NCBI GenBank assembly: GCA_009772925.1 | Contig: WOUQ01000005.1 | Location: forward strand, 62,001-126,000 | DNA length: 64,000 bases | Origin: a bacterium | GTDB taxonomy: Bacteria > Pseudomonadota > Gammaproteobacteria > Burkholderiales > Thiobacillaceae | Reading direction: 5' to 3' | Notes under the pieces: generated by a model | Database searches by the model: none | Told to the model about the DNA's origin: nothing | The model's input: only the letters and a program-made list of their open reading frames with translations | Translations under genes and position numbers: made by a program | Shown: one piece after another, positions 1 through 64,000 of the stretch | Layout: each line of letters begins with the position of its first letter | Position numbering within the stretch: the first letter of the stretch is position 1

Positions 1-2887
1 AGGTGGCGGTGCGGTTCATGACCTTGGATTCCAGCACCTGGCCGCTGGCCGAATACACCTCGTAGCGGTGATCGCCGGTACCGGTCTTGCCACCGATGAT
101 CAGAAACTCGCCGCCGCCGAGCGGATAGGCGCCGCGCAGGCGGCGGGCGGTACCCTCTTGCACGACGTCGACGAGGGCGCGGCGCACCACCCCGGCCACC
201 TCGGCGGAGAAGATGCGCGTGGCCTCCGGTTGCTCGCGCTTGAGCACGCTGTGATAGGGCGTGCCCGCGGCGAACTCGACGCGGGTGAGGGTGACGGGCT
301 GCAGCTTGACACCGTCGTTGAGGATCACGCCCATCATCTCGGCCAGGGCGGCGGGCCGGTCTGCCGAGGAACCGATGGCGGTGGCATAGGAGGGCACCAA
401 AGTGCCGAACGGATAGCCGAGCTGACGCCAGCGCCGATGGATTTCCTGGAAGGCCTCGATCTCCAGCAGGGAGAGGATGCGCGAATCCTGGGCGTTCTTG
501 TGGCTGGTCTTCAGCAGCCAGCCATACACCTCCTGGCGCTCCTTCTGGCTGGCCTTGGTGATGTCGCTCCAGCCGGCCTGCGGATTCGCGCGCAAATAAG
601 CCACCAACCACAGTTCCAGGGGATGGATCTGGGCGATGTAGCCGCGGTCGGAGAGGTCGAATTTGTCCGGGCCGTAGGTTTCGTAGAGGAACTGGTAATC
701 CCCCTCGTTCAGGCTGGCGGGATTGTTCAGGCGCTGCCGGATGAAGGTACTGAAGGCGGCCACGTCGGCCTGGGGTTCCAGGTAGCGGTGTACCGCTGCC
801 AGCCGCCTGGGGTTGGCGGTGAGGTGATTGAGCAGGGCGCCGCTGGCTTCCTCCGGTTTCAGCCCCTTGTACTTCTTGTGGAAGCGGGCCAGATAGGACT
901 TGCCCTCCTTGTCCGCGAAGCGCCGCAGGTATTCCGCGCGGCGCGGGTCCTGGGGGTCGTCAAGGATCTGCGCCGCGCCCTTGGGGTCGCGATACATGAA
1001 GTGCCGGACGATGTCGCGCATCAGGCGGATGAAGGGCAGGTTCACCGAATTGCGCGTGGCCTCCCACATGTCCATGACCTTGTTGTTGTCCTCGCGGTTG
1101 AAGTTGGCGAACTGGTGCACGCCACCGCCGGTGAGGAAGGATTCCGCCGGGCTGGCCGAATAGGGCCGCGCCATGGCCGCTTCCAGCATGGGCGTGAGGG
1201 ATTTGTCGCGGGCCCCGGCGAGATAGTTGAGCGCCCAGCGCAGCAGCAGATCCTTGTCCGCCACCTTGACCCTGAGCAGCTCGCCACGCGACAGGCCGGC
1301 GTACTGTTCGTGCAGTTCCGCCACCAGTTGCAGGTAGGTCAGGAGGGTGCGCAGCTTGGCCGAGGACCCCATGTCCAGCTTGGCACCCTTGTTGATGTCG
1401 AAGGGCTGGTTCAGGTTGTCGGCCTGCACCCGCAGCAGGGCGCCCTCTTCCGTGTTCTCGTACAGGGTGAAACTGTAGATCGGTTTGCTCAGGTCGTTCC
1501 CGGGCGCCAGCAGGTATTGCCCGTAGAGGCCGGCGGCCTCTACCACCAGCGGGTCGGACAGGCGCCGCAGGAAGGCGGAAATTGCGCGCTGGGTGGGCGC
1601 GTGCAGGGTGGCGCGGGCCTTCACGTCGAGGCGGTCGAGGTCATACAGGCGCGGCACACCCAGGCGACCGGAGAGCTCGACGCGCAGGGCGCTGGCCGCC
1701 TTGTCCTCGAACGGCTCGGCACCACCGTTGCGCCGCGACTTGCCATTCACGCGAAAGGCGATGCGCTCGCGCAGGGCCGCGTCGCGCAGTTCCGGGCTGA
1801 TCACCCGCGCCTCCGCCAGCAGACGCAGATGCGCGTCGGCATGGGCGTTCAGCTGGTCGCGGCCGGACAGCAGGTAATAAGACGGCTTGCGCTGGGAAAT
1901 CAGCAGACCGAGCACGTGCTTGTAGGCACGCGCGGTTTCCGGCGTCGGTTTCGGCACGCGCAGCAGGCGGTTGGCCTCCTCGAAATCCAGGCCGAACCAG
2001 GCATGCAGACCATCACCCACGCCGTTGACCTCACCGAAGCCCGGCGCCGCCGCGAGCGGCACCGAATTCAGGTAATCCAGCACGATGCGGCGCCGCGTGG
2101 CGCGCGTGTCCTCGCCGTCGAGATAGGCGCGCAGCGAGGCCGACACCATCTGCCGCAGCTTGTCGGCGGGGGTCATGGTCAGGCCGTCCGGGGAATGCCG
2201 GTATTTCTCGATCTGGGTGGCCAGGGTGGAGCCGCCGGGCACGTTGCGTGCGGGATCCACCGCCTGCAGCATCTTCTCCAGCAGCGCCGCGCCGAGGCGG
2301 TCCCATTCCACCGCCGGATTGCGCTGCGGGTGATTGGGATCCAGCAGTTCGCGGTTCTCGATGAACAGCAGGGTATTGGCCACCACCGCCGGCACGCCGC
2401 TGAAATCGGTGTAGGCGTAGCGTGGATGTTTCGCGCTGTAGAGCGGTTCGCCACGGCAGTCGAGGATGTCGAGGCCCGCCACGGACTTTTCCGCGTAGGG
2501 CATGAACAGGCCGAAATCATGCACACGCGCCATATCCGGTGACAGGCGCGCCTGCTCGGTCACCAGGAAACCCTGCTGCTTCAGGCGCTGGATGTATCCG
2601 GGCAGGCCCACATAACCCAGGCGGATGTCATAGGGTCCGGCCTCCGGGGTACGCAGGTCCGGGTTCTCGCCGGCCTCGGTCTGGAAGGTCAGGCGCTTGC
2701 CGTAGCCCGCCAGCACCATGGCCTGGAACGGCGAGGCGATCAGTTCGTAGGCGGCGACCAGCGCACCCAGCAGCATCGCCACGAAGATGAAGATCCAGAA
2801 ACCCGGACCCAGCTTGCGCGGTTTCTTCGGCGGCAGCGCGGCGGGTGGCACGCGGATGGGTGTCTCGGGCGCGGACTTCTTTGTCAT
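1..2887 (-). CDS. Penicillin-binding protein with GT51-like and transpeptidase domains (3' end outside window)
   Basis: Peptidoglycan synthesis at the inner membrane. The frame opens with ATG at 2887 and runs off the left edge, about 962 codons visible. After a basic proline-rich cytoplasmic start, one membrane segment lies near residues 33-50. A glycosyltransferase-51-like region follows: FIENRELL stands where EDRRF is usual and GGSTLATQ (about residue 214) where GGSTITQQ is usual, so the first domain is divergent. The penicillin-binding domain shows its three motifs in order: SSAK (about 507), SVN (about 613) and KTGT (about 932). This resembles large class A PBPs (PBP1A/1C type). I infer an active transpeptidase; whether the diverged glycosyltransferase still works cannot be told. 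It is followed on the same strand by hemF only at a distance of 55 nt upstream, so it may be co-transcribed with it. Confidence 0.8.
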   Translation of the reverse strand, partial: MTKKSAPETPIRVPPAALPPKKPRKLGPGFWIFIFVAMLLGALVAAYELIASPFQAMVLAGYGKRLTFQTEAGENPDLRTPEAGPYDIRLGYVGLPGYIQRLKQQGFLVTEQARLSPDMARVHDFGLFMPYAEKSVAGLDILDCRGEPLYSAKHPRYAYTDFSGVPAVVANTLLFIENRELLDPNHPQRNPAVEWDRLGAALLEKMLQAVDPARNVPGGSTLATQIEKYRHSPDGLTMTPADKLRQMVSASLRAYLDGEDTRATRRRIVLDYLNSVPLAAAPGFGEVNGVGDGLHAWFGLDFEEANRLLRVPKPTPETARAYKHVLGLLISQRKPSYYLLSGRDQLNAHADAHLRLLAEARVISPELRDAALRERIAFRVNGKSRRNGGAEPFEDKAASALRVELSGRLGVPRLYDLDRLDVKARATLHAPTQRAISAFLRRLSDPLVVEAAGLYGQYLLAPGNDLSKPIYSFTLYENTEEGALLRVQADNLNQPFDINKGAKLDMGSSAKLRTLLTYLQLVAELHEQYAGLSRGELLRVKVADKDLLLRWALNYLAGARDKSLTPMLEAAMARPYSASPAESFLTGGGVHQFANFNREDNNKVMDMWEATRNSVNLPFIRLMRDIVRHFMYRDPKGAAQILDDPQDPRRAEYLRRFADKEGKSYLARFHKKYKGLKPEEASGALLNHLTANPRRLAAVHRYLEPQADVAAFSTFIRQRLNNPASLNEGDYQFLYETYGPDKFDLSDRGYIAQIHPLELWLVAYLRANPQAGWSDITKASQKERQEVYGWLLKTSHKNAQDSRILSLLEIEAFQEIHRRWRQLGYPFGTLVPSYATAIGSSADRPAALAEMMGVILNDGVKLQPVTLTRVEFAAGTPYHSVLKREQPEATRIFSAEVAGVVRRALVDVVQEGTARRLRGAYPLGGGEFLIIGGKTGTGDHRYEVYSASGQVLESKVMNRTAT

Positions 2888-2942
2888 TGCTGGCTATCGG
2901 CGGGTGCCGCGGCCGACAGGACGCCGGCCGGGCAGGTATGAC

Positions 2943-3908
2943 TCAGGGCCGCGCGAACTCCCCCAGCCAGTCACGGGGGCGCAGGAAATCGCTGTACAGC
3001 CGGGCCTCCGGCGTGCCCGGCTCGGGTTTCCAGTCATAGCGCCATTTCACCAGCGGTGGCATGGACATGAGGATGGATTCGGTGCGGCCGCCGGATTGCA
3101 GGCCGAACAGGGTGCCCCGGTCGAACACCAGGTTGAATTCCACGTAGCGGCCGCGGCGGTAGAGCTGGAAATCCCGCTCCCGCTCGCCGTAGGGCGTGTC
3201 GGCGCGGCGCTCGAGGATGGGTACGTAGGCGGAGAGGAAGTGGTCGCCCACCGATTCGGTGAGGTTGAAGCACTGCTCGAATGCATCGGCGTTGACCGCC
3301 GATGCGTTTTCCCCTCCCCCGCTTACGGGAGAGGGGAGCGAAGAAAGGTCGTCGAAGAAGATGCCGCCCACGCCGCGCGGCTCGTTGCGGTGCTTGAGGA
3401 AGAAATATTCGTCGCACCAATGCTTGAAGCGCGGATACAGGGTGGCATCGAAGGGGTCGAGCGACTTGCGGCACATGCTGTGGAAGTGCACCGCGTCCTC
3501 CTCGAAACCGTAGTAGGGAGTCAGGTCCATGCCGCCGCCGAACCACCACACCGGCGCCTCGCCATCCTTCTCGGCGACGAAGAAGCGCACGTTCATGTGC
3601 GAGGTGGGAGCATAGGGATTGCGCGGATGCATGACCAGCGACACGCCCATGGCCTGCCAGCGCCGGCCGGCGAGTTCGGGCCGGTGCGCCGAGGCGGAGG
3701 CCGGCAGTTTCGCGCCCATGACGTGGGAGAAGTTGCAGCCGCCCCGCTCCAGGACGTTGCCCTCTTCCACCAGATAGGAATAGCCGCCGCCGCCCTCGGG
3801 CCGTTCCCAGCCATCTCGGCGGAAGGTCTTGCCGTCCACCTGCTCCATGCGTTCGACGATGAGCTCCTGCAACTCCAGGAGGAATTCCTTGACGCGTTCC
3901 GTGTTCAT
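2943..3908 (-). CDS. hemF: Oxygen-dependent coproporphyrinogen III oxidase
   Basis: Converts coproporphyrinogen III to protoporphyrinogen IX with O2 in haem synthesis; cytosolic homodimer. Family signatures are clear: [23 protein letters not shown] near the N-terminus, [21 protein letters not shown] in the middle and [35 protein letters not shown] towards the C-terminus (quoted in parts). At 321 aa it is about 15-20 residues longer than usual. The extra residues, [17 protein letters not shown], follow GGIFFDDL and are encoded by a REP-like palindrome (3311-3336) inserted in frame. The rest of the reading frame is intact, so the enzyme is probably functional with a surface loop added. Near purD and purH, as in other betaproteobacteria. 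Confidence 0.95.
3311..3336. repeat. REP-like palindrome inside hemF
   Basis: CCCCTCCCCCGCTTACGGG followed by AGAGGGG folds as an imperfect hairpin. It is the same family (CCCTCTCCCGC / GCGGGAGAGGG) as the elements at 11679-11778, 18135-18239, 48635-48664 and about 60021-60046. Here it keeps the hemF frame open. Confidence 0.8.
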
Positions 3909-4004
3909 GGCAATCGAGGCGGACCCAAACGGCCGGATTCTACCCAGAAATACGGCGCGGACCGCGCACTTCGAGATTGCGCCGACCCATGCTCGCGGGA
4001 ATCC

Positions 4005-4661
4005 TCAACTCCACAGGCTCAGGGGCGGATCCGCCACCACGGCGCGCAGGATGTCGCCACGGCTGACGAAGCCGACCAGGGTGCCATCGTCGTTCACCAT
4101 AGGCACGCCGGGCAGGTCATCGTCCAGCAGGACGCGGGCGATGCGGCGGATGTCGGTGACCGGATCGGCGGTGATCACCGGCGTAAGCATGACCTCGCCG
4201 ACATGGCGCACCAGGGGCATGCGACCGGGCTTCCTTTGCAGGTCGAAGCTGATCAGCAAGTCCCGTTCCGTCACCAGGCCAACCAGCCTGCCGTCTGCAT
4301 CCAATACCGGCGCCTGGCGCACGCCGCGCGCCAGCAGGCGGCGCCAGGCCGCCGCTGCCTGTTCCTCCGTCGACAGGGTGAAGACCGCGCGGCTCATGAT
4401 CTGGTAGGCGTGATACAGGGGACCGCGCTCCTGCTCGGGCGCCTGCAGGGTTTCCTGGTAGGCGCGGGCGGCGGCCTCGTGGCCCGCGGTCGGCCCGCCC
4501 GTATCGCGGCTATGCGTCCGCTCGACGAAAGTCGGCAGCGCTTCCTCGCCCTCCTGGCCGATCGCCCTGCTACGGCGGGCGCGGGTCACCCCGGTCAATT
4601 CCGAAAGTTGCTCCAGGGTGCCGCGAAAATGCTGGCCCGAAAGGCCATAGAGAGTAAACAT
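4005..4661 (-). CDS. CBS-domain protein
   Basis: 218 aa. Residues 1-80 are charged and not recognised (start MFTLYGLSGQHFRG). Two CBS motifs fill the C-terminal half: about 88-145 (IMSRAVFTLSTEE, then RQAPVLDADGRLVGLVTERDLL) and about 155-215 (EVMLTPVITADP, then GVPMVNDDGTLVGFVSRGDIL). CBS pairs bind adenine nucleotides and act as energy sensors; the target here is unknown. No effector domain is fused. It sits alone between hemF and tsaC with about 70-100 nt on each side. Confidence 0.85.
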   Translation of the reverse strand: MFTLYGLSGQHFRGTLEQLSELTGVTRARRSRAIGQEGEEALPTFVERTHSRDTGGPTAGHEAAARAYQETLQAPEQERGPLYHAYQIMSRAVFTLSTEEQAAAAWRRLLARGVRQAPVLDADGRLVGLVTERDLLISFDLQRKPGRMPLVRHVGEVMLTPVITADPVTDIRRIARVLLDDDLPGVPMVNDDGTLVGFVSRGDILRAVVADPPLSLWS

Positions 4662-4730
4662 GGCGGGTCTCCGGCGGGAAACGCGGCCAGCATAACCCAG
4701 GTCGCCGCCCTGACCACCGTCGGCCGGGAA

Positions 4731-5285
4731 TCAGGGCCGCACCACGCCGCCGTGGTAGGGATCGAGGATGGTGGAGGGCCGCTTGCGGCGACCGACACGG
4801 CCTTCCAGCACGAGCACGCGAGCGCCGAACTGGCGCCGGCACTCGGCGGCCGTTCTCAGGGGGCGCCGGCCGGCCAGGTTGGCGCTGGTCGATACCAGGG
4901 GCATGCCCAGGAAATGGCAGAGGCGCGCGGCCTCGGCATGGGCGGTGACGCGCACCGCCATCTTCTCGTGCCGCCCGAGCAGCCAGCGCGGGCAGCGCCG
5001 CCCCTTGGGCAGCAGCAGGGTGGTTGGCCCGGGCCACCAGTCGCCGAAGCGGCGCAGGATCTCGCGGGGATTGGGCGCGAGGTAAGGCTTGAATTGGTGA
5101 CAGTCGGCGCCGATGAGGATGAGGCCCTTGTTACGTGGCCTCCCCTTGAGCCGCAGGATGCGGGCCACCGCCCCGGCGTTGCGGGGGTCGCAACCCAGGC
5201 CGTAGCAGGACTCGGTGGGATAGGCGATGACCCCGCCACGCCTGAGGAAGGCAAGAATGCGGCGGATCGGCGGCAGCGGGGTCAA
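4731..5285 (-). CDS. tsaC: Threonylcarbamoyl-AMP synthase (YrdC/TsaC type)
   Basis: Makes threonylcarbamoyl-adenylate from threonine, bicarbonate and ATP for the t6A37 modification of ANN-decoding tRNAs. 184 aa, the short TsaC form without the Sua5 C-terminal domain. The YrdC signature is clear: GGVIAYPTESCYGLGCDP (residues 18-35), KGRPRNKGLILI (47-58), PGPTTLLLP (about 86-94) and PLVSTSANLAG (about 128-138). It begins 13 nt after the purD stop and is probably co-transcribed with purD. Confidence 0.93.
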   Translation of the reverse strand: MTPLPPIRRILAFLRRGGVIAYPTESCYGLGCDPRNAGAVARILRLKGRPRNKGLILIGADCHQFKPYLAPNPREILRRFGDWWPGPTTLLLPKGRRCPRWLLGRHEKMAVRVTAHAEAARLCHFLGMPLVSTSANLAGRRPLRTAAECRRQFGARVLVLEGRVGRRKRPSTILDPYHGGVVRP

Positions 5286-5298
5286 GGTTGCGGCGCGG

Positions 5299-6576
5299 CT
5301 AGGATTTCTTGCGCCGGATGGCGCGCCAGCCGATGTCGCGGCGCATCTGGCGGCCGGCGAAATCGATACCCTCCGCCACCTCGTAGGCGCGGGTCTGGGC
5401 GATCTTCACCGTGTCGCCCAAGGCGGTGACGCAGAGCACGCGACCACCTGAGGTGACCACCTGGTCGCCCTCGATCGCGCTGCCGGCGTGGAAGACGTGG
5501 AAATCCTCGCCCTTCGCGTCCAGGCCGGTGATGGCGTCGCCCTTGCGCGGGCTGTCCGGATAACCGGCCGCGGCCATCACCACGCCCAGGGCGCAACGCC
5601 GGTCCCACTCGGCATCGACCCGGTCCAGGGTGCCGTCGATGGCGGCCTCGAGCAGGGTCACCAGGTCGGACTTGAGCCGCATCATGATGGGCTGGGTTTC
5701 CGGGTCACCCATGCGGCAGTTGAATTCCAGCACGCCCAGATGTCCATCCGCGCCGATCATCAGGCCGGCATAGAGGAAGCCGGTGAAGGGAGTGCCTTCG
5801 GCCTGCATGCCGGCCACCACCGGACGGATCACCTCGCGCAGGACCTTGGCGTGGATTTCCGGCGTCACCACCGGCGCGGGGGAATAGGCGCCCATGCCAC
5901 CGGTGTTCGGGCCCTCGTCGTGGTCCAGCAGGCGCTTGTGGTCCTGGCTGGTGGCCAGCGCGAGGACGTGCTCGCCGTCCACCATGACGATGAAGCTGGC
6001 TTCCTCGCCCACCAGGCATTCCTCGATCACCACCCGGTGGCCGGCTTCACCCATGCTGTTGCCGGAGAGCATGGCCTCGACGGCGGCGTGCGCCTCCTCG
6101 GCGGTTTGCGCCACCACCACGCCCTTGCCGGCGGCGAGGCCGTCGGCCTTGACCACGATGGGCGCACCCTTGTCCTGGATGTAGGCGTGGGCGGCGGCGG
6201 CATCGGTGAAAGTGGCGAAGGCGGCGGTGGGAATCTGGTGCCGTGCCATGAACTGCTTGGCGAAATCCTTGGAGGATTCCAGTTGGGCCGCCGCTTGCGT
6301 GGGGCCGAAGATCTTCAATCCGGCGGCGCGGAAGGCGTCCACCACGCCGGCGGCGAGAGGCGCCTCGGGACCGACCACGGTGAGCTGAATACCCTCGTTC
6401 CTGGCAAATTCCAGCAGATCAGGAATGGCGGTGACGGCCACGTTCTCCACCCCCTCCTCGCGGGCCGTGCCGCCGTTGCCGGGCGCCACGAACACCTTCT
6501 GCACGCGTGGGGACTGCTTGAGCCGCCAGGCCAGGGCGTGTTCACGCCCGCCGGAGCCGATGACGAGGATTTTCAT
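5299..6576 (-). CDS. purD: Phosphoribosylamine-glycine ligase
   Basis: Second step of purine synthesis: phosphoribosylamine + glycine + ATP gives GAR. 425 aa, the usual length. N-terminal [17 protein letters not shown] is the family hallmark and sets the start at ATG 6576. An in-frame ATG 54 nt upstream lies in the heptad-repeat region and is rejected. The ATP-grasp core ([51 protein letters not shown]) and the [18 protein letters not shown]-terminus are present. Lies downstream of purH on the same strand, with a heptad-repeat hairpin in between. Confidence 0.96.
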
Positions 6577-6601
6577 GGTTGTCTCGCTGATTGGATCGGG
6601 G

Positions 6602-6703
6602 AAAAGGGAAAAGAGAAACGGGAAACGCAAAAACCAACCACCGCGTTGGCCCCTCTTCTCACTTTTCCCGTTTCCCGTTTCCCGTTTCCCATTTCCCTGT
6701 TCC
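6602..6703. repeat. Inverted arrays of a 7-nt repeat between purH and purD
   Basis: The left arm reads GGGAAAA/GGGAAAA/GAGAAAC/GGGAAAC and the right arm TTTTCCC/GTTTCCC/GTTTCCC/GTTTCCC/ATTTCCC, so the transcript can form a long stem made of heptamers. Same family at 8289-8395 and 10631-10730. Confidence 0.75.
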
Positions 6704-6711
6704 CGACGTGA

Positions 6712-8280
<1,569 letters not shown>

Positions 8281-8288
8281 TTTGAGGA

Positions 8289-8395
8289 CGGGAAAAGGGA
8301 AACGAGAAACGGGAAACGTATAGGAAGCTGGAGGGATGGGTGTTCGCGTTTCTCCTGAGCCGCGAAGCGGCGAGTCCCGTTTCCCATTTCCCGCT
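8289..8395. repeat. Inverted heptad-repeat arrays between fis and purH
   Basis: Left arm GGGAAAA/GGGAAAC/GAGAAAC/GGGAAAC; right arm CGTTTCTC, then a small hairpin (GCCGCGAAGCGGC), then GTCCCGTTTCCCATTTCCCG. The nested small hairpin also occurs in the 10631-10730 copy. Confidence 0.75.
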
Positions 8396-8401
8396 TCAAC
8401 C

Positions 8402-8647
8402 TCACTTTATTCCATGCTGCTGCATCTTCTTGCGCAGCGTGTTGCGGTTGATGCCGAGCCATTCGGCGGCCCGGCTCTGGTTGCTGCCGGCCCGGTCCAG
8501 GATCACATCAAGCAGCGGCTTTTCCACGCAATTGAGGACCATCTCGTAGATGCCGGCGGGTGGCTCCCCATCGAGGTCCTTGAAGTACTGTTCCAGCTCC
8601 CGGCGCACGCAGGCGGCCAGTTCGCTTTCGTTGAAGTGGGTCTCCAT
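8402..8647 (-). CDS. fis: Fis-family nucleoid-associated DNA-binding protein
   Basis: 81 aa. Bends DNA at degenerate sites and links growth rate to transcription. The C-terminal helix-turn-helix [27 protein letters not shown] is the Fis/NtrC-type fold (quoted as [12 protein letters not shown] and [10 protein letters not shown]). N-terminal region [22 protein letters not shown] is shorter than in E. coli Fis (98 aa), as usual for betaproteobacteria. Starts 17 nt after dusB, the classic dusB-fis operon. Confidence 0.95.
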
Positions 8648-8664
8648 CCATTACACCTTGTTGT

Positions 8665-9690
8665 TCAGGCTGCTTCACGCCGCGCGGGCGGGATGTCCAG
8701 GTAAATCAGTCGGCTGGCCCGTTCTCGCGCGCGCCAGAAGAAATCGTTGACGGCCTCGAGCTGCGCGCCGGGGCTTTCCAGTTGGTTCATGGCATGGCGG
8801 AAATGGGCGGAATCCGCCAGGCCCCGCGTGTACCAGGCAATGTGCTTGCGCGCCATGCGCAATCCGGCGGGCTGGCCGTAGAACGCGTAGAGATCTTCCA
8901 GGTGGGCCAGCAGCACGTCGTGGATTTCCGCGACTTCCGGCGCCGGCAGCTTCTCGCCGCTGGCGAGGAAATGGCCGATCTCGCGAAACAGCCAGGGTCG
9001 GCCCTGGGCGGCGCGACCGATCATGACGGCGTCGGCCCGGGTCGTTTCCAACACGTACTTCGCCTTCTCCGGCGTGGTGATGTCGCCGTTGGCGATGACC
9101 GGAATGCGGGCTGCCGCCTTCACCGCCGCGATGGTTTCGTACTCCGCCTCGCCGGAATAACCACAGGCGCGGGTGCGACCGTGGATGGCCAGGGCCTGGA
9201 TGCCGGCTTCCTGGGCGATGTGCAGGATGGCCAGCGCGTTCCTGTGCGATCGGTCCCAGCCGGTGCGGATCTTCAGGGTCACCGGAGTACCCGGCACCGC
9301 CTGCACCACGGCCTCCAGGATGCGGCCCACCAGGAGCTCGTCCTGCAGCAGGGCGGAGCCGGCCATGACGTTGCACACCTTCTTCGCCGGGCAGCCCATG
9401 TTGATGTCGATGATCTGGGCGCCCTCGCCCGCGTTATAGCGGGCCGCCTCGGCCATCATGGCCGGATCGCTACCGGCGATCTGCACCGAGACCGGCTCGA
9501 CTTCGCCTTCGTGGTTGGCCCGGCGCTTGGTCTTGGCCGAGCCGTACAACAGCGAATTCGAGGTCACCATTTCCGACACCGCCATGCCGGCGCCCATCTT
9601 CTTGCACAGCTGCCGGAACGGCCGATCGGTGACGCCCGCCATGGGCGCGACGATCAGATTGTTCTTGAGCTGGAAGGGACCGATGCGCAT
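8665..9690 (-). CDS. dusB: tRNA-dihydrouridine synthase B
   Basis: FMN- and NADPH-dependent reduction of uridine (U17 in E. coli DusB) in tRNA. 341 aa from ATG 9690 (MRIGPFQLKNNLIVAPMAGVTDRPFR); a longer frame begins in the upstream repeat and is rejected. Signature residues: DINMGCPAKKV with the catalytic Cys, TLKIRTGWD, LAIHGRTRACGYSG, VIANGDITTPEKA, AVMIGRAAQGRPWLF. First gene of the dusB-fis unit. Confidence 0.95.
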   Translation of the reverse strand: MRIGPFQLKNNLIVAPMAGVTDRPFRQLCKKMGAGMAVSEMVTSNSLLYGSAKTKRRANHEGEVEPVSVQIAGSDPAMMAEAARYNAGEGAQIIDINMGCPAKKVCNVMAGSALLQDELLVGRILEAVVQAVPGTPVTLKIRTGWDRSHRNALAILHIAQEAGIQALAIHGRTRACGYSGEAEYETIAAVKAAARIPVIANGDITTPEKAKYVLETTRADAVMIGRAAQGRPWLFREIGHFLASGEKLPAPEVAEIHDVLLAHLEDLYAFYGQPAGLRMARKHIAWYTRGLADSAHFRHAMNQLESPGAQLEAVNDFFWRARERASRLIYLDIPPARREAA

Positions 9691-9761
9691 GAAAGAACCG
9701 GAGAGGGAACGACGGACGAAAGCTGCGCATTTTATACGCAAGCCCCCCGAACACAAAAGGC

Positions 9762-9815
9762 AGGACTGAGGACTGAGTATCCCCACTCAGCACTCAGTCC
9801 TCAGCACTCAGTCCT
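9762..9815. repeat. Heptad-type inverted repeat, possible terminator, between nrtD and dusB
   Basis: AGGACTGAGGACTGAGT, a short loop, then ACTCAGC/ACTCAGT/CCTCAGC/ACTCAGT/CCT. The unit differs from the GGGAAAC family, but period (7 nt) and inverted design are the same. It lies just after the nrtD stop on the minus strand and could end nrt transcription; there is no U-tract. Confidence 0.7.
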
Positions 9816-9827
9816 CATCCTTCTCCT

Positions 9828-10619
9828 CTACGCCGCCTTCTTCATGTGTTTCTGGTAGAGGAACTCCAGCACCTGACCGCGCAGATGGTGGTAGTGGGCG
9901 TTCTCCGCCAGCTTCAGGCGGTCGCGCGGACGCGGCAGGTCCACGTCCAGGACTTCGCCGATGGTGGCGGCCGGACCGTTGGTCATCATGACGATGCGGT
10001 CGGACAGCAGCACCGCCTCGTCGACGTCGTGGGTCACCATCAGGGTGGTGGCATGGGTCTCCTGGACGATACGCATCAGCTCGTCCTGCAAGCCCGCCCG
10101 GGTCAGCGCGTCGAGGGCGCCGAAGGGCTCGTCCAGCAACAGCACCTTGGGTTCCATGGCCAGGGCGCGGGCGATGCCGACACGCTGCTTCATGCCGCCG
10201 GAAATCTCGCCGGGATGCTTGTGCATGGCGTGGGCGAGGCCCACCAGCTCCAGGGCGGCCTGGGTACGCTCCTTCAGCTTGGCCTTGGCTTCCCTGGCGC
10301 CGAACACCCGTTCCACCGCCAGATAGACGTTGCCGAAGCAGGTCAGCCAGGGCAGCAGGCTGTGGTTCTGGAACACCACCGCCCGCTCCGGGCCGGGGCC
10401 GCTGATTTCCCGCTCCGACAGCAACAGGATGCCGTCGGTGGGGGAGGTCAGGCCCGCCACCAGGTTCAGCAGGGTGGACTTGCCGCAGCCCGAGTGGCCG
10501 ATCAAGGCGATGAACTCGCCCTGCTTCACGGTCAGGTTGATGTCGGTCAACGCGGTGAACTTGCCCTTCTTGGTGTCGAACACCATTTTGGCGTTTTCGA
10601 TGTGCAGGTAGTTGTGCAT
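9828..10619 (-). CDS. nrtD: Nitrate ABC transporter, ATP-binding protein
   Basis: Energises nitrate/nitrite import with NrtA and NrtB. 263 aa. Walker A GHSGCGKST (about 42-50), Q-loop VFQNHSLLPWL, signature ISGGMKQRVGIARALAM (Ile for the usual Leu), Walker B VLLLDEPFGALD, H-loop THDVDEA. It belongs to the NrtD/SsuB/TauB group; nitrate specificity is inferred from the adjacent NrtA and the downstream reductases. Only one ATPase is present; there is no NrtC fusion. A 115-nt heptad repeat separates it from nrtB. Confidence 0.9.
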   Translation of the reverse strand: MHNYLHIENAKMVFDTKKGKFTALTDINLTVKQGEFIALIGHSGCGKSTLLNLVAGLTSPTDGILLLSEREISGPGPERAVVFQNHSLLPWLTCFGNVYLAVERVFGAREAKAKLKERTQAALELVGLAHAMHKHPGEISGGMKQRVGIARALAMEPKVLLLDEPFGALDALTRAGLQDELMRIVQETHATTLMVTHDVDEAVLLSDRIVMMTNGPAATIGEVLDVDLPRPRDRLKLAENAHYHHLRGQVLEFLYQKHMKKAA

Positions 10620-10630
10620 GGGTTTCTCCG

Positions 10631-10730
10631 GGGGAAATGGGAAATGGGAAATGGGAAACGAGAAACGGGAAACGTGGTGGAGGTTGCGTTTCCCTTGAGG
10701 CCGCAGGCCGAGTCCCGTTTCCCATATTCC
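10631..10730. repeat. Inverted heptad-repeat arrays between nrtB and nrtD
   Basis: Left arm has GGGAAAT three times, then GGGAAAC, GAGAAAC and GGGAAAC. Right arm is CGTTTCCC, a small hairpin (GGCCGCAGGCC), then GTCCCGTTTCCCATATTCC. It lies between two genes that must be expressed together. Confidence 0.75.
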
Positions 10731-10734
10731 GTAT

Positions 10735-11658
10735 TCACTCGTAGTTAAAGCGTTTCGCGATCAGCATCAGCCCCTGCTCCAGCAGCAGGCCGATGATGCC
10801 GACGACGAAGATGGCGATGAGGATGTGCTCGACGTTCAGGTTGTTCCATTCGTCCCACACCCAGAAACCCAGGCCGGTGCCGCCGGTGAGCATCTCCGCC
10901 GCGACGATGACCAGCCAGGCGACGCCCATCGACAGGCGGATGCCGGTCATCAGGTGGGGCAGCACGGAGGGGAAGAGGATGCGGGTGAAGATCTTCCATT
11001 CCGACAGGTTCAGCACCCGCGCCACGTTCAGGTAGTCCTGCGGCACCCGCGACACGCCGGCGGCGGTGTTGAGGATGATGGGCCAGATGCTGGAGATGAA
11101 GATCACCCACAGCGACGCCGGCTCGGTCTCCTTGAACACGTAGAGGCCGATGGGCAGCCAGGCGAGCGGCGAAACCGGGCGCAGCAGGCTGATGATGGGC
11201 GCCATCATGCCGGACAGGAAGGCGAAGCGGCCGATCATGAAACCCAGGGGGATGCCCACCAGGGCGGCCAGGCCGAAGCCGGCGCCGACGCGGTAGAGGG
11301 AGTGCAGGATGTTCCAGCCGATGCCCTTGTCGTTGGGGCCGTTGTCGTAGAAGGGATCGGCGAACAGCGCCTTGGCGGCCTCCCAGGTCTTCGCCGGGCC
11401 GGGCAGGCCGCTGTCGCCGCCGCTGGCGGAGACGATCTGCCAGAGCAGGATGAACAGGGCGATGCCGATCACCGGCGGCAAGGTGGCTCGGAAGAAGTTG
11501 CCGAAAGACTCCAGCAGGGCCAGGCCCCGCTCGGTCTCGAAGTAAGGGGTGGGCCTCGGCTTCGCCTGGGTTTCAACCGGGGCGGCACTCGCGGGCACGG
11601 TATCGGGCTTGTTCATGATGTCCTTCAGACTGCCTTCGTTGAATGTCACTGCGCTCAT
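10735..11658 (-). CDS. nrtB: Nitrate ABC transporter, permease
   Basis: 307 aa inner-membrane subunit of the Ssu/Tau/NrtB family. Start ATG 11658 (MSAVTFNEGSLKDIM) has a strong AAGGAG site; the frame is open further upstream, but only through the REP repeat and antisense of nrtA. First membrane segment LPPVIGIALFILLWQIVSA. The binding-protein-dependent permease motif (EAA loop) is AAGVSRVPQDYLNVARVLNLSEWKIFTRILFPSVLPHL, about residues 205-240 (quote abridged: AAGVSRVPQDYLNVARVL). C-terminal segments end with FVVGIIGLLLEQGLML. Partner of nrtA and nrtD on either side. Confidence 0.9.
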   Translation of the reverse strand: MSAVTFNEGSLKDIMNKPDTVPASAAPVETQAKPRPTPYFETERGLALLESFGNFFRATLPPVIGIALFILLWQIVSASGGDSGLPGPAKTWEAAKALFADPFYDNGPNDKGIGWNILHSLYRVGAGFGLAALVGIPLGFMIGRFAFLSGMMAPIISLLRPVSPLAWLPIGLYVFKETEPASLWVIFISSIWPIILNTAAGVSRVPQDYLNVARVLNLSEWKIFTRILFPSVLPHLMTGIRLSMGVAWLVIVAAEMLTGGTGLGFWVWDEWNNLNVEHILIAIFVVGIIGLLLEQGLMLIAKRFNYE

Positions 11659-11678
11659 GGCGGACTCCTTGCTTGTCT

Positions 11679-11778
11679 CCCCTCTCCCGCAAGCGGGGGA
11701 GGGGCCGGGGGAGAGGGACACGAAATGTGGTCGGTGCCCCCCCTCTCCCCAACCCCTCCCCCGCTTGCGGGGGAGGGG
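11679..11778. repeat. Head-to-head pair of REP-like palindromes between nrtA and nrtB
   Basis: Copy 1 (11679-11717) reads CCCTCTCCCGCAAGCGGGGG then AGGGGCCGGGGGAGAGGG. Copy 2 (11739-11778) is the inverse, CCCTCTCCCCAACCCC then TCCCCCGCTTGCGGGGGAGG. The 21-nt spacer makes a BIME-like unit, as at 18135-18239. Intergenic, within one operon. Confidence 0.8.
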
Positions 11779-11783
11779 CCATC

Positions 11784-13061
11784 TCACACCTTCACCTTGA
11801 ACCCGTCCGCGTACGCCTTCGGATTCTTGCCGTCCCACACCACGCCGTCGATGAGCTTGTGGCTGCGCATCTCCGACTTGGGCACGGCCACCTTGGCCAT
11901 GCCGGCGGCATCCTTGTAGAGGGCGATCTGGTTCACCGCCCTGGCCACGGCCAGGTAATCCGGATGGTCCTTGAGCAGGCCCCAGCGCTTGTGCTGGGTG
12001 AGGAACCACATGCCATCCGACAGGTAAGGGAAGTTGACGCTGCCGTCGGCGAAGAACTTCATGTAGTTCTTGTCCTGCCACTTCTTGCCGATGCCGTTGT
12101 CATACTGGCCCAGCATGCGGTCCTCGATGACGTCGAACTCGGTGTTGACGTAGGACTTGGCGGCGATGATCTTCGCCACTTCCGAGCGGTTGCTCATGGT
12201 GTCGATGTACTTGGAGGCTTCCAGGATGGCGGCCACCATGGCGCGGGCCGTATTGGGATACTTCTTCACGAACTCCAGGGTGGTGCCCAGCACCTTTTCC
12301 GGGTGGTCGGTCCAGATGTCCTGGGTGGTGGCGGCGGTGAAACCGATCTTGTCGTGGATGGCGCGGGCGTTCCAGGGCTCGCCGACGCAGTAGCCGTCCA
12401 TCTTGTCGACGCGCATGTTGGCCACCATCTGCGGCGGCGGCACGGTGATGACCTTCACGTCCTTGAAGGGATCGATGCCGTAGGTCGCCATCCAGTAGTA
12501 GAGCCACATGGCGTGGGTGCCGGTGGGAAAGGTCTGGGCGAAGGTCCATTCCTTGGGCTCCGCCTTCACCAGTTTGGCCAGACCCGGGCCGTCGGTGACG
12601 CCCTTGGCCTTGAGCTGGTTGTTGAGGGTGATGGCCTGGCCGTTGTGGTTCAGATTCATCAGCACGGCCATGTCCTTCTTGGGACCGCCCACGCCCAGTT
12701 GCAGGCCGTAAATCAGGCCATAGAGCACGTGGGAGGCGTCCAGCTCGCCGTTCACCAGCTTGTCGCGCACGCCGGCCCAGGAGGCTTCCTTGCTGGGCAC
12801 GATCTTCAGGCCGTACTTCTTGTCGAAGCCCTTCTCGGCGGCGATGGCCACGCTGGCGCAATCGGTCAGCGGGATGAAGCCGATCTTCACCTCGGGCTTC
12901 TCGGGGGCGTCGGAACCCGCCGCCCAGGCGCCGCTGCGCACACCGGGGGGGACGAGGGACATGAGGGCGGCGGCGGCGGACATGCTGGCGGCTTTCTTCA
13001 AGAAGTCACGTTTTCCATCGTTGACGGCGGGCTGTTCACTGCTGGGCGGAAGGATATCCAT
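11784..13061 (-). CDS. nrtA: Nitrate ABC transporter, substrate-binding protein
   Basis: 425 aa periplasmic nitrate/nitrite receptor of the NrtA/NasF family. The N-terminus has a Tat-like signal: GKRDFLKKAASMSAAAALMSLVPP, with KR in place of RR (quoted in parts: KRDFLKKAA, AAAALMSLVPP). The mature part begins KPEVKIGFIPLTDCASVAIAAEKGF. Other family stretches: ASHVLYGLIYGLQLG, NLNHNGQAITLN, FPTGTHAMWLYYWMA, DGYCVGEPWNARAI, WTDHPEKVLGTT. The signal makes a transporter role likelier than the cytosolic NasS sensor, a close homologue not otherwise seen here. Expression should pass a sigma-54 promoter and an ANTAR leader upstream. Confidence 0.93.
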   Translation of the reverse strand: MDILPPSSEQPAVNDGKRDFLKKAASMSAAAALMSLVPPGVRSGAWAAGSDAPEKPEVKIGFIPLTDCASVAIAAEKGFDKKYGLKIVPSKEASWAGVRDKLVNGELDASHVLYGLIYGLQLGVGGPKKDMAVLMNLNHNGQAITLNNQLKAKGVTDGPGLAKLVKAEPKEWTFAQTFPTGTHAMWLYYWMATYGIDPFKDVKVITVPPPQMVANMRVDKMDGYCVGEPWNARAIHDKIGFTAATTQDIWTDHPEKVLGTTLEFVKKYPNTARAMVAAILEASKYIDTMSNRSEVAKIIAAKSYVNTEFDVIEDRMLGQYDNGIGKKWQDKNYMKFFADGSVNFPYLSDGMWFLTQHKRWGLLKDHPDYLAVARAVNQIALYKDAAGMAKVAVPKSEMRSHKLIDGVVWDGKNPKAYADGFKVKV

Positions 13062-13072
13062 TGCATTACTCC

Positions 13073-13165
13073 AAAAAAAAGCGGCGTCCAGCCCCGAAGG
13101 GGGTGGACGCCGTTGTCCAAGTACATCCGATAAGGAGCGACATGGCCGACGCGCCTTTGCGCCAG
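13073..13165 (-). promoter_or_regulatory. ANTAR (NasT) antitermination leader of nrtA with terminator
   Basis: P1 (13146-13165) is CTGGCGCAAAGGCGCGTCGG: a 7-bp stem with hexaloop AAAGGC. P2 (13104-13119) is TGGACAACGGCGTCCA: a 5-bp stem with hexaloop AACGGC. Both loops have A at position 1 and G at position 4, the known ANTAR recognition pattern. The 3' arm of P2 is the 5' arm of a terminator (13073-13112; GGCGTCCA pairing with TGGACGCC, then eight T), so P2 and terminator exclude each other. P1 starts about where the sigma-54 transcript should begin. Inferred regulator: NasT, encoded at 14375-14971. Confidence 0.85.
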
Positions 13166-13178
13166 TCAGACTGTCTTT

Positions 13179-13194
13179 AGCAACCTCCGTGCCA
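13179..13194 (-). promoter_or_regulatory. Sigma-54 promoter of nrtA
   Basis: TGGCACGGAGGTTGCT matches the -24/-12 consensus TGGCACG-N4-TTGCW at every specified position. Predicted transcription start is near 13168, giving a leader of about 107 nt. Confidence 0.85.
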
Positions 13195-13280
13195 GCTACG
13201 CGGAGAGGCAGCCGAGCCTTGATTTCACTGAGGTTTCTGGGTGGCCGCGGAATTCTCGGGCAAGCTGGCGGCCACAGCTT

Positions 13281-13295
13281 GCACCGTCAACGGGC
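13281..13295. promoter_or_regulatory. Possible NtrC enhancer upstream of nrtA
   Basis: GCACCGTCAACGGGC is one mismatch from GCAC-N7-GTGC. It lies about 95 bp upstream of the -24 element. Weak on its own. Confidence 0.4.
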
Positions 13296-13343
13296 GAAAA
13301 AAACCGGGAATTCTCCATTTCCGGGCACGCCGGCCAGACGTGC

Positions 13344-13787
13344 CTACTGCCAGGCGTAATCGTCCAGCACCTCGCGCAACTCCACCCGCCAGGCCTTGAG
13401 CAGGCGCTGCGCGGGCTCCTCGGGAAAATCCCGCAGCCACGGCTCGAAATCGTCGGTCATGACGGTGACCATGCCATCCGCCTCGACCAGGGTCAGACGC
13501 AGCGGCAACAGGTTGAGGAGCAGCGGATCGGCCGCCTCCGCCCAGCGCACGGCGGTCTCGCTGCCGATGAACAGCACGCGTACGTGGGGGTCGCCGAAGC
13601 CCCGCTTCTGCAGGGCGGTATCGATGGGCTGATCCTTCACCAGCACCATGTCATGGTTGGCGGCGGCCAGGGTGATGTCTTCCACCGCACGGAGCATGGT
13701 AGCCGGCTTGCTCGCCGTCAGCGCTTCGGCGCCCGCGACCGGCGCCAGCAGGCAGGCGGCGAGGAAAAGCAGGCCGGCGCCTCTCAC
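13344..13787 (-). CDS. DUF302-like exported protein, second of a pair
   Basis: 147 aa from GTG 13787, which overlaps the upstream stop as GTGA. Signal peptide GAGLLFLAACLLAPVAGAEA. The body (TMLRAVEDITLAAANHDMVLVKDQPIDTAL, then HVRVLFIGSETAVRWAEAADPLLLNLLPLRLTLVEADG) has the DUF302 pattern of a beta-sheet domain that reads out a short-chain fold; the biochemical role is unknown. The C-terminal tail DFEPWLRDFPEEPAQRLLKAWRVELREVLDDYAW is extra. Ends about 50 bp before the nrtA enhancer region. Confidence 0.65.
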   Translation of the reverse strand: MRGAGLLFLAACLLAPVAGAEALTASKPATMLRAVEDITLAAANHDMVLVKDQPIDTALQKRGFGDPHVRVLFIGSETAVRWAEAADPLLLNLLPLRLTLVEADGMVTVMTDDFEPWLRDFPEEPAQRLLKAWRVELREVLDDYAWQ

Positions 13788-14242
13788 AGCGTCACCTCGT
13801 CCAGGATGGACAGGAAATCCCGCTTCAGCGCCTCGGCCTCCGGCCACAGCGCGGGATTGCCGATGCCGAGCGCGACCCAGGCCGGATTCACCGCCATCAG
13901 GTCGACCCCCGTGGCGGTTTCGACCAGGGTGATGCGATAGGGGATCCATTGCGCGGAGCGCGGATCCAGGCGCAGCGCGCGGTCCATCTTCTCCATGTTG
14001 CAGAAGTAGAACAGGCGCACCGAACGCACCTCCTGGCCATAGGGCACCAGACGGCTGTCTATGGCCTGCTGCCGCACGTAGCTGTAGTTGTGCCCCGCCG
14101 CCGCCCGATGCAGCGCGGCCAGGGTCTGGTTGATGTCGCGCCCCTCGGTCGTGACGGTGAGTATCGGCGGCTCCGCCGCGGCCGCCGTTCCGGCGGTGAG
14201 TCCGGCGGCCAGCGCGAGTCCGCGCAAGAAGCGGATGAACAT
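13784..14242 (-). CDS. DUF302-like exported protein, first of a pair
   Basis: 152 aa from ATG 14242 with AGGAG spaced 6 nt; a more upstream ATG gives an unlikely extension. Signal peptide MFIRFLRGLALAAGLTAGTAAAA. The mature domain (DINQTLAALHRAAAGHNYSYVRQQ, SVRLFYFCNMEKMDRALRLDP, RITLVETATGVDLMAVNP) resembles DUF302 proteins. It has one Cys (FYFCN). Translationally coupled to the next gene. Position between nasT and nrtA suggests, but does not show, a link to nitrate assimilation. Confidence 0.65.
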   Translation of the reverse strand: MFIRFLRGLALAAGLTAGTAAAAEPPILTVTTEGRDINQTLAALHRAAAGHNYSYVRQQAIDSRLVPYGQEVRSVRLFYFCNMEKMDRALRLDPRSAQWIPYRITLVETATGVDLMAVNPAWVALGIGNPALWPEAEALKRDFLSILDEVTL

Positions 14243-14374
14243 GCAAGCTCCTGACCGTATCGTTTCGTTTCTCATGGGGAACCATGCTCCCACACGAGCA
14301 TTACGGCAAATTCAGGTCTTTTATGTCGGAGGGAATCCGCGCGCGTGTCGATGCGAGCCCGCCACAGCGCCGCT

Positions 14375-14971
14375 TCAGGTCGACTCCATGAGCCGCCGCG
14401 CCACGTCCGCCAGGCGCAGCCGGTGCGCCATGGCCTCGCGGCGCAGGGCCTGGTAGGCGGCCTCCTCGGACAGCTTGTGCGCCTTCATGAGGCGGCGCTT
14501 GGCCTGCTCGATGAGCTTGTGCTCCTGCAATTCCTGGCGCGCCCGCAGCACGTCGTCGCGCAGCGCCTGCCAGGCCTCGAAGCGCACCCGCGCCAGTTGC
14601 AGCAGGGGTTGCAGACGTTCCGTGTGCAGACCGTCCACCACGTAGCAGGCGACGCCGGCCGCCACCGCCGAGCGCATGGTCTCGCTGGAGCCGTCCTGGC
14701 TGAACATGACGATGGGACGCGGGCTGGATTCGCTCATCAGGCAGACCTGCTCCAGGGTATCGCGGCTGGGCGAATCCAGATCCATGATGACGGCGTCGGG
14801 CTCCACCTCGGCCACCCAGCGCGGCAGATCGATGGCCCGGTCCAGGCGGCCCACCAGATGGTGGCCGGGATGCGCCTCGGCGAGGGCGGTCATGAGATCG
14901 TCGAGCCGCCGGCGCGACGGGCCGATGACCAGGATTTTCAGCGCTGTTTCTGCGGAGATCGCGGGGTTCAT
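14375..14971 (-). CDS. nasT: ANTAR-domain response regulator (nitrate antiterminator)
   Basis: 198 aa. N-terminal receiver-like domain (LKILVIGPSRRRLDDLMTAL; acidic pocket DAVIMDLDSPSRDT). C-terminal ANTAR three-helix RNA-binding domain at about 150-195: LIEQAKRRLMKAHKLSEEAAY then QALRREAMAHRLRLADVARRLM. NasT proteins bind paired hexaloop hairpins in leader RNA and prevent termination when nitrate is sensed. Leaders with that structure occur before nrtA and nirB here. Its usual inhibitor NasS is not seen in this window. 10 nt downstream of nasA. Confidence 0.92.
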   Translation of the reverse strand: MNPAISAETALKILVIGPSRRRLDDLMTALAEAHPGHHLVGRLDRAIDLPRWVAEVEPDAVIMDLDSPSRDTLEQVCLMSESSPRPIVMFSQDGSSETMRSAVAAGVACYVVDGLHTERLQPLLQLARVRFEAWQALRDDVLRARQELQEHKLIEQAKRRLMKAHKLSEEAAYQALRREAMAHRLRLADVARRLMEST

Positions 14972-14981
14972 GATGTGCCGA

Positions 14982-17630
14982 TCATACGCAAGCCGTTGCC
15001 AGCAGGGCCTTGATTTCCGGCACGCAGGACCCGCAATTGCTGCCGGCCTTGAGGCGCAGGCCGAGGGCTTCCACCGAATCCGCGCCCTCGGCGATGGCCC
15101 GCTTCAGGGCCTTCTCGCCCACCCCGAAGCAGGCGCAGATGATGGCGCCGTCGTCGGCCGCTGTCGCCGGGCGTCCCGCCAGCAGGGCGATGCGTTCCTC
15201 CCGCTCGAGACCCGACTTCGTGAACAGTTCCTCCAGCCAGTGGCGGGGCGGCAGAACGGCGGCGGCGACATCGAAGAAGCAGGCCATTTCCAGGCGGCCG
15301 TCCCGCAGCAGGGCGGCGCGGTAGCGGCCGGCCGCCGGATCGCGCAACTCGATCCAGTCCCCCGCCGCGCCGAATCGGGCGCGCAGCGATTCTGGCCAGG
15401 GCATGTCCGCCTCCATGCCGGCCAGTTCCAGGCGCCAACAGGCCTTGGCGCGAACCCGCGTCCAGTAGCCCGAATCGGGCGTGGCCAGCGGCGTCCGGCT
15501 GAGGACGAAGCCATGCCATACGGCCGCATAGGGTTCCAGCGCCACCGGGGTCTGCTTGAACTCCGGCTGGCCGGAAACGGCATCGGTGATGGCATTCACC
15601 AGCACCCCCACGCGGCCCCGGGCGCTGAAGCGGCTGTTCCAGTGGATGGGCGCGAACACCTGGCCGGGGGCTTGATGCGGGCTTTCCACCACCCGCGCCA
15701 GCAGCTCGCCGTGAGCGTTGCTCACCCGCGCCAGGCCGCCCGCGCGCAAGCCGGAGCGGACCAGATCGGAGGGATGCAGGGCGAGGAAAGGCTCGTCGAT
15801 GTGGGCCAGCAGGCGGGCGGCCTTGCCGGTGCGGGTCATGCTGTGCCACTGGTCGCGGATGCGGCCGGTGTTGAGTACATAAGGCCGTTCCCCGTCGGGC
15901 TGGCGCGCCGGTCCCCGCGGCGGTGCGGCGAGCATGCGCGCCTTGCCGGAGGGCGTGAAGAAACCGCCGTCGGTGAACAGGCGTGGTGTCCCCGTCCGCC
16001 CCCTGACCGGCCATTGCACGGGCTCCAGGGCATCGTAGGACTCCGCGAAAGCCTGCGGGCAGGGGAGTAAGCCGCTGATGTCGAAATCCCGGCTGCCCCC
16101 ATTCTCGAACCCGGACAAGGCCGCATGCTCGCGGAAGATGTCCGCCGGCCCGGCAAAATCGAAGGCCTCATGGAAGCCCATGCGCTTGCCCACCTCGGCG
16201 ACGATCCACCAGTCCGGCCGGGCTTCGCCGGGCGCCGGCAGGAAAGCGCGCTGACGGGAGATGCGGCGCTCGGAGTTGGTGACGGTGCCGTCCTTCTCGC
16301 CCCAGGCGGCGGCTGGCAGCAGCACGTGGGCCAGGGCGGCGGTGTCGGTGTCGGCGGTGACGTCGGAGACCACCACGAACTCGCAGGCGCCGATGGCCGC
16401 CTTCACCGCGTCCGCCTCCGGCAGGCTCACCACCGGGTTGGTGGCCATGATCCAGAGGGCCTTGATGCGCCCCGCGCCGACCGCCTCGAACAGATCGACC
16501 GCCTTCAGGCCGGGCGCGCGGGCCAGGTTCGGCGCCTTCCAGAAACGGCCGACCCGCTCCAGGGCGGCGGGATCGAAATCCATGTGGGCGGCCAACTGGT
16601 TGGCCAGGCCGCCCACTTCGCGGCCGCCCATGGCATTGGGCTGGCCGGTGAGGGAAAACGGCGTGGCGCCCGGCTTGCCGATGCGGCCGCTGGCGAGATG
16701 CACGTTGAGGATGGCGTTGACCTTGTCGACGCCGGAGGAGGACTGGTTGATGCCCTGGGAGAAAGCCGTCACCGTGCGCGGCGTGGCGGCGAACAGGCGG
16801 AAGAATTCCGCCACGTCCGCTTCGTCGAGGCCGCATTCCCGGGCCACGCGCGGGATGGACAGGTCGCGCACCGCCGCGAAAGCCGGGCCGAAGCCCTCCA
16901 CATGCGCCTCCAGCCAGGCCCAGTCGATGGCATCCGCGCGCTTGAGGTGGTTGAGCAGGCCATGGAACAGCCAGGCATCGGCGCCGGGCCGGATGGCCAG
17001 GTGCAGGTCCGCCAGATCGGCGGTGGCGGTGCGGCGCGGATCGATCAGCACCACCTGCATGCCCGGCCGCGCCGCCTTCGCCGCCGCCAGGCGCTGATAA
17101 AGCACCGGATGGGTCCAGGCGGCATTGGAGCCCACCAGCACCACCAGGTCGGCCTGTTCCAGATCGTCGTAACAGCCGGGTACCGTGTCACTGCCGAACG
17201 CCCGCTTGTGTCCCGCCACCGCCGAGGACATGCAGAGCCGGGAATTGGTATCGATGTTGGCGGCGCCGATGCAGCCCTTCATCAGCTTGTTGGCGACGTA
17301 GTAGTCCTCGGTCAACAACTGGCCGGAGACATAGAAGGCCACCGCATCCGGCCCGTGTTCTGCGATGACCTGGCGGAAGCGGCCGGCCACCGTGTCCAGG
17401 GCTTCGTCCCAGCCGGCGCGTTCCCCGTTGATCTCCGGGTGCAGCAGGCGGTCCTCCAGGCTCAGGGTTTCGCCCAGGGCAGCGCCCTTGGAACACAGGC
17501 GGCCCAGGTTGGCCGGGTGATCCGGATCGCCGCGCACGGCGAAGCCGTCGCCCTCGCGGCTTACCAGCACGCCGCAGCCCACGCCGCAGTAGGGGCAGGT
17601 GGTGCGTACGGGGGAAGTGTCGTTGGCCAT
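14982..17630 (-). CDS. nasA: Assimilatory nitrate reductase, catalytic subunit
   Basis: Reduces nitrate to nitrite in the cytosol with a Mo-bisMGD cofactor. 882 aa from ATG 17630; a longer frame from 17672 reads through a repeat and is rejected. N-terminal [4Fe-4S] motif CPYCGVGCGV (Cys 12, 15, 19) with GRLCSKG about residue 47. Molybdopterin domain: YVSGQLLTEDYYVANKLMKG, NSRLCMSSAV, FSQGINQSSSGVDKVNAILN, TGQPNAMGGREVGGLA. Dinucleotide-binding domain near YVLNTGRIRDQWHSMTRTGK. A BFD-like [2Fe-2S] domain ends the protein (CACFGVGEKALKRAI, SNCGSCVPEI), as in NasA/NarB forms that take electrons from a separate reductase. No nasB-like gene follows. Confidence 0.95.
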   Translation of the reverse strand: MANDTSPVRTTCPYCGVGCGVLVSREGDGFAVRGDPDHPANLGRLCSKGAALGETLSLEDRLLHPEINGERAGWDEALDTVAGRFRQVIAEHGPDAVAFYVSGQLLTEDYYVANKLMKGCIGAANIDTNSRLCMSSAVAGHKRAFGSDTVPGCYDDLEQADLVVLVGSNAAWTHPVLYQRLAAAKAARPGMQVVLIDPRRTATADLADLHLAIRPGADAWLFHGLLNHLKRADAIDWAWLEAHVEGFGPAFAAVRDLSIPRVARECGLDEADVAEFFRLFAATPRTVTAFSQGINQSSSGVDKVNAILNVHLASGRIGKPGATPFSLTGQPNAMGGREVGGLANQLAAHMDFDPAALERVGRFWKAPNLARAPGLKAVDLFEAVGAGRIKALWIMATNPVVSLPEADAVKAAIGACEFVVVSDVTADTDTAALAHVLLPAAAWGEKDGTVTNSERRISRQRAFLPAPGEARPDWWIVAEVGKRMGFHEAFDFAGPADIFREHAALSGFENGGSRDFDISGLLPCPQAFAESYDALEPVQWPVRGRTGTPRLFTDGGFFTPSGKARMLAAPPRGPARQPDGERPYVLNTGRIRDQWHSMTRTGKAARLLAHIDEPFLALHPSDLVRSGLRAGGLARVSNAHGELLARVVESPHQAPGQVFAPIHWNSRFSARGRVGVLVNAITDAVSGQPEFKQTPVALEPYAAVWHGFVLSRTPLATPDSGYWTRVRAKACWRLELAGMEADMPWPESLRARFGAAGDWIELRDPAAGRYRAALLRDGRLEMACFFDVAAAVLPPRHWLEELFTKSGLEREERIALLAGRPATAADDGAIICACFGVGEKALKRAIAEGADSVEALGLRLKAGSNCGSCVPEIKALLATACV

Positions 17631-17665
17631 GCGCTTGAGGAAAGCTGATAAACAGGCTCTAACAG

Positions 17666-17760
17666 TTGTCATCGCGAGGAGCGAAGCGACGCGGCGATCC
17701 AGCGCTTCCGGATTCGACGGAAAACCTGGAATGCTTCACTCCGTTCGCAATGACGGCCAT
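17666..17760. repeat. REP-like element of a second family between nirD and nasA
   Basis: Outer arms GTCATCGCGAGGAGCGAAGC and CGTTCGCAATGACG are roughly inverted; the middle holds GCGGCGATCCAGCGCTTCC. Not coding. Such elements (..CGAGGAGCGAAGCGACG..) recur in many proteobacteria. Confidence 0.6.
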
Positions 17761-17790
17761 TGACGTACCTGTATTTCTCTAGGGGGTGGG

Positions 17791-18120
17791 TCAGCCTTCG
17801 TCCGGGGTCAGCGACAGGCTCACCACGCCGTCACTCACCCGCACCGGGTAGCGCGCCGCGCAACCCTCGTCCGGCGCCACCGCAAGACCCGTGTCCAGGG
17901 CGATCTTCCAGTCGTGCAGGGGGCAGGCCACCCGATGGCCGGAGACGATGCCCTGGGACAGCGGGCCACCCTTGTGCGGGCATTGGTCGCGCAGGGCGAA
18001 GACCGCGTCGTCCACGGTGCGAAAGACGGCGATGTCGCCCTGCGCCGTCTTGACCACGCGGGCACCCTGGCGGGGGATGTCGTCGAGATGGGCTACTTCA
18101 ATCCAATCAGTCACGTTCAT
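17791..18120 (-). CDS. nirD: Nitrite reductase (NADH), small Rieske-like subunit
   Basis: 109 aa partner of NirB. Rieske ligands are complete: CPHKGGPLSQG and ACPLHDWKI (Cys-X-His and Cys-X2-His), so a [2Fe-2S] cluster is expected, unlike E. coli NirD where ligands are missing. Starts 125 nt after nirB; the gap holds a REP pair. Confidence 0.93.
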   Translation of the reverse strand: MNVTDWIEVAHLDDIPRQGARVVKTAQGDIAVFRTVDDAVFALRDQCPHKGGPLSQGIVSGHRVACPLHDWKIALDTGLAVAPDEGCAARYPVRVSDGVVSLSLTPDEG

Positions 18121-18134
18121 ATCCTTCGTTCATG

Positions 18135-18239
18135 CCCCTCGCCCGCAAGCGGGAGAGGGGTTGGGGAGAGGGGAATTTCCGGCGCCGCCGGTCCGGACCG
18201 CCCTCTCCCCCGGCCCCTCCCCCGCTTGCGGGGGAGGGG
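18135..18239. repeat. Head-to-head pair of REP-like palindromes between nirB and nirD
   Basis: Copy 1 (18135-18173) is CCCCTCGCCCGCAAGCGGGA then GAGGGGTTGGGGAGAGGGG. Copy 2 (18201-18239) is the inverse, CCCTCTCCCCCGGCCCC then TCCCCCGCTTGCGGGGGAGG. The spacer (18174-18200) itself has a GGCGCCGCCGGTCCGGACC dyad. Fills nearly the whole intergenic space. Confidence 0.8.
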
Positions 18240-18245
18240 AGCGAA

Positions 18246-20699
18246 TCAGGCAGCGAGATTTATCGGCTGGAACTCGCGCACCTTCGCGCCTTCCGTGCGT
18301 TCCTTCCACGGGTCGACCTGGGCCGGCTTCTGTGACACGGCGAAACGTTCGGCCAGAACCTTTCGGTTGGCTTCGTCGTCGACCACCCGCGCCTTGATGT
18401 GGGCCAGGCCCACCCGTTCCACCCAGGGCGCGGTGCGTTCCAGGTAATGGGCTTCCTCCCGGTAGAGCTGGGTGAAGGCGGCGCAGTACTCCAGCACCTG
18501 CGCCTCGGTCTCCACCCGGCATAGCAGGTCGGTGACGCGCACCTTGATGCCGCCGTTGCCGCCCACATGCAGTTCGTAGCCGGAATCCACGCACACCACG
18601 CCGAAATCCTTGATGGTGGCCTCGGCGCAGTTGCGCGGGCAGCCGCTCACCGCCAGCTTGTACTTGTGGGGCATCCAGGAACCCCAGGTCAGCTCCTCCA
18701 GCTTCACCCCCAGGCCGGTGGAATCCTGGGTGCCGAAGCGGCACCACTTGGCGCCGACGCAGGTCTTCACCGTGCGCAGGGCCTTGCCGTAGGCGTGGCC
18801 GGAGACGAAGCCGGCGTCCGACAAATCCTTCCACATCGCCGGCAGGTCTTCCTTCTTCACGCCGAACAGGTCGATGCGCTGGCCGCCGGTGACCTTCATC
18901 TCCGGCACCTGGAACTTGTCCGCCACGTCGGCAATGGCGCGCAGGTCCGCAGGCGTGCAGAGGCCGCCGAACATGCGCGGCACCACCGAGAAGCTGCCGT
19001 CCTTCTGGATGTTGCCGTGGGCGCGCTCGTTGATGAAGCGCGACTGGGCGTCGTCCACGTACTCATTGGGCCAGGCGGCGAGCAGGTAGTAGTTCAGCGC
19101 CGGGCGGCACTTATTGCAGCCGTCCGGGGTTTTCCAGTCCAGGGCGCGCATCACATCCGGCATGGTCTTCAGGCCCTCTGCGCTGATGGCGGCGCGGATT
19201 TCGTCGTGGGTGTGCTCGGTGCAGCCGCACAGGGGCTTCTTCGACGGCGCGGTGGAATAGTCGCCGCCCACGGTCGCCGCCAGCAGGGTTTCCACCAGGC
19301 CCGTGCACGAACCGCAGGAGGCCGAGGCCTTGGTGTGGGCCCGCACCTCGTCCAGGGTGAACAGCTTGTTGGCGCGGATACTGGCGACGATGGTGCCCTT
19401 GCAGACGCCATTGCAGCCGCAGATCTCCGCCGTGTCCGGCAGGGACAGCACGCGGGACTTCTCGTCGCCGCCTCCCGCCCCGGAATCGCCAATGTGGTGG
19501 CGGCCGAACAGCAGCTTGTCGCGGTAATCCGACACGTCGGTGCCGTCCCGCATCAACTCGAAGTACCAGGCGCCGTCCAGGGTGTCGCCGTACAGGCAGG
19601 CGCCGGCCAGCTTGTTGTCCTTCAGCACCAGCTTCTTGTAGGCGCCGCGGCCCGGATCCTGGAAGACGATCTCCTCGCAGCCCTCGCCGCCCATGAACTG
19701 GCCGGCGGAGAACAGGTCGATGCCCGTCACCTTCAGCTTGGTCGAGGTCATGGAGCCCTGGTAGCGCGCCACGCCGTGCTCCGCCAGGTGGTTGGCGCAC
19801 ACCTTGGCCTGCTCGAACAGGGGGGCGACCAGGCCGTAGGCGATGCCCCGGTGGCTGACGCACTCGCCCACCGCATAGATGCGCGGGTCGAAGGTCTGCA
19901 TGGTGTCGTTGACCACGATGCCGCGCTCGCAACGCAGGCCGGCGGATTCCGCCAGGGCGGTGTTGGGACGGATGCCCACCGCCATCACCACCAGGTCGGC
20001 GGATACGGTTTCCCCATCCTTGAATTTCACGGCACAGACTCTCCCCGACTCGCCGCGAACCAACTCTTGCGTCTGCTTCTCCAGCAGGAACTTCAACCCC
20101 TTCTCCTCCAGGCTCTTTTGCAGCAGCCGCGCCGCCGGCTCGTCCATCTGCCGCTCCAGCAGCCAGGGTGCGATGTGCACCACGGACACCTGCATGCCGC
20201 GCAGCTTCAGGCCGTTGGCCGCCTCCAGGCCGAGCAGGCCGCCGCCGATAACCACCGCGTGCCGGTAATGGCTGGCGGTGGCGATCATCTTGTCCACGTC
20301 CGCGATGTCGCGAAAGCCCACCACCCCCTCCAGGTCGGCGCCGGGCACCGGCAGGATGAAGGGCTTGGAGCCGGTGGCCAGCAGCAGCCGGTCGTACTCC
20401 GCCCGGGTGCCGTCGTCCGCCTCCACGAAGCGATGCTTGCGGTCGATCTTCACCACCCGCTTGCCGGTGTAGAGGGTGATGCCATGCTGGGCATACCAGT
20501 CCCGGCTGTTGAGCACGATCTGCTCCACCGTCTGCTCCCCGGCCAGCACCGGCGACAGCATGATGCGGTTGTAGTTGGGATGCGGCTCGTCGCCGAACAC
20601 CGTGATGTCGTAGAGATCCGGAGCCGCCTTCAGCAGCTCCTCCAGGGCGCGGACCCCGGCCATGCCGTTGCCCACCAGAACCAGTTTCATGCGTGCCAT
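18246..20699 (-). CDS. nirB: Nitrite reductase (NADH), large subunit
   Basis: Reduces nitrite to ammonium in the cytosol with NADH, FAD, [4Fe-4S] and sirohaem. 817 aa. FAD site VLVGNGMAGVRALEEL (residues 6-21); NAD site VVIGGGLLGLEAANGL. Two BFD-like [2Fe-2S] segments: CGCNGVCKG with CGSCTGLVE (about 425 and 463) and LCGCTEHTHDEI with GCNKCRPALN (about 493 and 528). Sirohaem/[4Fe-4S] ligands CVGAKWCRFG (about 648) and SGCPRNCAEA (about 686). First gene of the nirB-nirD-nasA set; its sigma-54 promoter and ANTAR leader lie upstream. The in-frame Met at residue 4 is an alternative start. Confidence 0.96.
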   Translation of the reverse strand: MARMKLVLVGNGMAGVRALEELLKAAPDLYDITVFGDEPHPNYNRIMLSPVLAGEQTVEQIVLNSRDWYAQHGITLYTGKRVVKIDRKHRFVEADDGTRAEYDRLLLATGSKPFILPVPGADLEGVVGFRDIADVDKMIATASHYRHAVVIGGGLLGLEAANGLKLRGMQVSVVHIAPWLLERQMDEPAARLLQKSLEEKGLKFLLEKQTQELVRGESGRVCAVKFKDGETVSADLVVMAVGIRPNTALAESAGLRCERGIVVNDTMQTFDPRIYAVGECVSHRGIAYGLVAPLFEQAKVCANHLAEHGVARYQGSMTSTKLKVTGIDLFSAGQFMGGEGCEEIVFQDPGRGAYKKLVLKDNKLAGACLYGDTLDGAWYFELMRDGTDVSDYRDKLLFGRHHIGDSGAGGGDEKSRVLSLPDTAEICGCNGVCKGTIVASIRANKLFTLDEVRAHTKASASCGSCTGLVETLLAATVGGDYSTAPSKKPLCGCTEHTHDEIRAAISAEGLKTMPDVMRALDWKTPDGCNKCRPALNYYLLAAWPNEYVDDAQSRFINERAHGNIQKDGSFSVVPRMFGGLCTPADLRAIADVADKFQVPEMKVTGGQRIDLFGVKKEDLPAMWKDLSDAGFVSGHAYGKALRTVKTCVGAKWCRFGTQDSTGLGVKLEELTWGSWMPHKYKLAVSGCPRNCAEATIKDFGVVCVDSGYELHVGGNGGIKVRVTDLLCRVETEAQVLEYCAAFTQLYREEAHYLERTAPWVERVGLAHIKARVVDDEANRKVLAERFAVSQKPAQVDPWKERTEGAKVREFQPINLAA

Positions 20700-20737
20700 G
20701 CAAATGACCTCAACGAAAACCCCCGTAGCGCGGGGCG

Positions 20738-20807
20738 AAAAAAAACGGCGGCCGCCCCTTGCGGGGAGCGGACGCCGTTGTCCAAAGATCGCTAGGCGAG
20801 AAAGCCT
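20738..20807 (-). promoter_or_regulatory. ANTAR-type leader of nirB with terminator
   Basis: P2 (20770-20783) is GGACAACGGCGTCC with hexaloop AACGGC, identical to the nrtA leader. Its 3' arm overlaps a terminator (20738-20777; CGGCGTCCGC with partner GCGGCCGCCG, then eight T). A P1-like hairpin (20794-20807) has an AGGC/GCCT stem and a six-base loop TTTCTC, which lacks the A1/G4 pattern. Regulator inferred to be NasT. Confidence 0.75.
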
Positions 20808-20818
20808 GATGAAGCTTT

Positions 20819-20834
20819 AGCAATGGCCGTGCCA
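20819..20834 (-). promoter_or_regulatory. Sigma-54 promoter of nirB
   Basis: TGGCACGGCCATTGCT fits TGGCACG-N4-TTGCW at every specified position. Predicted start near 20808, just where the P1 hairpin begins. Confidence 0.85.
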
Positions 20835-20886
20835 CATTAAGAATCACGTTGAATCAGTGGGTTGCCGGCCATGGAGGTGGAGTCAT

Positions 20887-20901
20887 GCACTGGATGGGTG
20901 C
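20887..20901. promoter_or_regulatory. NtrC-type enhancer upstream of nirB
   Basis: GCACTGGATGGGTGC is an exact GCAC-N7-GTGC dyad, the NtrC half-site pattern, about 60 bp upstream of the -24 element. A second dyad, GGTGCGTTGCGCACC (20897-20911), overlaps it. Both lie between nirB and cas3. Confidence 0.6.
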
Positions 20902-20968
20902 GTTGCGCACCGGGAATGCGCCGGCAGGAACCGCAATATCTTGAAAGGATGCGCGGGCCTACAATCGT

Positions 20969-20985
20969 TGCAAAATTAATTTGCA
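20969..20985. promoter_or_regulatory. AT-rich palindrome upstream of cas3
   Basis: TGCAAAATTAATTTGCA has perfect 6-bp arms in a GC-rich setting, 81 bp before the cas3 start. A GGCTCA/TGAGCC hairpin follows at 21000-21016. Possible operator for the cas operon; no regulator identified. Confidence 0.4.
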
Positions 20986-21065
20986 CGCACCTTTTTTGTG
21001 GCTCATCTGGTGAGCCTCGACTGTGGAATAGTGCGAAAAAATCTCCAAGGTCAGCGAGGCAGCAA

Positions 21066-23585
21066 ATGATCCATGATCCACAGGGAACGAATCAGCTAGA
21101 GGGCACAAAGCAAGCCATCGCGCATGTAAGGGCGACGGATGGAGCGATCCAGTCACTCTCGGCACATCTGACCGGGGTGTCCCTGCTTGGTCGGTGCCAT
21201 GCGCAAAAGATTGGCCTAAGCATGCACGGAGAGCTGATAGGGCTGCTGCACGACCTCGGCAAGTACAGCGAGGAATTCCAGGTCTACCTGCAATCTGCTA
21301 CCGGCCTGCTCAATCCGGATGAGGACGAAGAGTTCGTCGATGCAGGGGAACTCAGGGGCAAAGTTGATCACTCAAGCGCGGGAGCCCAACTTGTATGGCG
21401 AGAGCTAGCCAGCCGGGGACCACTCGGACAGTACGTCGGCCAGATGCTCGCCCTATGCATTGCCTCCCACCATTCCGGCCTGATCGACTGCCTGACATCC
21501 GGCCCAAACCGCCCGGTGGAGGATGCATTCACCAAGCGCATGAACAAAGCGGATGGGCGCACCCATCTTGAGGAAACCCTCGTCAAGGGTGAAGAAACGA
21601 TTCTTGCCAGGGCGCAAGAACTACTTTCTATGCCGGAAATGCTCGGTGGCATTCAATCAGCGATCAGAAACATCATTCTTGACGCGCCGATCAAGGACGA
21701 CCGCAGCATCGTCGCCCAGCAACAAATCGGACTGCTCGTCCGATTCCTGTTCAGTAGTCTTATTGATGCTGATCGGATCGACACGGCCGACTTCGAGAGT
21801 CCCAGGCAAGCCAGACTGCGATTGCGCGGCAGCTATGCAGGCTGGGAGACTTTGATTGGTCTCCTGGAAAAACACCTGACTTCGCTACAACCCCGCCACC
21901 GTATCGACCAACTCCGGCAAGACATCTCCTTCCACTGCCTGCAAGGTGCGTCCCGAGACAAGGGCATCTATACGCTCACCGTTCCAACCGGCGGCGGAAA
22001 GACCCTGGCTAGCCTGCGTTTTGCCATGCATCACGCCAAGAAACACGGCATGGATCGTGTGATCTACGTCATCCCGTTCACGTCCATCATCGACCAGAAC
22101 GCCGAAGTGGTTCGCGGCATTCTGGAACCTGAAGGTACAGAGCCAGGCAGCGTGGTCCTGGAACACCATTCCAACCTCACGCCGGAACAGCAAACCTGGC
22201 GCGGAAAAATTCTTTCGGAAAACTGGGATGCGCCGGTGGTTTACACCACCAGTGTTCAGTTTTTGGAAACACTATTTGGCGCCGGCACACGCGGAGCACG
22301 GCGCATGCATCAGTTGGCCAATGCCGTGCTGATCTTCGATGAAATCCAAACCCTGCCAGTCAATTGCGTTCACATATTCAATAACGCCATCAACTTCCTG
22401 GTAGAGCGATGCGGCAGCACGGTTGTCCTATGCACGGCCACTCAGCCGCTGCTGGATAAGGTCGATGCAAGCAAGGGGGCCATCCGCATCCCTGAAGGCA
22501 ACGAACTCATGCCGGATGTGAGACAGTTGTTCGATGATTTGAAGCGAGTCGAGATCAATAACTGCCGCAAACCGGGCGGCTGGACGATGGGCGAGATTGC
22601 GGCTCTGGCACAGGAAGAAACCGTCTGTGCCGGCAGCTGCTTGGTCATCGTCAACACCAAGAATGCGGCGCAAACGCTGTATCGCCTGAGCAAGGAACAG
22701 GCGGCCGTTTCGATTTACCACTTGAGCACCAACATGTGCCCGTTCCATCGCAAGGCCATCCTGGCTGAAGTGCGGGTGCGGCTGGAGAAGCAGGAACCAA
22801 CGCTATGTATCAGCACCCAGTTGATCGAAGCCGGAGTGGATGTGGATTTCTGTGCGGTTATCCGCTTCACCGCAGGACTGGATTCCATCGCCCAGGCGGC
22901 TGGCCGCTGTAATCGAAATGGCATTCGTGACATTGGGCATGTTCACGTGGTCAATCCGCAGGACGAAAACCTGGGCATGCTGCCGGACATCCAGACAGGG
23001 AAGGAAAAGGCGGAGTGGGTATTGGATGACTACGAGAGAAACCCGGCCAGCTTTGGGAACAACCCTATCGGTCCGGAAGCGATGAACCTTTATTACGACC
23101 GCTATTTCTTCGCCCGTAAAACAACGATGGACTATCCGATTTCCGCCCAATGTCTCGGCCACAACGACACCTTGCTCAATCTGCTCTCGGTCAACACGCT
23201 AGCCACGTCAGAGCATGCAAGGATCAAGGGCCGAGCGCCCGAAATCTACCTGCGCCAATCCTTCATGTCCGCAGCCAAGGCGTTCAAGGCTATCGACACA
23301 CCCACACGCGGGGTCATTGTTCCGTATGGCCAGACGGGGCGTGATCTCATCACCGCACTTTGCGCGGCCTATTTGCCTGACAAGGAATTCGACCTTCTGC
23401 GCCAGGCACAACAATTCAGCGTCAACGTGTTCCCGCAAGTTCTCGAACGGCTTACAAATGCCGGCGTCGTGCAGGAAATCCAGGAGGGGACAGGTATCTT
23501 GTTCGTGGCCGACTCGCGCTATTACAGCGAGGAGTTCGGTTTGAGCGAAAAACCGGAGGGAAAAATGGAGGTTCTCTGTGGCTGA
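21066..23585 (+). CDS. cas3: CRISPR-associated helicase/nuclease Cas3 (type I-C)
   Basis: 839 aa. Recruited to Cascade-bound target DNA, which it nicks and degrades. Start ATG 21066 follows GCGAGG; the frame is open to 20862 but upstream residues are not Cas3-like. HD nuclease domain: [18 protein letters not shown] (from residue 53) and [11 protein letters not shown]. Superfamily-2 helicase: Walker A VPTGGGKT (about 306-313), DEIQ box [10 protein letters not shown] (about 425), motif VI region [10 protein letters not shown] (from 610). HD comes before helicase, as in most Cas3. Lower GC than the nitrogen genes beside it. First gene of cas3-5-8-7; overlaps cas5 by 8 nt. Confidence 0.96.
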
Positions 23586-24297
23586 GCGAAACAGCATCGA
23601 ATTCAAAGTCTGGGCGCGTCATGCCCTGTTCACCGACCCGCTGACCCGGATAGGCGGCGAGAAGTGCTCATATCACATCCCCACCTACGAGGCGCTCAAG
23701 GGCATCGCCAAATCCATTTACTGGAAGCCTACTTTCGTCTGGATCATCGACGAAGTGCGCGTGATGAAGCGCATCCGTACCCAGACCAAGGGAACCAAGC
23801 CGCTGGAGTTTGGCGGCGGCAACACCTTGGCCATCTACACCTTCCTGGCGGGCGTTGAATACCAGGTGCGCGCGCATTTCGAGTGGAACACCAACCGCCC
23901 GGAACTGGAGGACGACCGGAGTGAGGGCAAGCACATCGCCATCGCCCAGCGCATGTTGGAACGGGGCGGACGGCAGGACATCTTCTTGGGTACGCGGGAT
24001 TGTCAGGGCTACGTCGAACCTTGCATGTTTGGCTCGGGCGATGGCGACTACGACGGCGCGGGCGAACTCGCCTACGGACTGACGTTCCACGGCTTCGACT
24101 ACCCCGACGAGACCGGAGAGAACCAGTTGCACGCCCGTTTCTGGCGACCGACCATGGTCGATGGCTATATCCGCTTCGTTCGCCCCGACGACAGGGAGCG
24201 AATCTATCGAAAGTTTGTTCGGGAGATGCGCGCCAAGAGATTCGGTAAAGGCAAGCTTCGCAGCGTCCTGGATGAAGCAACGGAACTGGGGTGCTGA
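23578..24297 (+). CDS. cas5c: Cas5c, pre-crRNA endonuclease (type I-C)
   Basis: 239 aa. In type I-C this Cas5 replaces Cas6: it cuts the repeat hairpin and stays on the crRNA 5' handle. Start GTG 23578 with GGAGG 8 nt upstream, inside the cas3 end. Family features: [38 protein letters not shown] (parts: [25 protein letters not shown]), then EPCMFG, and [20 protein letters not shown]. The repeat beside it has a strong GGCCGGG hairpin for it to cut. Stop is 1 nt before the cas8c start. Confidence 0.93.
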
Positions 24298-24298
24298 C

Positions 24299-26209
24299 GT
24301 GAGCTGGATACAGAAACTCCACGAGACCTATGAACTATGCAAGGGGCATGAGCCTCCCGGGTCTGAACCTCTGATGCCGATCAGCCATACGCCACAGCAA
24401 GCGCACATCGAAATCACGCTCGATGCAAATGGCAATTTCAAGAGCGCCAGCGTTATCGAGAAGATTGAAACTGTGATCCCCGCAAGTGAACAATCTGCAG
24501 GAAGAGTCGGGATAAAGCCGCCTCCCCATCCTCTCTGCGACAAAGTCCAGTATTGCGCCAAAGATTACCCGGACCACGGCGGCGAAAAGCCTTCGTTCTT
24601 CGAGGAATACGAACACCTGCTGAGTGCGTGGTGTGTTTCCAGGTTCAGCCATTCAAAAGCACGGGCAGTCCTCGCGTATGTCCGCAAACATCATGTCGTC
24701 GCCGACCTGATTAAAGATAAAGTCCTTCACGCTGGCCCAGACGGTAAGTTGCTGAAACGCTGGCAGGGTGAATCTCCATCACCTGCGCTGTTCCGATTGC
24801 TGACAGCCAAAGCCGGCGAACGTGACCAGGGAGATGCCTTCATCCGTTGGCATGTTCGGGAAACCGACACGCCATGCACCGCTGTCTGGGAAGACAGTGC
24901 ACTTCAAGATGCCTGGGCAGGCTTCGATGCCAGTACAAGAGAAGTACAGGGGCTTTGCATGGTAACGGGCGATGCTGAGTCACCACTTGCCTTAAGCCAT
25001 CCCAAGCGAATACGACATCCCGGAGATGGGGCCAAACTGATCAGCGCCAATGACAGTTCGGGTTATACGTTCCGGGGCAGGTTTACCGATGCCACCGGCC
25101 TACAGGCCTGTGGCGTGGGCTACGAAGTTACGCAGAAAGCCCACAACGCCTTGCGCTGGCTCATCCGGCGGCAGGCTTATCGTAACGAGGACCAAGTCAT
25201 AGTGACTTGGTCCGTGGCTGGCAAACCCATACCCGATCCGTTCCAGGACTCGCGTGCGCTGTTTCTCAGCAGTGAAGAAATCTCCCAGTCCACAGCCTCC
25301 GCTGCTCTACCCAACATTGGCGACGTTGGGCAAGCCTTTCAAAACCGGTTGAACAAGGCAATCGCAGGCTACCGTACAAAGCTCGGCCCCACAGAAGACA
25401 TCGTCGTCATGGGCCTGGACTCCGCAACACCAGGGCGCATGGCCATCACGTTCTATCGCGAATTGAAGGGCTCGGAATTCCTGGATCGTGTCGAGGCTTG
25501 GCACGGAAACTCTGCCTGGCCGCAGAACTTCGGCAAGGAAGCCAGATTCGTCGGCGCCCCCGCACCGCGCGATATCGCCGAAGCCGCCTTCGGCCGTCGC
25601 CTCGACGACAAGCTACGCAAATCCACGGTGGAACGTCTATTGCCTTGCATCGTCGATGGCCGACCGCCACCACGCGATCTTGTCGAATCCGTTGTACGCA
25701 AAACCTGCAACCGGGTGGGTATGGACCACTGGGAATGGGAGAAAAACCTGGGCATAGCCTGCGCCCTGTTCAAGGGATTTTTCAAAGGAAGGGAGTATGA
25801 GATGACACTGGAAACGGACCGGACAAGCCGGGATTACCTCTATGGCCGCCTCCTGGCTATCGCCGAGCACATCGAAAGTCGCGCGCTATACGTTGGTGGT
25901 GAGACGCGCGACACCACCGCTGCGAAGCTGATGCAGCGCTTCGCCGACCGGCCCACCAGTACTTGGCGAACAATTGAACTCGCCCTGGCACCCGCAAAAT
26001 CACGGCTGCGCGCAAAACGCGCAGGCTTTTTGCATGAAATGGAAAAGCTGCATGACGAGGTCATTGCCAGCTTCGCGGGAGACGACTTTCTTGACGACAG
26101 AAAACTCTCCGGTGAATTCCTGCTTGGTTACCACTGCCAGCGGCAGACGCTGAATCCGCCGGCCAAAGCGGATAGCGCCACACCCGATGAAGAAACCACC
26201 ACCGAATAA
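24299..26209 (+). CDS. cas8c: Cas8c (Csd1), large Cascade subunit
   Basis: 636 aa from GTG 24299 (VSWIQKLHETYELC, matching the usual MSWIQKLYETYE start of Csd1). A longer frame from 24161 overlaps cas5c and is rejected. It contributes PAM recognition and binds the non-target strand. Recognisable stretches: ALFRLLTAKAGERDQGDAFIRW, LCMVTGDAESPLALSHPKRIR, ANDSSGYTFRGRF (part of SANDSSGYTF), NALRWLIRRQ. The C-terminal 135 residues can also be made separately as Cas11c (25802-26209). Confidence 0.93.
   Translation: MSWIQKLHETYELCKGHEPPGSEPLMPISHTPQQAHIEITLDANGNFKSASVIEKIETVIPASEQSAGRVGIKPPPHPLCDKVQYCAKDYPDHGGEKPSFFEEYEHLLSAWCVSRFSHSKARAVLAYVRKHHVVADLIKDKVLHAGPDGKLLKRWQGESPSPALFRLLTAKAGERDQGDAFIRWHVRETDTPCTAVWEDSALQDAWAGFDASTREVQGLCMVTGDAESPLALSHPKRIRHPGDGAKLISANDSSGYTFRGRFTDATGLQACGVGYEVTQKAHNALRWLIRRQAYRNEDQVIVTWSVAGKPIPDPFQDSRALFLSSEEISQSTASAALPNIGDVGQAFQNRLNKAIAGYRTKLGPTEDIVVMGLDSATPGRMAITFYRELKGSEFLDRVEAWHGNSAWPQNFGKEARFVGAPAPRDIAEAAFGRRLDDKLRKSTVERLLPCIVDGRPPPRDLVESVVRKTCNRVGMDHWEWEKNLGIACALFKGFFKGREYEMTLETDRTSRDYLYGRLLAIAEHIESRALYVGGETRDTTAAKLMQRFADRPTSTWRTIELALAPAKSRLRAKRAGFLHEMEKLHDEVIASFAGDDFLDDRKLSGEFLLGYHCQRQTLNPPAKADSATPDEETTTE
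25802..26209 (+). CDS. cas11c: Cas11c, small Cascade subunit from internal start in cas8c
   Basis: Type I-C, I-B and I-D systems are known to make Cas11 from an internal start in the large-subunit gene. Here ATG 25802 is in frame and is preceded by AAAGGAAGGGAG with 6 nt spacing, an unusually good site for the middle of a gene. Product 135 aa (MTLETDRTSRDYLYGRLLAI...), helical, the expected size. Inferred from the signal and family knowledge, not shown directly. Confidence 0.75.
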   Translation: MTLETDRTSRDYLYGRLLAIAEHIESRALYVGGETRDTTAAKLMQRFADRPTSTWRTIELALAPAKSRLRAKRAGFLHEMEKLHDEVIASFAGDDFLDDRKLSGEFLLGYHCQRQTLNPPAKADSATPDEETTTE

Positions 26210-26228
26210 TTCAATTACGGAGCCAGAC

Positions 26229-27122
26229 ATGAGCACCCTGCAAAACAAAATCGACTTCGCCGTCATCCTTCGCGTCAAGAACGCCAACCCCAATGGCGAC
26301 CCGCTGAATGGCAATCGACCCCGTACCGACTATTCCAATTTCGGAGAAATGACCGATGTCTCCATCAAACGAAAAATTCGGGATCGGCTCGTGGAGCGTT
26401 ACGTGACGCTGGTAAAAGATGGTCAGCCCACCGACGGGCAAGCCATCTTTGTCCAGTCCGATGACCGCAAGATCGACGATGCCAGAAACTTGCGGGAACG
26501 CGCCGAGAAGGCTCTGGGAAACAAACTGGGTTCGGACGAGACATACGCTCTCGCCTGCAAGACGTGGCTCGACGTGCGCGCCTTCGGTCAACTCTTCGCG
26601 CTGAAGAGCAACAAGAAGTCCGGCAAGAAGAAAGAAGATGGCAGCGACGCAGAAGGCGATACTGGGGTTTCCATCGGCATTCGCGGACCGGTCACGGTTC
26701 AATCCGCCTTCAGTGTCGAGCCCATCGACATTTCCAGCGTCCAGATCACCAAGAGCGTTAGCGGCGAAGGTGACGGCACCAAGCGTGGCTCCGACACCAT
26801 GGGCATGAAGCACCGCGTTGATCAGGGCGTGTATGTGTTCTACGGCAGCATGAACCCTCAACTCGCCGGGAGAACCGACTTCTCCGATGCGGATGCGGAA
26901 TCCATCAAGAAGGTACTGCCCAAGCTTTTCGAGAACGACGAATCATCTGCACGTCCCGCAGGAAGTATGGAAGTAATGAAAGTGATCTGGTGGAAGCACA
27001 GCTGCAAGTCAGGTCAATATTCTTCGGCCAAAGTACATCGGACCCTGACGGTCAAACCCGATGGCTCCTATGATCTGGCCAGCTTGCCTGAGCTTGTCCC
27101 CGAGGAAATCAACGGTTTTTAA
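26229..27122 (+). CDS. cas7c: Cas7c (Csd2), Cascade backbone subunit
   Basis: 297 aa RRM-fold protein that coats the crRNA spacer. Start ATG 26229 (MSTLQNKIDFAVILRVKNANPNGDPLNGNRPRTDY, parts: FAVILRVKNANPNGDP). Other hallmarks: VSIKRKIRDRL, CKTWLDVRAFGQLF, GIRGPVTVQSAFSVEPI and MGMKHRVDQGVYVFYGSMNP. A lysine-rich insertion (KSNKKSGKKKEDGSDAEGD) sits in a loop around residue 140. Next gene (hicB-like) starts 11 nt on. Confidence 0.95.
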   Translation: MSTLQNKIDFAVILRVKNANPNGDPLNGNRPRTDYSNFGEMTDVSIKRKIRDRLVERYVTLVKDGQPTDGQAIFVQSDDRKIDDARNLRERAEKALGNKLGSDETYALACKTWLDVRAFGQLFALKSNKKSGKKKEDGSDAEGDTGVSIGIRGPVTVQSAFSVEPIDISSVQITKSVSGEGDGTKRGSDTMGMKHRVDQGVYVFYGSMNPQLAGRTDFSDADAESIKKVLPKLFENDESSARPAGSMEVMKVIWWKHSCKSGQYSSAKVHRTLTVKPDGSYDLASLPELVPEEINGF

Positions 27123-27133
27123 AAGGCATCCTT

Positions 27134-27340
27134 ATGACCGAAATCCACTTCATCGTCGAAGAAGCCCCCGAGGGCGGCCTGATTGCCCGGGCCATGGGCG
27201 CGGACATCTTTACCGAGGCGGATGACCTCCAGGCCCTGCACGCCCAGGTGAGGGACGCAGTGCATTGCCACTTCGACGAGGGCGAGAGGCCCAGCCTCAT
27301 CCGCCTGCACATCACTCGCGAAGAAATCCTTGCGGCATGA
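27134..27340 (+). CDS. HicB-like antitoxin (short)
   Basis: 68 aa: MTEIHFIVEEAPEGGLIARA, then GADIFTEADDLQALHAQVRDAV. The partial RNase-H-like fold is that of HicB-type antitoxins, without a DNA-binding tail. Paired with HicA by a 4-nt ATGA overlap. On the same strand as cas7c and only 11 nt after it, so probably on the cas transcript. Confidence 0.75.
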   Translation: MTEIHFIVEEAPEGGLIARAMGADIFTEADDLQALHAQVRDAVHCHFDEGERPSLIRLHITREEILAA

Positions 27341-27579
27341 GGATTCCGCGCGATCTGTCCGGCGCTGATCTGGTCAAGCACCTGGGTCGGTTGGGTTATG
27401 AGGTGACACGCCAGACGGGCAGCCATATCCGATTGACCAGTCGCGTCGAAGGCGAACACCACGTCACCATTCCCAACCACGATCCCCTGCGGATCGGCAC
27501 CTTGGCCGCGATTCTCGACGGCGTTGCAGCACATCATGGGTTGACGCGTGAGGCTTTGTTGCAGCGGCTTCTGGGGTGA
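27337..27579 (+). CDS. HicA-family mRNA interferase toxin
   Basis: 80 aa, double-stranded-RNA-binding-like fold. Typical features: SGADLVKHLGRLGYEVTRQTGSHIRLTS, with the catalytic-type His in GSHIRL, and HVTIPNHDPLRIGTLAAIL (parts quoted). Antitoxin-first order is the reverse of canonical hicAB. Cleaves mRNA when free of antitoxin, by family knowledge. Confidence 0.8.
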   Translation: MRIPRDLSGADLVKHLGRLGYEVTRQTGSHIRLTSRVEGEHHVTIPNHDPLRIGTLAAILDGVAAHHGLTREALLQRLLG

Positions 27580-27586
27580 AGCCGGT

Positions 27587-27880
27587 TTAGCGCCGCCCGG
27601 CCCAATACCCCGGCCGGCGGCTTTGGTGGGCCACGGCGACGATAAGAATCCGCCCGTCACCCAGGCGATAAATCAGGGAGTACGGAAAGTGGCTGAACGG
27701 AATCTTTCGAGCCTTGGCGCGTTCGGCGACGCCCATTCTTGGGTTGTCGAGAATCCGCTCCCGGGCTTGTTCGAAATCAGTGATGAATTTGGAGGCGGTC
27801 GATCACCCGGCTTCCAGGGCGTACCAATCGGCAGCTTCGTGCAGCTCGGCTCTCGCCGCCGGATGCAGGCTGACTTTCAT
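27587..27880 (-). pseudogene. RelE/ParE-type toxin with an in-frame stop
   Basis: Codons 1-25 give MKVSLHPAARAELHEAADWYALEAG, then TGA (27803-27805), then the same frame goes on as STASKFITDFEQARERILDN, RKIPFSHFPYSLIYRL and ILIVAVAHQSRRPGYWAGRR to a TAA. Everything but the stop is normal for the family (97 aa). A single CGA-to-TGA change would explain it. Overlaps its antitoxin gene by 1 nt (TGATG). Toxin probably dead unless the stop is read through. Confidence 0.88.
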
Positions 27881-28104
27881 CAACCGTATTTGGCGCGGAG
27901 TTCGGCGATGACCGTTTCGTATGGGATGGTTTCGACTTCGCCGGAATCCACTTGCGCGAGACGCCGCTCGATCTCCGCCGCCCAGGCCGCGTCGATTTGG
28001 GCTTGCGGCAACGCGCTGGCCCACAGCAGATCGGCCAGGTCGGCGCGTTGCTCGGGGGTGAGTTGCATGGCCAGCACTTTGGCCTCTTCAAAAGTGTTCG
28101 CCAT
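27880..28104 (-). CDS. Addiction-module antitoxin paired with broken ParE
   Basis: 74 aa: MANTFEEAKVLAMQLTPEQR, then ADLADLLWASALPQ and AAWAAEIERRLAQVDSGEVE. This is the TIGR02574-like helical antitoxin that precedes RelE/ParE toxins. Intact although its toxin carries a stop. Divergent from cas4, 63 nt away. Confidence 0.82.
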   Translation of the reverse strand: MANTFEEAKVLAMQLTPEQRADLADLLWASALPQAQIDAAWAAEIERRLAQVDSGEVETIPYETVIAELRAKYG

Positions 28105-28167
28105 GATGGGCTCCTGCGGAAACGTTCACGGCATCTTAGCGCGGCGCCTGTCCGGGTGCCTATCCCG

Positions 28168-28800
28168 ATGAGCGAAGCCGATCCCGTCCCCCTCGCCGCC
28201 CTCCAGCACTGGACCTACTGCCCGCGCCAGTGCGGGTTGATCCACCTGGACCAGGCGTTCGAGGACAACATCCACACCGCGCGCGGGCAGGCCGTGCACC
28301 ATCTGGTGGATACCCCGGGCTACGAGATGAAGGCGGGGGTGAAAGTGGAACGCGCCCTGCCCCTCTGGTCCGACCGGCTGGGGCTCATCGGCAAGGCCGA
28401 TCTGGTGGAATTTCATCCGGACGGCACGGTGTTCCCGGTGGAATTCAAACACGGCGCCAAGCGGCAGAAGATTCATGACGACATCCAGCTCGCTGCCCAG
28501 GCCCTGTGTCTGGAAGACATGCTCGGGCGTCCAGTGCCGCGCGGCGCGATCTACCACGCCAGCAGCCATCGGCGGCGTGAGGTGGCCATCACCCCGGCCC
28601 TGCGCGAGCGGGTGATGGAAACCGCTGCAGCCATCCGCGCCATGCTGGACTTGGGCAAGCTGCCGCCGCCGGTGAACGATGCGCGCTGCCGGGAGTGTTC
28701 ATTGAAAGATATCTGCCAGCCGGAGGCGCTGAGCGAGAAGGTCCGGCTGGCGCGGCTGGCCGCAGGGCTTTATGCGGTGGATGACCCGGAGATCAGCTGA
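28168..28800 (+). CDS. cas4: Cas4 exonuclease for spacer acquisition
   Basis: 210 aa. RecB-type nuclease with a [4Fe-4S] cluster that trims prespacers and selects PAM-proximal ends. Cys ligands: YCPRQC at the N-terminus and CRECSLKDIC at the C-terminus. Nuclease motifs: GKADLVEF and PVEFKHGAKRQKIHDDIQLAAQALCLED (parts: FPVEFKHG, DDIQLAAQALCLE). Start ATG 28168 (MSEADPVPLAALQHWTYCPR). Isolated from the other cas genes by oppositely oriented TA genes on both sides. Confidence 0.94.
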   Translation: MSEADPVPLAALQHWTYCPRQCGLIHLDQAFEDNIHTARGQAVHHLVDTPGYEMKAGVKVERALPLWSDRLGLIGKADLVEFHPDGTVFPVEFKHGAKRQKIHDDIQLAAQALCLEDMLGRPVPRGAIYHASSHRRREVAITPALRERVMETAAAIRAMLDLGKLPPPVNDARCRECSLKDICQPEALSEKVRLARLAAGLYAVDDPEIS

Positions 28801-29191
28801 TGAGACGCGCGAGGCATTGCGCCTGGCTCAGTATCTCGACGCCGCACTCGGTGGGAAAGTGGCGCGCGTTGCCGGTGACGATGGGGCAGTTCGCCGCCAG
28901 GGCGGTGGCGATGAAGGGGGCATCGTCGGGATCGGGCAGGTTGGAAAGCGGGATCGCTGCTGGCGTTATGCGCTGCCCATCTTCTTCCAGCCGCGCGAAG
29001 AACTCAGCCAGAAAATCCGGATTGATGTTGAACTTTGGTCGGAAAAGCACTTTCCGATATTCGGCCTCGATCTGGTGGGAATACACGAGAATCAACCGGC
29101 CTCGCTCCACCTCATGCAGCAGTTGCGCCGGCGTGCCGCCCGGTGTCAGAAATGCAGAAACCCAAACATTCGTATCAACGATCAGCCGCAT
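28793..29191 (-). CDS. PIN-domain toxin (COG1569-like)
   Basis: 132 aa from ATG 29191 (MRLIVDTNVWVSAFLTPGG). Acidic PIN residues: VDTN near the start, E in YSHQIEAEYRKVL, DPDDAPFIATAL, and the final ARHF region. Likely an RNase toxin controlled by the Phd-like protein at 29175-29480. Its 3' end overlaps the cas4 3' end by 8 nt, tail to tail. Confidence 0.85.
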   Translation of the reverse strand: MRLIVDTNVWVSAFLTPGGTPAQLLHEVERGRLILVYSHQIEAEYRKVLFRPKFNINPDFLAEFFARLEEDGQRITPAAIPLSNLPDPDDAPFIATALAANCPIVTGNARHFPTECGVEILSQAQCLARLIS

Positions 29192-29480
29192 TGCGCTCAC
29201 GCCTTTCCTTGCGCGCGGCGGCGATCTCCGCATCAATTTCTTCCATCGTCATCTTGTCCAGGCCAAGCTCGGCGGCGCGCTTTTGCTGCTCGGCCAGCAG
29301 CCGCTCGAACCGGTTCCAGCGCAACGCCCGCAATGTGCTCTCCAACTCCTCCGGCTTGGTATTCAACAGCAAGGCGAACGGCTTGCCGTTGCGGGTAATC
29401 ACCACCTCCTCACCCGCCTCGATCTTGGCCCACACCTTGGCCGATTCAGCCCGCAATTCACGCACGGTGACGAAATCCAT
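29175..29480 (-). CDS. Phd/YefM-like antitoxin
   Basis: 101 aa. N-terminal FVTVRELRAESAKVWAKIEAGEEVVITRNGKPFALLL is the Phd/YefM DNA-binding fold (parts: TVRELRAESAKVW, EEVVITRNGKPFALL). Charged helical C-terminus for toxin binding. Overlaps the PIN gene by 17 nt. Divergent from cas1 with 38 nt between starts, so one operator could affect both. Confidence 0.85.
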   Translation of the reverse strand: MDFVTVRELRAESAKVWAKIEAGEEVVITRNGKPFALLLNTKPEELESTLRALRWNRFERLLAEQQKRAAELGLDKMTMEEIDAEIAAARKERRERNAADR

Positions 29481-29518
29481 GACACGCTCCTGTACACAAT
29501 CGTAGTCACAGTATAGCC

Positions 29519-30553
29519 ATGCACACCCTGCAAAACACCCTCTACGTCATGACGCCTCATGCCTACGCGCATCTTGAAAACGCCACCGTGCGCATTGACG
29601 TGGAACGGGAAAAACGCCTGCAAGTGCCGCTGCATCATCTGTCTGGCCTGGTCACCTTCGGCAATGTCATGGTCTCGCCCGCCCTCATGCACCGCCTGGC
29701 CGACGAGGGCAAATCCCTGGTGCTGCTGGACGAGCACGGCCGCTTCAAGGCCCGGCTGGAAGGCCCGGTCTCCGGCAACATCCTGTTGCGCCAGGCTCAG
29801 CACAAGACCGCCAACAACCCAACCTCCACGCTGGAACATGCCCGCGCCTGCGTCGCCGGCAAGCTCCGGAACAGCCGCGTAACCCTGCAACGCGGCGCGC
29901 GCGAAGCGGCGGACACCGAAGAAGCCAGCCAGCTCACCCGCGCCGCCGACAACATGGCCGCCTCATTGCGCGCCGCAGCCTCGGTCTCCGGCCTGGACGA
30001 GCTGCGTGGCGTGGAAGGCGAAGCGGCAAGGGGTTACTTCGCCGCCCTCAATCTCATCGTCAAACCCCAGGCCCGCGCGGCGTTCGCTCTGGATGGCCGC
30101 ACCCGGCGCCCGCCCCTGGACCGCTTCAATGCCTTGCTGTCGTTCCTCTATGCCATGTTGATGAACGACTGCCGTTCCGCCCTGGAAGCCGTCGGCCTTG
30201 ATCCGCAACTGGGTTTCCTGCATGCCGTACGGCCGGGCCGAGCTGCGCTGGCCCTGGATTTACAGGAGGAATTCCGCTCGATCCTCGCCGACCGCCTCGC
30301 GCTCACCCTCATCAACCGGGGCCAACTTAGCGTCGAGGATTTCGAGACACGCGAAGGCGGCGCCGTCTCACTCGGCGAAAAAGGTCGCCGCGCCGTGGTC
30401 ACCGCGTGGCAGGAACGCAAGCAGGAGGAAATCACCCATCCGCTGCTGGAAACCAAGCTGCCCATCGGCCTGCTGCCCCTGATCCAGGCCCGCTTCATGG
30501 CCCGCGCCATTCGAGGCGAGATGGAAGGCTACCTGCCCTATCTTTCCAAATAA
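29519..30553 (+). CDS. cas1: Cas1 integrase
   Basis: 344 aa. With Cas2 it integrates new spacers at the leader end. Metal-binding residues fall in place: E166 ([10 protein letters not shown]), H235 ([12 protein letters not shown]) and D247 ([11 protein letters not shown]). Start [20 protein letters not shown] is typical of type I-C Cas1. Needs its own promoter in the 38-nt gap or read-through, as opposed TA genes lie upstream. Confidence 0.95.
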
Positions 30554-30569
30554 GCGGCTCGGCCTATCC

Positions 30570-30860
30570 ATGCTCATCATCGTCACCTACGACGTCTCCA
30601 CCGAGACCGCCGCCGGGCGGAAGCGTTTACGCCGCGTGGCGAAAGCCTGCGAAAGTATGGGCCAGCGCGTACAAAAGTCCGTCTTCGAATGCCAGGTGAA
30701 TGAAATGCAGTTGGAGCAACTGGAACGCAACTTGTTGGCGGAGATCGACGAGAAAGAAGACAACCTGCGTTTCTACCGCATCGTCGAACCCGTCGAAGTG
30801 CGCGTGAAACAGTTCGGCACCTTCCGCTCCATCGATTTCGAAGGTCCCCTGGTCGTATGA
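30570..30860 (+). CDS. cas2: Cas2
   Basis: 96 aa ferredoxin-fold protein that bridges two Cas1 dimers. [20 protein letters not shown], then [14 protein letters not shown] and [10 protein letters not shown] are diagnostic. 16 nt after cas1. Confidence 0.95.
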
Positions 30861-31039
30861 CGCGCGAACCCCAAGCAACGACGATTTACACGGGGGTTCG
30901 CGATGTACGTAACCCATTGTTCTTTAACAATTCATCCATGCTGGATGCGGACAAAGACCCTGCCGGGCTTGCCCATGGAAGCATGGCTCGCGCAAGCTTG
31001 CCTCACTCCGCAATCAAAACATTCTGTTACGAGCGCGGA
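30861..31039 (+). promoter_or_regulatory. CRISPR leader
   Basis: 179 nt between the cas2 stop and repeat 1, richer in A/T than its surroundings (TTCTTTAACAATTCATCC). A hairpin CGCGAACCCC/GGGGTTCGCG (30863-30902) opens it. Expected to hold the array promoter and the integration anchor; no exact promoter assigned. Confidence 0.75.
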
Positions 31040-33066
31040 GCATCGCCCGGCCTCACGGCCGGGCGCGGATTGAAACAAGCGCATCGAGGATGATGCGCGC
31101 GCTTCCCGCGTGCATCGCCCGGCCTCACGGCCGGGCGCGGATTGAAACACCTCGTGGGCGATGCCGGTGAACAGCGGATCGTCGCGCATCGCCCGGCCTC
31201 ACGGCCGGGCGCGGATTGAAACGTCTGGAAACCAGACCTGGTGCTCAAGCAGATGCGGCATCGCCCGGCCTCACGGCCGGGCGCGGATTGAAACTCCCCC
31301 ATCCCCGCCGGCGTCTATGCCGCCCAGGGGCATCGCCCGGCCTCACGGCCGGGCGCGGATTGAAACAACTTCGAGGCCAAGGACCGGAGCGGCGCTCTGG
31401 AGCATCGCCCGGCCTCACGGCCGGGCGCGGATTGAAACAGGTCTACATGCACCTGACCGGCATGTCCCGCGCGCATCGCCCGGCCTCACGGCCGGGCGCG
31501 GATTGAAACACCAGGTGGCACTCGTCGATGATGACGCACTTGATAGCATCGCCCGGCCTCACGGCCGGGCGCGGATTGAAACACGGAAGAGGAGATTCCG
31601 TTTTGATGCTGCTCCGGCGCATCGCCCGGCCTCACGGCCGGGCGCGGATTGAAACGGCTGCACGGCGTCGGCCGTGTCGGCGACCAGCTGCATCGCCCGG
31701 CCTCACGGCCGGGCGCGGATTGAAACCTTGATCAGGTCCAGCTCGGCGACGAGCGGGGCGGCATCGCCCGGCCTCACGGCCGGGCGCGGATTGAAACTTC
31801 GCCAATCACTTCTTCGGAGCCTGACTCCACCGCATCGCCCGGCCTCACGGCCGGGCGCGGATTGAAACACGGTAGAACGTCACCCGCACCGGCCCGGCCG
31901 CATGCATCGCCCGGCCTCACGGCCGGGCGCGGATTGAAACATGAACAGCAAAGAAGCGTTTGCCAGATGGTATGGGCATCGCCCGGCCTCACGGCCGGGC
32001 GCGGATTGAAACCAGTTGGGGCGCGTGCCCGCCGGCCAGTCGGCGGGGCATCGCCCGGCCTCACGGCCGGGCGCGGATTGAAACCTCACCAGCCCGGACG
32101 GCATCACCTGGACCAGCCGCATCGCCCGGCCTCACGGCCGGGCGCGGATTGAAACAAGCAAGCGTCCCAGGCCCGGTGCGGCCGCCTCCAGCATCGCCCG
32201 GCCTCACGGCCGGGCGCGGATTGAAACAAGGCCGCCTGTCGCCGCCAGCTTGACGACCTGGAGCATCGCCCGGCCTCACGGCCGGGCGCGGATTGAAACA
32301 TACACATAGGTTAGACAAGGTTAGGAGGTTAGACGCATCGCCCGGCCTCACGGCCGGGCGCGGATTGAAACCATCAAGATGAGCGCCCTCGCCGAGAACT
32401 CCGAGGCATCGCCCGGCCTCACGGCCGGGCGCGGATTGAAACTATGACGGCGACCGCCTGGGCGACGCGGCCGGGCGCGGATTGAAACATCCAACAGTTG
32501 GACTACTCCTACGGCGGCACCGGCATCGCCCGGCCTCACGGCCGGGCGCGGATTGAAACAACATCGCCCTGGAGGCGTGGTACGAGCAGTTCCGCGCATC
32601 GCCCGGCCTCACGGCCGGGCGCGGATTGAAACGATCTCTACCGCGTGCGCCTGTCGCCCGCCCAGGAGGCATCGCCCGGCCTCACGGCCGGGCGCGGATT
32701 GAAACCTCAGTCTGCAACGTCATGCCCCGGCCCGCAGCGGGCATCGCCCGGCCTCACGGCCGGGCGCGGATTGAAACAAGGACCTGCGCACGCTGTTGAA
32801 CGGCGGCAGCCGCATCGCCCGGCCTCACGGCCGGGCGCGGATTGAAACCCGCTACTACGAGGCCAAGGGCGAGAACCCCACCAGCATCGCCCGGCCTCAC
32901 GGCCGGGCGCGGATTGAAACGCGCAGCTCCTCCGCCGTGTCGCCCCAGATCAGCTCGCATCGCCCGGCCTCACGGCCGGGCGCGGATTGAAACGCGAACA
33001 TCAACAGCGTGATGGAGACCACCTTCACCGCATCGCCCGGCCTCACGGCCGGGCGCGGATTGAAAC
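31040..33066 (+). CRISPR. Type I-C CRISPR array, 29 repeats / 28 spacers
   Basis: Repeat is 37 nt, starting GCATCGCCCGGCCTC and ending GGGCGCGGATTGAAAC, with a CCCGGCC-TCAC-GGCCGGG hairpin. As read, 28 copies are identical and one (21st, 32468-32488) keeps only its last 21 nt. Normal spacers are 34-37 nt, mostly 34-36; the interval before the truncated copy is 25 nt. The ATTGAAAC end is the usual crRNA handle. The uniform repeats argue for a working array. Beyond repeat 29 comes a further 35-nt interval and a decayed repeat (33102-33138). Spacer targets cannot be told from the window. Confidence 0.97.
32468..32488 (+). repeat. Truncated CRISPR repeat
   Basis: Only CGGCCGGGCGCGG + ATTGAAAC remain. 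Repeat-end to repeat-end distance is 46 nt instead of about 72, as if 26 nt were deleted across the spacer-repeat border. The 5' hairpin arm is lost. Confidence 0.85.
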
Positions 33067-33101
33067 GCCAAAGCCATCCAATTCTGGGTAAACCGCTTGG
33101 C

Positions 33102-33138
33102 GCATCCTCCCTCGGCGGCCTCACCGCCCTGATATCCG
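33102..33138 (+). repeat. Decayed terminal CRISPR repeat overlapping anbu 3' end
   Basis: Begins GCATCCTCCCTCGGCGGCC, sharing GCATC and, out of register, GGCCTCAC with the repeat. It stands 35 nt after repeat 29, exactly one spacer length. The anbu stop codon (33121-33123) lies inside it. Confidence 0.5.
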
Positions 33139-33861
33139 CTCCCAATCCAGCCCCGGCAGTTCCCCAAAGGCCTGCTTGATGCGCTCGCCCCAGGCTTCAC
33201 GCAGGTTCTTGAAATAGGGATTGTCGGCGTTGATGCGCGTCCGTCGCTCGGCCTTCAGGCTGTCGCGGCTGTAGCACAGCATGTCCAGTGGCATGCCTAC
33301 GGACAGGTTGGATTTCAGCGTCGAGTCCATGGAGATGAGGGCGCACTTGGCGGCTTCTTCCAGGGGGCTTTGCCAGTTGAAGATGCGGTCGAGGATGGGC
33401 TTGCCGTACTTGGATTCGCCGATCTGGAAATAGGGGGTGTCGGGCGTGGCTTCGACAAAGTTGCCGGCGGCGTAGATGTTGAACAGTCGCGGCTGCTCGC
33501 CGCGGATCTGGCCGCCCAGCAGGAAATTGGCGTTGAAGTCGATGTTGAAACCGGCCAGGGATTCGGCGTCGCGCCGGTGCACCTCGCGCAGGCAGTCGCC
33601 GACGTGGCGGGCGGCCTCGAACAGGTTGGGGGCGGTGAGCAGACTTTCCCCCTCCTTGCCCTGGCGCTCGAACAGCAGGCTCACCACGGCTTGGGTGATG
33701 GCTAGGTTGCCGGCGGAGAGCAAGACCAGCATGCGCTCGCCCGGCTGCTCGAAGACGCTCATCTTGCGGAAGACGTTGATCTGGTCCACACCGGCGTTGG
33801 TGCGGGTATCGGACAGGAAGACCAGGCCGGCTTCCATCAGCATGCCCACGCAGTAAGTCAC
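33121..33861 (-). CDS. Anbu-type proteasome-related peptidase
   Basis: 246 aa, Ntn-hydrolase related to HslV and the proteasome beta subunit (ancestral beta-subunit, Anbu; COG3484). Start GTG 33861 has a strong GAGGGG and gives M-T-Y-C, leaving Thr as N-terminal nucleophile after Met removal; a longer frame would destroy this. Typical sequence: TYCVGMLMEAGLVFLSDTRT, NAGVDQINVFRKMSVF, VLLSAGNLAITQAV, GGQIRGEQPRLFNIYAAGNF. Anbu is known to co-occur with ATP-grasp, alpha-E and transglutaminase genes, all present here. A sigma-54 element (33940-33955) lies upstream. Substrates unknown. Confidence 0.9.
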   Translation of the reverse strand: MTYCVGMLMEAGLVFLSDTRTNAGVDQINVFRKMSVFEQPGERMLVLLSAGNLAITQAVVSLLFERQGKEGESLLTAPNLFEAARHVGDCLREVHRRDAESLAGFNIDFNANFLLGGQIRGEQPRLFNIYAAGNFVEATPDTPYFQIGESKYGKPILDRIFNWQSPLEEAAKCALISMDSTLKSNLSVGMPLDMLCYSRDSLKAERRTRINADNPYFKNLREAWGERIKQAFGELPGLDWERISGR

Positions 33862-33927
33862 TTGTTTCCCCTCTTGAGTTGATCGGTTTGCGAATGGCCG
33901 GTCCTCCTCCCACGGAGTGCCGGCGAC

Positions 33928-33943
33928 TGGCACGCTCCTTGCA
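33928..33943 (+). promoter_or_regulatory. Sigma-54 promoter of ATP-grasp/alpha-E operon
   Basis: TGGCACGCTCCTTGCA matches TGGCACG-N4-TTGCW exactly, 28 nt before the start codon. The predicted transcript begins near 33954. Confidence 0.85.
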
Positions 33944-33955
33944 AAGATCAGGCCA
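33940..33955 (-). promoter_or_regulatory. Sigma-54 promoter of anbu, overlapping the opposite one
   Basis: On the minus strand, TGGCCTGATCTTTGCA keeps GG-N10-GC and 10 of 12 consensus positions. Its -12 TTGCA shares four bases with the -12 of the plus-strand promoter. Predicted anbu leader about 68 nt. Confidence 0.7.
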
Positions 33956-33971
33956 GAAACCGGAGCAGACC

Positions 33972-35429
33972 ATGAACAGCCTGATCGCGCACTATCCCTC
34001 GACCGAGTTCTTCGACGAACTGGTGGACGGCGAACGTCGGCCGCGCCCGGCCGCCCGCACCCTGTTCCAGCACCTGGAGGCCCTCGATGCCGCCGGCCTG
34101 GACGAGCGCCGCGAGGCGGTGAACGCGGCGATCATGACCATGGGCATCACCTTCACGGTGTACAGCGAGGCGGGCAACATCGACCGCGCCTGGCCGTTCG
34201 ACATCATTCCGCGTGTGCTGTCGCGCAGGGAATGGACGCGCATCGAGGAAGGGTTGAAGCAGCGCCTGACCGCGCTCAACCTGTTCATCGACGATCTCTA
34301 CAACGAGCAGCGCATCGTCAGGGACGGAGTGTTTCCCCTCGAAGTGCTCGAAGGGTCGCGCAATTTCCGGGCGCAGTGCAAGGGCATCACGCCCCGTTTT
34401 GGGGTGTGGGCGCACGTCTGCGGCACCGATCTGGTGCGCGACAAGGATGGCACCGTCTATGTGCTGGAGGACAACCTGCGCGTGCCCTCCGGGGTCTCCT
34501 ACATGCTGGAGAACCGGCAATTGATGAAGCGGCTGTTCCCGGACCTGTTCAGGGCTTCCGACATCCTGCCGGTGGACGATTACCCGGCCCGGCTGCACGA
34601 CACCCTGGCCGCCCTGTCGCCGCGCACCGGGCTGCGTCCGGTGGTGGTGGTGCTGACGCCGGGTATCTACAACTCGGCCTATTTCGAGCACAGCTATCTC
34701 GCCCAGAAGATGGGCGCCTTCCTGGTGGAAGGCAGCGATCTGGTGGTGGGCGAGGACGACTGCGTGTACATGAAGACCGTCTCCGGCCTGCGCCGGGTGG
34801 ACGTGATCTATCGCCGTATCGATGACGATTTCCTCGATCCCGAAGCCTTCCGCCCCGATTCGGCGCTGGGCGTGAAAGGGCTGATGCGGGCCTGGCGGGC
34901 CGGCAACGTCGGCATCGCCAACGCCCCCGGCGCCGGCGTTGCCGACGACAAGGTGGTCTATGCCTTCGTGCCGAAGGTCATCCAGTACTACCTGGACCAG
35001 GAACCCATCATCCCCAACGTGCCGAGTTACCTGTGCATGTACGAGAAGGACAAGGAATACGTGCTGGCCAACCTGGACAAACTGGTGGTGAAGCCCGCCA
35101 ACGAATCCGGCGGCTACGGCATGCTGATCGGCCCGCGCGCCACGCCGGAGGAGCGCAAGCAGTTTGCCGAGCTCATCCAGGCCAACCCGCGTAACTACAT
35201 GGCGCAGCCCACCCTGGCGCTGTCCACCGCGCCCACCCTGGTGGACCACCACCTGGAGCCGCGCCACCTCGACCTGCGCCCCTTCATCCTGCAGTCCGAC
35301 CGGCTCTACTGCACCACCGGCGGCCTCACCCGGGTGGCCATGAAATCGGGTTCCCTGGTGGTCAACTCGTCGCAGGGCGGCGGCGCCAAGGACACCTGGA
35401 TCGTCGACATGGGCGAGGGAGAAGAATGA
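33972..35429 (+). CDS. Circularly permuted ATP-grasp protein (DUF404/407)
   Basis: 485 aa, predicted ATP-dependent carboxylate-amine ligase that may form peptide or isopeptide bonds; no substrate is established. Start ATG 33972 (MNSLIAHYPSTEFFDELVDG) after GGAG. Family stretches: GITFTVYSEAGNIDRAWPFDIIPR (part: TVYSEAGNIDRAWPFD), VLEDNLRVPSGVSYMLENR, TPGIYNSAYFEHSYLAQKMG, and the ATP-binding VVKPANESGGYGMLIGP (about 373-390). Overlaps the alpha-E gene by 4 nt. A fused paralogue lies at 44522-47035. Confidence 0.9.
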   Translation: MNSLIAHYPSTEFFDELVDGERRPRPAARTLFQHLEALDAAGLDERREAVNAAIMTMGITFTVYSEAGNIDRAWPFDIIPRVLSRREWTRIEEGLKQRLTALNLFIDDLYNEQRIVRDGVFPLEVLEGSRNFRAQCKGITPRFGVWAHVCGTDLVRDKDGTVYVLEDNLRVPSGVSYMLENRQLMKRLFPDLFRASDILPVDDYPARLHDTLAALSPRTGLRPVVVVLTPGIYNSAYFEHSYLAQKMGAFLVEGSDLVVGEDDCVYMKTVSGLRRVDVIYRRIDDDFLDPEAFRPDSALGVKGLMRAWRAGNVGIANAPGAGVADDKVVYAFVPKVIQYYLDQEPIIPNVPSYLCMYEKDKEYVLANLDKLVVKPANESGGYGMLIGPRATPEERKQFAELIQANPRNYMAQPTLALSTAPTLVDHHLEPRHLDLRPFILQSDRLYCTTGGLTRVAMKSGSLVVNSSQGGGAKDTWIVDMGEGEE

Positions 35430-36397
35430 TGCTGTCGCGCGTCGCCGAGAACCTCTACTGGATGGCCCGCTACCTGGAGCGGGCCGAGAACACCGCCCGC
35501 TTCATCAACAGCACCACCCAGGTGCTGCTGGACCTGCCGCGCGGCGCCTCCTTCGGCTGGGACGTGCTGCTCAAGGCGGCGGGCCTGGATGCGCTCTACG
35601 ACGAGCACTACGGCCAGCCCAACGAGGCGGACATCATGCGCTTCCTGATCCTCGACGAGCGCAACCCCAGCTCCATCGTCGCCAGCATCCACAGCGCGCG
35701 CGAGAACACCCGCACCTTCCGCGAAGTGCTGCCGATGGAAATGTGGGAGCGCATCAACGGGCTCTATCTCTACATCCGCGATCATGCCGCGCGCGCCGCC
35801 CGCGGCCGCGGACCGCGCTGGGAGGTGCTGAATGGCGTCATCGAGCGCCGCCAGTCGATCATCGGCCTGCTCACCGGCTCGATGAGCCACGACCTCGCCT
35901 ACCAGTTCCTCAAGCTGGGCCGCAACGTGGAGCGGGCGGACATGACCACACGCATCCTCGACGTGAACTCGGCGGTGCGCCTGCCCAGCGACACCACCGC
36001 CCCCGAGACCGCGCGCGAGCGCCTGTGGATGAGCACCCTGAATGGCCTTTCGGCCTACCAGATGTATCGCCTGCACGTCGGCGTGCACGTTTCGGGGCCG
36101 GCCGTGCTGCGCTTCCTGCTGGCCGACCCGCACTTCCCGCGCAGCGTCAGCCATTGCCTGGGCGAAATCGAGAACTGCCTGTGCGACCTGGTCAACTACG
36201 AGGAACCCCTGAAGGTGGCCCGCTATGCCTGGAAGCGCCTCGATGGCGAACGGCTGGACGACCTCACCGCGGAGAACCTGCACGACCGCCTGGACCAGAT
36301 GCAGGGCGACCTGGCCGAACTGCACACCGCCATTTCGCGGCAGTACTTCCATCTGCACCAGCAGAGCGCCCTGCCGGAACAGACCCTGAGCCAGTGA
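35426..36397 (+). CDS. Alpha-E domain protein (DUF403)
   Basis: 323 aa, all-helical. Start MMLSRVAENLYWMARYLERAENTAR is the alpha-E signature; later MSHDLAYQFLKLGRNVERADMTTRI repeats the LGRxxERAD pattern. Proposed partner of ATP-grasp ligases in peptide synthesis or tagging. Translationally coupled to the upstream ligase (ATGA). Confidence 0.92.
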   Translation: MMLSRVAENLYWMARYLERAENTARFINSTTQVLLDLPRGASFGWDVLLKAAGLDALYDEHYGQPNEADIMRFLILDERNPSSIVASIHSARENTRTFREVLPMEMWERINGLYLYIRDHAARAARGRGPRWEVLNGVIERRQSIIGLLTGSMSHDLAYQFLKLGRNVERADMTTRILDVNSAVRLPSDTTAPETARERLWMSTLNGLSAYQMYRLHVGVHVSGPAVLRFLLADPHFPRSVSHCLGEIENCLCDLVNYEEPLKVARYAWKRLDGERLDDLTAENLHDRLDQMQGDLAELHTAISRQYFHLHQQSALPEQTLSQ

Positions 36398-36443
36398 ATC
36401 CGTCACGCAAACCCCTTCTTTCCCAGACCCCGCCCACCTCGCC

Positions 36444-37697
36444 ATGATCCCCCCATCCCTCGACTTCCCCCGCTACGGTGACAAGGAAAACTCGGATTTC
36501 TTCGAGGAATACCTGGTGCAACTCCTGGAGGAACGCGACCGCAGCGGCCTCACCCACGAGATCCGCCAGATCGACGCTCTCATGATCACCGTGGAGCCGG
36601 GCCACTCCATCGCCTACGTGGGCGAGCTGTGCCTGATGACCCCCTACCACTACCTGGTCACCCTGGAGTCGGAAAGCCATTTCACCCACGTGCTGCGCAT
36701 CGACATGAGCGCGCCGGACGTGCTGGTGCGCGAGGTCAAGGACCCCGCCACGCGCGGCATCTTTCGCAGCCTCAACGAGGTCTATCCGATCGGCGCGAAG
36801 AAACCCAACTCACGCTACATGGGAGAGATATTCCGCGTCGGCAGCCTGCACGACGTGGTGGACTTGCAGAAATCGCGCGACGTGCGCTTCTTCGACCAGG
36901 ACCAGATCCGCAAGCTGGAACTGCCGGGCAACATGGCGGTGGTGAAGCCCAGCCCCTACACCCACAACATCGTCGGCTACTGGGAACGGCCCGAGGCCCA
37001 CATTCGCGTCTACGCCCTGGGCATCTCCAGCATCCGCGCCGATGTGCAGGCCGCCTACCAGGCGGCCAAGGAAACCCAGGAAAAACTGGGCCTCGACAAG
37101 CTGCTGCTGCCCATCGACCACCTGGCCACGCGCGTCTACAGCCAGAACCGCGAGGCGGCCATCCTCGAATACCTCACCCTGACCAGCTACTACTACTGGG
37201 GCTCCTACGACATCGCCGACCAGAACTCCTCCACCAACGTCACCAAGAGCGTGCACTTCGCCAACGAGCTGGAGAGCCCGGCCAAGGTGTTCACCGCCGC
37301 CAACCACCCGTATTTCGTCAACCACCTGCTGCAACTGCCCTCCCCCACCGAGGCCTTCGTGCGCAATTACGGCCCGCGCCTGCACCACCTGGCGGTGGCG
37401 GTGAACGACGGCAAGACCCACGGCAAGGCCAACATCGACTACGTGGTGGACGCCCTTCGCGACTGCGGCCAGGACTTCCTGCTGGACGTGATCGGCAGCG
37501 AGGAGGAGGGCTTGAAGCAGATATTCTCCAGCGCCTCCGAGTATTCCAGCCTGATCATCGAATACGTGCAGCGCTTCGGCGACTTCCAGGGCTTCTTCAC
37601 CAAGGGCAACGTGGCCCGGCTGACCCACGCCGCCGGCGTCGAGGAACAACTGCGCGCCATGGACGAGGCGGCGCGCAAGGCGGACGTGGCGGCCTGA
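36444..37697 (+). CDS. VOC/HPPD-like protein of unknown function
   Basis: 417 aa, follows the alpha-E gene by 46 nt on the same strand. The N-terminal 180 residues are not recognised (YGDKENSDFFEEYLVQLLEE, MTPYHYLVTLESESHFTHVL). The C-terminal part looks like a vicinal-oxygen-chelate domain of the 4-hydroxyphenylpyruvate dioxygenase type: PRLHHLAVAVNDG with a candidate metal His, then SSLIIEYVQRFGDFQGFFTKGNVARL with a candidate Glu (parts: LIIEYVQRFG). Tandem metal ligands are not fully identified, so activity is not claimed. Possibly acts on products or substrates of the neighbouring ligase. Confidence 0.45.
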   Translation: MIPPSLDFPRYGDKENSDFFEEYLVQLLEERDRSGLTHEIRQIDALMITVEPGHSIAYVGELCLMTPYHYLVTLESESHFTHVLRIDMSAPDVLVREVKDPATRGIFRSLNEVYPIGAKKPNSRYMGEIFRVGSLHDVVDLQKSRDVRFFDQDQIRKLELPGNMAVVKPSPYTHNIVGYWERPEAHIRVYALGISSIRADVQAAYQAAKETQEKLGLDKLLLPIDHLATRVYSQNREAAILEYLTLTSYYYWGSYDIADQNSSTNVTKSVHFANELESPAKVFTAANHPYFVNHLLQLPSPTEAFVRNYGPRLHHLAVAVNDGKTHGKANIDYVVDALRDCGQDFLLDVIGSEEEGLKQIFSSASEYSSLIIEYVQRFGDFQGFFTKGNVARLTHAAGVEEQLRAMDEAARKADVAA

Positions 37698-37863
37698 GTT
37701 GGTGCGTATTCCGCTGAAACCGAATGCCCCGGTAGGACCGGCTGGCGATGCAACCGGGTTTTCTCACCCGCCGCTCCGCGTTGGCCTGTTATCCCCGAAT
37801 GGGGGCTCGCGGGGAGAAGCGACGAAACAAAGACCGTCGGGCACCTCCATCCACCCTGAACAG

Positions 37864-37933
37864 GTCATTCCGGCGCAGGCCGGAATCCAAAAAAATCAAC
37901 GACCTGGACACCGGACAGTGCCGGTGTGACGAC
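37864..37933. repeat. REP-like element of a third family
   Basis: ATTCCGGC-GCAG-GCCGGAAT (37867-37886) and CACCGG-ACAGTG-CCGGTG (37909-37926), bounded by GTC and GAC. The 320-nt gap 37698-38017 also has CCCCGAATGGGG near 37792; I see no gene in it. Confidence 0.65.
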
Positions 37934-37975
37934 TGATTGAGGTACCCAGTCAGACATTGCTGTCGCGGCCGCGCA

Positions 37976-38002
37976 GTATTACATTCATAGGCACAGTAAT
38001 AC
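37976..38002. promoter_or_regulatory. Probable operator of AbrB/PIN module
   Basis: Inverted repeat GTATTAC-N13-GTAATAC ends 15 nt before the antitoxin start; CAGGAG overlaps the space to the ATG. Typical place for autorepression. Confidence 0.55.
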
Positions 38003-38017
38003 CTCAGGAGTCATCAA

Positions 38018-38251
38018 ATGGCGACGACACTCACCAGCAAAGGACAGGTCACCATCCCAAAGCAGATCCGCGATGCGCTGAATCTGGCGCCTGGCTGCGC
38101 CGTGGATTTCGCGGTGAATCGCGAAGGCGATGTTGTCATTCACAAGGTCGGCGCGCTGCCTAATCGCAAGCCGGATCGCTTCGAGGCGGCGCGCGGCAAG
38201 GCCGATGTGAAGTGGCGCACCGACGATCTGATGGCCCTCTTGCGCGGCTAG
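38018..38251 (+). CDS. AbrB/SpoVT-type antitoxin
   Basis: 77 aa. Swapped-hairpin DNA-binding domain MATTLTSKGQVTIPKQIRDAL, then APGCAVDFAVNREGDVVIHK. C-terminal tail (DDLMALLRG) for PIN binding. Start supported by CAGGAG. The toxin starts 5 nt later. Confidence 0.9.
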   Translation: MATTLTSKGQVTIPKQIRDALNLAPGCAVDFAVNREGDVVIHKVGALPNRKPDRFEAARGKADVKWRTDDLMALLRG

Positions 38252-38256
38252 GCCTG

Positions 38257-38658
38257 ATGCTGCTGGTCGATACCAATGTGTTGGTCGACGTTTTGGAGGA
38301 CGATCCGGCATGGGCGGACTGGTCCATCAGCCAACTGCGGGCGCAGTCCAAGATTCACCGCCTGGCCATCAATCCGATTATCTACTCGGAGTTGTCGCTG
38401 ACGTTTTCCACGGTCGAGGGTCTGGATCGAACCATTGATGACCTGGGTCTGACGATGATCGAGATTCCACGACCAGCGTTGTTCCTTGCCGGCAAGGCCT
38501 TCGTGCGCTATCGCCGGCAGGGTGGCGAGAAGCAGAACGTGCTCGCCGACTTCTTCATCGGCGCCCATGCCGCTGTCTCACGCTACCCGATCCTGACCCG
38601 GGATAGCCGACGCTACAACACCTATTTTTCAGACGTGAAATTGATCACGCCCGAGTAA
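38257..38658 (+). CDS. VapC-like PIN-domain toxin
   Basis: 133 aa from ATG 38257 (MLLVDTNVLVDVLEDDPAW). Conserved acidic residues: D5 region, E in PIIYSELSLTF, D in ADFFIGAHAA and D in LTRDSRRYNTYF. Predicted RNase inhibited by the AbrB-type partner. Confidence 0.9.
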   Translation: MLLVDTNVLVDVLEDDPAWADWSISQLRAQSKIHRLAINPIIYSELSLTFSTVEGLDRTIDDLGLTMIEIPRPALFLAGKAFVRYRRQGGEKQNVLADFFIGAHAAVSRYPILTRDSRRYNTYFSDVKLITPE

Positions 38659-38711
38659 GCGTCCGCCCCTCCCACCTCCCCATTTCCAGCCAAGGCGACG
38701 ACCCCGCGTAG

Positions 38712-38890
38712 ATTCTCCCCGAGGAGCGGCGCAAGGACGGCCCACAGCCCACGCAGCAGGCATTCTGGTACGCCCACCTCCTTGCCTGGCGCGAGAGTGG
38801 ACTGACGCAATGCGCCCTGGCCGACTGGATGGGGGCATCGGTGTCGCTCTGCAACCGCTGGCGGATCGTCTGGCCGAGTGGCTCAGGCAG
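38712..38890 (+). pseudogene. Remnant of IS66-type accessory gene (TnpA-like)
   Basis: After a stop, the frame reads EERRKDGPQPTQQAFWYAHL, LAWRESGLTQCALADWMGAS and VSLCNRWRIVWPSG. The W..SGLTQ....F..W pattern is that of IS66 accessory proteins. No start, no transposase, no inverted repeats seen: a dead fragment. Confidence 0.55.
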
Positions 38891-38945
38891 GCAGACCTGC
38901 CCTGCGTATGGTCATTCTGCAATCAAAATACGCTAGCATATACTC

Positions 38946-39200
38946 ATGAATGCCAAGCATCGTAAGACCCTCCGCGCCATTTTCGCCAAGCCGACCTCCG
39001 TCTCCATCGTCTTCTCTGACATCGAGGCACTGATCGTCGCATTCGGTGGCGAGGTCATCGAACGCGAAGGCTCCCGCGTGAAGATCCTTCTGCGCGAGGA
39101 GCAATGGCGATGCCACCGTCCCCACCCAGGCAAGGAGGCGAAACGGTATCAAGTCGAAGAAGCCAGAGAACTATTGGAAAGAACAGGAAACGCACCATGA
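38946..39200 (+). CDS. hicA: HicA-family toxin
   Basis: 84 aa. MNAKHRKTLRAIFAKPTSVS, then IEALIVAFGGEVIEREGSRV and CHRPHPGKEAKRYQVEEARELL. This is the subgroup whose active-site His lies in HRPHPGKE. mRNA interferase by family knowledge. Overlaps hicB as ATGA. Confidence 0.88.
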   Translation: MNAKHRKTLRAIFAKPTSVSIVFSDIEALIVAFGGEVIEREGSRVKILLREEQWRCHRPHPGKEAKRYQVEEARELLERTGNAP

Positions 39201-39529
39201 ACACCATGACCCACAAGGGCTACACCGCCCGCATCGAATACGACGAGCGCGACAACCTCTTTGTTGGACGCATTCTGGGTTTGCGCGCCATGATCAGCTT
39301 CCATGGCAGTACAGTCGATGAACTGCGCAGAGAATTCGAGGCCGCCGTCGAGGACTATCTGAGCGACTGCGCGCAGCAGGGCATCACGCCGGAAAAAACA
39401 GTCTCCGGGAAGCTGATGCTGCGGGTGCCGCCGGAAGTCCACAGTGCCGCCCTGATCGCGGCTCAGTCGTCGGGCAAAAGCCTGAACCAATGGGCCACCG
39501 AAGTGCTGAAAAGCGCGGCGCATGCATGA
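39197..39529 (+). CDS. hicB: HicB-family antitoxin
   Basis: 110 aa from ATG 39197. HicB fold YTARIEYDERDNLFVGRILG, then STVDELRREFEAAVEDYL; C-terminal ribbon-helix-helix LRVPPEVHSAALIAAQSSGK with SLNQWATEVL. Represses its own operon by family knowledge. Confidence 0.88.
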   Translation: MNTMTHKGYTARIEYDERDNLFVGRILGLRAMISFHGSTVDELRREFEAAVEDYLSDCAQQGITPEKTVSGKLMLRVPPEVHSAALIAAQSSGKSLNQWATEVLKSAAHA

Positions 39530-39571
39530 TATGGGTCGCCTTGACTCATCCAACCGTGGATTCCAAATGCA

Positions 39572-39726
39572 GCGCCTCGTTCATCATGAACTTCATGTTG
39601 CCGGTGCCGGAGGCCTCCTTGCCGGCTGTGGAATTTGGGGTCGGGCACCTCGCCGACGAGGATGTCGCGGGCGGTATCGATACGGTGTTTGGTATCGGTG
39701 TCGAGCCCGGGAATTCCTGAAACGGA
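39572..39726 (-). pseudogene. Chimeric debris: hsdM-like piece joined to a glgP piece
   Basis: Minus strand from 39726: SVSGIPGLDTDTKHRIDTAR, DILVGEVPDPK, resembling N-6 DNA methylase (HsdM-type) sequence as I recall it. It runs straight into a glycogen phosphorylase piece (KEASGTGNMKFMMN) in another frame. The last 60 nt (39572-39631) match 41407-41466 in glgP with two mismatches. No start codon. Confidence 0.6.
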
Positions 39727-40266
39727 TTACTCGGGCGGGAAGCGCAGCTTCGAAAAGCTGCGCCCGGCCTGGATGGCGCGCCGCTCGATATCCGCCGCCG
39801 ATTCAAGCCAGCCTTGCTGCTTCAGAAACAACAGGTAGGCGCGGGTGCTGATCTTGCGGCAGTTGTCGGGCAGCAAAAAGCTGGCGCGGGCGATTTTGTG
39901 ATCCTCGAACAGGAACACGCCGGTTTGTCGCGGCTGGCCGGGAATGATTGCTTCCAGCGCAAAGGCGTTCATGGTCTCCTGGATCGCCAGTTCGCCAAGA
40001 TTGGCGGTGCGCGCGGCGGCGGGGTTTGCCCCCAGCGTTTGCCGGTGGTGCTGGAAGGTGCGGGTCGAGCGCACCGATACTTGGCCGGCGGCGGCCCACT
40101 TTGCCAGTTTCTCGCTGGTCGGCGTCTGGTTGCGGGTCACTTCGTGCAGCACCATATCGACCAGCACAATCGGCCAGCCGGGCTTGCACAGCAGTTCGAG
40201 CGCATCGGCATAGGCCAGCGTGATGAGCGGCCCGGCGTCAGGCAGCAGAGCAACATTCGCGGCCAT
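39727..40266 (-). CDS. PIN-like toxin candidate
   Basis: 179 aa. ALLPDAGPLITLAYADALELL has the D-x-GPLI-x-LA start of PIN-like (DUF3368-type) proteins; IVLVDMVLHEVTRN supplies an acidic residue. The rest (ANLGELAIQETMNAFALEAI, TGVFLFEDHKIARASF) fits an RNase fold with a DH motif. Follows a ribbon-helix-helix-like antitoxin by 10 nt. Confidence 0.65.
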   Translation of the reverse strand: MAANVALLPDAGPLITLAYADALELLCKPGWPIVLVDMVLHEVTRNQTPTSEKLAKWAAAGQVSVRSTRTFQHHRQTLGANPAAARTANLGELAIQETMNAFALEAIIPGQPRQTGVFLFEDHKIARASFLLPDNCRKISTRAYLLFLKQQGWLESAADIERRAIQAGRSFSKLRFPPE

Positions 40267-40276
40267 TGCGAGCGGC

Positions 40277-40624
40277 TCAGCCGGCCAGCGATTTCAGTTG
40301 CTCGACCATGTCGCCCGTGACGGCATCGGGCAAGCGCGGCATCGGCAGGTGGGCTTGCGCCATCAACAGGAACAAATCTTCCTCGCTGTCGATCCCCAGC
40401 GCGCGCATGGCTTCGTCGCCCGCGAGCCGCCCCAGCGAAAAGTCGAGCAGCCGCCGGTAATTCTGGTTGCCTGTCGCTTCGGCCGCCTCGAAAGTTTCGA
40501 CCAGATGGCGAAGCTCGGCGTTGAACAGCGCATTGACCGAGGTGTCGGTCTTGGCAGCAATGATTTTGGCGCGCTTGAGCAAATCGCGATCAACCGCGCC
40601 GGTGAAATTCACGGTGGTTGCCAT
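40277..40624 (-). CDS. Antitoxin candidate of PIN module
   Basis: 115 aa. TTVNFTGAVDRDLLKRAKII, then AAKTDTSVNALFNAELRHLV looks like a ribbon-helix-helix DNA-binding unit; the C-terminal half (LGIDSEEDLFLLMAQAHLP) is acidic. First gene of the minus-strand pair. Confidence 0.65.
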   Translation of the reverse strand: MATTVNFTGAVDRDLLKRAKIIAAKTDTSVNALFNAELRHLVETFEAAEATGNQNYRRLLDFSLGRLAGDEAMRALGIDSEEDLFLLMAQAHLPMPRLPDAVTGDMVEQLKSLAG

Positions 40625-40642
40625 GATCTTGACCCCATGGGA

Positions 40643-40912
40643 TTAACACATAAATAAGTGTATCACTTGAATCTGTGTGCCTGAAACCGCGCCAGTGTCG
40701 AGCACGAAGACCTTCTCCAGGTTTCCGCGCAGGGTCAGACGGCGGCCCACGGCGGCGGCCTTGCGCAGCTTGTCGAGGGTTTAGTACTCCTCGGGCTTGT
40801 CGAGGACTTCGCGGTTGACGTAATCGATCACACGGCCCCATTGCCCGGCTTCCACAGCAGGGGAGACGGTGTCATCGGCGCGCATCACGTCTTCAAATTT
40901 CTCTAAGGGCAT
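40643..40912 (-). pseudogene. Remnant of type I restriction subunit hsdR (C-terminal part)
   Basis: Reads MPLEKFEDVMRADDTVSPAV, EAGQWGRVIDYVNREVLDKP, EEY-stop-TLDKLRKAAAVGRRLTL. Intact HsdR proteins have PEEYYTLDKLRKAA here, so one Tyr codon became TAA (40781-40783). The frame goes on through the next antitoxin's promoter to a TAA at 40643. Rest of hsdR absent. Confidence 0.75.
40656..40668. promoter_or_regulatory. Possible operator of RHH/PIN module
   Basis: AAGTGTATCACTT is a short perfect dyad (arms AAGTG/CACTT) about 32 nt before the antitoxin start, in an AT-rich patch. Confidence 0.4.
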
Positions 40913-40924
40913 GCGGCCGCCGCC

Positions 40925-43465
<2,541 letters not shown>

Positions 43466-43610
43466 GCAAATAGGATGCCGGCTTTTTTCCGCGCCCTGCC
43501 CCCGCGATTCCAGGGGATTCCCGCCACTGCCAGGACGCGCGCGCACCGATCCGGCACAACGCGCCCCGCAATGGCGCGGCCGCTTTCAGATTCTTCGCGG
43601 CGGCCGGCCC

Positions 43611-44519
43611 TCATCCGGCATGGTCGCCCGCCGGCACGCGGCTCACCGTCACCCCCACCTCCAGGCTGTGCATGCCGCCGCCGTAGATCACCCCCTTGAG
43701 GGGCGCCACGTCGCCGTAGTCGCGGCCCCAGGCCAGGGTGAGATGGCCCTCGCCGGCGGGGCCGCCGTTGGTGGGATCGAATTCGAACCAGCCCTGATGC
43801 GGCAGGTAGACCGCCATCCAGGCGTGGGAAGCGTCAGCGCCTTCCAGCCGGGGCTGGCCCTCCGGCGGCGTGGTCTCCAGGTAGCCGCTGACGTAGCGGG
43901 CGGCCAGGCCGAGGCCGCGCAGGCCGGCGATGGCCAGGTGGGCAAAGTCCTGGCAGACGCCGTGGCGTTCGGCCAGCACCTCGGCGAGCGGCGTGTCGAT
44001 GCGGGTGGCATTGGGCCGGTAGCGGAAATCCGCGTGGATGCGGGCGGCCAGATCGGCCACCGCTTGCAGCAGGGGGCGGCCGGGCGGGAAGCTGGCCCGG
44101 GCATAGTCCAGGGCGGCGCTTTCCAGGGGCACGAAGGCGGAGGGCAGGCGGCATTCGCGGGCCAGGATGCAGTCGTCGCCCGCTTCCTCGGCCTCGCCGA
44201 TGGGCCGCGCCAGGTGGGCGGCCACCTCTTCCCAGGGCGGTGAGGCGTTCGGCAGGTCGGTGACGACCCGCTCCACCAGGCTGCTGGCGGTGACGGCGAG
44301 CCCCGCGTGCGGCCGGCGCAGGGTGAACCAGGTGACCCGGTTGCCCCAGGCATCCAGCCGGTCATGCCGGTCGTCCCCACCGGGGTCGAGTTCGAGGCGG
44401 CTTTCCAGCACCCGCTGGCCGGGGGTGTCCCGCGGCAGCAGGCGGGCCTCGCCGTAATTGAGGCCGATGTCCTGCGCGTAGCGGTAACGGTTGACGTGGT
44501 GGATGCGGAAGCGCGGCAT
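43611..44519 (-). CDS. Transglutaminase-like cysteine protease family protein
   Basis: 302 aa from ATG 44519 (MPRFRIHHVNRYRYAQDIGL). N-terminal Bact_transglu_N-like domain (GEARLLPRDTPGQRVL, RLDAWGNRVTWF). Catalytic triad complete: C189 (RHGVCQDFAHL), H232 (DASHAWMAVYLP) and D248 (WFEFDPTNG). May cleave or form amide bonds. Last gene of the DUF2126 operon; 2 nt after the ATP-grasp/alpha-E fusion. Confidence 0.9.
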   Translation of the reverse strand: MPRFRIHHVNRYRYAQDIGLNYGEARLLPRDTPGQRVLESRLELDPGGDDRHDRLDAWGNRVTWFTLRRPHAGLAVTASSLVERVVTDLPNASPPWEEVAAHLARPIGEAEEAGDDCILARECRLPSAFVPLESAALDYARASFPPGRPLLQAVADLAARIHADFRYRPNATRIDTPLAEVLAERHGVCQDFAHLAIAGLRGLGLAARYVSGYLETTPPEGQPRLEGADASHAWMAVYLPHQGWFEFDPTNGGPAGEGHLTLAWGRDYGDVAPLKGVIYGGGMHSLEVGVTVSRVPAGDHAG

Positions 44520-44521
44520 GG

Positions 44522-47035
44522 TCAGCCCTCGCTCCCCGCCGCGAGCAGCACGTGCTGTTCCTGCACGTGGGTGAACCAGGCGTGGGTGACGGCGTCGGAG
44601 GTGCTCGCCAGCAGGCCGCCCAGTTCGCGCAGGATGACGATGAGGCGCTGGCGCTCGCCGGCGTCGACGATCAAGTCCTCCACCATCGCTTCGCTGGCGT
44701 GCAGGCGTTCCTCGGCGCTGAACAGCAGGCGCTCGGCGCGGCCGCGCTGGCCGGTCGCGGTGAGTTCCTGCAGATGGCGGCGGGCGGTGCGCAACTGGTA
44801 GATCAGGGAGCGGGGGCTGTCGGTGTCCCACAGCAGCAGGTCCAGCAACCCGGCGAGGAAGGGTTCGCTGCGGTAGCGGCGGCGGAAGGTGACCAGACTG
44901 TCGGCGCTTTGCAGGACCAGGGACAGGCTTTCCCGCTCCGCCTCTCCGGCAAGACCCGATTCCAGGGTGCGGGAGAGCAGCAGCGCCTGCGTCTGGCCGC
45001 GTTCGATGCGGCGCCCAAGGTCGAAGAAACGGAAGGCGGCTTCCCGCGACAGGGTTTCCGAAGCCAGGCCGGCGAGGCCGGCCAGGGCGTCGATGAGGCG
45101 ACCCAGCCAGAGATCGGTGCGTTCCCGTCCGGCTTCGCCGCGGGAACGGATCCTGGCGTGGGATCCCCAGTCCCGCTCGACCCGGTCCAGCAGCCGCCAG
45201 ATGGCCACCGACCAGTATTCGCGGGTGCCGTAGGCGCAGGCCAGCAGGGCGCGCACGGAGTGGGCCAGGTTGCCGGGCCGGTCGGGCTGGGTGGTGAGTT
45301 CGCGCACGCAGGCCGACAGGTCGGAGCGCTCGGCGCAGCCGCACTCGCCCGGCGCATAGCCCATGAGGCCCATGAGGGCCTCCAGCACCGGACCCAGTCC
45401 CGGCGTGGTCTCCTCTTCCCAGAGGCCATCCAGCACCGCCCGCAGCAAGCGGGCCACGGCTTCCGCGCGCTCCAGGTAGCGGCCGGCCCAGAACAGGTTG
45501 TCCGCCGCCCGGCTGGTGAGGAGACCGCTCTCCCGCCGGTGAGGCGTGGCGCTGGGGCCTTTCTGGGGCAGACGGGCGGGGGCGATCCAGGTGTCCTTGT
45601 TGAGGGCGCCGCGCTGGCCGGAGAGCTTGCCGCCGCTGGCGCAACGGGCGAGGCCGCCGGGCAGGGCGGCGTAGCCCGCGCCGTCCGCCCGCGCCACCAG
45701 GAAGGCGCGCAGGCTGGCGCGATGCGGCGTCAGGCGGCCGCCGTGCAGGGCGGGTACCGTCGACAGGGTGAGGGGCTCCTGGCCCACGTAGAGATGAGGC
45801 TGGGCGCGGATGCGGTCTTTCCAGGCGGCAAGCTGCTTGCGGTCCAGGTCAGCGCCGAACACCGTCTCGCAGGAATAGCCCCGGTTGATGGGCTTGAGCA
45901 CCAGGCGGGCGAGGTTGGCGAGGACGTGCGCCTTCTCCTGCTCCTGGCCGCACCACCAGGTGGCGGCGGTCGGCAGCAGCAGTTCCTCGCCCAGCAGGAT
46001 CCGGGCCAGGGCCGGCAGGAAGGGCATCAGGGCCGGGTTCTCCAGCAGGCCGCTGCCCAGGGGGTTGGCCAGGGCCACCTGGCCGCGCCGCACTGCCTCG
46101 ACCAGGCCGGCGGTACCCAGGCGGGAATCGGCGCGCAGTTCCAGGGGGTCGCACCATTCCTCGTCCACCCGGCGCAGGATCACGTCCACCGGCTTCAGGC
46201 CCTGCACCGATTTCAGCCAGACACGGCCGTCCTTGACGGTGAGGTCGTCGCCCTGGGCCAGGCTGTAGCCCAGGCGGGCGGCGAGATAGGCGTGCTCGAA
46301 ATAGGTTTCGTTGGCGGGGCCGGGGCTCAGCACCACCACCTGGGGAATCTCCCGCGCCCTGTCCGCCAGGGCGTTGAGGCTGGCCTGCACCGTGTCCAGC
46401 CAGGCGTTGAGGCGCACCACCCGGTTGCTTTCCAGCAGTTCGGGGAAGGTGCGCGCCATCACCGAGCGGTTCTCCAGGGCATAGCCGGCGCCCGAGGGGG
46501 ACTGGGTGCGGTCGGCCATGACCCAGACGCGGCCGTCGGGGCCCCGCGCCAGGTCGGCGGCATAGAAGATGAGGTGATGGCGATGCGCCGGCAGGGCGCC
46601 CAGCAGGGGACGCAGGTAGCCGGCGTGGCCGAGGATCAGTTCGGGCGGCAAGAGGCCGCGCCTGAGCAGGGTTTGCGGGCCGTACAGGTCGCGCAGCACC
46701 AGGTCCAGCAGGCGCGCCCGCTGTTCCAGGCCAACCTCGATCGCGGCCCACTCGCCGGCGCCCAGCACCAGGGGAACCGGGTCCAGTTCCCAGGTGCGGG
46801 TGTAGCCGCGGGGGTCGTCGTAGACATGGTAGGTGACGCCGTTTTCCCGCAGCAGCCGCTTGATGCGCTGGTTGCGCGCCGACCAGTCGCGGGCGTCGAG
46901 GCCGGCCAGCCCTTCCACCAGTTGCCGCCAGTGCGGGCGCACGCCCGCCTGCGGATTCCACATCTCGTCCCAGGCGTCCGGGAGGGAGTGGTAGTCCGGG
47001 GTGTCAGGAAACAGCGAAGTCTGCGACAAAGTCAT
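44522..47035 (-). CDS. ATP-grasp / alpha-E fusion protein
   Basis: 837 aa. Residues 1 to about 480: circularly permuted ATP-grasp ligase (GVTYHVYDDPRGYTRTWELD, MADRTQSPSGAGYALENRSV, PGPANETYFEHAYLAARLGY, LVLKPINRGYSCETVFG). Residues about 505-830: alpha-E domain (SGLLTSRAADNLFWAGRYLERAEAVARLL, part: AADNLFWAGRYLERAEAVAR; FFDLGRRIERGQTQALLL). Same two domains as the separate genes at 33972-36397, here in one chain. Overlaps the DUF2126 gene by 4 nt. Confidence 0.92.
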   Translation of the reverse strand: MTLSQTSLFPDTPDYHSLPDAWDEMWNPQAGVRPHWRQLVEGLAGLDARDWSARNQRIKRLLRENGVTYHVYDDPRGYTRTWELDPVPLVLGAGEWAAIEVGLEQRARLLDLVLRDLYGPQTLLRRGLLPPELILGHAGYLRPLLGALPAHRHHLIFYAADLARGPDGRVWVMADRTQSPSGAGYALENRSVMARTFPELLESNRVVRLNAWLDTVQASLNALADRAREIPQVVVLSPGPANETYFEHAYLAARLGYSLAQGDDLTVKDGRVWLKSVQGLKPVDVILRRVDEEWCDPLELRADSRLGTAGLVEAVRRGQVALANPLGSGLLENPALMPFLPALARILLGEELLLPTAATWWCGQEQEKAHVLANLARLVLKPINRGYSCETVFGADLDRKQLAAWKDRIRAQPHLYVGQEPLTLSTVPALHGGRLTPHRASLRAFLVARADGAGYAALPGGLARCASGGKLSGQRGALNKDTWIAPARLPQKGPSATPHRRESGLLTSRAADNLFWAGRYLERAEAVARLLRAVLDGLWEEETTPGLGPVLEALMGLMGYAPGECGCAERSDLSACVRELTTQPDRPGNLAHSVRALLACAYGTREYWSVAIWRLLDRVERDWGSHARIRSRGEAGRERTDLWLGRLIDALAGLAGLASETLSREAAFRFFDLGRRIERGQTQALLLSRTLESGLAGEAERESLSLVLQSADSLVTFRRRYRSEPFLAGLLDLLLWDTDSPRSLIYQLRTARRHLQELTATGQRGRAERLLFSAEERLHASEAMVEDLIVDAGERQRLIVILRELGGLLASTSDAVTHAWFTHVQEQHVLLAAGSEG

Positions 47036-50000
47036 TCAGGCTGGCGGCGGAGATCCAGGGTGTAAGGATACTCGGCCAGCAATTCCTCCGGCGGCGGCGC
47101 CATGGGGCCCAGGCGGCCGCCTTGCGGATGAAACTCGGCCAGGCGCGCCAGGTCCGGAGGCACAGGCAGAGCGCCGGGGGTGTGGCCCCAGGGCTGGTAG
47201 CGGTTGACCCGGCGCGCCTCGGCTTCGAAGGCATTCACCGGGAACACGTCGTAGCTGCGGCCGCCGGGATGGGAGACGTGGTAGGTGCAGCCGCCGATGG
47301 CCTTGCCGCTCCAGGTGTCAATGAGGTCGATGATGAGCGGCGAATGCACGCCGATGGTGGGGTGCAGGGCGGAGGGCGGCTGCCAGGCGCGGTAGCGGAT
47401 GCCGGCCACGTATTCGCCGTGGCGGCCGGTGTTGCGCAGGGGCACCCGGCGGCCGTTGCAGGCCAGCACGTAGCGGTTGTCGGTCAAGCCTGTGACCTTG
47501 ACCTGCACGCGCTCCACCGAGGAATCGACGAAGCGGGCGGTACCGACGTTGGTGAGTTCCTCGCCCAGCACGTGCCAGGGTTCCATGGCGCTCCTGAGCT
47601 CGATCTCGATGTCGTCGATCTTCACCGTGCCGATGCGCGGGAAGCGGAACTCGATGAAGGGGTCGAGCCAGTCGTCCTGGTAGGGGAAGCCTGCCTCGCG
47701 CACGTCGGAGAGGGCATCCAGCACGTCGGCGCGCACGTAATGAGGCAGCATGAAGCGGTCGTGCAGTGCCGTGCCCCAGCGCACCAGCTTGTGCCGGTAG
47801 GGCTGCTCCCAGAAGCGCGCCACCAGGCAGCGCAGCAGCAGCATCTGCGCGGCGCTCATCTGCCAGTGCGGCGGCATCTCGAAGCCGCGGAACTCCACCA
47901 GACCCTGGCGACCGCTTGGGCTGTCCGGGGAATACAGCTTGTCGATGGAGAACTCGGAGCGGTGGGTGTTGCCGGTGAGGTCCACCAGCAGGTTGCGCAA
48001 CAGCCGGTCCACCAGCCAGAGCTGGCTCACTTCTCCCTTCGGCATCTGCTGGAAGGCGATTTCCAGCTCGTAGAGCTTCTCGTCGCGGCCCTCGTCGACG
48101 CGCGGCGCCTGGCTGGTGGGACCGATGAACAGGCCGGAGAACAGGTAGGACAGGCCGGGATGGTGCTGCCAGAAGGTGACCAGGCTCATGAGCAGGTCGG
48201 GCCGGCGCAGCATGGGGCTGTCCCGCGGCGTGGGACCGCCCAGGGTGACGTGGTTGCCGCCGCCGGTGCCGGTGTGGCGCCCGTCCAGCATGAATTTTTC
48301 CGTGGTCAGGCGGGCCAGGCGCGCCTCCTCGTAGAGGTCGCGGGTGTTGGCCACCAGTTCGTCCCAGGACCGGGCGGGGTGGATGTTGACCTCGATGACA
48401 CCCGGGTCCGGCGTCACCATGAGACGCTCGATACGGTAGTCCCGCGGCGGCTCGTAGCCTTCCAGGATGACCGGGGTTCGCAGTTGGCCGGCCACGTCCT
48501 CGATGGCGGCGGTGAGGGCCAGGTAGTGTTCCAGCACCGAGAGGGGCGGCATGAAGATGCGGATGACGCCCTGGCGGGCTTCCACGCAGAGAGCGGTATG
48601 GGGGACTTCGACAAGGGCTCCGGCACGACGGTTTGCTCCCTCTCCCGCTTGCGGGAGAGGGAGCAAGGCGTCAGCCAGGCCTTGGCGCTGGATCTCCGGG
48701 TGGCTGGGCAATTCCGGCTCGAAGGCGGAGAAGCGCCGGGCGATCTCGCCGTAGCTGTCGGGCAGCGCCTCCCGCGGCGCGAACATGTCCAGGGGCCAGG
48801 GCATTTCCCGCTTGTCCTCGGCCACCCAGGGCAGGCTGGCCAGGGGCAGGCGCAGGCCCATGGGAGAGTCGCCGGGCATCAGGTAAAGGCGGCCACGCCT
48901 GAACTCCCAGGGACCGGTCTTCCAACCGCCGTTGCTCCAGCACCAGGCCAGGGGCAGGGCATAGCCCACCGGCTCGTCCAGACCCCGTGACAACTTCTCG
49001 GCCAGGCTGCGTCGTTCCTGGGGGTCCTTCAGGTTGGCCTTGGCCGGGTCCAGGTTGGCCGGGACCTCGGCTTCCTTGAGCAGGTAGTACAAGGCGTCCT
49101 CGTAACCCGGCTGGATGGCGCGGGCGGGCAGATCGAGGCGCTCGGCCAGGGCCTTCATGAAAACGGCGGCATGGGCGGCGGTATGGCCATAATCCTTGCC
49201 CTCGTCGGCCAGCAGCCCCGGATTCTTCCAGAGCGGCACGCCATCCGTCCGCCAGAACAGGCCCAGGGCCCAGCGCGGCAAGGGCTCGCCCGGATACCAC
49301 TTGCCCTGGCCGGAAAATCGCAGGCCGCCGGGCGCGAAGCGCGCGCCCAGCCGCTGCCACAGGTCCTGGGCCCGCTCCAGCTTGTGGGCGCCGAGGGCGG
49401 CGCTGTTCCACTGGGCCGACTCCATGTCGTCAATGGAGATGAAGGTGGGTTCGCCGCCCATGGTCAGGCGCACGTCCTGGAGGGCCAGCCGCTGATCCAC
49501 GGCCCGGCCCAGGGCATCGATGGCGACCCACTGGTCATCCCGGTAGGGTTTGGTGACGCGGGGATCCTCGTGGATGCGGGTAACGGTGTTCTCGAAGCTG
49601 AAGCTCACCTCGCAGGGGTCGGTGGCCCCGGTGACCGGGGCGGCGCTGACCGGGTCCGGCGTGCAGGCCAGGGGAATGTGGCCCTCGCCGGCGAACAGGC
49701 CGGAGGTGGGATCCAGTCCGATCCAGCCGGCGCCGGGCACGAAGACCTCGGCCCAGGCGTGCAGGTCGGTGAAGTCCGCCTCCGGGCCCGAGGGACCGTC
49801 CAGGGACTTCTGGTCGGCGGTGAGCTGCACCAGGTAGCCCGACACGAAGCGGGCGGCGAAACCCAGGTGGCGCAGGATGTTGACCAGCAGCCAGGCGCTG
49901 TCCCGGCAGGAGCCCAGGGCCCGCTCCAGGGTTTCCTCGCAGGTCTGGATGCCGGGCTCCATGCGCACGGTGTAGCGGATGTCCTGCCACAGGCGCTGGT

Positions 50001-50445
50001 TCAGCGCCACCAGGAAGGGCACCATGGCTTCCTTGTCCCGTTTCACGCCATCCAGCCACTGCATCAGCAAGGCGCCGGATTCGGCCAGTTCCCGGTAGGG
50101 AATCAACTCCTTGGCCGACTGGGCGTCGTAGTCGAAGGGATAGTGCTCAGCGTGCTCCTCCAGAAAGAAATCGAAGGGATTGATCACCGTCATGTCGGCG
50201 ATGACCTCCACCTCGATGCCGAAGCGGGTGGTCTTCTCCGGGAAGACCAGGCGGGCCAGGAAGTTGCCGAAGGGATCCTGCTGCCAGTTGATGAAGTGCT
50301 TCTCCGGACTGACGCGCAAGGAATAGCCCAGGATGGGCGTGCGACTGTGCACCGCCGGGCGCAGGCGCAGAACGTGAGGGCCCATGCTCACGGGCCGGTC
50401 ATAGTGGTAATGGGTCTTGTGACGGATGGCGACGCGGATGGTCAT
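47032..50445 (-). CDS. Transglutaminase-DUF2126 (putative amidoligase) protein
   Basis: 1137 aa from ATG 50445 ([20 protein letters not shown]). N-terminal transglutaminase domain with triad C180 ([12 protein letters not shown]), H229 ([13 protein letters not shown]) and D245 (GLDPTSGLF). The large C-terminal DUF2126 region ([59 protein letters not shown]) is classed as a putative COOH-NH2 ligase. About residues 594-604 ([12 protein letters not shown]) are encoded by a REP-like palindrome in frame. First gene of the operon; sigma-54 element and leader terminator lie upstream. Presumed to make and break amide bonds with its two operon partners; substrate unknown. Confidence 0.9.
48635..48664. 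repeat. REP-like palindrome inside the DUF2126 gene
   Basis: GCTCCCTCTCCCGC / GCGGGAGAGGGAGC with a TT centre: a perfect 14-bp-arm palindrome, read through as PLPQAGEG on the minus strand. Same family as the hemF copy. Confidence 0.85.
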
Positions 50446-50458
50446 GGCGGTCTCGGCC

Positions 50459-50480
50459 AAAAAAAACGCCCGGCAGGGCG
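50459..50480 (-). terminator. Intrinsic terminator in the DUF2126 leader
   Basis: CGCCC-TGCC-GGGCG (6 bp with the flanking A-T) then eight T, only 13 nt before the start codon. No minus-strand gene ends here, so it can only act on the operon's own leader. No ANTAR hexaloop found. Confidence 0.6.
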
Positions 50481-50539
50481 TGGACAAGGGGAGGAGAGGA
50501 GCATGTTGTGGTTATGAGGGGAAATCACGGCCCGATCCT

Positions 50540-50555
50540 TGCAAGAGGGATGCCA
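50540..50555 (-). promoter_or_regulatory. Sigma-54 promoter of DUF2126 operon
   Basis: TGGCATCCCTCTTGCA keeps GG-N10-GC and 10 of 12 consensus positions. About 95 nt before the start codon. Confidence 0.7.
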
Positions 50556-50664
50556 ACCGCGCGCATGCCTCCCGTTATTTCCGAACACCCGGCCACGGGC
50601 GGCAGTGCGCGGGGGGAGGAGGCCCGAGCGGGGACTGGCGCTGCGGCCCGATGCGTGGCGAAGT

Positions 50665-50679
50665 GCACCATGGCGGTGC
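50665..50679. promoter_or_regulatory. NtrC-type dyad upstream of DUF2126 operon
   Basis: GCACCATGGCGGTGC is an exact GCAC-N7-GTGC, about 120 bp upstream of the -24 element at 50540-50555: a usual enhancer distance. A weak plus-strand sigma-54-like TGGCGCCGATCATGCC (50703-50718) also lies near. The remainder of 50446-50796 shows no gene. Confidence 0.5.
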
Positions 50680-50796
50680 GCGCGGCATCAACTCGGGGCG
50701 CGTGGCGCCGATCATGCCGGCCTGCGCGGACCCTCTCGAATATTTTGTGCGGAAAGCGATAATGCGCCGGGTTCAATCCGCCAAGGGGTGGAAACC

Positions 50797-51744
50797 ATGC
50801 AGTTTTCCTGGAAGGACATCATCTTTCAGCAGCGCGAGAAGCTGGCGCAGTTGCTGCACGAGCCGCTCTCCCGGCTGGCGGAGCAATGCGCGCCGGCGTG
50901 GGGCGACCGGGAGGGCATGAACGCGGTCCTGCTGGCCGGTTTTGCCGACATCCCCCACTGCACCTTCCTCTACGGCGTGAACGCCGACGGTATCCAGCTC
51001 TGCGACAACGTCGGCAAGAGCGGCCTGACGCCCGGCCACTTCGGCCGCGACCGTTCGCAGCGCCCGTACATGCAGGAAGCGGTGCCGGCCTGGGGCTTTC
51101 TGCTGTCCGATTCCTACATCAGCCAGCTCAATCAGCGTCCTTCCCTCACCGCCCTGCAGATCGTGCGCCGGGATGGCCGCGTGCTCGGCTACCTGGGCGC
51201 CGACTTCGACCTGCGCGATCTGCCCGCCACCTCGCATCTCTACGAGGAACCCGGCAACTGGCGGCAGATCAAGGGCGACCCGGCGATCCGCGGCAACGTC
51301 TTTTACCAGTGCCGGGTGGACAGCCCGATGGACCAGAGCATGGACAAGGCCCTGTCCATCCTGGAGGAACTGCTCACCCAGCGCGGCGTGTTCCAGTGCC
51401 AGATCCACTTCTCCAGCAGCCAGGCCACCATCTGGACGCTGGACGATCCCTACCGCTACCGCATCCTCGACCAGGAGGCGCTGGCCGATCCGGACATCTG
51501 CCTGGCCTATCCACCGCAGACCTACCCCGCCGACGCGGCCATCCCCATGCCGGCCATCGCCCGCATCCTGCAGAACCTGCGCACCCTGCGCATGGCCGAC
51601 GAGAACATCTATCTGCGCATGTCGTCGATCAACCTGTTCAATGGCATGGTCAGCCTGACCTTTTCCTGCGACGGCACGCACTACCTGCGCTTCGACGAGT
51701 TCCTCGGCCAGGCCAGCCCCTTCGGCTTCACCGGCGGCGAATAA
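50797..51744 (+). CDS. PDC/Cache sensor-domain protein, cytosolic
   Basis: 315 aa from ATG 50797 after AAGGGG. No signal peptide or membrane segment. FTFLYGVNADGIQLCDNVGK-like stretch (CTFLYGVNADGIQLCDN), FGRDRSQRPYMQEAVPAWGF, LSDSYISQLNQRPSLTALQI and LGYLGADFDLRDLP follow the ligand-binding pattern of Cache/PDC sensors, which are usually extracellular. C-terminal half (KALSILEELLTQRGVFQCQIHFSS, part: LEELLTQRGVFQCQIHF) is not recognised. No output domain. Could bind a small metabolite. Confidence 0.7.
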   Translation: MQFSWKDIIFQQREKLAQLLHEPLSRLAEQCAPAWGDREGMNAVLLAGFADIPHCTFLYGVNADGIQLCDNVGKSGLTPGHFGRDRSQRPYMQEAVPAWGFLLSDSYISQLNQRPSLTALQIVRRDGRVLGYLGADFDLRDLPATSHLYEEPGNWRQIKGDPAIRGNVFYQCRVDSPMDQSMDKALSILEELLTQRGVFQCQIHFSSSQATIWTLDDPYRYRILDQEALADPDICLAYPPQTYPADAAIPMPAIARILQNLRTLRMADENIYLRMSSINLFNGMVSLTFSCDGTHYLRFDEFLGQASPFGFTGGE

Positions 51745-51856
51745 TCCGCTCTGCCGTGCTTTGCTTCCGGACGCGCGCGGCTATGCTTATAGACAAGAAG
51801 GTGGGCTACTCGCCTTCGCGTCAAGACGCGGACGCCCCGTTCACGCAAAGGAGTTC

Positions 51857-52237
51857 ATGATGATGTCGATGTCCCGCTGGTTCCCCGTCCCGCGTGCCGC
51901 CGCCCTGGCGATGGGCGCCCTGCTGTTGTGCGCCGGCCCCGCCGTCGCCGCCGGCAATGTCCAGGCGGGCGCGCAGAAATCGCAATACTGCAGCACCTGC
52001 CATGGCCCCACCGGCAACTACACCCATACCGGCACACCAAGACTGGCCGGCCAGAGCGCGGAGGCCTTCTCCGCCATGCTGAAGCAATTCAGGGCCGCCA
52101 AGCGCCACACCCACCCGATGATGAGCGTGCTCACGCACGGTCTCAACGACCAGGACATCGCCGACCTGGCCGCGTTCTATGCCGCGCAGAAGATCGAAAA
52201 CAGCCTGAACCGCTATACCCCGCCGCCTCTGCAATGA
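51857..52237 (+). CDS. Cytochrome c, class I type
   Basis: 126 aa, exported. AAAGGAG precedes ATG 51857. Signal RAAALAMGALLLCAGPAVAA. Single haem site CSTCH (YCSTCHGPTGNYTHTG); candidate axial Met in HPMMSVLTHGLND. Small cytochrome of the c4/c5-like periplasmic group; partner oxidoreductase not seen. Confidence 0.88.
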   Translation: MMMSMSRWFPVPRAAALAMGALLLCAGPAVAAGNVQAGAQKSQYCSTCHGPTGNYTHTGTPRLAGQSAEAFSAMLKQFRAAKRHTHPMMSVLTHGLNDQDIADLAAFYAAQKIENSLNRYTPPPLQ

Positions 52238-52414
52238 ACCCAGATTGTTCATGAGGACGCGAGAGGATGGCGAGACGGTTTTCGAGCAGATTCGCGCACG
52301 TGCGACAAGCCAATAGCCAGGTCTATTGGCGCGAAGAACGGGAGTGAAGATGCCGAAAAACGGCCGCCAGGACTCGTGTAGGCCCGCAGGGCCGCCTCAT
52401 GGACAATCTGGGTT
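52237..52414. repeat. MITE-like element with 20-bp terminal inverted repeats
   Basis: Left end AACCCAGATTGTTCATGAGG, right end CCTCATGGACAATCTGGGTT: inverted with one mismatch. 178 bp, non-coding, with inner hairpin GCCAATAGCCAGGTCTATTGGC as two arms GCCAATAG/CTATTGGC. Left end abuts the cytochrome stop codon. Confidence 0.6.
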
Positions 52415-52420
52415 GAAGGT

Positions 52421-54496
52421 TCAGAACAGGCCCGCCGCCCACTCGATCGGCCAGCGCGCGGCGGCCGCCACGAGCAGCGCCACACCGACGGAAAGCGCCA
52501 CCGAATAGAGCGCGTCGCGGCGGCCCAGCAGCCTCAGCATCATGGCGAAGGTGGAGACGCAGGGCACGTAGAAGGTGAGGAACACCAGGAAGGTGACGAT
52601 CTGGGCAGTATCCAGCACCCCGCTCAGGTCCTGGGTGCCCAGGGCCTGGAAGACCATGAGCAGGGACAACTCCTTGCGCAGCACACCGAACAGGATGGGC
52701 ACCCCGAGGGCGACCGGCAGCCCCAGCCACCAGGCGGTCACCGGCGTCAGCGCGAGGTTGATCCAGGCGTCGGCGCCGAAGTGGCCGAGCACGGCCAGCA
52801 GCACACTGCCGGCGACCAGCAGCGGCAGCACGATGCTGACGATGTCGCGGCTGCGCTCCCAGGTATTGGCCAGCACCGAGCGCGCGGTGGGCAAGGCGTA
52901 ATCGGGAATCGCCAGGATCATGCCCGGCGTGGTCTCGGGATAGCGCCGCTTGAGGAAGCGCCCGACTAGGCTGACGACGACCGGGGTGAGCATGAACAGC
53001 AGGAACACGCCGAGGCCGCCGAGATACTTGCCGCCCACCGCCAGCAGGATGGCGGAGCGCGCCGAGCAGGGCAGGAAGGTGATGAGCAGCGAGGCCACGG
53101 CGCGGTCGCGGCCGTGCGTCACGGCGGCGGTCGCGGCCAGGGCCGGCACGTTGCAGCCCAGGCCCATGAGGAAGGGCAGGGCGACGCCGCCGTGCAGGCC
53201 GAGGCGGTGAAAGCCGCGATCCACCACGAAGGCAACGCGATGCATGATGCCGGACTCCTCCAGCAGCACCAGCAGCACCAGCAGGGGAAGCATGTAGGGG
53301 ATGACGATGCCGAGCAGGCCGATACAGCCGTCCAGCACCGCGCGGGCGACCACGCCGGCAAGCGACTCGGGGCGCCAGGGCTCGGCCCATTCGATCAGAC
53401 GCGCCACCGTCAGCGCGTCGAGAAAGGCGCTGACCTCGAAGACGAAGAACAGCACCAGGGCGAATACCGCCAGGGTGCCGGCGAAGCCCCAGCGCGGATG
53501 CAGGAACAGTTCGTCCGCCCAGCGTTGCCAGCGTGGCGGCGTGGCCTCGCCGCCCGGCCGGGTGACCGCTTCGTGCAGCAGGGCGGCGCGATGGTGGCGG
53601 TCGGCGTGGATCTCCTCCGCCAGCGGGCGCGGCAGCGCCTCGGCGGCGGCGCCGCGGGCGGCAAGCAGGCGCGCGTGCCGGTCGGGGAAATGGGCGCGCA
53701 GCTCCTCGGCGAAATAGTCGTCGTTCTCCGCCAGTTGCAGGGTCAGCAGCGCCTCCGGCACGGCGAAGGCGGCGGCGACTTCGGCGTCGCGCGCGATGCC
53801 GGCGATGGCATCGAGCTGCGCGGCGATATGCGGGCTGGGCTCATGCCGGGGTGCAACCCCGGTGCCGGCGCGGGTCTCCCGAGCTACCCGCACCACCACG
53901 GAGAACAGCTCGGCCAGGCCGATGCCCATGTGCGCCACCGTCGCCACCACCGGCGCGCCCAGGCGCGCGGCGAGGGCGCGCGCGTTGATGAAGCGGTGTT
54001 TGGCGCGCGCCTCGTCCATGCGGTTGAGGGCGATCACCATGGGCCTGCCCAGTTGCGCGAGTTCCAGCGCCAGTTCCAGGTCGCGCTCCAGGTCGGTGGC
54101 ATCCACCACCAGCAGCAGCACGTCCGGCGCGGGGAAGGCCTTCTCCGGCTGATGCGACTCGTGGCGGGCGATGGCCGGCCAGCGATCGCCCCACAGCAGA
54201 TACTTCAGGACCACCGCAGCATCACCGCCGAGTTGGTGGAAGCTGTCGATGTCCGGCAGGGCCACCAGGGAGATCTGCTCCACGCCCACTTCCACCAGGC
54301 ATTCCTCGTAGGCCGGACCGATGCCCGCCAGGCGCTCGTGGCGCGTGGCGGTGCTGGAAGCGGCGCGGAAGATGCTCGCCTTGCCGTTGCCGGCGCGTCC
54401 GACGATGGCCACGCGCGGCCTGCCGGTGCCGCGCCGGATGGGGCCGCGCAGGGGATGGACCGACACGGCCCGGGAGGTGGATGCTGGGTTGTCCAT
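52421..54496 (-). CDS. FeoB-like ferrous iron transporter with degenerate G domain
   Basis: 691 aa. Membrane half is FeoB-like: two gate repeats with Cys motifs GLGCNVPALAATAAVTHGRD and FLPCSARSAIL, and about ten hydrophobic segments. N-terminal G domain is degraded: G1 is GRAGNGKAS (residues 33-41; Ala for Ser/Thr after GK), G3 has LPDIDSF in place of DLPG, while G4 NRMD remains (about 158). No FeoA or FeoC gene nearby. I infer metal transport with altered or absent GTP hydrolysis. Confidence 0.82.
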   Translation of the reverse strand: MDNPASTSRAVSVHPLRGPIRRGTGRPRVAIVGRAGNGKASIFRAASSTATRHERLAGIGPAYEECLVEVGVEQISLVALPDIDSFHQLGGDAAVVLKYLLWGDRWPAIARHESHQPEKAFPAPDVLLLVVDATDLERDLELALELAQLGRPMVIALNRMDEARAKHRFINARALAARLGAPVVATVAHMGIGLAELFSVVVRVARETRAGTGVAPRHEPSPHIAAQLDAIAGIARDAEVAAAFAVPEALLTLQLAENDDYFAEELRAHFPDRHARLLAARGAAAEALPRPLAEEIHADRHHRAALLHEAVTRPGGEATPPRWQRWADELFLHPRWGFAGTLAVFALVLFFVFEVSAFLDALTVARLIEWAEPWRPESLAGVVARAVLDGCIGLLGIVIPYMLPLLVLLVLLEESGIMHRVAFVVDRGFHRLGLHGGVALPFLMGLGCNVPALAATAAVTHGRDRAVASLLITFLPCSARSAILLAVGGKYLGGLGVFLLFMLTPVVVSLVGRFLKRRYPETTPGMILAIPDYALPTARSVLANTWERSRDIVSIVLPLLVAGSVLLAVLGHFGADAWINLALTPVTAWWLGLPVALGVPILFGVLRKELSLLMVFQALGTQDLSGVLDTAQIVTFLVFLTFYVPCVSTFAMMLRLLGRRDALYSVALSVGVALLVAAAARWPIEWAAGLF

Positions 54497-54644
54497 GTTT
54501 CGCCGGCGCGCACGAGGCGCGGGAATCCATGGTACCGGGCGGGCGGCCGCCCTTAGAACTCTTTCTTGATGCGGATAGAACGCGCGTTAGCAAAACGTGG
54601 CAAGGCGGAGATCCGACCGCAGCCAGCCCCCAGGGACAAGCCTG

Positions 54645-56168
54645 TCAGGCCGCCGCGCCGGAGCGGCGGCGCGCCAACATCAAGCCTGCCAAGCCCAGTC
54701 CGAACAGGGCCAGGCTGGCCGGTTCGGGCACGACCGATAGGCGATAGAGGGTAGTGGTGTTGGATACCTCGTGGGCCACCGCCAGATAGTCGTGGCCGCC
54801 ATGGCTGTAAGCCAGTAGCCCCTCGGGAGAGCGATCACCGGCGCCGACGATCAGATCCAGGTAGTCCACCTGGAACGGGTTGGTCACGTCGAACATGGCC
54901 ACGGCGCTGGTTGTAGTCCGTTCCAGGCCGATGAAGGCAAGTACGCGGCCACCGATTGTGAGCAAGGCCAGACCCTCGGGTTCCACGCCCTTGTCGCGGC
55001 TGCGGCCGTCATCGTAGATATTCGCCGCGAACGCCGCCCGGTCGAGGATGTCGCCGCTGTCGTAGACCAGGACGCCGTCGGCGTCGCGGATGGAGAAGGA
55101 GCGGGCGCCCGCGGCGAACAGGCCCGTCGAGGCAGACGAATCCGTGTTCGAGACGCGCAGGTTGGCCAGGTCGCCGCTGGCGCCGATGCCGGGAGCGCTC
55201 GCCGCGGAGCGGTCTACGTCGTCCTCGCGGAAGTCGCCCTCGTTGGCCATGACCACGTAGGTGTTGCCGCCAACCTGGTAGGCGGCCATGCCGTCGGGCA
55301 TGTAGAGGCCCTTGGCGGCGTAGTTCGCGAAGGAAACCGTGCCGTTGTTGAGCGGATCGATGGCATTGCCGGCCTGGTTGAAATCCTTGACCCCCAGGCC
55401 GACGATTTTCTCGAAGGTGTTGTTGGACAGGTTCAGCACCGCCATGGCGTTGGCCTCCTGCAGGCCAACGAACGCCTTGCTTCCGTCCGGGCTGACAGCG
55501 ATGTACTCGGGCTCGAAGTCCATGCCGGTGTTGGTCCGCACATTGCCCGTGTTGGGGACTGCGACACCCGTGAAATCGCGGGTGACCACCGTTAGCGTGG
55601 CCATGTCGATGATGCTGACGCTGCCCGCGGGGTCGACGGCGGCAGGCGCGTAGTTGCGCGGCACGGAGTTGCCGATGCGGACACCATAGACGGTCGGCGT
55701 CCCTTCGTTGGCCACCAGCAGTTTAGAACCGTCTGGCGTGAAGGTGAGCATGTCGGGCAGGGCGCCGACGGTGACGAAACCGGTGTTGGCGCGGGTGGTA
55801 GTGTCATAGAACTGGACCGTGCCGGGGTTGGTGCGGGTGCTGCTTTCGATGGCGAAGGCGGCGACGCCGTTCTTGATGGCCACGCTGTTGACGCTGCCGA
55901 AAGCGGTGGTGTCGATGTGCTGGACCAGGCTGCCGGTGCCGGCGTTGAGCACGTCCACCCCGACCACGCCCGCCACCCAGATCGTGTTGGTGGCGGCATC
56001 GAAAGCGGCGATTTCAGAGGTTACACCGGTGTTGAGGCCTCCCGGTCCAGCCCCATGCTGCACGCTCCAAAGTTTCTGAACCGATACGATGGGCGCGGCA
56101 ATGGCGAGCGGCGCGGCGACGAGGAGAGTGGAGAGCAACAGGGCTTGCGAGGGGCGGCTGGGAAACAT
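54645..56168 (-). CDS. PEP-CTERM protein with choice-of-anchor I beta-propeller
   Basis: 507 aa exported protein. Signal ALLLSTLLVAAPLAIAAP. The body is a propeller with repeats such as ALPDMLTFTPDGSKLLVANE, MDFEPEYIAVSPDGSKAFVG and VEPEGLALLTIGGRVLAFIG, matching the choice-of-anchor I family. C-terminus VPEPASLALFGLGLAGLMLA plus RRR is the PEP-CTERM sorting tag, cut by exosortase. Function at the cell surface unknown. Confidence 0.9.
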   Translation of the reverse strand: MFPSRPSQALLLSTLLVAAPLAIAAPIVSVQKLWSVQHGAGPGGLNTGVTSEIAAFDAATNTIWVAGVVGVDVLNAGTGSLVQHIDTTAFGSVNSVAIKNGVAAFAIESSTRTNPGTVQFYDTTTRANTGFVTVGALPDMLTFTPDGSKLLVANEGTPTVYGVRIGNSVPRNYAPAAVDPAGSVSIIDMATLTVVTRDFTGVAVPNTGNVRTNTGMDFEPEYIAVSPDGSKAFVGLQEANAMAVLNLSNNTFEKIVGLGVKDFNQAGNAIDPLNNGTVSFANYAAKGLYMPDGMAAYQVGGNTYVVMANEGDFREDDVDRSAASAPGIGASGDLANLRVSNTDSSASTGLFAAGARSFSIRDADGVLVYDSGDILDRAAFAANIYDDGRSRDKGVEPEGLALLTIGGRVLAFIGLERTTTSAVAMFDVTNPFQVDYLDLIVGAGDRSPEGLLAYSHGGHDYLAVAHEVSNTTTLYRLSVVPEPASLALFGLGLAGLMLARRRSGAAA

Positions 56169-56273
56169 GGCGAGTCAGGGAAGTGGATGGAGACCCCCCG
56201 CGTTATACGCAAGCCGTGTTACTGGCAGATTTCAGTCCCGACCGGAATCTCCCCTTGGCCTGATCACCCCACC

Positions 56274-56486
56274 TCAGGGCTGCCCGGCCGCCCCGGCCTG
56301 TTCCAGGCGCTGCTTTTCCAGCTGCGCCGCCGCCTCCAGCTGGTTGAGGACCTGGGCCTTGGTTTCCTCGGCCTGGCGCGCGGCATCGGCCTGGGTCTTG
56401 GCACCGACGGCGGCGGTACCGATGGTTTCGGCGCCACAGCCGGCGAGCAGGAACAGAAGCGGAATCGAGCGAATCAGGGCGGGCAT
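56274..56486 (-). CDS. Small lipoprotein
   Basis: 70 aa. MPALIRSIPLLFLLAGCGAE has a lipobox LAGC; the mature part (AARQAEETKAQVLNQLEAAA) is an Ala/Glu/Gln helix. AGGAGG lies 6 nt before ATG 56486. No assigned function. Confidence 0.7.
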   Translation of the reverse strand: MPALIRSIPLLFLLAGCGAETIGTAAVGAKTQADAARQAEETKAQVLNQLEAAAQLEKQRLEQAGAAGQP

Positions 56487-56648
56487 GCCATGCCTCCTGG
56501 ATGAAAAATGCCAGTGTACGGCCGGGCCCGCGGCCTGTGGTGTTTCGTTGACGCCGGCCGGTGCGTCTACGGGCCATCCCCAGCGCCTCAAGCCGGCTCC
56601 ATTAGCGAGCCCTTATAATGCGGCGGCTTTCTTCTTCCCCGAGCCGCC

Positions 56649-57299
56649 ATGATCCAATACTCCACCTCCACGGCCGTCAACCTGGCCCTCACCGTCCTGG
56701 TCCTGTTTTCGCTGGTCACCTGGGCCCTGATCTTCGCCAAGGGCTGGCTGCAATGGCGCATCCGCCAGGAGAACGCGGGCTTCACGCAACGCTTCTGGCA
56801 GGCCGCCGACCTGGCCGGCGCCGAGAAAATCGCCGGCGAGTCCTCCGGCGCCCTCGCCCGGCTGGCCAAACAGGGTTTCGCCACCCTGCGCCAGATGGGC
56901 GAGAGGAAGACCCTGGCCGACTCCGGCGATCGTCAGGCGGTGATGGAACGCAGCCTGTCGCAGCAGGTGCGCAAGGAACAACACACGCTGGAATCCGGGC
57001 TCATGCTGCTCGCCAGCATCGGCAGCACCGCCCCCTTCGTCGGCCTGTTCGGCACCGTCTGGGGCATCATGAACGCCATGGAGAACATCGCCCGCTCGGG
57101 TTCCTCTGGCCTGGAAGTAGTGGCCGGCCCGGTGGGCGAGGCGCTGCTCGCCACCGCCATCGGCATCGCCGCCGCCATCCCCGCCGTGCTCGCCTACAAC
57201 TACGGCGTGCGCGTAACCCGCCTGTCGGTGGCCGAGATGGAGCGCTTCGCCCACGATTTCATGAACCTGGCCTGCTGCGCAGAAGACAAGAAGGCCTGA
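56649..57299 (+). CDS. exbB: ExbB/TolQ-family proton channel
   Basis: 216 aa. Three membrane segments: ALTVLVLFSLVTWALIFAKG, LLASIGSTAPFVGLFGTVWG and LLATAIGIAAAIPAVLAYNY; the family motif GLFGTVWGIM is intact. With ExbD forms the motor that energises TonB. 1 nt before exbD. Confidence 0.93.
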   Translation: MIQYSTSTAVNLALTVLVLFSLVTWALIFAKGWLQWRIRQENAGFTQRFWQAADLAGAEKIAGESSGALARLAKQGFATLRQMGERKTLADSGDRQAVMERSLSQQVRKEQHTLESGLMLLASIGSTAPFVGLFGTVWGIMNAMENIARSGSSGLEVVAGPVGEALLATAIGIAAAIPAVLAYNYGVRVTRLSVAEMERFAHDFMNLACCAEDKKA

Positions 57300-57300
57300 C

Positions 57301-57750
57301 ATGGCTGTGCGGCCCTCCTCCCCTCTGGTCTCGCGGGAGACCGATTTCCAGGCGATGAGCGAGATCAACGTCACGCCCCTGGTAGACGTGATGCTGGTGT
57401 TGCTCACCATCTTCATGATCACGGCCCCCTTCCTGCTCCAGTCGGTGCAGGTGAAGCTGCCGGAGACCTCTCCGGTCGCCGTCCTCAAGCCCGCCCAGGC
57501 CCTGGTGGTCAGCGTGCAGCCGGACGGCAAGGCCTTCCTGGGCAAGGACGCCATCGAGCTGCCGGCCCTGGAATCACGCCTCAAGGCAGAGATCACGCGG
57601 GCGCCGGAACTGACGGTGCAGTTGCGCGCGGATGCCGGCGTGCCGTACGGCCGCATCACCGAGGTAATGGCCGCGGTCAGCCGTGCCGGCGTCGCCAAGC
57701 TCACCTTCATCACCGCGCATGCGCCGGGCAAGGCGAAAGAGGCGCGGTGA
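57301..57750 (+). CDS. exbD: ExbD/TolR-family motor protein
   Basis: 149 aa. MSEINVTPLVDVMLVLLTIF carries the essential Asp in the single membrane segment. Periplasmic domain KAQALV-like PAQALVVSVQPDGKAFLGKD, then RITEVMAAVSRAGVAKLTFI. Overlaps the TonB-like start (GTGA). Confidence 0.94.
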   Translation: MAVRPSSPLVSRETDFQAMSEINVTPLVDVMLVLLTIFMITAPFLLQSVQVKLPETSPVAVLKPAQALVVSVQPDGKAFLGKDAIELPALESRLKAEITRAPELTVQLRADAGVPYGRITEVMAAVSRAGVAKLTFITAHAPGKAKEAR

Positions 57751-59918
57751 AGCTACCCGTTCTCCTCCTCGCCCTGCTGGCCCGCCTGGAACCTCGCCAC
57801 TGGGTCGCGCTGGGCGCCAGCGTCGTGCTGCACTTGGCCGTCTATCTGGGCATGGATTCGCCGCCGCCGCCGGAACCACGGCCGGTGAGCTTCGAGATCG
57901 CCCTGGAGCCGCCCAAGCCCGAGGCGCCGACGCGCGCCAAGAGCCAGGTCAAGACCAAGACGGCCGACGCCAAGGCGAAGAAGACCCAGGCCAAGCGCAA
58001 GCCCGCGCAGCGCGAACCGCATACCCTGGAAGCCAAATGGCGCGGCGAGGCCCGGCCGGCGAAGGACGCGCCCAAGCTGGAACTGCCCGACGCGCGGACC
58101 CTGGGCGTCCAGGCCCCGCTCGAGGAGATCGTCAAACCCGCCGCCACGACACGGCCCACCATGGCCAAAGTGGACGCGAAGCCAGAAGCCGTCCAGACGA
58201 CCGAATCCCCCGCGGCAGCCCAGTCCGCCGCGCAAACCACTTCCCAGGTAGCCGAGGCAGCGCAGCTTGCCGATCCCGGTGCCGGCAGTGGCAGCCTGGC
58301 CAGCGCCGGGGGATCCGCCGGCGACCCGGGTATCGCCCTGGCCGCGAGCTCCAGCCTGAGCCGTGGCGGCCTCCACCCGGGCGGGCTCTCGCGCAGCGGC
58401 CAGGGCGCGGAAGCCCGCGCAGGCCTCGCCGCCAGCGGCGCCGCCGGACAGACCGGCGCGGGTAGTGGCAACCTGGCTTCCAGCGCAAGCGCCGGCAGCG
58501 GGATGCAGATCGCGGCGGGCAGTGGTGCCCAGAGCCAGTCCAGCCTGGAAGCCCCGGCCCTCACCGGCGGCGAACCGCAGGGCATCCGCCTGACCGCCAC
58601 CGGCACCCTGGCCGAGCGGGCCCAACTGCCGGCCGGCGCCGGCGCCCTGGCGGCGGGCCCGGTTGCGCCGGAATCGGGGCGGGCCGCGCCGCACCAGGCG
58701 CAAGGCGACGGCACGCCGCACCAGGCGCAAGGCGACGGCACCTCCCTGGCGAGCGCCCGGGCCGGCGGCGCGGCGGCACTGCCGCAAACCGGCGCGGACA
58801 AACAGGCTGGCGGCGGCGCCAGCACGCACAGCGGATCCGCTGCCGCGCGAGCGGCCGGTGTGGCCCCGGGCAAACTGGCCCGCGTCGGCGACGGCGGCAA
58901 AGATGGCCCCTCCAGCGCGACCACCCGGGCCAAGGCCAAGGTCGCCGGCGGCGCGGCCAGCGAGCGTGGCACGACGGCCGCTGGCGACGGTTCCGGCGCG
59001 GGCAGGGCCCTGGTGGCCAGCCTGGGCAGCGCCGACCCGTCTGCGGCGGGCAACCGGCGCACCGCCCTGAGCGCGCCCACCGGCGGCCCCGGCTCTTCGC
59101 AGAGTGGCAAGAGCCTTGGCCTGGCCCCCGGCGAGCCGGGCAGCAGTCCCAATCTGGCCGTCACCTTGCCCGCCCTGGTGGCGAAATCAGGCAGTGGCCG
59201 CGGCGATCGCAGTGGCGCCGGGGCGGGCGCCGGCATGGCCGCCGGTGGCGCAGGCAGCGGCGGCGCTTATCCCGGCACGGGGGCATTGCGTTCCGGTAGC
59301 GCCGATGGCGGCGGCGCCAGCCGGTCTGGACTCGCCCTGGCCGGCGGCCAGGGCGCTGCCACCGCGGTGCCCGCGGGCATGCGCGCGATCGCCGGCGGGC
59401 AAGGCGGCACCGGCGGCGGCGCCGCGAGCGGGAGTGGCAGCGGCCACGCCAGCCCCGGCATGGACCAGGATGGCGCGCGCCTGGTCGCGATCAAGGTCGC
59501 CGACCGCCAGATCATGCGGGCGGACAGCCAGTTGCAGGCCCTCGACGTGCTCGCCCCTTCCATCTACTGCCCGCTGCCTCTGCCCGGCCACAGCTTCCCC
59601 GACAACCGACCGCCCAAGCCCGACGTGCAGGTCAGCAGCCAACCCGCCTACGCGCCGGACAACCCAAGTTTCATCTTCCCCATCCAGGCCTGGGCCGGCA
59701 GCATCCAGGGCAAGGCCATCGTCCGGGTGGAAGTGCAGCCGGACGGCAAGCCAGGCCGCATGTGGCTGAAGCAGTCCAGCGGCAGCGGCCTGCTGGACCG
59801 CGACGCGCAGTCGCAACTGACCTTCTGGCGCTTCATCCCGGCGCGCAAGAACGGCCAGCCGGTGACCGCCTGGATCGACGTGCCGGTGGTCTATCGTTTG
59901 CAGGATGCCAAGAAATGA
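57747..59918 (+). CDS. TonB-like protein with very long Ala/Gly/Ser linker
   Basis: 723 aa from GTG 57747. N-terminal anchor HWVALGASVVLHLAVYLGMD, then PPPPEPRPVSFEIALEPPKP and a Lys-rich stretch. Residues about 150-590 are low-complexity Ala, Gly, Ser and Thr with little Pro, including a PHQAQGDGT tandem. C-terminal TonB domain about 625-720: FPIQAWAGSIQGKAIVRVEV, QPDGKPGRMWLKQSSGSGLL, FWRFIPARKNGQPV. TonB is normally about 240-280 aa with a Pro-rich linker. Co-transcribed with exbBD. Confidence 0.82.
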   Translation: MKLPVLLLALLARLEPRHWVALGASVVLHLAVYLGMDSPPPPEPRPVSFEIALEPPKPEAPTRAKSQVKTKTADAKAKKTQAKRKPAQREPHTLEAKWRGEARPAKDAPKLELPDARTLGVQAPLEEIVKPAATTRPTMAKVDAKPEAVQTTESPAAAQSAAQTTSQVAEAAQLADPGAGSGSLASAGGSAGDPGIALAASSSLSRGGLHPGGLSRSGQGAEARAGLAASGAAGQTGAGSGNLASSASAGSGMQIAAGSGAQSQSSLEAPALTGGEPQGIRLTATGTLAERAQLPAGAGALAAGPVAPESGRAAPHQAQGDGTPHQAQGDGTSLASARAGGAAALPQTGADKQAGGGASTHSGSAAARAAGVAPGKLARVGDGGKDGPSSATTRAKAKVAGGAASERGTTAAGDGSGAGRALVASLGSADPSAAGNRRTALSAPTGGPGSSQSGKSLGLAPGEPGSSPNLAVTLPALVAKSGSGRGDRSGAGAGAGMAAGGAGSGGAYPGTGALRSGSADGGGASRSGLALAGGQGAATAVPAGMRAIAGGQGGTGGGAASGSGSGHASPGMDQDGARLVAIKVADRQIMRADSQLQALDVLAPSIYCPLPLPGHSFPDNRPPKPDVQVSSQPAYAPDNPSFIFPIQAWAGSIQGKAIVRVEVQPDGKPGRMWLKQSSGSGLLDRDAQSQLTFWRFIPARKNGQPVTAWIDVPVVYRLQDAKK
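58690..58741 (+). repeat. 27-bp tandem repeat in the tonB-like gene
   Basis: Two copies of CGCACCAGGCGCAAGGCGAC + GGCAC (58690-58714 and 58717-58741), encoding PHQAQGDGT twice. Confidence 0.85.
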
Positions 59919-59925
59919 CGAATCG

Positions 59926-60046
59926 CCCCCCTCACCCCCAACCCCCGCTTTGCGCCCCACGGCTGGCGTTTTACCGCCAGCCGGCTGCGAGGGCGGAATG
60001 CGGTGCATTCCGATCCCCCCTCTCGCCCCTCAAGCGGGCGAGGGGA
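59926..60046. repeat. Degenerate REP pair and hairpin between tonB-like and sel1 genes
   Basis: 59926-59954 resembles the CCCTC..CCCCAACCCCCGCTTTGCG end of the REP family, and 60021-60046 holds CTCGCCCCTCAAGCGGGCGAG. In between, CGGCTGGCG/CGCCAGCCG (59960-59983) forms a hairpin that could end exbB-exbD-tonB transcription; no U-tract. Confidence 0.6.
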
Positions 60047-60090
60047 GCTTCAAGCGTCGCCGCCGCGACGTTCACGACAAAGGAACCGCC

Positions 60091-61587
60091 ATGAAACTTC
60101 GCGTGCCCGCCCTCCTCCTCGCCCTCTCCCTGCCGCTTCCGGCGGCGGCGCAGATGCCCCTGCCGGTACCCGACCCGATGCAGGCCATGCAGATGGCCCT
60201 GCGCTACTACCAGATGGCGGCCCAGGCCGGCGACCCCGAAGCGCAGACCAAGATGGGCTGGATGTTCGAGAACGGCCTGGGCGTAACCAAGGACATGACC
60301 AAGGCCGCCGAGTGGTACGGCCGCGCCGCGCAGCAGAATGAACCGGTGGGCCTCTACAACCTGGGCCTCATGTTCCTGCGTGGCCAGGGCGTCACCCAGG
60401 ACATGGACCAGGCCGCCAAGCTGATGACCGGCGCCGCCGAGCTCAACATGGCCGCCGCCCAGTCGCAACTCGCCGTGCTGCACGAACAGGGACTGGGCGT
60501 GCCGCGCGACCCGGCGATGGCCGCCCACTGGCTGAGGAAGGCCGCCGAACTGGGCGACGTGCCGGCGCAGAACAACCTGGCCATCAAGTACGCCACCGGC
60601 AACGGCGTGCCCGTCGACTTCAAGGAAGCCGTGGTCTGGTTCGCCAAGGCCGCCGAGGCCGGCAACGCCGAGGCGCAGGGCAACCTCGGCCTGATCTATC
60701 GCGACGGCATGGGCGGCATTACCCAGGACTATCTGACCGCCGCCAACTGGATGGCACTGGCCGGCAGCCAGGGCCACGTGCCGTCGATGAGCCGCCTCGG
60801 CTGGATGTTCGAGAAGGGCCAGGGGGTGCCGAAGAACATGACCGAGGCCGCGCGCTGGTTCAAACAGGCCGCCGACTCCGGCGACGCCGCCTCCGCCACG
60901 CATCTGGGCTGGCTACTGGAGACCGGCGCCGTCGGCAAGGCCGATCTGCCCGGCGCCCTTGCCCTCTACGAGAAGGCCGCCCAGGCCGGCGACGCCGCCG
61001 CCCAGAACAACCTGGGCCGGCTCTATCGCGAAGGCCAGGGTGTCACCCAGGACTTCGCCAAGGCGCGCGAATGGTTCCTCAAGGCCGCCGCCCAGGGCGA
61101 ACCCCTGGCCTGGTACAACCTGGGCCTGATGGCCGAGCAGGGCCAGGGCGTGGAGAAGAACGAGAAGGATGCGATGGACTGGCTGCGCCGGGCCGCCGAG
61201 AAGAACCTGCCCGCCGCCCAGGGCCGCCTGGGCTGGCTGCTCTTCAAGGGCGGCATGGCCGACGAGGCCGTCGTCCTGCTCGGCAAGGCCGCCGAAGCCG
61301 GCGACGTCGCCGCGCAGAACAACCTCGGCGTCATCTACGAGCAGGGCAAGGGCGTGACCAAGGACATGGCCGCCGCCGCCAAGTGGTACCGCAAGGCTGC
61401 CGAGGCCGGCGACAAGGTCGCGCAGCACAACCTCGGCGTGCTCTACCGCGACGGAACCGGTGTCGAGAAGAACGAAACCGAGGCCCTGGCCTGGTTCCAG
61501 AAATCCGCCGACCAGGGCTACGCCAAGGCCCAGCTCAGCCTGGGGCAGTTGTACGAGCGGATGGCGGGGCAGGCGCAGAAAAAGTAG
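60091..61587 (+). CDS. Exported Sel1/TPR-like repeat protein
   Basis: 498 aa from ATG 60091 after AAAGGAA. Signal VPALLLALSLPLPAAAQ. About twelve 36-residue Sel1 repeats (AAQAGDPEAQTKMGWMFENG, LGVTKDMTKAAEWYGRAA) fill the rest. Such solenoids bind proteins; often periplasmic. Downstream of the TonB system, which may be a functional link. Confidence 0.92.
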   Translation: MKLRVPALLLALSLPLPAAAQMPLPVPDPMQAMQMALRYYQMAAQAGDPEAQTKMGWMFENGLGVTKDMTKAAEWYGRAAQQNEPVGLYNLGLMFLRGQGVTQDMDQAAKLMTGAAELNMAAAQSQLAVLHEQGLGVPRDPAMAAHWLRKAAELGDVPAQNNLAIKYATGNGVPVDFKEAVVWFAKAAEAGNAEAQGNLGLIYRDGMGGITQDYLTAANWMALAGSQGHVPSMSRLGWMFEKGQGVPKNMTEAARWFKQAADSGDAASATHLGWLLETGAVGKADLPGALALYEKAAQAGDAAAQNNLGRLYREGQGVTQDFAKAREWFLKAAAQGEPLAWYNLGLMAEQGQGVEKNEKDAMDWLRRAAEKNLPAAQGRLGWLLFKGGMADEAVVLLGKAAEAGDVAAQNNLGVIYEQGKGVTKDMAAAAKWYRKAAEAGDKVAQHNLGVLYRDGTGVEKNETEALAWFQKSADQGYAKAQLSLGQLYERMAGQAQKK

Positions 61588-61627
61588 CGCGCATGGCGTC
61601 ACATCTCCGTAGCCAAAGCACCCAGCC

Positions 61628-62395
61628 ATGACTGACGAACTGCACGAGCGGTACCCGAATCTGTTTTTCGAGGTGTACGAAGCCCTGCCCAGGCAAGGCC
61701 CCGGCGACCGCGCCAGCGCGGCGAGGGCGCTCGGCCTGTGCGGGACATTGCCGCCGTCGCCGGTGGTGCTCGACCTGGGCTGCGGCGTCGGCGGGCAAAC
61801 CCTCTATCTGGCGGAACTCACGGCCGGCCGCATCCTGGCCCTGGACACGCACGCGCCCAGCATCGAACGCCTGCGCGCGACCCTCGCCGAGCGCGGCCTG
61901 GCGCACCGGGTCGAGGCGCGGGTGGCGGACATGGCGGCGCCGGGACTGGCGCCAGCCAGCTTCGATCTGGTCTGGTCGGAAGGCGCGCTCTACAACATCG
62001 GCCTCGACCACGCCCTGCGCAATATCCATGCGCTGCTGCGCCCCGGCGGCCATCTCGTCTTCACCGACGCGGTCTGGCGCAAGGAGGACCCGCCCGCCGA
62101 GGTCCGGGCCGGCTTCGACCAGGATTACCCGGCCATGGCATGGACCGGCGACGTGCTGGCGACCATCGAACGACACGAGTTTGCCGTGCTGGGGCACTTC
62201 ACCCTGCCGGACGAGGCATGGTGGACCGATTTCTACACGCCGATGCTGGCGCGCATCGAGGCCTTGCGCCGGCAGTACGCCGGCGACGCGGAAGCCGCCG
62301 GCGTGCTTGACCAACTCGCGCGCGAACCGGAACTGCATCGCCTCTATTCCGACTATTACGCCTACGAGTATTTCGTCGCGAGCCGGCCTGCCTGA
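61628..62395 (+). CDS. SAM-dependent methyltransferase, class I
   Basis: 255 aa. SAM site VVLDLGCGVGGQTLYLAEL (about 46-64), then ALDTHAPSIERLRATL and SFDLVWSEGALYNIGLDHAL. Substrate domain not recognised. 40 nt after the Sel1 gene. Confidence 0.85.
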   Translation: MTDELHERYPNLFFEVYEALPRQGPGDRASAARALGLCGTLPPSPVVLDLGCGVGGQTLYLAELTAGRILALDTHAPSIERLRATLAERGLAHRVEARVADMAAPGLAPASFDLVWSEGALYNIGLDHALRNIHALLRPGGHLVFTDAVWRKEDPPAEVRAGFDQDYPAMAWTGDVLATIERHEFAVLGHFTLPDEAWWTDFYTPMLARIEALRRQYAGDAEAAGVLDQLAREPELHRLYSDYYAYEYFVASRPA

Positions 62396-62510
62396 GCCGA
62401 CCGCCTCGCCGGACACGGCGGCGGAGTCCCCCTTGTGGTGCCGGGGTTGCATCCCCACCCTATAGGGCGAGAATCCCGCATCCACGTCAAACCCTGCATC
62501 GAGACCCGCC

Positions 62511-63323
62511 TTGGACGCCCACGCCCTCGCTCCCGAAGAGCACTTCATCCAAAAAGAACCTTATTACGAACCGGTCGGCAACGAGATCGCCATCTTCGAG
62601 GCGGCCTACCGGCACAAGCTGCCGATCCTGCTGAAGGGCCCCACCGGCTGCGGCAAGACCCGCTTCATGGAGTACATGGCCTGGCGCCTGAAGCGGCCGC
62701 TGATCACGGTGTCCTGCCATGACGACCTCACCGCCTCCGATCTCGTCGGCCGCTACCTGGTGAAGAGCGGCGAGACGGTTTGGGTGGACGGTCCCCTGAC
62801 CCGGGCGGTGCGGGTAGGCGGCATCTGCTACCTGGACGAGATCGTCGAGGCGCGCAAGGACACCATGGTGGTCATCCACCCCCTCGCCGACGACCGCCGC
62901 ACCCTGCCCATGGAAAAGCTGGGCCAGCTGCTGGAGGCGCCGGAGGACTTCTGCCTGGCCATCTCCTACAACCCGGGCTACCAGAGCGTGATGAAGGACC
63001 TCAAGCAGTCCACCCGGCAGCGCTTCGTCGCCCTGGAGTTCGACTACCCTGCGGCGGAGCTCGAACGCAAGATCGTCGCCGCCGAATCCGGCGTCGACAT
63101 GGCGCTCGCCGACAAGCTGGTGAAGTTCGCGCGCATGACCCGCAACCTGAAGGGCAGCGGCCTCGAGGAAGGCGCCTCCACCCGCCTGCTGGTGCACGCC
63201 GGCAAGCTCATCTCCGGCGGCATCGACCCGGTCACCGCCTGCCGCGGCGCCGTGGCCCAGGCGGTGACGGACGACGCGGACATGCTGGCGGCCATCCAGG
63301 AATTGTCCTCCTCCATCTTTTGA
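62511..63323 (+). CDS. CbbQ/NirQ/NorQ-type MoxR AAA+ ATPase
   Basis: 270 aa from TTG 62511 ([25 protein letters not shown], part: [17 protein letters not shown]), chosen because the family begins this way; no upstream ATG. Walker A GPTGCGKT (43-50), Walker B GICYLDEI (about 105), sensor [20 protein letters not shown]. With a VWA partner (CbbO/NorD) such ATPases activate RuBisCO or nitric oxide reductase. The partner is not in the window, so the client is unknown. Confidence 0.88.
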
Positions 63324-63368
63324 CCAGCTCATGAACATGAGCCTATACTTGGTCAAGTACATGGATAG

Positions 63369-64000
<632 letters not shown>

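What the first reader, a model, noticed from the sequence alone, without database searches (positions are those of the whole stretch)
33121..50555. Anbu / ATP-grasp / alpha-E / transglutaminase systems appear to be nitrogen-regulated through sigma-54
Three transcription units of this poorly understood amidoligase system (anbu; ATP-grasp-alpha-E-VOC; DUF2126-ATP-grasp/alpha-E-transglutaminase) each begin with a sigma-54 -24/-12 element. In the same window the clearly nitrogen-related nrtA and nirB units carry the same class of promoter. An exact GCAC-N7-GTGC NtrC dyad stands about 120 bp before the DUF2126 promoter. This suggests a nitrogen-starvation function, for example making or recycling a peptide or polyamide nitrogen store, with Anbu as the peptidase. 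The gene association is known; the shared regulation is my inference.
Basis: partly seen in the sequence, partly recalled or inferred. Interest (0 to 1): 0.87.

Follow-up and report, generated by a model that had tools for sequence, protein, structure and literature searches.

The report
Nitrogen-starvation switches for Anbu genes
Genes of a poorly understood enzyme system built around the proteasome relative Anbu carry nitrogen-starvation switches in this bacterium and in many relatives, which fits earlier expression studies and tells under which conditions its unknown job should be looked for.

Summary
A consensus -24/-12 element lies before the ATP-grasp gene (33928 +); weaker ones precede anbu and DUF2126, and an exact NtrC-type dyad stands about 110 bp above the DUF2126 element. 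The weak sites mean little alone; comparison decides. Strong elements precede the ATP-grasp gene in 43 of 64 anbu loci (0.9% of random stretches; 2 of 363 other genes) and DUF2126 in 8 of 24 (1.2%); exact dyads are enriched at both. The anbu promoter itself is only suggestive. The regulation is largely in print: nitrogen induction in P. putida, NtrC/sigma-54 dependence in B. cenocepacia. Against: a P. putida rpoN mutant still induced three genes of the operon, and a class-wide sample shows 5 of 27. New here: six Polynucleobacter-type genomes without rpoN keep NtrC as their only strong enhancer-binding protein, with an altered GAFTGA loop, and an exact dyad before the Anbu operon; in the one genome scanned it is one of six such sites, four others being at glnA, amt and PII loci. 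Storage is untested; scavenging is likelier.

The parts
33928..33943 (+). sigma-54 -24/-12 element of the ATP-grasp/alpha-E/g4 unit (TGGCACGCTCCTTGCA)
   Evidence: no mismatch; identical in the window and 4 of 4 closest relatives while the spacer diverged
33940..33955 (-). candidate sigma-54 element facing anbu; shares TTGCAA (33939-33944) with the + element
   Evidence: 2 mismatches; minus-strand TGGC at the right spacing in 5 of 5 sequences, TTGCAA in 4 of 5; suggestive only
33121..33861 (-). anbu (proteasome-like Ntn hydrolase), likely GTG start at 33861; Thr1, Asp17, Lys32 present
   Evidence: matches solved Anbu structures 5loy, 5nyw, 5nyj, 5nyf, 5lox (E 1e-101 to 7e-77)
33972..35429 (+). 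circularly permuted ATP-grasp protein (DUF404/407)
   Evidence: PF14403 E 2e-164
35426..36397 (+). alpha-E protein (DUF403)
   Evidence: PF04168 E 6e-87
36444..37697 (+). g4: conserved 417-aa protein in no Pfam or NCBIfam family above cut-off; perhaps a VOC-fold Fe(II) dioxygenase (invariant His226, His315, Glu373; reading recalled)
   Evidence: best Pfam hint Glyoxalase_4 E 0.09; 64-91% identity to 9 full-length copies in anbu regions
43688..44555 (-). transglutaminase-like protein, third gene of the DUF2126 unit
   Evidence: PF08379, PF01841
44522..47035 (-). ATP-grasp/alpha-E fusion protein
   Evidence: PF14403, PF04168
47032..50448 (-). transglutaminase-DUF2126 putative amidoligase (ORF opens at 50487; likely ATG at 50448)
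   Evidence: (on 47032-50487): PF09899 1316 bits, PF08379, PF01841
50540..50555 (-). sigma-54 element of the DUF2126 unit (TGGCATCCCTCTTGCA)
50665..50679 (.). NtrC-type enhancer dyad GCACCATGGCGGTGC, about 110 bp above the DUF2126 element
   Evidence: one of 7 exact TGCACY-N5-RGTGC sites in the genome
13179..13194 (-). sigma-54 element of the nrtA-like (nitrate ABC transporter) unit
20819..20834 (-). sigma-54 element of the nirB (nitrite reductase) unit
20887..20901 (.). NtrC-type dyad GCACTGGATGGGTGC above nirB

Best explanation
The ATP-grasp/alpha-E/g4 unit and the DUF2126 unit, and perhaps anbu itself, belong to the nitrogen-limitation regulon. Phosphorylated NtrC binds GCAC-N7-GTGC dyads upstream and activates RNA polymerase with sigma-54 at -24/-12 promoters (DNA elements and regulators shown; activation in this organism inferred from homologues). 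The DUF2126 unit has its own dyad; the ATP-grasp/anbu divergent promoter has a consensus core but no nearby dyad, so its activator site is unknown. The promoter is kept in most of the 64 examined loci, which come from a capped list of best matches dominated by Betaproteobacteria. In Polynucleobacter-type genomes NtrC control seems to have outlived sigma-54: rpoN is gone, NtrC stays with an altered sigma-54-contact loop, and the dyad remains before the operon. The enzymes most likely help to scavenge nitrogen, for example by ATP-dependent amide capture of an amine or peptide followed by hydrolysis through the transglutaminase-like protein and Anbu; this last step is inference, at about 0.35. 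The stated confidence is for the regulation.
For:: strong element (score 16.8 or more) before ATP-grasp in 43 of 64 loci, 23 of 64 at full score, against 0.9% and 0.27% of random stretches and 2 and 0 of 363 other genes in the same loci. DUF2126, 8 of 24 at score 17.4 or more (control 1.2%), exact dyads 9 of 24 (4.7%); exact dyads 15 of 64 (control 1.9%); own NtrC (702 bits, GAFTGA kept) and RpoN (462 bits). Polynucleobacter case; of 7 exact TGCACY-N5-RGTGC sites in the genome (reversed control 3), four lie above an amt-type gene, above nirB, above DUF2126 and inside a gene that looks like ntrB. Passages of papers: NtrC and sigma-54 dependence in B. cenocepacia, log2 -6.0 to -9.4 in the ntrC mutant; nitrogen induction in P. 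putida.
Against:: in a P. putida rpoN mutant PP_2686-2688 were still induced 14-20-fold, as were urtABCD (7-17-fold), so either control there is sigma-54-independent or that mutant result is unusual. In the same table anbu itself (PP_2685) changed only 1.1-fold in the wild type, though 11-fold in another study; in a class-wide sample only 5 of 27 ATP-grasp genes have a strong element; no dyad near the ATP-grasp promoter in this genome; other perfect sigma-54 sites of this genome stand before, for example, a flagellin-like gene, so sigma-54 does not by itself mean nitrogen; no Pfam family occurs in more than 2 of 69 flanking proteins scanned, so the neighbourhood lends no support.
Confidence: 0.82

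Rival explanations
1. One reading: the amidoligases make a peptide or polyamide nitrogen store and Anbu recycles it.
For: Ligases and a putative peptidase appear co-regulated; the Y. bercovieri ATP-grasp protein releases phosphate from ATP.
Against: Starvation is the wrong time to start storing nitrogen (inference); no Anbu peptidase activity was detected; many co-regulated genes elsewhere are for scavenging.
Confidence: 0.12
2. Protein tagging and turnover: ATP-grasp and transglutaminase-like proteins modify proteins, which Anbu degrades to free amino acids during nitrogen starvation.
For: Proposed in the literature as quoted; Anbu keeps Thr1, Asp17 and Lys32.
Against: No AAA+ partner known, no stable interactions and no peptidase activity found.
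Confidence: 0.28
3. The anbu/ATP-grasp palindrome (TGGC-N7-TTGCAA-N7-GCCA) is the operator of a dimeric regulator rather than two back-to-back sigma-54 promoters.
For: Near-symmetrical in the window and its four closest relatives: outer TGGC/GCCA in 5 of 5, TTGCAA in 4 of 5.
Against: In many other loci the element is a one-sided TGGCAY-N5-TTGCT with sigma-54 spacing, and no element is found in the 6 genomes without rpoN.
Confidence: 0.07
4. The weak anbu and DUF2126 elements are chance matches and only the ATP-grasp unit is sigma-54-controlled.
For: Two-mismatch sites are not in clear excess in the window.
Against: DUF2126 upstream regions are enriched for elements and dyads in 24 genomes; for anbu the evidence is only suggestive.
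Confidence: 0.12

Closest known systems
Anbu operon PP_2685-2688 of Pseudomonas putida (Hervas et al. 2008, 2009, seen only as cited in PMC5666114, PMC6376114, PMC7801951)
   Same: Anbu-like and transglutaminase genes (the other two taken to be alpha-E and ATP-grasp by position); induced by nitrogen limitation, attributed to NtrB/NtrC
   Different: One operon there; here anbu is divergent and g4 follows alpha-E where a transglutaminase gene is usual; induction of PP_2686-2688 persisted in an rpoN mutant there
I35_5080-5083 of Burkholderia cenocepacia H111 (PMC5491218, passages)
   Same: DUF404/407, DUF403 and two transglutaminase-domain genes, dependent on NtrC and sigma-54
   Different: Shown by mutants there, inferred from DNA here; the word proteasome does not occur in that text
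Sigma-54-independent NtrC of Rhodobacter capsulatus and Caulobacter (PMC10274813, passages)
   Same: NtrC without an intact GAFTGA loop, acting at sigma-70 promoters
   Different: There the loop is deleted; in the six Polynucleobacter-type genomes it carries one change (GAFPGA or GAFQGA), together with loss of rpoN and of all other strong enhancer-binding proteins

Membership tests
Anbu | Sequence match to solved Anbu proteins | tested here: met
   5 distinct sequences, E 1e-101 to 7e-77
Anbu | Catalytic Thr1, Asp17, Lys32(33) (named in PMC6376114) | tested here: met
   T3, D19, K34 of the first sequence, invariant in 14 of 14
Anbu | Co-occurrence with CP-ATP-grasp, alpha-E and transglutaminase | tested here: met
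   ATP-grasp and alpha-E adjacent; transglutaminases in the DUF2126 unit about 10 kb away
Anbu | Peptidase activity | not testable with these tools
   none detected in the published assays seen
Sigma-54 promoter | GG and GC 10 bp apart within TGGCAY-N5-TTGC | tested here: met
   full consensus at ATP-grasp, 2 mismatches at anbu and DUF2126
Sigma-54 promoter | Transcription start about 12 bp below the -12 element and dependence on rpoN | not testable with these tools
   needs RNA
NtrC regulon | NtrC and RpoN in the genome | tested here: met
NtrC regulon | GCAC-N7-GTGC enhancer upstream: DUF2126 unit | tested here: met
NtrC regulon | GCAC-N7-GTGC enhancer upstream: ATP-grasp unit in this genome | tested here: not met
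   none 20-400 bp above the start with up to 1 mismatch, in the window; exact in 15 of 64 loci
NtrC regulon | GCAC-N7-GTGC enhancer upstream: anbu | tested here: inconclusive
   exact dyad 483 bp upstream inside the ATP-grasp gene, in the window and its four closest relatives, but explained by conserved protein sequence and common codons

The most novel reading that the evidence does not exclude
The Anbu amidoligase operon is a core member of the NtrC regulon: when the Polynucleobacter lineage lost sigma-54 and every other strong enhancer-binding protein, it kept NtrC, altered its sigma-54-contact loop, and, to judge by exact dyads in the one genome scanned, kept direct NtrC control of only a few loci: glnA, an ammonium transporter, a PII-gene locus and the Anbu operon. 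The system would then be as central to life at low nitrogen as control of glutamine synthetase.
Probability: 0.6. Interest if true: 0.68.

Novelty: new member of a known kind. Interest (0 to 1): 0.52.

Why it matters
Anbu has solved structures but no known substrate or activity. Conserved NtrC-type control, apparently kept even after loss of sigma-54, says that assays should be made under nitrogen limitation and compared with other nitrogen-scavenging routes. The Polynucleobacter case would also be a betaproteobacterial example of NtrC working without sigma-54; the paper search made for it found none.

Tried and rejected
A first promoter pattern had a spacer one base too long and was replaced. 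Structure prediction of g4 failed (mean pLDDT 40), so no fold search was made; PDB searches by sequence and by profile found nothing. An enhancer inside the ATP-grasp gene was considered: an exact dyad lies there in the window and its four closest relatives, but in only 6 of 67 ATP-grasp genes with the scanned motif, all 6 with protein sequence GTDLVR, so codons explain it. Flanking genes: 69 proteins scanned of 148 listed for 40 loci; no Pfam family in more than 2 of 69 (25 of 75 families shown). An independent rpoN loss was sought: of 47 further anbu genomes, G038 (81% complete) has no match and G176 only a 91-codon open frame at rpoN. G176 keeps GAFTGA in its NtrC-like protein and has neither element nor dyad before ATP-grasp, so it does not repeat the Polynucleobacter pattern. 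G038 was not followed up. Paper searches that found nothing: Polynucleobacter with NtrC and rpoN; Anbu with ATP-grasp and peptidase since 2018; passages of PMC5748707. Hervas 2008 and Iyer 2009 are not held and are cited only through papers that quote them. All other papers were seen as passages or search listings, none whole.

The motif weights, the NtrC dyad and the VOC metal-ligand reading are recalled and come from no call; the -24/-12 consensus GGcacg-N4-ttGC is also quoted.

Full report
WHAT IS THERE. The block holds anbu (33121-33861, -), a divergent unit of ATP-grasp, alpha-E and g4 (33972-37697, +), and a separate unit DUF2126 - ATP-grasp/alpha-E fusion - transglutaminase (50448 down to 43688, -). 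The nearest anbu genes (81-90% identical) are in four records, one of them labelled Hydrogenophilales; I take the host to be of that group, which I did not test. Perfect elements occur 10 times in the genome (reversed control 1), three of them here, at nrtA, nirB and ATP-grasp. Others lie before a flagellin-like gene or elsewhere, some inside open frames, so the sigma factor alone does not imply nitrogen. The anbu and DUF2126 elements have two mismatches, and such sites are not in clear excess in the window (25 found, 19.5 expected).

COMPARATIVE TEST, ATP-GRASP UNIT. Of 81 records (window plus 80), 64 have an ATP-grasp start with enough upstream DNA; 16 have no ATP-grasp match and one (L082) is truncated. 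With a simple weighted score that requires GG and GC, 23 of 64 reach the maximum (0.27% of random 320-bp stretches), 38 of 64 reach 17.4 (0.6%) and 43 of 64 reach 16.8 (0.9%). Among 363 other genes of the same loci with intergenic upstream DNA, 0 reach 17.4 and 2 reach 16.8. The loci are related (many Paraburkholderia), so the counts are not independent events. In the window and its four closest relatives the 16 bases are identical although the spacer is not. Four loci below the threshold (L101, L104, L109, L115) have near-consensus elements with TTGAT or TTGTT at -12 (no control was run for that relaxed scan).

COMPARATIVE TEST, DUF2126 UNIT. The window and 23 of the 30 loci fetched were used; the other seven match only the transglutaminase part. 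Of these 24 upstream regions, 8 reach 17.4 (control 1.2%), 9 reach 16.8 (1.5%) and 14 reach 15.8 (7.3%). Exact GCAC-N7-GTGC dyads are in 9 of 24 (control 4.7%), 55-143 bp above the best-scoring element, start to start; in three of the nine (L143, L147, L150) that element is weak (15.4). Exact dyads are also in 15 of 64 ATP-grasp upstream regions (control 1.9%), and dyads with up to one mismatch in 50 of 64 (control 27%). This genome's ATP-grasp promoter is among those without one.

LIMITS. In a class-wide draw 48 of 185 genomes have anbu. From 43 of the 47 besides the window's own, 45 regions were fetched; 27 had a usable ATP-grasp start. Of these, 5 reach 16.8 (control 0.7%), 2 reach 17.4 (0.2%), and 4 have an exact dyad (control 3.2%). 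The control is therefore a feature of some lineages, above all the betaproteobacterial ones, and not of Anbu everywhere.

REGULATORS. The genome has one rpoN (462 bits) and an NtrC with GAFTGA (702 bits). Of 7 exact TGCACY-N5-RGTGC sites in the genome (reversed control 3), one is above an amt-type gene, one above nirB, one above DUF2126 and one inside a gene that by sequence and place looks like ntrB; the other three are not at recognisable nitrogen genes.

THE POLYNUCLEOBACTER CASE. Fifty anbu genomes were searched for rpoN and ntrC: all 41 relatives scoring below the maximum and 9 of the 22 at the maximum. Six lack rpoN: L098, L100, L116, L120, L123, L124. Three are named Polynucleobacter; several are metagenome assemblies, while L120 lies on one contig of 1.98 Mb in a genome of about 2.0 Mb. 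None of the six has an element, against 29 of 44 with rpoN at 16.8 or more; the six are probably one lineage, so the test value overstates independence. All six keep NtrC (649-658 bits), their only strong match to the sigma-54-activator domain, the rest scoring below 30 bits. The GAFTGA loop reads GAFPGA in five and GAFQGA in one, while the five NtrC proteins taken from genomes with rpoN read GAFTGA. All six keep an exact dyad 52-53 bp before the projected ATP-grasp start, in a conserved stretch. Such a close dyad is not unique to them: L068 (-51) and L101 (-55), both with rpoN, have one too. In L120's genome, the one scanned, there are six exact GCACY-N5-RGTGC sites (reversed control 3): two before glnA, one before an amt-type gene, one before a locus with a PII-type gene, one before the Anbu operon and one inside a hydrolase-like gene (gene names by eye). 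NtrC without GAFTGA acting at sigma-70 promoters is known from Rhodobacter and Caulobacter (PMC10274813, passages). G176, with only an rpoN remnant, keeps GAFTGA and has neither element nor dyad, so the pattern rests on one lineage.

WHAT IS KNOWN (passages only). Anbu is upregulated in nitrogen-limited P. putida (PMC5666114; PMC6376114). PP_2685-2688 are attributed to NtrB/NtrC (PMC7801951), and PP_2685, PP_2686 and PP_2687 rose 11.1-, 6.6- and 7.1-fold under nitrogen limitation (PMC3325844). In B. cenocepacia H111 the cluster I35_5080-5083 depends on NtrC (log2 -8.2, -9.4, -9.4, -6.0) and sigma-54 (PMC5491218). DUF403, DUF404 and DUF407 track urea-metabolism domains in marine metagenomes (PMC3597751). 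Against: in PMC7801951 the rpoN mutant still induced PP_2686-2688 14-20-fold, and anbu itself (PP_2685) changed only 1.1-fold in the wild type. The promoter conservation and the Polynucleobacter case I did not find in the searches made.

FUNCTION. Regulation says when the system works, not what it does. Much of its co-regulated company in B. cenocepacia is nitrogen scavenging, so I favour capture or breakdown of a nitrogenous substrate through amide chemistry over a storage polymer. The chemistry is not shown. g4, which recurs in anbu regions (9 full-length copies and one partial besides the window's, among 125 regions examined), may be a VOC-type dioxygenase by its invariant His226, His315 and Glu373; the family, PDB and structure attempts do not confirm it.

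On going through the calls I corrected the anbu start (33861), the palindrome spacing (N7), the wording on the L120 genome (not proven complete), and added the weak induction of PP_2685 in PMC7801951 and the close dyads in two loci with rpoN.

Noticed in passing
window 33939-33944: Two opposed -24/-12 elements share one TTGCAA core between anbu and ATP-grasp, so two polymerases could hardly bind at once; a possible bidirectional, mutually exclusive sigma-54 promoter.
   Followed up: partly
window 36444-37697: g4, a strongly conserved 417-aa protein (64-91% identity to 9 copies) beside anbu, in no Pfam or NCBIfam family above cut-off.
   Followed up: partly
window 13060-13120 and 20730-20800: The leaders of nrtA and nirB share a GC-rich inverted repeat followed by a T run on the minus strand, which looks like an attenuator of the NasT/ANTAR kind (recalled); no Rfam match at gathering level.
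   Followed up: no
window 31040-33066: CRISPR array, 28 repeats matched by Rfam CRISPR-DR9, between cas genes (cas3 at 20862-23585, cas4 at 27952-28800) and anbu.
   Followed up: no
window 40925-43546: Glycogen phosphorylase gene directly below the DUF2126 unit on the same strand.
   Followed up: no
L168, L169, L172 (Polynucleobacter-type NtrC): The Walker B stretch LDEIGD reads LGEVGD or LGEIGD in three of six, suggesting that ATP hydrolysis is dispensable there.
   Followed up: no
L203 (G084): Two anbu copies about 6 kb apart in one cluster.
   Followed up: no
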